Part shown: positions 1 to 23,668 of the stretch, in pieces | How the letters are laid out: the number at the start of each line of letters is the position of its first letter | Numbering within the stretch: position 1 is the first letter of the stretch | Origin: a virus | IMG/VR virus record: IMGVR_UViG_3300037367_000125 | Coordinates: 1 to 23,668 of that record | Strand: one strand, 5' to 3' | Length of the DNA: 23,668 nucleotides | Notes under the pieces: generated by a model | Databases searched by the model: none | What the model saw: the letters and a program-made list of their open reading frames with translations, nothing else | What the model was told of the DNA's origin: nothing | Position numbers and translations under genes: made by a program

Positions 1-31
1 CTAATTTCTGATTTCGAATTTCGAATTTCCC
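1..31 (-). repeat. Dispersed AT-rich repeat, family A, at the epimerase 3' end
   Basis: Read on the minus strand this is built of short words such as AAATTCGAAATTCGAAATC followed by AGAAATTAG. It nearly duplicates 9569-9593 (one mismatch over about 25 bases). The epimerase stop codon is the final TAG of the repeat, and the repeat encodes the residues SKFEIRN. Confidence 0.7.
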
Positions 32-963
32 AGATACCACTCCACGAACTTCGGTATCCCCTCCTTGATCTTCGTCGTCGGATTATAATACAGCAGCGCC
101 CGCGCCTTTGAGATATCCGCATAAGTCAGCGGCACATCCCCCGGCTGTTCCGGCATCGTGTTAATCACCGCTTTCTTTCCCAAGGCTTCCTCGATCGCCC
201 GAATCAATTCCGTCAAAGTAGTCGTCTGGCTCTCCCCCAGGTTGAACACATCGCAAAGCTGCCCCTCATAAGTCAAACAAGCCATCACCCCCTGGATGAT
301 ATCATCCACATAAGTATAATCCCGCCGCGTCGATCCATCCCCGAATTGGTCAATTGCCTTCCCCTCATGGATATGCCGCGTAAACTTATGGATCGCCAGG
401 TCCGGCCGCTGCCGTGGCCCATACACCGTAAAGAACCGCAAATTGATCGTCCGCATCCCATACAGATGCGAATAATTCGAGCATAACTGCTCCGCCGCCA
501 GCTTCGTCGCCGCATACGGGCTGATCGTCTCCGTCAACGCCATATCCTCGCGGAAGGGCGCCGTCTTCAGCACGCCGTAGACCGACGAGCTGGACGCGCA
601 AATAAACCGTCCGATGCCGGCCTTCCGCGCCGCCTCCAGCAAATTGTAAGTCCCCAAAATATTCGTCTCGATATACAGGCGCGGCTCCTTGATCGAAGGC
701 CGCACCCCCGCGCGGGCCGCCAGGTGCATGATCGCACCATACCCGCCCTCGGTTACAATCCGTTCCACCACCGCCACATCCCGGATATCCGCCTCGAAGA
801 CCCCGACGCGCCCGCGCACGCCCTCCAGGTTCGCCCGCTTGATCCGCGGATCATAAAAATCGTTGAATTCGTCAATAACGTCCACTTCGTGACCGGCCCC
901 GAGCAGCCGTTCGACGAGGTGGGAGCCAATAAAGCCGGCTCCGCCCGTCACAAGTACTTTCAT
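1..963 (-). CDS. NAD-dependent sugar-nucleotide epimerase (UDP-glucuronate epimerase-like)
   Basis: Extended short-chain dehydrogenase/reductase of 320 aa, the usual size for UDP-sugar epimerases. The Rossmann NAD-binding motif GGAGFIG is at residues 7-13, a serine run SSSSVYG at 124-130 carries the catalytic Ser, and the Y150-AAT-K154 pair is the YxxxK catalytic motif. The segment RFFTVYGPRQRPDLA (about 177-190) is typical of the UDP-glucuronate 4-epimerase-like group that supplies sugars for capsule or LPS. The exact substrate cannot be read from sequence. I start it at the ATG at 963 (MKVLVTGG); the frame stays open upstream to 1062 but those 33 residues precede the conserved N-terminus. 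The last codons (SKFEIRN, stop) lie within an AT-rich dispersed repeat, so the true ancestral end may have been slightly different. It is divergent from the phage block and probably host chromosome. Confidence 0.93.
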   Translation of the reverse strand: MKVLVTGGAGFIGSHLVERLLGAGHEVDVIDEFNDFYDPRIKRANLEGVRGRVGVFEADIRDVAVVERIVTEGGYGAIMHLAARAGVRPSIKEPRLYIETNILGTYNLLEAARKAGIGRFICASSSSVYGVLKTAPFREDMALTETISPYAATKLAAEQLCSNYSHLYGMRTINLRFFTVYGPRQRPDLAIHKFTRHIHEGKAIDQFGDGSTRRDYTYVDDIIQGVMACLTYEGQLCDVFNLGESQTTTLTELIRAIEEALGKKAVINTMPEQPGDVPLTYADISKARALLYYNPTTKIKEGIPKFVEWYLGNSKFEIRN

Positions 964-1223
964 CGCCTGGAAGCATGAAACGATTTTCCGAAAATCCAAA
1001 ACACAAAATGCCGCCCCGTCCGGCAAAACGCCCAAAAACGCCTCAAAATCCCCGTCTCCCAATCGCGATTTTCAGCCCTTTTTCGCCCCAAAAAAGGTTC
1101 CCGGAAAAAATAGTTACAAAACTACTGACACCACAGGGCGCGCCGAAACTGTACACTCGCAAATAAGTCAAGGAAAAAGAAATCATTTCTTAGAGCACAA
1201 TCGGTTCTGCTCAGGATGGAGTT
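964..1223. other. Divergent intergenic region between epimerase and phage block
   Basis: This 260-base gap separates the minus-strand epimerase from the plus-strand late genes and should hold promoters for both. It is A-rich in its right half. I see one clear palindrome at 1177-1191 and an AGGA ribosome-binding candidate at 1213-1216. No convincing -35/-10 pair, tRNA or attachment-site duplication could be identified by eye. If the phage block is integrated, one junction should lie here. Confidence 0.5.
1177..1191. promoter_or_regulatory. Palindrome upstream of the late block, possible operator
   Basis: The sequence AAGAAATCATTTCTT is a perfect 7-bp inverted repeat with a single central base. 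It ends 32 bases before the first phage start codon, a position suitable for a dimeric regulator. It has no T-tract and a very short loop, so a protein site is more likely than a terminator. Its function is inferred only from symmetry and position. Confidence 0.35.
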
Positions 1224-1664
1224 ATGCACCACTCCATCAATCGCCGGTTCCGCCGCCCGGTTTTACTTATCGCCGCGGGTACTCTCACACTTCTCCAGCC
1301 CGGGTGCAGCACACTTACTTCCGCCCAGCGCGGCGCCCTGCTCGTAGGCGCTGAAAGCCTCGCAAACATCGCCGGCACCGCAGCCGCCACTTACTACGGC
1401 GGCCCCGCCGCCGGCCAATTGGCGAGCTCCGGACTTAGCGCCCTGGGGAGCGTCCTGCAAGGTTACGTAGGCGCCAGCATCCCCAGCTCCGTAGTCCAGG
1501 CAACGCCCGGCGTGGCAAATGTCGGCGCCGCCGTCGCCGCCGTCATCGCCCCCAACAAGCCCGTAAGCCAAACCGACGTAAACATCGTCAACACCGCCGC
1601 CAAAATCGCCTCCACGCTCAACGTCGTCACACCCTCGCCATCGCCCGTACCCGCCGTGCCATAG
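1224..1664 (+). CDS. Small predicted lipoprotein, possible lysis-cassette component
   Basis: A 146-aa protein with a basic N-terminus, a hydrophobic stretch at about 13-24 and a lipobox-like LQPGC ending at Cys28; the -3 position is not the usual Leu, so lipidation is probable rather than certain. The mature part is Ala/Gly/Val-rich (about 31-115) with a Pro/Ser tail. I do not recognise a family. It directly precedes holin and endolysin genes, so a role in disrupting or spanning the envelope at lysis is possible, but it lacks the coiled-coil/Pro-rich look of classical Rz/Rz1 spanins. The ATG at 1224 has AGGA seven bases upstream. It is the first plus-strand gene after the divergent gap and so probably promoter-proximal. 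Confidence 0.75.
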   Translation: MHHSINRRFRRPVLLIAAGTLTLLQPGCSTLTSAQRGALLVGAESLANIAGTAAATYYGGPAAGQLASSGLSALGSVLQGYVGASIPSSVVQATPGVANVGAAVAAVIAPNKPVSQTDVNIVNTAAKIASTLNVVTPSPSPVPAVP

Positions 1665-1667
1665 GTG

Positions 1668-1711
1668 CGATCCGTGTTTATCCGTCCCGCAACCGCGGGA
1701 TCCGCGGTTCC
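1668..1711 (+). repeat. Intergenic repeat with ATCCGTG words and a CCGCAACCGCGG core
   Basis: The gap between lipoprotein and holin genes is filled by ATCCGTGTTTATCCGTC followed by GTCCCGCAACCGCGGGA (1684-1700). The latter 17 bases recur exactly at 3831-3847, upstream of another late gene. The core can fold into a 6-7 bp GC stem with an AACC loop. Confidence 0.6.
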
Positions 1712-1733
1712 TCTCCTTCCAACATCCAACTCC

Positions 1734-1952
1734 ATGAACTTACTCAAAACCATCCTACTCGGCTACATCCGCCACGGCCTCACCCTTGCCGCCGGTTATC
1801 TCCTCGGCCACGGCCTCATCGATCAATCCGGCAGCCAGGTCCTCCTGAGCGCCGGAATGGCGCTCGCCGGCGTCGCATGGAGCACCGGCCAGAAACTCGC
1901 GACGAACCTTGAACTCCAGATCGCCCGCAAAGCCCAGCCAGCCCGGCCCTAA
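1734..1952 (+). CDS. Phage holin, Pam3 gp28-like family
   Basis: A 72-aa protein starting MNLLKTILLGYIRHGLTLAAGYLL in outline, with two membrane helices at about 13-31 and 36-52 joined by the short polar turn DQSGSQ and followed by a basic tail. The pattern of an RH-LT-AAG helix, a G-ID turn, and a second Gly/Ala-rich helix matches my knowledge of the Pam3 gp28-type holins. Holins form the inner-membrane lesions that let endolysin reach the wall. The frame is open from 1665, but the residues before 1734 are encoded by an intergenic repeat, so I use the internal ATG. No Shine-Dalgarno sequence precedes it; the leader is pyrimidine-rich. It lies 24 bases before the endolysin gene, the usual lysis pairing. 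Confidence 0.8.
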   Translation: MNLLKTILLGYIRHGLTLAAGYLLGHGLIDQSGSQVLLSAGMALAGVAWSTGQKLATNLELQIARKAQPARP

Positions 1953-1976
1953 CACAACCCAACCAGACCCGCTTCC

Positions 1977-2558
1977 ATGACCGATACCTTCCCAGCCTCG
2001 CTGGCCTTCGTGCTCCGGCATGAGTGCGTCTATGCCCCGGGCCACGATGGCGACCTTGCGTTTGTCGTCCCCGAAAATGTCCCCGGGGACACCGGCGGTT
2101 GTACAAAATTTGGAATCGACGCCGCCGATCATCCCGGTCTCGACATTCCCAATCTTACCCTAGACGACGCCACGGCAATCTATCGCGACGGCGAGTGGAC
2201 CCAATGCCGCTGCGATGATCTGCCGGCCGGCATCGACACCGCCGTCTTCGATTGCGCCGTCAACAACGGGGTATATGTCTCCGGCTTTCTTTTGCAGCGG
2301 GCGATTGCCGGCTGCGGTTACTCGATCACGCTCGATGGCCAGATTGGGCCTGTGACCCTCGGCCTCGCCGCCACCGCCTGCCAGGCCGCGAAGTGGGGAC
2401 TTATCGATCACATGCTGGAACTCCGCCGCCAGCATTACGCGGACATCGTCCTGCTGCATCCCTGCGACGCCCAGTTTCTGCACGGCTGGCTGAATCGCGT
2501 CAACGACCTCGAGCAATTCCTCGAGGCTTCGACCCAGTCCGCACCACTTTCGGCATGA
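1977..2558 (+). CDS. Endolysin, GH108-type muramidase with C-terminal binding domain
   Basis: A 193-aa lysozyme-like protein. The N-terminal half fits glycoside hydrolase family 108: helix ending in RHE with Glu16 in the position of the catalytic acid, followed by a GDTGGCTKFGID segment (about 37-48) that corresponds to the family's D-x-GG-T-x-x-GI signature. The middle (AVFDCAVNNG, about 88-97) matches the family's second conserved helix. From about residue 117 the DGQIGPVTL motif and helices resemble the peptidoglycan-binding type 3 domain. It would cleave the glycan chain after holin release; no signal peptide is seen, consistent with holin dependence. Cysteines are unusually frequent for a cytoplasmic phage lysozyme. 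Its TGA overlaps the next start in ATGA, implying coupled translation. Confidence 0.85.
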   Translation: MTDTFPASLAFVLRHECVYAPGHDGDLAFVVPENVPGDTGGCTKFGIDAADHPGLDIPNLTLDDATAIYRDGEWTQCRCDDLPAGIDTAVFDCAVNNGVYVSGFLLQRAIAGCGYSITLDGQIGPVTLGLAATACQAAKWGLIDHMLELRRQHYADIVLLHPCDAQFLHGWLNRVNDLEQFLEASTQSAPLSA

Positions 2559-3325
2559 ATCAGCCCACTTACAGCAGCGCGCCCGCCACACCCGGGCCGC
2601 AACTCCTGGAAGCCCTCCGACTCGAGGCGGTAACTTGTTGCGTCGGTTTCGACGACATACTCGATATCACCCTCGCGCTCAATCATCCCCATCTCGATAC
2701 CCTCATCGTAGTAACTTCCCACGCCGACCACGCCACCCAGGCCGTGGCAAGAAAACATGGCGCAATCTGCGTCCAGACCGACTTATTCCGCAAGAATGGG
2801 CGCACCTTCAACAAAGGCGCCGCCATCAATGCCGGCTTCTCGCGCTTTCAATATCACGGCTGGCGTCTCCATCTCGACGCCGACATTGCGCTCCCGGATA
2901 ACTTCCGCCGCATCCTCTTTAATCACACGCACCTGGACCGGCACTGCATCTATGGCGCGGATCGTGTCGACGTCGTTGGCAGCGATGAAATCGCAGCCGT
3001 CAAAAGCGGCAATGGCCACCCGCAGCATGCGCAAGGGTTCATGGTGGCCCCGCGGCCCGCGCAGCCCCTCTCCGCGCGCTATGTGGATACCTTGCGCGGC
3101 TATGTCCCCATAGGTTTCTTCCAGCTCTGGCATTCCTCCACGCAAAAGGAATATCCATGGTCGCTCGGCACCGCGGCCCATGACGACGTCATGTTTGCGG
3201 AGCAATGGCCCGCCCCGTTCCGCCGCCATCTTCCCACGGTCATCTGCCAGCACCTTTGCGCGCACGCGCCCAGCCTTGGCGAGAATTGGGACGGCGCCCG
3301 CAAGCAACCGAGGATCAAGTTATGA
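2555..3325 (+). CDS. GT-A fold glycosyltransferase (family 2/galactosyltransferase-like)
   Basis: A 256-aa single-domain glycosyltransferase. Visible marks are a nucleotide-sugar strand with LIVVTSHAD (about 50-58), the donor-binding NKGAAINAGF at 86-95, the metal-binding DxD at D108-A-D110 in LHLDADIALP, and HDD at 209-211 in the position of the acidic acceptor-site motif. Together these are the GT-A order. Donor and acceptor are unknown. It starts at ATG 2555 overlapping the endolysin stop, and its own stop overlaps the next start, so it is embedded in the late transcript and not a separate cargo gene. Plausible roles are glycosylation of a virion protein or of the host surface; the sequence does not decide. 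The frame is open further upstream (2252), but that part is a shadow of the endolysin gene. Confidence 0.8.
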   Translation: MNQPTYSSAPATPGPQLLEALRLEAVTCCVGFDDILDITLALNHPHLDTLIVVTSHADHATQAVARKHGAICVQTDLFRKNGRTFNKGAAINAGFSRFQYHGWRLHLDADIALPDNFRRILFNHTHLDRHCIYGADRVDVVGSDEIAAVKSGNGHPQHAQGFMVAPRPAQPLSARYVDTLRGYVPIGFFQLWHSSTQKEYPWSLGTAAHDDVMFAEQWPAPFRRHLPTVICQHLCAHAPSLGENWDGARKQPRIKL

Positions 3326-3804
3326 TAAATGATCCCCGCTTATTAGTGCTGGGCGACGTCACCGACGCCATCCCCAATCACGCCGGACCATTTCTCGCCG
3401 TGATGATCGGCCTCATCGTCCTCTTCGCTTGTCTCGGCCTCATCCTCCGTGTGGCAAATGACGCGCGCACCTTCTTCGGCCGCCGCCCGCCACTCGATAC
3501 CGACGTCCGCAAGATCGAGTCCCGCGTCGCCCGCCTGGAGGTCGTCATGGAACGTCTCGCTACCAAAGAGGCGCTAAGTCAACTGGAACGCGATTTCGGC
3601 CGGACCCTTGATGAGAAGTTCCAGACCCTGGACGCCAAACGAAGCCACGACACCTGCGAACTCCACAAACACGTCGAGGCCACCGCCGCCAATTTCAACA
3701 AGCGTCTCAACGATGTCTCGAGCTCCCTGGGCGAGCAAATCCGCGGCCTCCCCAACGACATCTTCCAAATGCTCAAAAATGCCAGCGAAGTAACCGGCAA
3801 CTAA
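3322..3804 (+). CDS. DUF2730-like membrane-anchored coiled-coil protein (Mu gp25 position)
   Basis: A 160-aa protein with one membrane helix at about 24-44 (GPFLAVMIGLIVLFACLGLIL) and a long charged helical region at 58-150 rich in heptad-like Leu/Val/Ile, predicted coiled coil. This architecture, and the position two genes before the small terminase, match the DUF2730 proteins of Mu-like phages (Mu gp25), whose function is not established. A spanin-like role (inner-membrane anchor with periplasmic coiled coil) also fits, given the lysis genes just upstream. The start at 3322 overlaps the glycosyltransferase stop in ATGA; the longer frame from 3205 is an artefact of the overlapping gene. Confidence 0.7.
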   Translation: MINDPRLLVLGDVTDAIPNHAGPFLAVMIGLIVLFACLGLILRVANDARTFFGRRPPLDTDVRKIESRVARLEVVMERLATKEALSQLERDFGRTLDEKFQTLDAKRSHDTCELHKHVEATAANFNKRLNDVSSSLGEQIRGLPNDIFQMLKNASEVTGN

Positions 3805-3812
3805 CCTCACCC

Positions 3813-3831
3813 ATTAGCAATCTCACATTAG
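3813..3831 (+). repeat. Dispersed repeat family A, copy 2
   Basis: ATTAGCAATCTCACATTAG, which recurs at 15314-15332 with one mismatch and, inverted, at 20314-20332 with two. It occupies the gap after the coiled-coil gene. Confidence 0.7.
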
Positions 3832-3848
3832 TCCCGCAACCGCGGGAC
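3831..3848. repeat. GC hairpin element, second copy
   Basis: GTCCCGCAACCGCGGGAC is a perfect 7-bp stem with an AACC loop. Seventeen of its bases repeat exactly at 1684-1700. It lies 13 bases before the next start codon and has no T-tract, so a terminator is unlikely; it could influence mRNA stability or translation. Confidence 0.6.
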
Positions 3849-3861
3849 AATTTCTCCGCCC

Positions 3862-4113
3862 ATGCGTTCCACCACCATTCGCCGCGCAATCCTCGAAATT
3901 CTCGAGCGCGCCCAACCGTACGCGCTCCCCGAGCAGCAACTGATCGTCGAGCTGAACGGCTCGATCCGCCCCCCGGCAGGCAAAGCTGAGTTCGACGAGG
4001 AAATCCTGTTCCTCCAGGTCCGCGGCTATATCGCCACCGTGCCCGATTCTCTCGATGAGAGCCTTATCAAATGGGCCGTCACCGAAGCCGGCCGCACCAC
4101 GCTGCGCCAGTAA
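3862..4113 (+). CDS. Small winged-helix-like protein (Mu gp26 position)
   Basis: An 83-aa protein with the helix pattern RRAILEILERAQPYALPEQQL, a middle helix (FDEEILFLQVRGYI) and a terminal strand-helix (KWAVTEAGRTTLRQ) that together look like a winged helix-turn-helix; phrases such as GYI followed by WAVTEAGR are common in small wHTH proteins. It sits between the gp25-like and gp27-like genes, where Mu-type phages carry a short protein of this size and type. Its role is unknown; a packaging accessory or DNA-binding function is a guess from position. The next gene begins at the base after its stop. Confidence 0.7.
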   Translation: MRSTTIRRAILEILERAQPYALPEQQLIVELNGSIRPPAGKAEFDEEILFLQVRGYIATVPDSLDESLIKWAVTEAGRTTLRQ

Positions 4114-4728
4114 ATGCTGCCAATGAAGAATTATCGCAAGATTCGCGGTGACACAGTGTTGAACCGGCTGACGCCGGATCAGCAGGAGGAAGTGCTCGCC
4201 TACTGCGAAGGGGTCACAATTCGGGAAGGAATTACCTGGCTCGAAGCGCAGTTCAACGTCACGCTATCCAAACGCTCTCTGAGCGACTGGCTAAAGAAGC
4301 GCCGCATCGATCTCGCCGCGGTTGCGCGTCTCAAGGAGATACGCCAGGCGCGCGACCACGCCGCACTGATCGGCAAGGTAATCAGTTCCGCCACCGAACT
4401 TACCGAGGCGAATACTGTGCTAATCGCCCAGGCGGTCTTCGAGGAACTGATGAAGCCGGAGGAACACCGCGATGAGGCGAGACTGGCAAGATACATGTCC
4501 GTCGCCCTGAAGGCGCGAGGCCAGGAAATCAAGGATAAGTCCCTAAGCCTGGCGGAAAGCCGGTTTCGTTTCGACGCATCCAAGGCCGCGCTACGCGAAG
4601 CCGCCCGATTGCAAGAGATCAATCTGGGACCGGAAGATGAGCGCGAAAAGATCGAGAAGGTCATGCTCCTGCTCTTCGGACCAAAGCCCGCCGGCTTCTC
4701 CGTGCCCCCTGGAAAGGAGAACGCCTGA
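4114..4728 (+). CDS. Small terminase subunit, DUF3486/Mu gp27-like
   Basis: A 204-aa, highly charged helical protein. The N-terminal third (NRLTPDQQEEVLAYC ... ITWLEAQFNVTLSKRSLSDWLKKRR, about 15-65) is a helix-turn-helix of the kind that begins DUF3486 proteins, and the rest is long helices. In Mu-like phages this family lies immediately before the large terminase and is the small terminase, recognising DNA for headful packaging. Here it also overlaps the large terminase start by one base (TGATG). ATG 4114 abuts the previous stop; ATG 4123 is an alternative start three codons later, and neither has a clear Shine-Dalgarno sequence. Confidence 0.82.
   Translation: MLPMKNYRKIRGDTVLNRLTPDQQEEVLAYCEGVTIREGITWLEAQFNVTLSKRSLSDWLKKRRIDLAAVARLKEIRQARDHAALIGKVISSATELTEANTVLIAQAVFEELMKPEEHRDEARLARYMSVALKARGQEIKDKSLSLAESRFRFDASKAALREAARLQEINLGPEDEREKIEKVMLLLFGPKPAGFSVPPGKENA
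4714..4719 (+). promoter_or_regulatory. Strong ribosome-binding site for the large terminase
   Basis: AAGGAG lies eight bases before ATG 4728, inside the end of the small terminase gene. It is one of few good Shine-Dalgarno sequences in the left half of the window and fixes the terminase start. Confidence 0.7.
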
Positions 4729-6206
4729 TGCGCTGGAACCCTTACCTCGAAGCGGACTGGCACCCTGGCAATTCCAGCACGCAGGGCTTGCTCAAGTTCC
4801 GGAAATTCCAGGAGCCAGTATTCTGGTCCGCCGAGGGCGTCCTCCTGCTCCATTGGAGCCGGCAGATCGGCAAGAGTTACATCCTCGCGGCGTGGGCCGT
4901 CCGCCGTCTGCTCGGCAATCCGGGCCGCCTGGTTACCGTCCTTAGCAACAGTAAGTCAAACGGCATGGAGTTTATCCTCAAGGCCGCCCAGGTCTGCGCC
5001 GCCATGCGCGTGGCCTGCGAGTCCGCCGAACTCTCGACTAACGATCGCATCGAAAGCATGCGAATGGAGATTCGCATAAAGCTGAACGGGAAATTCAGCC
5101 GCCTCATCGTCCTCGCCGCAAATCCCCGCACCGCCCGCGGTTTCTCCGGCGATCTCATTCTCGATGAATTCGCGTTCCACGAGGATAGCACCGCCATCTG
5201 GGATGCCGCCGAGCCCATTATATCGAGTAATCCCGACTATTGCTGCCGCATCGCCAGCACCGGCAATGGACGCTTCAACATGTTTTACCGCATGGCGAAT
5301 GAGTCCTCGCCATACCCCGTCTCGCAAATCCGCCGCAGCGACGCCTACGAGATGGGCCTCAAAATCTATGATCCCGCCACGCGCCGGGAGATCACGCCCG
5401 CCGAAGCCCGCTCCGCCGCATGGGACAAAGCAAGCTACGACCAGAACTATGAGTGCGCTTTCAATGACGAAAGCATGGCGCTCCAGACCCATGAACTTAT
5501 CGCCGCATGTGAGTATGCCACTTTGCCCGGCGCCGCCGGCTCAAGTAAGGAATGCTTCATCTGCGCACAGGACTGGAGCTGGGAGGCGCTCGAAATGCTC
5601 CGGATCTGCAAGGGTCCGCTCGGCATCGGCCTCGATGTCGGCCGCAACCGCGACATGACCGTCATCGCAGTAGGCGAGAAAGTCGGCGGCATCCTCTTCA
5701 CCCGCGCACTGCTCCGCATTAATGGCATGCGCCTCCCTCAGCAGCTCGACCGCTTGCGCCCAATCCTGCAAATGCCGAACTTTGGCCGCCTCTCCGGCGA
5801 CGCCACCGGCCTCGGCCTTGGCCTTGTCGAATTTGCCCAGGAGCTTTGCGGCCCCTATCGCGCCGAGGCCGTCCAATTCGCCTCCCGCGAGAAACTCTCC
5901 ACGCGCGGCGACCGCCAGGGCGGCTCCGCCCTTGTGACCGAACTTATGGCCCTCGACTTACTCGAAGTATTCGAGGCGCGCGCCATCCGCATCCCGTGCG
6001 AGACCGCCCTGCGCGAGGGCCTCCGCAAACCCGAGCGTATTACCAGCGCCAATGGCGTCCGCATCGCCGCAACGCGCGACGAGTCCGGCCACGCCGACGA
6101 ATTCTGGAGCATCGCCCTAATGCTCCGCGCCCTCAAGACCGCCACCAGCCGCTTCGCCTTCGAGCCCTCCGAAGAATCCGCCACCCGAAAACTCGCCCTC
6201 TTCTAA
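4728..6206 (+). CDS. Terminase large subunit (Mu gp28-like ATPase/nuclease)
   Basis: A 492-aa packaging motor. The Walker A-like segment SRQIGKSY (44-51) with Lys49 follows the adenine-binding WxAE region, and the Walker B strand DLILDEF (142-148) gives D146-E147. A coupling motif ASTGNG (176-181) fits motif III. The C-terminal nuclease shows GIGLDVGRNRD (299-309) with Asp303 and Asp309 and LSGDATGLG (355-363) with Asp358, the acidic set of RNase H-like terminase nucleases. Length is normal, and the order small terminase, large terminase, portal is that of Mu. It would dock on the portal and drive DNA into the prohead. No truncation is seen. Confidence 0.95.
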   Translation: MRWNPYLEADWHPGNSSTQGLLKFRKFQEPVFWSAEGVLLLHWSRQIGKSYILAAWAVRRLLGNPGRLVTVLSNSKSNGMEFILKAAQVCAAMRVACESAELSTNDRIESMRMEIRIKLNGKFSRLIVLAANPRTARGFSGDLILDEFAFHEDSTAIWDAAEPIISSNPDYCCRIASTGNGRFNMFYRMANESSPYPVSQIRRSDAYEMGLKIYDPATRREITPAEARSAAWDKASYDQNYECAFNDESMALQTHELIAACEYATLPGAAGSSKECFICAQDWSWEALEMLRICKGPLGIGLDVGRNRDMTVIAVGEKVGGILFTRALLRINGMRLPQQLDRLRPILQMPNFGRLSGDATGLGLGLVEFAQELCGPYRAEAVQFASREKLSTRGDRQGGSALVTELMALDLLEVFEARAIRIPCETALREGLRKPERITSANGVRIAATRDESGHADEFWSIALMLRALKTATSRFAFEPSEESATRKLALF

Positions 6207-6220
6207 TCACCCGCGCCCAC

Positions 6221-6279
6221 TCCATCCGTCCCATTGGGACCTATCCGGCCCATCCGGGACTCACTCGGAACCCATCCCT
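6221..6279 (+). repeat. Intergenic repeat with GTCCCATTGGGAC words
   Basis: The 98-base gap between terminase and portal contains CCATCCGTCCCATTGGGACC followed by CTATCCGGCCCATCCGGGAC and a related tail. Short inverted words (GTCCC-ATT-GGGAC) recur. It looks like another family of dispersed intergenic repeat; only one copy is in this window. Confidence 0.5.
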
Positions 6280-6304
6280 TCCCTAAACCACGCCCACTCC
6301 CATC

Positions 6305-7624
6305 TTGAACACCAAACCTCCAACAAAACGCCGCGCTCCCAAAACGGAATCCATGATCAGCGCCGACGTCGTCCAACTCGCGCTACGCTCCCGTTTCAAT
6401 CCCCTGCGCGGGCTAACTCCGCAGTTACTCTCCGTTTACCTCGATAACTTCCTGCTCGGCTTTGTCGGTTACGCCGCGTTGGTCTGGGACCAATTGGAAA
6501 AGCGGGACGACGTCCTCCGCAACGTCGCCAGCAAGCGCAAGAAAGCCGTCGCGAAGTTCAAGCGCAAATCCTTCCAGCGCGAACAAAGCCCCGAAGCCGA
6601 GGCTCACGCCCAGGCGCTCGATGATTTCTACGAGAACATCACCGTCGTAAACGCGCTGGACCAAAATGAGACCGGCGGCCTCCCGCTGCTAATCCGCCAG
6701 ATGATGGATGCCGTAGGCAAATACTACGCCGTCCACGAGATCGTCTGGCAGCCCGGGTGCCTGAGGGACGGCAGTAAGATCCTCACCGCGGAACTCCGCT
6801 TTGTCCCCCTCTGGTTCTTCGAGAACCGCAGTGGCCGCCTCCAGTTCCTGAAACTCCCGCTCGGCGGAGCCAATGGCGAGCCACTCGAACCCGGCGGATG
6901 GATGATAACCAAAGGCGACGGCATCATGGAAGCCTGCTCCATCGCTTACATGTTCAAGAACATGCCCCTGAAGGATTGGGTAAGTTATAGCGATAAATTC
7001 GGCACACCCGGTGTGCTGGGCCAGACCAACGCCGCCAAAGGCAGCGAAGCCGGCGAAGCGCTGAAGGCAGCCGTGGCGAGCTTCGGCCAGAATTGGTCTG
7101 GCGTGGTGTATGGCGCGGACGGCTCGATCAAAGAACCGATCTCACTAATCACCGCCCGCGGTGAAGGCACACTCCCATTCCCAGCGCTGGTCGAGCGCAT
7201 GGACCGCGCCATGATCTCCCTCTGGCGCGGCAGTGATCTCTCCACCCTCTCCGCCGACAACAAAGGCGCCAGCGTCCAGCAGGACGAAAGCGACATCCTC
7301 CTCGAAGACGATGCCGCGATGATTAGCGAAACCCTCCAGGTCTACATCGATCGCTGGGTCATCTGGCAGAAATTTGGAGTAAGTCCGCTTGCTTACTCCC
7401 GCATCGTCGTCCCCGAGTCAAAGAACGTAACGCTGGACCTGCAAATCGACGAACTCCTCCTCAAAGCCGGCGCCCGCCTGGGCGAGCGCGAGCGCCTGGA
7501 ATACTACGGCCGCCCGCTGATCGCCCCCGACGACGCGCCGCTCCACAACCCCGCGACAATCATGGAGCGCGTCCAGGACATGACAAAGGATACCTCCGTC
7601 CCCGTCGAAAGCCTACCTACTTAG
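6305..7624 (+). CDS. Portal protein, DUF935/Mu gp29-like
   Basis: A protein of up to 439 aa. The N-terminal part (FNPLRGLTPQLLSVYLDNFLLGFVGYAALVWDQLEKRDD) and the central AVGKYYAVHEIVW, LRFVPLWFFENR and DKFGTPGVLGQ segments fit the DUF935 portal family of Mu-like phages, including the W-x-x-YSDKFGTP region about residue 224 onward. The portal is the 12-fold ring at one capsid vertex. The start is uncertain: TTG at 6305 gives a basic N-terminal tail (PPTKRRAPK), while ATG at 6353 (MISADVVQ) is more conventional; neither has a Shine-Dalgarno sequence. It follows the large terminase as in Mu, but the gpF-like gene that normally comes next is displaced to 11905. Confidence 0.9.
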   Translation: MNTKPPTKRRAPKTESMISADVVQLALRSRFNPLRGLTPQLLSVYLDNFLLGFVGYAALVWDQLEKRDDVLRNVASKRKKAVAKFKRKSFQREQSPEAEAHAQALDDFYENITVVNALDQNETGGLPLLIRQMMDAVGKYYAVHEIVWQPGCLRDGSKILTAELRFVPLWFFENRSGRLQFLKLPLGGANGEPLEPGGWMITKGDGIMEACSIAYMFKNMPLKDWVSYSDKFGTPGVLGQTNAAKGSEAGEALKAAVASFGQNWSGVVYGADGSIKEPISLITARGEGTLPFPALVERMDRAMISLWRGSDLSTLSADNKGASVQQDESDILLEDDAAMISETLQVYIDRWVIWQKFGVSPLAYSRIVVPESKNVTLDLQIDELLLKAGARLGERERLEYYGRPLIAPDDAPLHNPATIMERVQDMTKDTSVPVESLPT

Positions 7625-7660
7625 CTATAGCTCCCCCCCTCCCCACGCGCCAGCGTCCAC

Positions 7661-7720
7661 TTGAACTTACACTTGAACTTGAACTTACACTTCTCCCTAC
7701 ACTTTCCCTTACACTTACAC
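7661..7720 (+). repeat. Hexamer-unit array 1 (ten 6-bp units)
   Basis: Exactly 60 bases divide into ten hexamers: three TTGAAC, four TTACAC, and one each of TTCTCC, CTACAC and TTTCCC. The consensus is TTRMAC on the plus strand. It lies in the 161-base gap between portal and protease, 65 bases before the next ATG. The rest of the gap is C-rich and has no other feature or Shine-Dalgarno sequence. Confidence 0.85.
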
Positions 7721-7785
7721 CCCAAAGGCCCCACCCGCCCCACTCCTCCCCTAAACACTTCCAACACTCTACCTCACCCAAACTT

Positions 7786-9006
7786 ATGAACCTACGCTCC
7801 CTGAAAACCCTGTTTCACAGCCTGGCGACCCAATCCACGGCCCTCGCCAACGAATCCGCCGCTGTCGCGGTAACTCTGCTGCTTCCCAATCAACTCTCGC
7901 CGCTCGAACCCGGCCAGGACCATTGGGTCCAGCTCTCCCCCTTCGGCGATTTCGGCAACACCACCGGCAACGCCCGCATCATCCAGCGTTTCCGCAAGGA
8001 AGACGCCGAACATATCCGCGACGAGTTTAATTCCGCCCTGCGCAGAGTAACTCAACCGCTTGGCATGCCGTTCTATATCGGCCATCCCGATCATCCCCGT
8101 TTCAAGGGCCAGCCGGGTCACGAAGACACGCGCGCCTATGGCCGCGGCAAGGAAATGCAAGTCCGCCACGACCCCGCCTGCCCCACCTGCGCCTCCTTCG
8201 CCAACGCCAGGGCCGACACAGCAAGCGCCCCATGCCAGGAACACGGCCTCTTCGTGAAAATGCATTGGAATGACGACGGCGCGCGCCTTATCGGCAACGA
8301 AAGCTTCCACGGCCACAGCGTCAATTGGGCCGCGATGCCCGACGGCATGGAGAACGGCCTGCAGGTCTTCCGGCCCGTCCGCGTCAAGAGCGCCGGCTTT
8401 ACCAATGAACCGAATATCCCTGTGCGCCCCGCCTCGCTGGGCAACGCCGCCGTTACCAGCGATGGCGAACAACAGCCATCGCAATATTTGGTACCCCCGA
8501 AGCTGAAGGTTCTCGCGGGCTTCAAAGAAGACGATGAAGTTACGATGGAGGAAGTTATTGCGGCGCTTGAAAAGGGGCGGGCCGTCGATCAGCCGAATGT
8601 AAGCGAGCGTACGCGACTCGAGCGGCGGGTGCGGGATGAGCGCCGCGCCCGCGCCACCGTAGTCATTGACAGCCTGGTCAAGACCGGCCGCATTATCATG
8701 AAGGATCGGGCGGGCTGCATCGAGCAGTTATGTAACGCCGGAGATCAATTCGAAGAAAGGGCCGCGGAACTGGCCAATGTTCGCCCCGCAATAAAGACAC
8801 AGGCGCGCTCCAGTAACCTCGCAGGCCAGCACGCGAAGGTCGTCGAGGGAGAGCGCGAGCGGGCGGCGCGGTTCCAGGAACTAATGGACCAGCGCCAGAA
8901 GGATTTCCCCAACGAGACTTACGAAGACCGCTTCCGAGCCATAGCCAATTCAAACGAGGGCATTCAGCTCTTCGCCCAAATGCGGCGCACCGGCGCGGAA
9001 GACTAA
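7786..9006 (+). CDS. Prohead protease fused to scaffold (Mu I/Z-like)
   Basis: A 406-aa protein. Residues 24-215 form a Mu I-type prohead protease: FYIGHPDHPRF with His100, a Y-GRGKEMQVR strand (118-127), GLFVKMHWNDDGARLIGN (154-171) and the likely nucleophile segment SFHGHSVNWAA (173-183, Ser178), ending in the family-typical T-NEPNIPV. Residues 240-406 are charged, Arg/Glu-rich and helical, as expected of a scaffold released by the protease. In Mu the shorter Z scaffold is made by internal initiation; ATG codons near residue 254 could do the same here. A CxxC-x14-CxxH insert lies at 132-153. Base composition changes from C-rich to G-rich at the protease/scaffold border. The start at 7786 has no Shine-Dalgarno sequence. 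Confidence 0.85.
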   Translation: MNLRSLKTLFHSLATQSTALANESAAVAVTLLLPNQLSPLEPGQDHWVQLSPFGDFGNTTGNARIIQRFRKEDAEHIRDEFNSALRRVTQPLGMPFYIGHPDHPRFKGQPGHEDTRAYGRGKEMQVRHDPACPTCASFANARADTASAPCQEHGLFVKMHWNDDGARLIGNESFHGHSVNWAAMPDGMENGLQVFRPVRVKSAGFTNEPNIPVRPASLGNAAVTSDGEQQPSQYLVPPKLKVLAGFKEDDEVTMEEVIAALEKGRAVDQPNVSERTRLERRVRDERRARATVVIDSLVKTGRIIMKDRAGCIEQLCNAGDQFEERAAELANVRPAIKTQARSSNLAGQHAKVVEGERERAARFQELMDQRQKDFPNETYEDRFRAIANSNEGIQLFAQMRRTGAED

Positions 9007-9014
9007 CCTAAACC

Positions 9015-9020
9015 AAGGAG
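9015..9020 (+). promoter_or_regulatory. Shine-Dalgarno sequence of the decoration-like gene
   Basis: AAGGAG lies ten bases before ATG 9031. It decides the start and so shows that the hydrophobic N-terminus of that protein is genuinely translated. Confidence 0.7.
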
Positions 9021-9030
9021 AACCATAACC

Positions 9031-9561
9031 ATGATCCATCCGATCATCGCCGTACCTGTTATCGCGAGCCTCTTGCTCGTGCTGGCAGCCTCATGCAATC
9101 CCAAACGCGGCTCCCGCGTCCTGGCGTGGCTGGCCAATAACGCCATCCTCGTCAATGTTACTCACAAAGGGTACGCCACCGCCGTGGCGGACGCCCCGTT
9201 CACCAGCCGCTATCTTATCGCGAAACGCGGCGCGGAGTATTACAGCATCGCGATCGCCGGCCAGGGGGACACCCCGTACGGCGTGGTGCCCGACATGACG
9301 CCGACCACTGACACCGACCTGAGTTATCCGCTGCCGGTAAACATCCTTGGGCTGAACGAGGACACCGAGCGGATGATCGCGAACGGGCCAATCGCAATCG
9401 ACAACCTGATTACCACGGCGGCAGGCGGCCTGGTGCAAGCGCTGCCTGTGGCTGCGCCGGGTAACTATTGGGTGCTCGGGAAGGCCAGGACGGCGGCGCA
9501 GAACCAGGATGACCAGGTGGAGGTTATTCCGTGCTTTCCGTACCAGGTGCAGGTGGTCTGA
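9031..9561 (+). CDS. Head decoration-like protein with a lipoprotein-like N-terminus
   Basis: A 176-aa protein in the slot between protease and major capsid where phages place the capsid cement protein. Residues about 38-176 are beta-rich with Gly/Ala/Pro turns (FTSRYLIAKRGAEYYSIA, TYPLPV-like strands, GNYWVLGKA), resembling small trimeric decoration proteins such as the DUF2190 group; this is a judgement by pattern. The first 22 residues (hydrophobic 5-20 then ASC with Cys22, followed by a basic NPKRG) look like a signal or lipoprotein peptide. A strong AAGGAG supports this start, and no in-frame ATG exists that would remove the hydrophobic part. How a membrane-targeting segment fits a capsid protein is not clear. 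Confidence 0.65.
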   Translation: MIHPIIAVPVIASLLLVLAASCNPKRGSRVLAWLANNAILVNVTHKGYATAVADAPFTSRYLIAKRGAEYYSIAIAGQGDTPYGVVPDMTPTTDTDLSYPLPVNILGLNEDTERMIANGPIAIDNLITTAAGGLVQALPVAAPGNYWVLGKARTAAQNQDDQVEVIPCFPYQVQVV

Positions 9562-9568
9562 GGGCGAC

Positions 9569-9593
9569 AAATTCGAAAATCGAAATCAGAAAT
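9569..9593 (+). repeat. Dispersed repeat family A, copy 3
   Basis: The 34-base gap before the next gene is almost entirely AAATTCGAAAATCGAAATC plus AGAAAT. It matches the minus strand of 1-31 with a single mismatch in the shared part, linking host flank and phage block by the same repeat. Confidence 0.7.
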
Positions 9594-9595
9594 AT

Positions 9596-10207
9596 ATGAA
9601 ACCACTCTATCAAGCCCTGACGGGCATCTTACTCGGCGCGATCCTGGCAATGGCGGGACTCGGCTATATCGAGCAGCCGGCGCGAGGAGGCCAGTACGAC
9701 GACGCTCTGGCGGTGCAGACCGGCACGGGGTCGCTCGAAGGCTACACCTATACCACCACGCTCGCGCTGACTGCGGACAACGCACAGGTCTTCTCGAGCG
9801 GCAGCACGGCGTATATCTCGACCGGCGGCACGGGGACTTATATATTCCCGAACGGCTCGACCACGCTGGCGATGACCAATGGGACGACCACGTTTACCAA
9901 CACGGCCGGCTCGACGGCAGTGACAGGATCGACATGGACGCTGACGCCGGAGAGCAGCCTGGTATCGGTGAGCGGCAGCGCGACCATTACCACGAGCACG
10001 GCGGCGGTGTACAACACGCAGCTTAACCTGCCCAACCTCGGGACCAATGGCAGCTGGGTGCGTGGCGGCCTTGTGCTGGACGCGACCTCCGTCGTGGCGG
10101 CGAACTGGATCGCGGCCGCCGGGACAATCCCGAACGGGGCGGCGGGATTAAGTTCCAGCAACACCGTTGTGGTCTATGGAACGGCCTCCGGTCTGTGGAT
10201 CCACTAA
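9596..10207 (+). CDS. Ser/Thr/Gly-rich beta protein with N-terminal membrane helix
   Basis: A 203-aa protein. Residues 7-24 (ALTGILLGAILAMAGLGY) form a membrane segment after a short basic start, then a 170-residue Ser/Thr/Gly/Ala region with repeated NGSTT-, NGTTT- and AGSTAVTGST-type words, typical of beta-helix or fibre-like surface proteins. No family was recognised. It sits between the decoration-like and major capsid genes, so it may be a second head-surface protein or head fibre. The frame is open from 9509, but ATG 9596 removes the part that overlaps the preceding gene and repeat. There is no clear Shine-Dalgarno sequence. The pairing of an anchor with a fibre-like body resembles the protein at 17770. 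Confidence 0.7.
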   Translation: MKPLYQALTGILLGAILAMAGLGYIEQPARGGQYDDALAVQTGTGSLEGYTYTTTLALTADNAQVFSSGSTAYISTGGTGTYIFPNGSTTLAMTNGTTTFTNTAGSTAVTGSTWTLTPESSLVSVSGSATITTSTAAVYNTQLNLPNLGTNGSWVRGGLVLDATSVVAANWIAAAGTIPNGAAGLSSSNTVVVYGTASGLWIH

Positions 10208-10229
10208 TTAATCAGAAAGAAATAACACT

Positions 10230-11315
10230 ATGAGCAGAACCATCACAAAACTCCCGGGGACCATGTCCTTCGGTGAGTTCCGCAAACATCACGCGCGGGC
10301 GCTGGGCAAGCTTGCCGAGATCAACAGCGAGCCCGTGGCGCTCCTGGCCAACGAAGGCTCGGCCATCCAGCCGGGCGCGGTCTATCTGGCCAACGAGTCG
10401 GTATTCACCCAGCAATACTTCGACGAACCGCTGACCAATTACGCGGTCGGCTGGCGGGACCCGAATAACATCGAGGAAACCCTGGAGTTCTTCGCGCCGA
10501 GCACGCCGGTGTCTCGCCGGTTCACTTACAAATCGTGGGTGAACATCGAGGAGTTCCTGTCCGAAGGGGCTTACGATGACCTGCGCGCAATCGGCGAGGA
10601 GTTCCCGACCGTGAAGTACACGGGGACAGAAGTCCACTCCCGGACCGATAACCGCGGCCTGCGCATCCGGGTGGACCTGGACGAGGTGGCCGATCCCACC
10701 AGCGCGCTGGCTGGCGGCCTGCCGGCGTACCAGGCGCGGATCGTCGAGAAGCTCAAGCGGCGCGTCCTGCGCAACTCGCTGCGCCGTGCGATCACCTCGC
10801 TCTCTGCGGCGGCGATCAACACGGCGGTGGTGTGGGAAGGGGCGGCGGGGACAGATCCCGACAACGCGGTGCTCCAGCAGCTCGTGGCGGCGGCGACACA
10901 GAGCGGCATCCGGCCCAACCGGGTGGCGTGGGGCGACACGGCCTGGGCGCGGCGTGTGCTGACGCATCGCGCGCAGAACAACGCGGGCGGCTACGCGAGC
11001 GCGGGATTGACTCCGGAGCAGGTGGGGATGTTTTTGCAGGTCTCGCCCTATGTGTCCAAGGAGCGCTTCAGCGCGGCTGGCGCGGGCCTGGCCGAAGTGG
11101 TGGGCAACCTGGTGTTCATGTTCTACGCGATGGCGGGACAGGACACGGAAGACGCATCCAACATCAAGCGGTTCTACTCGATGACGGACTCGGGCGGACC
11201 GTGGCGGGTGTATGTGCAGCAGGTCACCAGCAAGCTGGTGGATATCACCGTCGAGCATTACGAGAAGATCGTGGTGACTTCGTTGCTGGGGATTAACCAG
11301 TTTACGGTGAGCTGA
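10230..11315 (+). CDS. Major capsid protein
   Basis: A 361-aa protein at the expected place after protease and decoration genes. The sequence has the features of HK97-fold shell proteins: an N-terminal helical arm, a strand-rich E-loop region (RFTYKSWVNIEEFLSEGAYDDLR, about 98-120), a long spine helix with QARIVEKLKRRVLRNSLRRAI (about 168-188), a PNRVAWGDTAWARRVL segment (230-245) and a C-terminal P/A-domain strand set ending KIVVTSLLGINQF. This is a structural-pattern call; it does not closely resemble Mu gpT by eye. It would assemble around the scaffold and portal. The antisense strand is open across this gene as a GC-rich artefact. Confidence 0.8.
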   Translation: MSRTITKLPGTMSFGEFRKHHARALGKLAEINSEPVALLANEGSAIQPGAVYLANESVFTQQYFDEPLTNYAVGWRDPNNIEETLEFFAPSTPVSRRFTYKSWVNIEEFLSEGAYDDLRAIGEEFPTVKYTGTEVHSRTDNRGLRIRVDLDEVADPTSALAGGLPAYQARIVEKLKRRVLRNSLRRAITSLSAAAINTAVVWEGAAGTDPDNAVLQQLVAAATQSGIRPNRVAWGDTAWARRVLTHRAQNNAGGYASAGLTPEQVGMFLQVSPYVSKERFSAAGAGLAEVVGNLVFMFYAMAGQDTEDASNIKRFYSMTDSGGPWRVYVQQVTSKLVDITVEHYEKIVVTSLLGINQFTVS

Positions 11316-11331
11316 TTCCTTGGGCTGAAAG

Positions 11332-11378
11332 CCTGGTCCCGCGTTGTACAAGAGCGCGGGGCCGGGCTGAGGACCAGG
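11332..11378. other. Long hairpin after the major capsid gene
   Basis: CCTGGTCC (11332-11339) is the exact reverse complement of GGACCAGG (11371-11378), and CCGCG (11339-11343) can alternatively pair with CGCGG (11355-11359) around a TTGTACAA palindrome. The structure starts 17 bases after the capsid stop. It lacks a T-run, so it is more likely an mRNA-processing or stability element, or another repeat, than an intrinsic terminator. Confidence 0.5.
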
Positions 11379-11383
11379 GGAAA

Positions 11384-11455
11384 GTGTAAGTATAAGTTTA
11401 AGTGTAAGATTTAGTTCAAGTTCAAGTGCAAGTGCAAGAGTAAGTTCGAGTGAAG
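11384..11455 (-). repeat. Hexamer-unit array 2 (twelve units, opposite orientation)
   Basis: Twelve 6-bp units read GTGTAA, GTTCAA, GTGCAA and variants on the plus strand, i.e. TTACAC, TTGAAC and TTGCAC on the minus strand. The phase is unbroken from 11384; the last unit (GTGAAG) is degenerate. It ends eight bases before the next start codon. Confidence 0.85.
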
Positions 11456-11462
11456 AAGCAGA

Positions 11463-11918
11463 ATGAGTAACTGGACGCAGATGACGGAGGATACGCTGAA
11501 GGCCGCAGGGCACTCGGCGATCATCACGGCTGCGCAGACGGCGGGGATCGGTGCGGTTGACCCGGTGGCGGAGTCGATTGCGGATGCGGTGGCGCGGGTG
11601 CGGGCGGCGTGCAGCACGGGGAACGCGATGAACGCGGACCCGAGCACGGTGCCGAACTCGTTGAAGGGGCTTACTATCCGGATCGCGCTCTTTGCGCTGC
11701 TGGAGCGCATCAATTATCCGCTGTCTGAGGATCAGCGGGACACGCGGCGGAATGACAACAGCTACCTGCTGCGGATCAATGACGACAAGCTACGGTTCGA
11801 GACGCCGGATGTGCCGGCGGGGACGGCGGAAATGCAGGAGGCGGGAGGGGAGATTGATGTGATTACATCGACGCGGCGAGAACCTTGGACGCGACACGGG
11901 ATGGATGGGCTCCTCTAA
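11463..11918 (+). CDS. Head-tail connector/adaptor protein (Mu gp36/DUF1320 position)
   Basis: A 151-aa, mainly helical protein. The N-terminal helix, a dp-x-x-ESIADAVARVRAACSTG helix (34-52), the P-x-SLKGLTIRIALFALLERINYPL stretch (63-87) and the YLLRINDDKLRFETP end (103-117) follow the layout of DUF1320-type head completion proteins (repeated helices, then Y-x-x-LL and a Gly/Arg-F-x-x-P end). Mu gp36 has this type and lies directly after the capsid gene. It probably bridges portal and tail. The sequence similarity is modest, so the call leans on context. Its last 14 bases overlap the longest form of the next gene. Confidence 0.65.
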   Translation: MSNWTQMTEDTLKAAGHSAIITAAQTAGIGAVDPVAESIADAVARVRAACSTGNAMNADPSTVPNSLKGLTIRIALFALLERINYPLSEDQRDTRRNDNSYLLRINDDKLRFETPDVPAGTAEMQEAGGEIDVITSTRREPWTRHGMDGLL

Positions 11919-13518
11919 ATTGATGATTGCTGATCTCAGATTGCTGATTTGGAAGAATGTCGCGGATGGCCCGCGAGCGGGAAAGACTTTGCTCGCGAAT
12001 GAACTTACTTTTGACGAGCCCACGGAATGGGATGAGGCGGTGGAGTTGATGATGCGCAAGGGGCTGATGCCTACAGCCGGCGGCAGCGCGGCGCTGCGGG
12101 ATATGCAGCAGGGGATCAAGCTGCGGGCTTTTTTTTCGGCCAGGATGACGAATGCGGGGTTCCTGGACCGGGCGCAGAAGCTGGCGGCGAAGATCGCGGG
12201 AGGACCGGATGAGGAGGACTTCGCGGCGCGGGCGCGGGGAGACAAGGCGCTGCTGATGAGCATCCCGGAAGCGAAGGCGCAACTTTTGGAGTATCTCAAA
12301 TCGACGGGGTACATGCCCAGCGAGGAGGACCGGGGAACGCTGCGGGATTTCTCGAGCGACGCGCGGCTGCAACTGATCGTGGAAACGAACGTGCGGGACG
12401 TGCAGGGGTATGCGCGGTGGATGGGATCGCAGAATGAAATGTCGCTGTATGGGAATCCGGCGTGGGAGCTGGTGAGGCTGCGGCACTCGAAGGTGCCGCG
12501 CGATTGGGAGGAGCGATGGGAGGCGGCGCGGGAGGGCACCCAGGAGGAGGGATCGACCGAGGCCGGGGAGCGGATGGTGGCGCTCAAGAATCACCCGATC
12601 TGGCAGGCGCTGGGAGACGGGATCGGAGGGTATGAAGATACGCTGGGCAATCCGTGGCCGCCGTTTGCATTCAACTCGGGGATGGGTGTGATCGACGTGA
12701 ACCGGGACGACGCGCTGGCGCTTGGGATCATGGATGAGGGCACGCGGATCGATCCCCAGGAAGACCCGGGCGGCCTGGACGGGGGCGGCAACGTCGAGGC
12801 GAGCGTGGAGGGGTACGCGGAGTTTCTCACCGATATCATCAAGGACATCAAGGGGCTGAGGGTGACGGACGGAAAGGTGACGCTGGGGAATGCTAATCAA
12901 TTAAGGCGTCAGAGCAGATCAGACTCTCTGCGGCAGGTTTGGCGGGAGGGCGGCAAGGTTTACGATGACGGCATCGAAGTGATTCCCGGAGGGATTCCCA
13001 TGCTGCGCGATAATATCGGGCGCATCATCGGGATGCTGTTGCCTAACATGGGGACGAGCGAGGGGGCGTACAAGGGCTGGGAGACGCGGCGCGGGGCGAT
13101 TGCGCGGGATATGAAGGCGGTGCGCAAGGCGACACGGATTGCGCGCACCCGGAAGCGCGGGACGCCGGGAGTACTGCAACGCGGGAAGTACCGGATCGAT
13201 ATGCCTTATGGGCGCCCCGGCACGCTCGATCCCAACAAGCTGGACGATGGGTATGGCTCCGCTCATCTCGATTATCAGCATTCGCCGGAGGAGCTGCATC
13301 AATTGCCGGTGACGCTGGCGCGCGGCTCGGTGCATGAACATGAAAGTCCGGACAAGCTTTACGTGGTGAGCGGTCAACACGTCGCCGTGCTTACTGCGGC
13401 GCGGAGAAATGATGGCGGAATTTCGCAAACCCGCTATGGGCTCACGACTCACTTCAAAGACATAGAGAAGGCCGACCGGGTGATTACGACCCGGCCGGCC
13501 TTGGTAGAAGCCAGATGA
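11905..13518 (+). CDS. Mu gpF-like head morphogenesis protein with a C-terminal nuclease-toxin-like domain
   Basis: A protein of up to 537 aa. Residues about 25-270 look like the phage head morphogenesis (Mu gpF, SPP1 gp7) domain: helical region with LRAFFSARMTNAGFLDRAQ (73-91), LQLIVETNVRDVQGYARW (155-172), a YGNPAWELVRLRHSKVPRDW segment (182-201) and GNPWPPFAFNSGMGVIDVNRDDA (248-270). A charged linker follows. The final part (about 415-537) has GSAHLDYQHSPEEL, LPVTLARGSVHEHESPDKLYVV and RYGLTTHFKD, which resembles the phage-Barnase/EndoU/ColicinE5-D/RelE-like (PBECR) nucleases fused to MuF proteins. Codons 5-18 are supplied by a dispersed repeat, so the start (11905, 11923 or a later non-ATG codon) is uncertain. 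No immunity gene is obvious nearby. Confidence 0.72.
   Translation: MGSSKLMIADLRLLIWKNVADGPRAGKTLLANELTFDEPTEWDEAVELMMRKGLMPTAGGSAALRDMQQGIKLRAFFSARMTNAGFLDRAQKLAAKIAGGPDEEDFAARARGDKALLMSIPEAKAQLLEYLKSTGYMPSEEDRGTLRDFSSDARLQLIVETNVRDVQGYARWMGSQNEMSLYGNPAWELVRLRHSKVPRDWEERWEAAREGTQEEGSTEAGERMVALKNHPIWQALGDGIGGYEDTLGNPWPPFAFNSGMGVIDVNRDDALALGIMDEGTRIDPQEDPGGLDGGGNVEASVEGYAEFLTDIIKDIKGLRVTDGKVTLGNANQLRRQSRSDSLRQVWREGGKVYDDGIEVIPGGIPMLRDNIGRIIGMLLPNMGTSEGAYKGWETRRGAIARDMKAVRKATRIARTRKRGTPGVLQRGKYRIDMPYGRPGTLDPNKLDDGYGSAHLDYQHSPEELHQLPVTLARGSVHEHESPDKLYVVSGQHVAVLTAARRNDGGISQTRYGLTTHFKDIEKADRVITTRPALVEAR
11918..11951 (+). repeat. Dispersed repeat family A-like, inside the gpF-like 5' end
   Basis: AATTGATGATTGCTGATCTC followed by AGATTGCTGATTTG is made of the same TGATT/GCTGAT words as the gap at 14274-14300. 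It is read through as the residues MIADLRLLIWKN of the gpF-like protein. Confidence 0.5.
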
Positions 13519-13649
13519 ACGCGCTGAAGTTCCTTTTACAACGCGCCTACGCGCCCGACCCTACTGGTAACGCGGGTATCGGTGGTTGCCGGCAGCGTCT
13601 GAACTCTAGCCCTGTGCGGTATGTGGCGCAACCTGTAATTCTCCTGCTT

Positions 13650-14270
13650 ATGAGTCTCGCGGTCTCGATTTCGATAAGTGACAATGCGACGCCATTCGTG
13701 ACGGCGCTGGAGCGGGACGTGCAGCCCTCGCGGGAGATGTACCAGGCGGTGGCGGAGCAGATGCTGCCGGAGGTGCAGCGCTCCTTCCAGAGCATGAGCG
13801 AGCGGGAGCAGAACGCGCTCAAGCACACGGGATTCTGGATGCGGATGATCGACGGCACGCATGCGCGGTGGACGGATGACGCGGCCATCGTGAGCATGCC
13901 GCGCGAGGTGGCGCAGCGGTACTTTGGCGGGACGATCACGCCGAAGAACGGCAACTGGCTTACGCTGCCGATGCGGACTGAGGCTGTGGGGGTCTCGGCG
14001 CGGCAGTTCGATGATCTGCGGTTCGTGCCGATTGGCAATGACGAGGCGCTGCTGGTGCAGCGGGACGCGCAGACGCTGAAGCACAAGAAGCGGCGGGATG
14101 GATCGCGGCCGGCGACGCCGGGGGGAATGGTGGGAGGGCTGGCTTTCTATCTATTGGTGAAGAGTGTTACTCAATCCGGGAACAGCGATGTGCTGCCGGA
14201 TGAGGAGGAGTTTGCGAGCGCGGCGAAGCGGGGGATCAACTATTTCCTTAACTTGAGGTACCCGGGATGA
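13650..14270 (+). CDS. Virion morphogenesis protein, Mu gpG/tail-completion-like
   Basis: A 206-aa protein whose start MSLAVSISISDNATPF fits how gpG-type proteins begin (a short strand, then a helix). The body contains FQSMSEREQN, a MPREVAQRYFGGTITPKNG segment (about 82-100) in place of the family's hQfGg-x-i-x-P-k-x-x motif, then LTLPM and a C-terminal strand-helix set ending AAKRGINYFLNL. Mu gpG follows gpF, as here, and is thought to act in head-tail joining. The frame is open back to ATG 13515, which overlaps the previous stop by four bases and would add 45 residues of less regular codon use including a hydrophobic run; I prefer 13650 but cannot exclude 13515. If 13650 is right, 13519-13649 is a gap with nothing recognisable. 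Confidence 0.65.
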   Translation: MSLAVSISISDNATPFVTALERDVQPSREMYQAVAEQMLPEVQRSFQSMSEREQNALKHTGFWMRMIDGTHARWTDDAAIVSMPREVAQRYFGGTITPKNGNWLTLPMRTEAVGVSARQFDDLRFVPIGNDEALLVQRDAQTLKHKKRRDGSRPATPGGMVGGLAFYLLVKSVTQSGNSDVLPDEEEFASAAKRGINYFLNLRYPG

Positions 14271-14273
14271 AGG

Positions 14274-14300
14274 CATTGATGATCGAAGATTGATGATTGG
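14274..14300 (+). repeat. Short intergenic repeat related to family A
   Basis: Words GATGAT, AGATTGATGATTGG fill the 45-base gap between the gpG-like gene and the next small gene, echoing 11918-11951. Confidence 0.4.
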
Positions 14301-14315
14301 CAGAAGGGAGATGCA

Positions 14316-14579
14316 ATGAGCGCGCACGCGACGAATTTTGACTTAGTTTCTCACGGTCAGGAGGCGCATGTATTGCGGGTGCGGCTGGAGTCCGCGGCTC
14401 ATGTGGATTTTATTGTGCCGGACGATACACTGCTGGATCTGGCGGCGGCGATTATTCGCTGCGCGGCGCGGAAGATTGTTCGCCAAGCGGTGATGAGGGA
14501 ACAAGGTAAGGAGGGCGAAACCAACCTGCGGCGGATGGCGGAAATAGCGCAGAAAACCAATATGGAGGCCATCCGATGA
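14316..14579 (+). CDS. Small conserved-looking phage protein of unknown function
   Basis: An 87-aa protein with a strand pair at about 18-33 (EAHVLRVRLESAAHVDFIV) followed by two helices: DDTLLDLAAAIIRCAARKIVRQAVMRE and a charged helix to the end. I do not recognise it. AAGGGAG six bases before ATG 14316 is a good Shine-Dalgarno sequence, and its stop overlaps the next start by four bases, so it is a genuine co-translated gene between the gpG-like and gp37-like genes. A connector or tail-assembly role is inferred from position alone. Confidence 0.65.
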   Translation: MSAHATNFDLVSHGQEAHVLRVRLESAAHVDFIVPDDTLLDLAAAIIRCAARKIVRQAVMREQGKEGETNLRRMAEIAQKTNMEAIR

Positions 14580-15307
14580 GTCTCCAGCAATTTCAACTGG
14601 ACGTGGCGGCACAGGTGGCGGCGATGCCGCTGGCTGAAAATGTGCCGGTGTTCGTTTTTCGGCCGCGCGAGGCGCTGACGGCGACGGCGATCCAATCGAA
14701 GATTGACGCCGCCCTGGGGGCGTTGACGGGGAAGAACGGGCTGAGCGGGATTGCGATTACGGTATTGATGCCGAGGCTGGACATCAAGAGTGGCGAGCAG
14801 GAGATGCCGGGACCTTATCTGCATCTCAGATGCCAGGTGCTGGTGCAGGAAAACGCGATGGTGAATATGGGGATTAATGGGACCGGGATCGCCTGCGAGG
14901 ATCTGTCGATCTCCGTGGCGCAGGCGTTGCACTTATGGACGCCGGGCGGCGTCTCGGGCATCTGCCGGGTGAGTGAGCAGGCTATTGTCCCGGATTTGAC
15001 TTACAAGGATTCGATTACTTATCGCGTCAGCGTCGAGAGCGAGCCTGCATTCCCTGACCTGGCTACGACACCGATGCCGCTGATCCGGCTGGTGGGGGGG
15101 CAGGTGAACCTGCTTTGCCTGCCGGTGGGCGTCGCGATCTATTATACCCTGGACGGGACGACGCCGGCTCCATCCGAGGGCGAGATTGTAACCACGGCCC
15201 AGCTTTACGAGGCGCCCTTTGGCTGCCCGCCGCCGGGCACGCTGCTGCGGGCGCAGGCTTTCCTGCCCGGGGCGCGCGGGAGCGATATCAATTACCAGCA
15301 ATTCTGA
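14576..15307 (+). CDS. Tail terminator-like protein (Mu gp37 position) with a chitobiase C-terminal-like module
   Basis: A 243-aa two-part protein. Residues 1-160 have the alpha/beta layout of a tail terminator or minor tail protein (helix FQLDVAAQVAAMP, strand VPVFVFRP, IAITVLMPRLDI, PYLHLRCQVLVQENAMVN, helix SISVAQALHLW), consistent with Mu gp37/DUF1834-like proteins that cap the tail tube at the head. Residues about 168-243 contain YYTLDGTTPAPSEG and LYEAPF followed by LLRAQAFLPG, the signature of the CHB_HEX_C_1/FN3-like module found in chitobiases and many surface proteins. The module probably projects from the virion and may bind carbohydrate. GGAGG seven bases before ATG 14576 and the four-base overlap with the previous stop support the start. 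Confidence 0.65.
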   Translation: MSLQQFQLDVAAQVAAMPLAENVPVFVFRPREALTATAIQSKIDAALGALTGKNGLSGIAITVLMPRLDIKSGEQEMPGPYLHLRCQVLVQENAMVNMGINGTGIACEDLSISVAQALHLWTPGGVSGICRVSEQAIVPDLTYKDSITYRVSVESEPAFPDLATTPMPLIRLVGGQVNLLCLPVGVAIYYTLDGTTPAPSEGEIVTTAQLYEAPFGCPPPGTLLRAQAFLPGARGSDINYQQF

Positions 15308-15313
15308 CATTCA

Positions 15314-15345
15314 ATTAGCAATCTCACATCAGCAATTAGAAATTA
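15314..15345 (+). repeat. Dispersed repeat family A, copy 4
   Basis: ATTAGCAATCTCACATCAG continues into CAATTAGAAATTAA. The first 19 bases match 3813-3831 with one mismatch and, inverted, 20314-20332 with one mismatch. ACATCAGCAATTAG recurs at 16794-16807. It fills the gap directly before the tail tube start. Confidence 0.75.
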
Positions 15346-15349
15346 ACTT

Positions 15350-16285
15350 ATGGCCTTAGTAAGAGCAACCGGACCGGCAATCGTGATCTTCAACGGGGTG
15401 AGTTACTATTTTAAGACCGGGCTGAAAATCAGCGTCAAGCGGAGCCGGGTGAAGATCGATACCGACGCCTTTGGCCAGATTGCCGAAGTGGCAAAGGATA
15501 CCGTGGTTACGATGACCGGGACGCCGGTGGGGGCGATCCGGGGCGCGGACATCGCGGGGCAGATGCCTTATGCGCCGAGCGGGATCGGCGGCTCGATCTT
15601 CGGGGCCGAGGATGTGCCGCTGGTGGTGCAGACCATCGCGGACGGGCAGCAGATCACCTGGTCGCGCGGCGCGATCAGCAAGTACCCGAGCATCCTGCTG
15701 AGCGCGACCAAGGGGACTATCTACAAGGGCGACATGACCTTTGCGTGCCTGATGGCGTCGAACTTTACCCTGACGGGCAACAGCGCATGGAACAGCGTTG
15801 CGGCCGAGGCGTTCGCGGACACCACATTTGACCCGGCCAAGGTACGGATGGGGCAATACACGGCGGCCTGGGGAGCTGTCGCGCCGTATAGCTCGATGGT
15901 GTCGCAGGAGGGATTCACGCTGACGCCGTCCATCGAGACCACGCCGATTGACGTGGATAACTACGGAGTCATCGACATGGTGCTGAAATCGATGACGGGA
16001 CTGGCGAGTTTCATGCCAGCGAACCTGACTGAGGCGCAGACCGATACGCTCATCAATCTCCAGGGCGGCGCCGCGTGGCTGCCGGGCCAGGCGATTGGCG
16101 ATGGCGGCAATAACCTGGTCGTGACCGGGCCGCATCTGGTTGCAACGCTGGTGGGGGCCGGGGCGGTGGATTATGATCTGATGTACGCGACCGGGAAGCT
16201 AAGGAGCGGGGAGGTGGCCTTTGGCAGCGCGCTTACGTTTACCGCCGGCGTGCCGAACCCGATCTTTACCTTCACCGTGGACTAA
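15350..16285 (+). CDS. Major tail (tube) protein
   Basis: A 311-aa, beta-rich protein with few cysteines, the right size and place for a tail tube protein. It opens with a strand pair (AIVIFNGVSYYFKTGLKISVKRSRVKIDTDAFGQ), and later has TPSIETTPIDVDNYGVIDMVLKSMTGLASFMPANLTEAQ, a phrase characteristic of tube-fold proteins that alternate strands with a helix. The end, PNPIFTFTVD, closes in a strand. I place it as tube on architecture and context, immediately after the terminator-like gene; no sheath gene accompanies it, which favours a flexible or short tail over a contractile one. The start follows an AACTTATG leader with no Shine-Dalgarno sequence. Confidence 0.65.
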   Translation: MALVRATGPAIVIFNGVSYYFKTGLKISVKRSRVKIDTDAFGQIAEVAKDTVVTMTGTPVGAIRGADIAGQMPYAPSGIGGSIFGAEDVPLVVQTIADGQQITWSRGAISKYPSILLSATKGTIYKGDMTFACLMASNFTLTGNSAWNSVAAEAFADTTFDPAKVRMGQYTAAWGAVAPYSSMVSQEGFTLTPSIETTPIDVDNYGVIDMVLKSMTGLASFMPANLTEAQTDTLINLQGGAAWLPGQAIGDGGNNLVVTGPHLVATLVGAGAVDYDLMYATGKLRSGEVAFGSALTFTAGVPNPIFTFTVD

Positions 16286-16292
16286 ATGAGCG

Positions 16293-16709
16293 ATGCTTGT
16301 ATCCATCGGCGGCTATACCTTATGCGACGGCACGCGGGAAGGAGGCGTCTCGACCACGGGGATGAAGTTCAAGGTAAAACGGCTCATCCAGGTGGCGCCA
16401 TGTTTCCGCGCGGAGCAGGTCGAGACATTCGACCGTGGGAACCGGGAGACGATGCTGAGCTTCGACGTGTTCTACACCTTCGATACCATCGCGGACGCGG
16501 AGGCGTTTGTGCTCCTGCTGGAGGAAAATCTGCCGAGCGCGGGCCTCGTCACGCTGATATCCAGCAAGCCGAACGGCCAGACCGTGGTGCGCTACCTTGC
16601 GGACGGCAAGGTCGATTCCCACGAGCTGATCGAGCAGATCGGGAGCACCATCCACTATCACTACGAACTCATCGGCGGAGTGGCGCAGAGCACGCCGCCG
16701 GCGGAGTAA
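16293..16709 (+). CDS. Small tail protein following the tube gene
   Basis: A 138-aa protein with MLVSIGGYTLCDGTREGG, a strand-rich centre (KFKVKRLIQVAPCF, RGNRETMLSFDVFYTFDTIADAEAFVLLLEENLP) and an end of IHYHYELIGG. The RGN-x-x-x-LSFDV-x-x-TF-x-AEAF pattern looks like a domain of small tail-assembly or distal-tail proteins, but I cannot name the family. It begins seven bases after the tube stop. A second frame opens at 16286 over the same bases; its product is Arg/His-rich and lacks structure, so I treat it as a shadow. Possible roles: tail completion, tail-tip or adaptor to the baseplate. Confidence 0.65.
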   Translation: MLVSIGGYTLCDGTREGGVSTTGMKFKVKRLIQVAPCFRAEQVETFDRGNRETMLSFDVFYTFDTIADAEAFVLLLEENLPSAGLVTLISSKPNGQTVVRYLADGKVDSHELIEQIGSTIHYHYELIGGVAQSTPPAE

Positions 16710-16712
16710 GGA

Positions 16713-16808
16713 GATTTCAAATTGCTAATGCCGGACTGCTAATTTCAAGAACCAGAACATGCACCGCACGCCGCTCCCTCAATCTGCATTTTAACATCAG
16801 CAATTAGC
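16713..16808. repeat. Repeat-filled gap, family A fragments
   Basis: The 107-base gap before the next gene has ATTTCAAATTGCTAATGC at its left and ACATCAGCAATTAG (16794-16807) at its right; the latter 14 bases are identical to part of 15314-15345. Nothing else is recognisable between them. Confidence 0.6.
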
Positions 16809-16816
16809 ACTTACCC

Positions 16817-17698
16817 ATGCCAATCACTAATCAGATCATCCGGATATCGGCGGACAGCGCGAGTAAAGAAAACGTCATCGACATCAACTCCAATGCCGAG
16901 CCGGAGGCGTGGGTGAGCAATGATTTGACGATCCAGTTTGGCTGGTTCCTGAATGGAGTGCTGCAAAGCGTGGCCGGGATATCGAGCGTCACGTTTTACC
17001 TGAAAGATAACACGGACCTGGACGGCCCGTCGCTGCTCGATTTGACGGTCAACTCGTTCGATAACACGACGACTCAGAATACCTGGGCTGCGGGGACGCA
17101 GCAGCAAGGGGTAATCGCTATCACGGCCGATGACCTGGCGCTGGGCGGTCTCCAGGGCAATCCGCCCTCGCGGCTGCTGCATTTCAGCCTGGTGGCGGTG
17201 ATGGGCACGGGCCAGATCACGACGCTGTGCGTGGGGACGCTGAACCTTATTGATCCCGGCGCAAACTCCGGCGGGAGTGTGCCGGCGGCCGCGTTGACGG
17301 GATCGCAGGTGGCGGCGCTGATCGCGGCGGCGGCGATCAGCCCGGCGGCGCTGAATCTGAACGCGGCGGGGACTTCTGCCATTACCAACGCCAATCCGTG
17401 GATCGCGGGCCGGCAGCCGGTGACGCTGGCGGCCGGCGGCGGGGCGTATGTGGCTAACCTGACATTAACCGACGTGGTTGCGGTTACTTCCACGCCTCTG
17501 GCGGGGGCGGTGCTGCGGGTGATTGTGGATTTCCCGGCATCGGCGAATCCGACGTTGAATATCTATGACTCCAGCGTGGCGGGGACGCTGCTGCAAGGGC
17601 CGCTGACCAATCCTAATCCGGCGATTGCGCAGAGCTTCTACTTCCAGGCGGGCTTCGACGGGGCCAACTGGCACAAAGAGGACGGGCATTGGATTTAG
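16817..17698 (+). CDS. Baseplate or upper-fibre-like beta protein
   Basis: A 293-aa protein. The N-terminal 130 residues form a beta domain (WVSNDLTIQFGWFLNGVLQSVAGISSVTFYLKD, about 32-64), a layout seen in upper baseplate and tail-tip proteins that hold fibres. An Ala-rich helix at about 155-180 (AALTGSQVAALIAAAA) follows. The last 90 residues contain ANPTLNIYDSSVAGTLLQ and end FDGANWHKEDGHWI; this segment resembles residues 95-150 of the fibre protein encoded at 17770 (PSLQVMDSSTNGTLLH ... TQWSFNPEG), so the two neighbours share a domain. Function is inferred from context. The start has no Shine-Dalgarno sequence; its leader is repeat-derived (CACTTACCCATG). Confidence 0.65.
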   Translation: MPITNQIIRISADSASKENVIDINSNAEPEAWVSNDLTIQFGWFLNGVLQSVAGISSVTFYLKDNTDLDGPSLLDLTVNSFDNTTTQNTWAAGTQQQGVIAITADDLALGGLQGNPPSRLLHFSLVAVMGTGQITTLCVGTLNLIDPGANSGGSVPAAALTGSQVAALIAAAAISPAALNLNAAGTSAITNANPWIAGRQPVTLAAGGGAYVANLTLTDVVAVTSTPLAGAVLRVIVDFPASANPTLNIYDSSVAGTLLQGPLTNPNPAIAQSFYFQAGFDGANWHKEDGHWI

Positions 17699-17707
17699 GT
17701 CGATGAC

Positions 17708-17767
17708 TTGAACTTACACTTGAACCTGAACTTGAACCCAATCTTACACTTAAACTTCTACTTACAC
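17708..17767 (+). repeat. Hexamer-unit array 3 (ten 6-bp units) abutting a start codon
   Basis: Sixty bases in unbroken 6-bp phase: three TTGAAC, three TTACAC, and CTGAAC, CCAATC, TTAAAC and TTCTAC once each. It has the same length and orientation as array 1. Only two bases separate it from the fibre gene ATG at 17770, so it is the whole leader of that gene. Confidence 0.85.
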
Positions 17768-17769
17768 TT

Positions 17770-20298
17770 ATGATTCGCAAACCATTCATCACTCGCGGGG
17801 AACTCATCGGGGTCGCTCTCATCGGGGCGCTGCTGCTACTGTTTTTGTGGGGGAGATTGCCGGCGCACGGGGACCCGTCCCCGACGACGTACTCGCAGTA
17901 CAACGGGGCTGCGAGCCTGGGGACGGTGACAAGCGGCACCACGATTACCCTGGGCCGCCTGGGGAGCGTCTCGACTTATCAGCTCACGCTCTCAAGCGGT
18001 ACCGCGCCTTACTCAGGCCAGATCGTGTTGAGCGATACCGGGATTCATCCTGGCGATCTCTATTTTATTGCGGTGAGTTATCCGGGGAGCGGGTACCCAT
18101 CGTTGCAGGTAATGGATAGCTCGACGAACGGGACGCTATTGCACTCGTCGACGGATACAAGCATCGCGGGGAAGACTGTGCTCCGCTTTGTCAATACCTC
18201 CGGGACGCAATGGAGTTTCAATCCGGAGGGGGCGCTGCTGACGCGGAATCTGGGAACCGGTTTACAGGCGGCCTCTGCGCAGCCGGTGAACACCGGCAGC
18301 GGGCTGGTGACGGGGAGCGGCCTGGCGAGCGGGACGGCCGGTTACTCGACTTCGCTCTCTTCGACCCTAAGCGGTATCTCGTCTCCACTGGCCGCATCTG
18401 CAGGACCGCCGATGCTGGCTCTCACTTCAAGCGATGTCGTTGTGTTTAACTTATCGAGCTGGGACCGGGCGGCTCATGTTTCGGGGACAGGTCTGGTTGG
18501 GACGCAGCTCCCGAATGGCGGATACACCAGCGCGTGGCCCACTCTCTTGATGCAGAGCGCATGGGGAAAGAACGCCCATTGGTTCAACGTGTCCACGGAC
18601 GGCCAAACGACGGCGGGAGCGCTGGCTCAATATAATACTCCGAACACCACGTATGGAGTGACTGTGCCGAGCCCACACGCGATTTTCACGAGTGGCTCGT
18701 TTCCGGGGCGAAAAATTCTCATCACAGGGGGCTCGCTGCTGCACAACGACGCTGAGAGCCTGATAACTACTGCGTCCACGGTCGCCAACTTATTGCAAAT
18801 GACGGGCAGCGCCCACGCGGATACCGCGACCGTAATCATGGCTACGTCACCGGTGATCGACTATTGGACAGGCGATTATCTCGCGACCAATCCTCTCATC
18901 AAGGCGGACGATCTCGCTTTGATCGATGGGACGCAGGGCGTGCTTTGGGACGGGCTCGCCCGGATGGATGCTTACCTTCCCAACCAGGCTTATACACCGT
19001 GGTTTCCCGATAACCTTCACGGCAGCGCGTTGGCCGCGCAGATTGCCTCCGATAATTGGGAGGACTACCTGAGCCGCGGCGCGCAAAACATCCCTGGCGA
19101 CTTCGGAATAAACAATGAGGGGACTTACTTTGGAGGCGGTCTCTCGGTGGACACGCTGATGGGTCCGATTGCCATTAATCTCAATGAATCCGAGGGGCGC
19201 ATTGACCTGTTTAATGACGGGACGAACTTCTTCGGAGTCTCGGCGCCGGCCTCGAGCGGGTCCGCGGTGACGTTTCTTTACGCGTCGCAATACACAGGAT
19301 CGAAGGTTTCCATCGCTGAGTTGACTTCATCAGGGGCTTACCTGGATAAGTTTGATTTTTTCGTGACGGGGCAACCTGTGGAGACGGCTACCGCAAACCT
19401 GTCACTGACGGGCACGATGACTGTTACCGGCCCGCTGGTCGCGCAGTCCGGATCGTTCTCTTCGGCGATGTTCGCGACTTCGGGGACGATTGGTACGATC
19501 ACGTCGAGCGTCGGCTTTTACACAGGGGGGCTTACAGTCACGCCCTCGGGGATCAGCTTTGGGAACACGCCGGAATACCTGGATGTTTACAATGGGGCGG
19601 GTAGCGCGGTGCTGGGGATGTACGCCGGCCCGGGCAATACCTTGGAACTCTATACCGATGCGGTGGGAGGAGGCAGCGTGACGCGCGGAAGCATGACTTA
19701 TCCGGGACGGCTTTATACGGCTTTTGATTCTCTGACACAGGCCGGAGGTGACACATTCTATTTGACGACGGGGACCGGAACTCTCGGTGTGAGTGGAACT
19801 GCACCTACCTGGAACGGGGCGCCGTGGCCGGGCGGCGGTGGATCTTCGGCCACCACGCTAACCAACGGGACTTTTACTACTTACGCGCCGCTGATCAATG
19901 GGACGGCGAATGACACGATTGTGACGGGGACGGCTCATTGCACTGGTACGAACACGGCAATGGTTAGCGGCACGCTGGCAAAGGGGACTTATCTGCTTCA
20001 TGCTATAATAACAACGGCGGCAGGTAGTTCCTCGAACTTCAACCCGTTATTTAGGTACATCAATGATCTGACGGTGACTGGCACCTACTGCGGTGAATTT
20101 CCCACTGCCGGCAGTCCAAACAACTGGAACGACTTCGAGGGGAACACATCCGTAAATCAGGCCAGCACGGTTGATCCGTATCAAGAGATCACGATTCACA
20201 CTCCCGGAGGAGCGTTTTACGGGGCCATCATTTCGGACACTTCCGGCACCACGAATGCAACGGCGGATTTTGTAATACAACAAATCGGGAGCCAGTAG
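17770..20298 (+). CDS. Tail fibre/spike with embedded SGNH-hydrolase-like domain and N-terminal membrane helix
   Basis: An 842-aa protein. Residues 11-28 are a membrane helix after a basic start. Residues 45-155 are a beta domain shared with the preceding protein. Residues about 222-435 resemble an SGNH/GDSL esterase: strand VVVFNLSSWD (223-232) in the block I position, with Ser230 where the catalytic Ser would be but LSS in place of GDS; VSTDGQT with Gly278 (block II); ILITGGSLLHND with Asn327-Asp328 (block III); and DNLH at 414-417, the Asp-x-x-His of block V. Such domains deacetylate or de-esterify surface glycans. Residues 440-720 are repetitive Ser/Thr/Gly beta structure, and 720-842 look like a compact receptor-binding tip. 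Virion fibre is the best reading. Confidence 0.72.
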   Translation: MIRKPFITRGELIGVALIGALLLLFLWGRLPAHGDPSPTTYSQYNGAASLGTVTSGTTITLGRLGSVSTYQLTLSSGTAPYSGQIVLSDTGIHPGDLYFIAVSYPGSGYPSLQVMDSSTNGTLLHSSTDTSIAGKTVLRFVNTSGTQWSFNPEGALLTRNLGTGLQAASAQPVNTGSGLVTGSGLASGTAGYSTSLSSTLSGISSPLAASAGPPMLALTSSDVVVFNLSSWDRAAHVSGTGLVGTQLPNGGYTSAWPTLLMQSAWGKNAHWFNVSTDGQTTAGALAQYNTPNTTYGVTVPSPHAIFTSGSFPGRKILITGGSLLHNDAESLITTASTVANLLQMTGSAHADTATVIMATSPVIDYWTGDYLATNPLIKADDLALIDGTQGVLWDGLARMDAYLPNQAYTPWFPDNLHGSALAAQIASDNWEDYLSRGAQNIPGDFGINNEGTYFGGGLSVDTLMGPIAINLNESEGRIDLFNDGTNFFGVSAPASSGSAVTFLYASQYTGSKVSIAELTSSGAYLDKFDFFVTGQPVETATANLSLTGTMTVTGPLVAQSGSFSSAMFATSGTIGTITSSVGFYTGGLTVTPSGISFGNTPEYLDVYNGAGSAVLGMYAGPGNTLELYTDAVGGGSVTRGSMTYPGRLYTAFDSLTQAGGDTFYLTTGTGTLGVSGTAPTWNGAPWPGGGGSSATTLTNGTFTTYAPLINGTANDTIVTGTAHCTGTNTAMVSGTLAKGTYLLHAIITTAAGSSSNFNPLFRYINDLTVTGTYCGEFPTAGSPNNWNDFEGNTSVNQASTVDPYQEITIHTPGGAFYGAIISDTSGTTNATADFVIQQIGSQ

Positions 20299-20300
20299 CG

Positions 20301-20332
20301 GAATTGCAAATTCCTGATGTGAAATTGCTAAT
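20301..20332 (-). repeat. Dispersed repeat family A, inverted copy
   Basis: CTGATGTGAAATTGCTAAT (20314-20332) is the reverse complement of 15314-15332 with one mismatch. GAATTGCAAATTC precedes it. The gap holds nothing else. Confidence 0.75.
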
Positions 20333-20343
20333 CGTTCCAGAAA

Positions 20344-20694
20344 ATGATTGAGGCAGAAAATGAGAATCCGGTCCCTGAGCCGGAACCTGGCCCGGATGCA
20401 GATGTTACTGCCGATTCCGTGCCGGATAAAATGGAATATCCTGACCCGCAGGAGTTGCTCGTAGAGGGGGACAAGCCGGCGGATTCCAACTCCGCCGCGG
20501 CGCCGAATGCCATTGTCGTGGAGACGCGGAGCGCCACCGCTGACCTGCCCCGCGTGCCGCCGACCGGACAACCGGGCGGAAACCACGCATCCAGGAGCCC
20601 CGGGCATCCGGAAGACCGGGAAAAATCATTGACCGGAGTTATCAGCCGCATCGAGCGGCTCGAGAACTGGGTCAAAACTAATAGATTAGGATAA
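20344..20694 (+). CDS. Small acidic, Pro/Glu/Asp-rich protein
   Basis: A 116-aa protein, disordered-looking and acidic for residues 1-90 (PEPEPGPDAD, PDPQELLVEGDKPAD), ending in a short charged helix (SLTGVISRIERLENWVK) with a coiled-coil pattern. No family is recognised. Codon use resembles its neighbours and it fits tightly between the fibre and hub genes, which supports it being real; there is no Shine-Dalgarno sequence and the opposite strand is also open. A chaperone for fibre assembly or a linker between fibre and hub is possible; this is speculation from position and composition. Confidence 0.55.
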   Translation: MIEAENENPVPEPEPGPDADVTADSVPDKMEYPDPQELLVEGDKPADSNSAAAPNAIVVETRSATADLPRVPPTGQPGGNHASRSPGHPEDREKSLTGVISRIERLENWVKTNRLG

Positions 20695-20710
20695 CCATCG
20701 CTTATATCTC

Positions 20711-23104
20711 ATGGCCTGGTATCTATCCATAGGCGGCGGCGAGCCGCAGTTATTCACCCAGCTTGGATTATCCCGCCTAAAGCGGACCATTCGGAGCCAG
20801 CAGGCCGGCAGGTTTACTTTCACGGCGGATGGCGCCGCCGCCGATTCCGATCCGCTCGCGGCCGAGGGAACCATTTGCACGGTACTGCTTGACGATACGC
20901 CCTTCTTCTCAGGGCGGCTGCACCGGATACCACGCCAGGGGACCGGCGCAGCGGAGAGCGTCGATTACGAGTTACTCGATGCGTGGAATGACTTTGAGAA
21001 GAATGTCTATCAGCAGCAGTGGAATGTCATCGTGAGTGTCGATGAGCACGGGAATCCGACCCTGGCGGCGGAGTACCGCTCGGAGATCATCCTGGGCGTG
21101 GATATTGCCGGTAACACGCTGAACTCCGGCCAGGTAATCGCCGACATTGTCGCATGGGCCATTGCTGTCGGAGCTAATTGTCAGATGGGTGTCATCGGCG
21201 TCGCGGCGCCGGTACCGCTGGATGAAATTACAGACCTCCCGTGCAGCGAGTGCATCCGCAAGCTCCTGAAGTGGACGCCCGACGCTGTAACATGGTTTGA
21301 TTACTCAACCACGCCGCCAACCTTCAATGTCACACGCCGCGGCGATTGCGCGGCCACGTCCATCCCGTTTACCGGCTATCCGCCCGGAAACTCCGGTGCG
21401 GCGGTCGAGAGCGTCGATGTCAAGGCGCTGCCCGAGTTGCTGGCCCCCAGCGTGGTGTTCCGTTACATCCAGGAGAACAAGACCGATGGCTACCCGAGCA
21501 TCAATGTCATCGTCGATGATTTTCCAGAAGGCTCGACCGGCCTCGAGTACGGCGCCCTGGTGCAGACCACCCGCCTGGCGGGCACTAACTCCACTTATCA
21601 AAAGGTGCCGGTCAAGACCCAGGGGATTCCGACGGCCGATAGCAGCGGAGAGGATGGCGGACCCGGGGACGACCCGACGATCACCTGGTGGCGGCGAAAG
21701 ACGCCATGGCTGCAAAACTTCTCGGCTGACCGGCTTTCAATCACCAACGTTTACGGGATATTCGATGAGACGCAGACGCAGTTCGACGTGGACGGCAACC
21801 CGATAAGTCAATACCCGAATGAGTTATTAAGTGGCAGCATCGCTTCGTGGATGGATGTCATGGCCGCGGCCACGACCTGGAGCGCCCTGGTTTATTACAA
21901 TTACCCGGATGAGGATGACGCGGAATCGGATCGTGCGCAGGACGTGTTCGGCCCGTCCGATGGCAGCGACAACGCAAGCGGCCAGGTATATATCGCGTGC
22001 CAGGCGCGCGCCACCAGCGCGGTGACGCAAACCTATGCGCAGCTCTCGAGTTACACCCAGGCGGAGGGAATACCAATCGGCCTGGCGGAGCAATTATACG
22101 GCGCCGTCAGCGTGCTGCAATACGAGGGGAGTTACACCGTCGTGGGCGATGAAGTGGGAGAATATACACTGGGGCTGGTGCTCAATATCACCGGCGGACG
22201 CAGTGAATGGGAGGGGATGAACGCGCTGCTCCAGGAGATAGAGGACGACCTTGATAATGGGCGGACTACTTTGAAGTTCGGGCCGGCCGCGCATCTTACC
22301 CTCCAGGATTTGATGGAGCAACTGCGCGGGAATCGCTCGAGGACCGTCAGCCGCCATATCACGGAGCGACAGACGGGCATCCCGGGCGACCCGCCGCAGG
22401 TCGATAGCCCGACAGACTCGGCGACCGGAGGGAGCAGCACCCTGCCGGCCGCGCCGCCGCCACCGTGGTATGATTATATCGGAGATCAGGATGGGGGAGA
22501 TGATCAGCCTGCCACCTGGGACGTGCTGTTTGGTTACGGGCAGAGCAGCTTCGCGGAGAGCGACGAGATCGATCACGCAGACCCGATCGAGAAGCTGGAA
22601 ATCTCCGTGGGCAACGATGGGAGCGACTGGTCGGGCACGGACCATGACTCAACCGATGACGGCTGGGGTTTCTCCCTGCAAAGCGGCAATGACGAGCCCG
22701 AAGATGATATCCTTTGCATCGGCACGAGCAACGGCTCCGTGACGCTGACGCCGAATGATCCTTCGGTCTATCTCTGCGGAGATATCAATGACCAGGATGT
22801 TGATGACGACACGCCGCACATTACCCTCGATTTCGGCGATCTCCTGATCGAAATGCAGGATGACGACGGCTCTTATATCCAGCTCGATTTGAGCGACTCG
22901 CCGATCATCAATATCTCAAACGCAAACACGGGCAGTTACAGCAGCGTGGATGAGAACTCGGTCAACCTTTACGACACCGGAAGCGGTATCAACGTGGAGA
23001 TAGATGCCTCCGTGCCGACGCAGGATATCAGCTTCCAGCAGATACAGGTGTGCGTTAGTGGCAGCGCGATGACTATGTGGGTCCTCGGAAGCCAGCCCTT
23101 CTAA
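20711..23104 (+). CDS. Baseplate hub/tail-associated protein (gp27/gpD-like) with Asp-rich C-terminal domain
   Basis: A 797-aa protein. The N-terminus (LSIGGGEPQLFTQLGLSRLKRTIRSQQAGRFTF in outline, CTVLLDDTPFFSGRLHRIPRQG, YELLDAWNDFEKNVYQQQW) has the strand pattern of the first beta barrel of gp27/gpD-type hubs, which bind a ligand-like loop and report an offset path. The region DIAGNTLNSGQVIADIVAWAIAVGA and CIRKLLKWTPDAVTWFDYSTTPPTFNV (about 135-215) fits the second hub domain (helices then W-x-D-Y-x-x-x-P). A Pro/Ser linker at about 558-588 leads to a domain very rich in Asp/Ser/Gly (590-797; SDWSGTDHDSTDDGW, DDDTPHITLDF, MQDDDGSYIQLDLSD) that may bind divalent cations. It would form the tail tip that contacts the cell. 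Confidence 0.7.
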   Translation: MAWYLSIGGGEPQLFTQLGLSRLKRTIRSQQAGRFTFTADGAAADSDPLAAEGTICTVLLDDTPFFSGRLHRIPRQGTGAAESVDYELLDAWNDFEKNVYQQQWNVIVSVDEHGNPTLAAEYRSEIILGVDIAGNTLNSGQVIADIVAWAIAVGANCQMGVIGVAAPVPLDEITDLPCSECIRKLLKWTPDAVTWFDYSTTPPTFNVTRRGDCAATSIPFTGYPPGNSGAAVESVDVKALPELLAPSVVFRYIQENKTDGYPSINVIVDDFPEGSTGLEYGALVQTTRLAGTNSTYQKVPVKTQGIPTADSSGEDGGPGDDPTITWWRRKTPWLQNFSADRLSITNVYGIFDETQTQFDVDGNPISQYPNELLSGSIASWMDVMAAATTWSALVYYNYPDEDDAESDRAQDVFGPSDGSDNASGQVYIACQARATSAVTQTYAQLSSYTQAEGIPIGLAEQLYGAVSVLQYEGSYTVVGDEVGEYTLGLVLNITGGRSEWEGMNALLQEIEDDLDNGRTTLKFGPAAHLTLQDLMEQLRGNRSRTVSRHITERQTGIPGDPPQVDSPTDSATGGSSTLPAAPPPPWYDYIGDQDGGDDQPATWDVLFGYGQSSFAESDEIDHADPIEKLEISVGNDGSDWSGTDHDSTDDGWGFSLQSGNDEPEDDILCIGTSNGSVTLTPNDPSVYLCGDINDQDVDDDTPHITLDFGDLLIEMQDDDGSYIQLDLSDSPIINISNANTGSYSSVDENSVNLYDTGSGINVEIDASVPTQDISFQQIQVCVSGSAMTMWVLGSQPF

Positions 23105-23107
23105 GCC

Positions 23108-23668
23108 ATGAGCCTGCCCGTCCTTCTCCAGCCCGACTCGCATGACGAATGCTGCGGATGTCCCACCGGGCCTTGTGTTGACTGCGGAGGATGCAGTGAA
23201 CTCGGCGGCTCGCTCTATGTTACCATCAGCGGCATTACCACCGAGGGATGCACGGATGACATTTTGGGGCCTTCGCTGGATTTATCCGGCACGATCACGG
23301 CAGACGGCCTTAACGCGCTCTTCGAGGTCACTGGGGATTATTCTTCGGGATGGGGATGTTCGTTGGGTGGCGTTGGGAGCACATCCACTGTCTATTCCGG
23401 CGCTGAATGCGAGGGTGACTCCACCGGCACGGGCAACGCGCAACCGCCTTACACTTACAATAGCCTTGGGGTAAGTTGCTCGGGCGGAGTCATGACGGTG
23501 ATCCTTACTTTCATGTGGTCGGGCACGGCTCCTTCGATCATTTATCAATGGGGAGGTTCGGGCGCCATCGCGGAGGCCATCCCGCTTGTTTTTCTACCGC
23601 CGGGCAATGATCCCGGCCTGCCGCAGGCGCTCAGCAACGGGACAGTCTCGATTTCGCCAACGCCGTGA
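23108..23668 (+). CDS. Cysteine-rich tail-tip-like protein
   Basis: A 186-aa protein whose stop is the last codon in the window. The N-terminus has six cysteines in fifteen residues (C15, C16, C18, C23, C26, C29 in ECCGCPTGPCVDCGGC), with further cysteines at about 48, 84, 100 and 123. The body is Gly/Ser/Thr-rich and beta-like (LYVTISGITTEGC, VMTVILTFMWSG). I know no family. It begins three bases after the hub stop, so it belongs with the tail tip. The cluster could bind zinc or iron or form disulfides; a metal-stabilised spike is one possibility. No signal peptide is seen, which argues against an exported disulfide protein. Confidence 0.65.
   Translation: MSLPVLLQPDSHDECCGCPTGPCVDCGGCSELGGSLYVTISGITTEGCTDDILGPSLDLSGTITADGLNALFEVTGDYSSGWGCSLGGVGSTSTVYSGAECEGDSTGTGNAQPPYTYNSLGVSCSGGVMTVILTFMWSGTAPSIIYQWGGSGAIAEAIPLVFLPPGNDPGLPQALSNGTVSISPTP

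Follow-up and report, generated by a model that had tools for sequence, protein, structure and literature searches.

A reversal of GC skew in the head genes of a Mu-like phage fragment, with recombination near 9.2 kb as the likeliest explanation

The stretch of DNA analysed here (the window) is the whole of IMG/VR record IMGVR_UViG_3300037367_000125, a single, linear sequence of 23,668 bases. It derives from a Mu-like phage or prophage of Verrucomicrobia type, of which it is a fragment, and has the following features.

40..963, minus strand: NAD-dependent nucleotide-sugar epimerase (Pfam PF01370, 1.5e-62; phrog_540, 1.9e-88), the sole minus-strand gene
1224..8460, plus strand: C-rich tract with lipoprotein, holin, GH108 lysozyme, small genes, TerL, Mu-type portal and the protease portion of the protease-scaffold gene
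7786..9006, plus strand: protease-scaffold gene, an uninterrupted open reading frame (ORF) aligning over its full length with relatives
9120..9285 (best 9186), no strand: likeliest site of the sign change in the four-fold change-point fit, inside gene 9031-9561
9587-10207, plus strand: gene without homologue in any relative examined, so that gene content breaks immediately to the right of the skew switch
10230..11918, plus strand: major capsid protein (MCP; phrog_1005) and gp36-like gene (Phage_Mu_Gp36 just below cut-off)
11905..14579, plus strand: strongly G-rich three-gene block (+0.47 to +0.67), missing from close relatives
14576..17698, plus strand: four genes of the right-hand part, G-rich as well, of which three diverge from the clade to an unusual degree
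7657-7716, 11382-11447 and 17704-17769: intergenic arrays of AAGTNN hexamers, the middle one on the strand opposite to the others
9569-9593: short AT-rich intergenic repeat at the edge of the skew switch, with an inverted copy at 4-28 (25 nt, 96 %) at the epimerase end
3813, 11932, 15314, 16713, 16779 and 20302: related short AT-rich intergenic repeats

The head genes form a Mu-type module: the portal matches PF06074 (6.4e-50), the gp36-like protein matches PF07030 just below the cut-off (1e-4), and the protease-scaffold and capsid proteins belong to phrog_328 and phrog_1005, respectively. Domain matches in the C-rich tract comprise Phage_holin_10, Glyco_hydro_108, Terminase_6N, Portal_Mu and phrog_328. 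Relatives with portal and capsid at 80–90 % identity were found in viral contigs only, and those at about 50 % identity reside in Verrucomicrobia genomes as prophages; for the window portal, the phage collection offers matches of only ~22–31 % identity. Genes for transposase A and ATPase B are absent from the window, itself a fragment, and the Pfam Mu-transposase C-terminal model had no match in ten relatives. The early region of the relative L184 encodes, on the opposite strand, an ATPase matching TniB/AAA_22 (TniB/MuB-like), next to a 678-aa protein that has no Pfam match and is MuA-like by position alone. Among Verrucomicrobiota chromosomes, where its gene type is common, the best match to the window epimerase reaches 68 %. 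The gene lies in 1-1223, left of the lysis genes, a place that an HTH/S24 repressor occupies in L007, L009 and L040; the left end of the window may be a prophage-host junction, a captured gene or the result of early-region loss.

On the other side of the head genes, the close relatives have gp36 directly followed by the homologue of 14576-15307, without the 2.7 kb block 11905-14579, which puts a further gene-content junction at ~11.9 kb. None of the three genes of this block has a Pfam match, and the first has weak homologues (32–38 % identity) only in the distant cousins L043/L067 and L041/L068, at the same place. The protein encoded by 14576-15307, in the tail-side module, has a Fn3-associated/chitobiase C-terminal-like domain. 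The AAGTNN arrays, of which an inverted pair (11382-11445/17706-17769) flanks the G-rich block, are absent from nearly all relatives (L004 has one) and from the host loci examined; a search for the host by means of the array matched three of 387 Verrucomicrobiota genomes, and their arrays were different. The AT-rich repeats could be recombination substrates. Gene order and orientation match those of all relatives, and for this reason an inversion of the left tract was rejected, be it across the repeat pair 4-28/9569-9593 or across the AAGT arrays.

A first-pass annotation of this DNA had reported that the plus strand turns from C-rich to G-rich at about 8.5 kb, near residue 228 of the protease-scaffold protein. 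The six 60-base C and G counts that it quoted proved exact on recount, and the reversal is genuine and much stronger than chance would give: cumulative GC skew drops from base 1 onwards, reaches its minimum at 9346 and rises afterwards, in a single V-shaped curve, and 5000 shuffles of 500-base blocks never produced one as deep. Overall skew is -0.19 in 1-8450, about zero in 8451-9186, +0.05 in 9187-11273 and +0.22 in 11274-15310, and then +0.09, +0.04 and +0.04 in the successive segments past 15310. At four-fold degenerate sites, read on the late-gene strand, C and G account for 64 % and 19 % in 1-8460, 36 % and 49 % in 8461-11320, 18 % and 66 % in 11320-15310, and 31 % and 43 % beyond 17.7 kb. 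Because A and T stay at 6–14 % throughout, the change comes close to a pure swap of C for G. A slight AT skew accompanies it, with A exceeding T on the left and T exceeding A at 11.3–15.3 kb.

The place and the sharpness of the switch were less well described in that annotation. Within 1–11.3 kb, the main change point at four-fold sites is at 9186 (2-unit support 9120-9285), and the best two-segment split is at 9234, so that the sign changes in gene 9031-9561, next to the protease-scaffold gene and not within it. The position 8.45 kb marks only an onset, where skew weakens from about -0.5 to -0.2 without changing sign (-0.54 in the protease part and -0.20 in the scaffold part). Nor is the DNA simply G-rich from 8.5 kb: a near-zero zone 2–3 kb wide comes first, and strong G-richness begins at ~11.3 kb. 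Per-gene four-fold skew lies between -0.42 and -0.69 in the C-rich tract, except for TerS (-0.16); the major capsid protein gene has a skew of +0.26 and the gp36-like gene +0.86. Further steps were placed near 10.8–11.3 kb and at 20.1 kb. A smooth sigmoid with decay gives a BIC of 4088, ~29 units above that of a five-change-point stepped model (4059), so that the profile is made of several steps and not of one edge.

The skew is a strand effect and not one of codon usage. Most of it is found at third codon positions, second positions showing no consistent change. The minus-coded epimerase has a plus-strand four-fold skew of -0.61, the sign of the whole left half, and the intergenic DNA of the left side is C-rich as well. 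Likewise, in the G-rich relative L040, the minus-coded early gene e197 reaches +0.88 on the late strand, the sign of the plus-coded genes, albeit over 34 sites only. These minus-coded genes follow the strand, which, together with the C-rich intergenic DNA on the left, indicates that the bias belongs to the strand. The earlier statement that the sign holds across coding strands on the left has a single minus-strand gene as its basis, with intergenic DNA in support.

We compared the window with ten syntenic relatives whose portal and capsid are mostly 80–90 % identical to its own. The four-fold skew of the genes that they share divides them into three classes: L002 and L003/L004 are strongly negative, L006 and L065 strongly positive, and L005, L007, L008, L009, L011 and L066 near zero at most genes, the range across homologous genes being -0.94 to +0.88. 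Intergenic DNA orders these classes as four-fold sites do, at a smaller size (-0.29 to -0.45 in the C-class, -0.03 to -0.25 in the neutral class and about zero in the G-class). The window alone is C-type in its left half and G-type in its right half. The annotation had raised the question of whether the same switch point exists in related phages, and none of the ten relatives changes sign there. Splitting each sequence into two segments raised the log-likelihood by 177 in the window, by 49, 44, 41 and 18 in L007, L009, L004 and L002, and by ~6 or less in the others; these four relatives have smaller steps without such a reversal, three of the four elsewhere, in tail-side genes. At the left-hand genes, the C-class L002 and the neutral L009 are sisters (84/86) despite their different classes, which indicates that the skew state changes quickly.

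Skew also varies among more remote elements. The early regions of L184 (1-9023) and of both prophages of G272 are minus-coded and G-rich on the late strand, with a late region near zero, giving a skew step at the early/late boundary. In two Verrucomicrobia prophages (G354:C16 near 84.9 kb and G009:C90 at 64–90 kb), the late strand is locally and strongly C-rich, down to -0.37 and -0.33, respectively, and the host flanks have weaker skew than the prophage. Over six Verrucomicrobia prophage contigs with flanks and 11 further prophage regions, host skew is mostly weak (~0.1) and some prophages are locally stronger. The two prophage copies in G272 have opposite chromosomal orientations and one skew pattern in phage orientation, although they may be recent copies. 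Host-chromosome skew was consequently rejected as a simple cause: it is mostly weak, and the G272 copies oppose host orientation as the sole cause.

Phylogenetic placement differs significantly on the two sides of the switch. In the tree of TerL, portal and protease, the window and the C-class L004 are sisters (100/100). The scaffold and gene 9031-9561 are compatible with this grouping (AU p=0.29), but form an uninformative block. With MCP and gp36 the window+L004 clade is rejected (AU p=0.012), and with block 14576-17698, where the window branch is long, it is rejected weakly (AU p=0.075). Identity at first and second codon positions places L004 nearest from ~7.25 to 9.5 kb and other relatives beyond. 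Median identity to relatives is 52–56 % for window genes 14576-15307, 16293-16709 and 16817-17698, against 68–74 % for the same three genes among the relatives themselves. No close sister of the right half exists among the sampled relatives, G-class included, so that the sample supplied no donor for the G-rich part, and two further scans returned no closer donor for block 11905-14579 or for gene 15350-16285. Taken together, the tree conflict, the unshared genes and the divergent right-hand genes point to a recombination junction that lies within gene 9031-9561 or immediately to its right. Where the annotation had suggested a joint between modules, a joint is supported, but not at the protease/scaffold boundary, as the N-terminal part of the protease and the C-terminal part of the scaffold have the same nearest relative (L004/L003).

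Our best explanation, which we consider somewhat favored on balance, is that recombination near 9.2 kb joined tracts with opposite histories of strand-specific mutation. A C-rich tract, from the epimerase to ~9.2 kb, would have been joined to one or several tracts with an opposite, long-standing bias, both biases pre-existing in the parents, as might be expected from the existence of wholly C-rich, wholly G-rich and neutral relatives. The reversal at strand level, the three skew classes and the lost sisterhood with L004 to the right of the switch are observed, whereas recombination as the cause of the reversal is an inference. The weaker steps at differing places in L007, L009, L004 and L002 are what mosaicism predicts, and not what a fixed functional boundary predicts. 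Compositional bias could pull amino acids in the trees, yet the C-class L002 stays outside window+L004. Counting against recombination, the transition is stepped across ~3 kb instead of forming one sharp joint, the relatives are few, the right half has no sister among the sampled G-class phages, and the AU p value of the far right block is only 0.075. How the parental biases arose is a matter of speculation: each lineage might long have been copied in a single direction, for instance while resident as a prophage on one replichore, in which case a crossover between two oppositely oriented prophages could yield a hybrid that is C-rich on the left and G-rich on the right, with a C-rich left flank, and the neutral members would be those that frequently re-inserted in either orientation.

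The annotation had also offered a replication-linked boundary, in which the cumulative minimum at ~9.2–9.4 kb would be a divergent origin of the element or of its replicon, with arms copied as opposite leading strands. The V-shaped curve with its single minimum, the slight AT skew in the direction expected of replication asymmetry and the obedience of the minus-coded flank gene to the strand agree with such an origin. However, the minimum falls within conserved head genes, a sign change at this place is absent from the relatives, whose skew is uniform and of one sign or the other, and phylogenetic affinity shifts near the same place, a shift not expected from an origin. With one mismatch allowed, DnaA-box-like sites are in modest excess over the whole window (13 versus 6.8 expected), but only one lies near the switch (9158); no clustered boxes were found at the minimum, in a test that does not cover phage-type origins. 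We therefore regard this explanation as unlikely and the recombination joint as the better supported of the two ideas.

A chimeric assembly, with a false join in the head module between two different phage contigs, appears quite improbable. In its favor, the source is one linear IMG/VR record, a search for a second near-identical contig confirming the join found none, and repeats are present in the region, but those close to the switch amount to no more than 25 nt at 96 % or ~60 nt at 76–86 %. In addition, the protease-scaffold ORF and its adjoining ORFs are intact across the region, intermediate skew steps are not expected from one misjoin, and independent contigs also show weaker regional steps. 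We give very little credence to a segmental history without donor exchange, that is, a single lineage whose replication or exposure regime changed part by part; skew fades from +0.9 at gp36 and reaches 0 by 20 kb, which resembles the graded head-to-tail decay that such a history implies, but the superiority of the stepped fit and the phylogenetic discordance argue against it. Finally, the idea that genes merely differ in their taste for C- or G-ending codons, although it accords with the concentration of the signal at third positions, the inconsistency of second positions and the G-class intergenic skew of about zero, is largely refuted by the opposite bias of the same genes in close relatives, by the minus-coded genes that obey the strand in both C-rich and G-rich classes and by the C-rich intergenic DNA on the left, in keeping with the annotation's own view that codons alone were not responsible.

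A broader and more tentative proposal is that, in this clade of Verrucomicrobia-type Mu-like phages, strand bias may be a switchable trait of lineages, the late strand being C-rich, G-rich or neutral and flipping between near relatives, probably with the habitual direction of copying. Skew might then record past orientation and later recombination, as at the 9.2 kb joint. If strand bias in transposable phages does record the direction and duration of copying, skew reversals inside phage genomes would locate recombination between differently oriented lineages even when the donor is not at hand. The ease with which strand bias changes sign in these phages is surprising, and a clade whose homologous genes span four-fold skews of about -0.9 to +0.9 is a natural experiment on what sets strand-specific mutation in phages, irrespective of which genes are present and in which direction they run.

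Compared with known systems, the window resembles transposable Mu-like phages in its Mu-type portal and gp36-like gene, but lacks the repressor and early region of its Mu-like relatives and has the epimerase in that place. The strand-level reversal from C to G and the cumulative minimum recall bacterial chromosomes, where skew reverses at origins or in inverted segments; in the window, however, gene order and orientation are conserved with the relatives, and the switch is not common to them. Gene transfer agent clusters of Alphaproteobacteria also have phage-derived head genes with elevated GC skew, attributed in part to preferred G-rich codons, phages and prophages showing no notable elevation (PMC9836097), whereas in the present clade close relatives differ in sign and the bias goes with the strand. 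In the literature, of which our coverage was partial, we found no description of skew classes that flip sign within one phage clade. The closest likeness is to the module exchange of mosaic tailed phages, with which the window shares a joint inside a conserved structural module, a changed nearest relative and unshared genes nearby. Unlike in the usual exchange, the joint is here marked by a reversal of strand composition, as would follow from parental lineages that carry opposite GC skew.

Follow-up and report, generated by a model that had tools for sequence, protein, structure and literature searches.

Does the fibre-like protein of this virus carry an SGNH hydrolase domain, and is that domain still an esterase? 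We examined a viral record 23,668 bases long, and the whole of this stretch is called the window here. An earlier note had described an SGNH-like domain with an altered block I inside a tail fibre, and the reading frame and coordinates that it gave for the protein (P0001) and the region are correct (Table 1). We put at roughly 0.45 the probability that the domain is a far-diverged SGNH member, carried as a swappable module, which would no longer be a classical esterase and would serve mainly in glycan binding, perhaps with some residual or altered activity.

Table 1. Features of P0001 and its neighborhood in window coordinates
Feature	Position	Strand	Remarks
Upstream gene	16817..17698	+	C-terminal part resembles the anchor module
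Fibre-like protein P0001, 842 aa	17770..20298	+	Open reading frame; tail-region genes on both sides
Signal-peptide-like N-terminus, residues 1-34	17770..17871	+	Hydrophobic core at residues 15-26
Anchor module, conserved, residues 35-190	17872..18339	+	53-71% identity in five related phages
Region of the earlier note, residues 221-437	18430..19080	+	
LSS 228-230, block I of the earlier note	18451..18459	+	One of three registers; score -5.5, rank 21/831
GTG 239-241 and GTQ 244-246, other block I registers	18484..18507	+	MAFFT alignments
SGNH-like domain, about residues 245-436	18502..19077	+	Extent from profile alignments
Block II, N273-V-S-T-D-G278-Q-T	18586..18609	+	Slot profile, full profile and hhalign
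Block III region, I316-LITGGSLLHN326-D327	18715..18750	+	S322 or N326 at the Asn place, depending on profile
Block V, P413-D414-N-L-H417-G	19006..19023	+	Top-scoring place in the protein, 1/829
C-terminal fibre-like region, residues 441-842	19090..20298	+	"Fibre-like" is a reading of the sequence
Presumed tail protein, conserved, encoded after the slot	20711..23104	+	45-74% identity in seven related phages

Terminase and portal genes lie upstream of P0001 in the window. The full protein gave a weak Pfam match to DUF4397 (E 0.19), confined to its C-terminal part, and no match in PHROGs or NCBIfam. Residues 441-842 had a sole match at E ≤ 0.1 in 81 loci, to one L002 frame (E 1.8e-4). A C-terminal stretch of the upstream gene product aligns with the anchor module (32% over 59 aligned columns, E 5e-5), which suggests the duplication of a tail module, and the conserved protein downstream of P0001 gave no PHROG match. 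Elsewhere in the window, a nucleotide-sugar epimerase that could act on host surface sugars is encoded on the minus strand (1-1062; PHROG 540, E 1.8e-92), and a gene for a small protein that begins like a lipoprotein (LAASC) sits at 9031-9561, between a protease-like gene and a head gene.

We found terminases 70-77% identical to that of the window in nine records. Eight of these relatives could be compared at the position of P0001, the slot; the ninth, G001 (11,000 bases), ends before it. The slot holds an SGNH domain in four, other modules in three, and in one (G004) the gene is absent. It is thus a site of interchangeable modules, SGNH domains among them, that are swapped between related phages. 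The block I motifs of the four SGNH domains vary: GTS in G002, ADS in G006, GNS in G007 and GDS in G031. Only that of G007 (L075/L126) passes the PF13472 cut-off (45.8 bits, against 32.9), those of G002 (L078/L129) and G006 (L076/L130) falling under it at 20.1 and 19.6 bits, while the G031 domain (L082/L167) has GDS and an hhalign probability of 90.8% yet no PF13472 match. Across 50 records, the window included, PF13472 matched in seven at E ≤ 1 and passed its cut-off in four. The G031 slot protein (L082:460-2439, the same as L167:3677-5677) has a long insertion before block III. Among the other modules, the G003 protein matches Glyco_hydro_28 (19.5 bits) and Laminin_G_3 (22.0 bits) weakly, both under the cut-offs, the G008 protein matches Laminin_G_3 at 31.2 bits, and that of G005, with no Pfam match, was read as beta-helix-like. 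The anchor module is missing from G005 and G031, and a scan with residues 35-190 found no further record beyond the five related ones.

The bacterial relatives of the terminase bear on the host. Genome contigs yielded 14 of them, ten with titles of Verrucomicrobia, Opitutaceae or PVC-group bacterium; of the remaining four, two bear just "bacterium" as a title, and the others are titled Ignavibacteria and Caulobacter. Since the titles are mostly of Verrucomicrobia and the PVC group, the host is probably in Verrucomicrobia, and this group of phages probably infects members of it. No close relative of the domain itself was found in the 12 genomes that hold related terminases or in the viral contigs, where the single match to the full protein lay in its C-terminal part (L002); INPHARED phages matched neither the domain nor the window DNA. 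Matches at E ≤ 0.05 in 21 of 387 genomes from the phylum to which G055, an Opitutaceae genome, belongs were judged to be chance, the SGNH profiles giving at most 4.1 bits in those loci. An anchor profile found nothing in 384 genomes from the class of G055, in a search that had no positive control.

The relationship of the window domain to SGNH hydrolases emerges from profiles rather than from the standard libraries. PF13472 (Lipase_GDSL_2) gave no match anywhere in the window, its curated cut-off not being reached, and the domain alone matched nothing in Pfam or NCBIfam; its one PHROG match was not significant (E 0.037) and PDB sequences came at E 0.58 or worse. Profiles were built from the four slot relatives, from 29 bacterial SGNH domains, and from 36 domains that comprise both sets and three other phage domains. 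On residues 206-445 these gave 18.3, 9.2 and 17.5 bits, against shuffle maxima of 8.1, 5.7 and 9.5, so that none of 2000 shuffles reached the window score with any of the three. A mixed profile of seven phage domains gave 4.1 bits, which 54 of 2000 shuffles matched, as did 16 frames outside SGNH loci. For a background of real sequence we took 7693 frames running from stop to stop, each 80 residues or longer, from 81 loci. Those scoring at least as high as the window domain with the slot, bacterial and full profiles numbered six, four and seven and were all SGNH frames, most of them members of the profile in the case of the slot and full profiles, and one of them (L033) known as SGNH through the same kind of search. 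The best frames without SGNH reached 11.9, 7.9 and 8.3 bits. The margin is narrow for the bacterial profile (9.2 against 7.9), which gives the clear SGNH domain of G006 only 7.0 bits.

An earlier version of the profile gave 14.9 bits, reached by none of 2000 shuffles and none of 1000 block shuffles (maximum 7.8 in both), and its bacterial part 7.3 bits, again reached by none of 2000 (maximum 5.6). With the first profile, hhalign assigned a probability of 48.3%, where 200 shuffles gave a maximum of 4.65%; with an 11-row profile the window scored 0.83% and a control segment 0.36%, compared with the high value for L167 given above. The SGNH-like domain is thus very divergent. Its homology to the SGNH superfamily is likely, and we hold it with good though not complete confidence from these comparisons, short of proof. 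The domain named by the earlier note accordingly stands above chance in three of four profiles; its placement in a tail fibre is less secure, for reasons of the protein's N-terminus taken up below.

The catalytic blocks were scored with matrices of 12-14 residues, made from 21-35 family members and slid along the protein. Block V fares best: PDNLH is the top place of 829 (score 6.7), a value equalled by 16 of 200 shuffled proteins. Gly278 of block II ranks 4 of 831, alone not above shuffles, and the slot profile, the full profile and hhalign all align this residue of NVSTDGQT to block II; the bacterial-only profile alignment does not reach that far. Both blocks are where they had been placed before, and blocks II, III and V follow one another in the family order. 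The presence of Asp414 and His417 at the right spacing argues for present or recent catalysis.

Block III is less clear. The slot profile aligns LITGGSLLHN ungapped, with Ser322 at the catalytic Asn, while a gap introduced by both the full profile and hhalign brings N326-D327 onto the family ND; the corresponding ranks are 87 of 831 with S322 and 25 of 831 with N326, neither above shuffles. The Asn-Asp pair of the earlier note does exist, at 326-327 rather than 327-328, and its role is contested by Ser322, so that the assignment of either residue is doubtful. In the relative L167 this place reads LMGGANPLHI. Eleven SGNH domains, when aligned, all share one Ser, Asn, Asp and His without exception; L167, outside those eleven, combines a GDS block I with Asn where block V normally has Asp (NGVH), and departure from the motifs is therefore not unique to the window within this slot.

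Block I could not be recognised above chance. MAFFT settings shift it among LSS, GTG and GTQ, of which only LSS includes a Ser, and G-INS-i chooses LSS. GTQ ranks 16 of 831 (-4.1) and GTG 455 (-22.4), so that none of the three scores is positive, and with its rank of 21 and a negative score LSS is not above chance. The lowest block I score among 35 family members is 11.1, a gap from -5.5 that is somewhat inflated because those members were chosen by a GDS-like pattern. None of the three profile alignments that we inspected extends back to block I, and the bacterial one begins as late as residue 326. The residues LSS are indeed at 228-230, as one register of three; the proposal that Ser230 can be aligned as the nucleophile depends on the MAFFT register and is not supported, though Ser230 may still have that role.

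These results bear directly on the possibility that the domain is an active SGNH esterase, in which Ser230 would be the nucleophile, Gly278 and Asn326 would form the oxyanion hole, and Asp414 and His417 would act as acid and base to deacylate a host polysaccharide. All five residue types are there in the correct order, the G-INS-i register sets LSS on the GDS-like motif of relatives whose own block I is variable, and two of the alignments place N326-D327 at block III; SGNH tail proteins elsewhere are described as active deacetylases or esterases in the available parts of two reports (PMC8471582, PMC13123978). Against this stand the block I score far under the family minimum, even with the inflation just noted, the Ser-less GTG or GTQ at block I in other alignments, the expectation of a Ser by chance in a Ser-rich stretch, and Ser322 in place of Asn326 in the slot profile. 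We consider an active esterase of this kind rather unlikely, though it is the foremost of the alternatives. A classical Ser-Asn active site is not assignable because blocks I and III have drifted so far, and loss of the ordinary SGNH esterase role is the likeliest reading of that drift. The preferred reading would then be of a distant member of the superfamily, one of several interchangeable modules of a fibre-like protein, for which we infer an SGNH fold and most likely contact with the host surface polysaccharide; glycan binding would now be the main role in place of catalysis, perhaps with residual or altered activity left. If this is right, the unrecognisable block I beside relatives with GDS-like motifs would offer a case in which to follow the change of an esterase into a binding module.

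The N-terminus raises a different question, about the whole protein. By hydropathy and charge only, a crude test, P0001 starts in a signal-peptide-like manner, its 12-residue core having a hydropathy of 3.12 and the residues ahead of it a net charge of +2. In all eight slot proteins (the window and seven relatives; L075-L080, L082) a positively charged start is followed by a 12-residue segment that is hydrophobic and uncharged, with hydropathies of 2.0 to 3.1, and the window's remaining tail-region genes reach 1.7 or below. Two more of the 25 window open reading frames taken as genes start in this way (1224-1664 and 9031-9561), as do two genes of the distant record G050, one of them without the positive charge; a rough survey that took in 547 open reading frames of at least 250 residues from 74 loci counted 22 with a similar start. 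An extra gene after the slot gene of G008 (L079:2516-3778) also has a signal-peptide-like start and reads like a glycoside hydrolase, with no Pfam match.

P0001 could accordingly be no virion fibre at all: a signal peptide may direct its export out of the infected cell or lysogen, after which it would alter or coat surface polysaccharide, an alternative compatible with any reading of the domain. It gains from the presence of the start in every slot protein and its absence from the window's other tail-region genes; from lambda Lom, an exported factor encoded among tail genes according to the available text of PMC12309495; and from phage P8625 of Verrucomicrobia, which the available part of its report gives as without signal peptides in any protein (PMC4642752). 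Against it, the fibre-like C-terminal sequence and the occurrence of the anchor module in the upstream gene suit a virion part, and hydropathy being crude, the segment may be an N-terminal membrane-inserting one or a chance stretch. We regard export as unlikely. The slot protein may belong to the particle as a fibre, insert into the membrane as a tip, or act at the surface after export, and a signal-peptide-like start in every slot protein calls into question the automatic label of tail fibre in this phage group. We found no description of signal peptides on fibres of Verrucomicrobia phages in the open-access literature searched. A bolder combination, which we think improbable, is an exported surface-acting protein encoded among tail genes, with a C-terminal module swapped among esterase-like, beta-helix-like and lectin-like forms, and a window copy that is a glycan-binding SGNH pseudoenzyme; the phage would then remodel or mask the host surface from within, beyond reading that surface from the tail.

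Structure prediction was of low confidence. AlphaFold2 gave a pLDDT of 31.2 from the single sequence and 33.4 from a five-row alignment whose block I rows were cut to favour no register. A fold search with the latter low-confidence model returned 43 matches at E ≤ 10, none at 0.001 and none with a title naming an SGNH hydrolase. The profile of the five-row alignment found nine SGNH sequences in the PDB at E ≤ 10, the best an acetyl esterase (6.5e-4), which say little of the window because four of the five rows are relatives; L126 alone found none at 0.01. That the domain is not SGNH at all, being some other fibre domain with a chance likeness around the D-x-x-H motif, would accord with these models near 30 and the empty fold search, with the want of any significant Pfam, NCBIfam, PHROGs or PDB sequence match to the domain alone, and with the weak results of the seven-sequence profile and the 11-sequence hhalign, but it is a poor prospect against two disjoint profiles and one containing both that no shuffle in 2000 reached, 7693 frames among which none without SGNH rose above the window domain, and SGNH domains in the same slot of relatives.

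Some of these features have parallels in known systems, described here from the available parts of the papers cited. The SGNH blocks have been defined together with their exceptions, and in several families that are active the customary residue of block II or III is missing (PMC9487903), a point that counts against the preferred reading. We found no description of degenerate SGNH fibre domains in the open-access literature searched. Set against the PF13472 family, the window domain shares the order of blocks II, III and V, the residues Gly278, Asp414 and His417, and a relative above the cut-off (G007); it differs in being undetected by PF13472, in its unrecognised block I and in the uncertain Asn of block III. 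The SASA, PatB1-type and PC-esterase families, which have altered oxyanion holes, are a further parallel as active SGNH enzymes in which the usual block II or III residue is missing (PMC9487903), but they keep the block I Ser, and substitute residues have been proposed for them, whereas the window domain has no demonstrable substitute.

Phage tail proteins offer another parallel. In Acinetobacter phage Aristophanes, gp41 removes acetyl groups from the K26 capsule (PMC8471582); esterase activity is established for two Klebsiella prophage fibres, in a report that also cites Escherichia phage G7C gp63.1 as a deacetylase (PMC13123978). An SGNH domain is present in ten Acinetobacter phage fibres (PMC11058221), and such domains are reported to be common in the tail proteins of certain prophages, with a link to host range (PMC13123978). 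Like the window protein, G7C gp63.1, Aristophanes gp41 and the Klebsiella fibres have an SGNH domain in a phage tail protein, which in Aristophanes stands behind a particle-binding N-terminal part (PMC8471582, PMC13123978). These tail deacetylases have demonstrated activity, in contrast to the doubtful catalytic residues and signal-peptide-like start of the window protein. SGNH domains in phage tail proteins are thus already well described, and the window copy is a modest variant of them.
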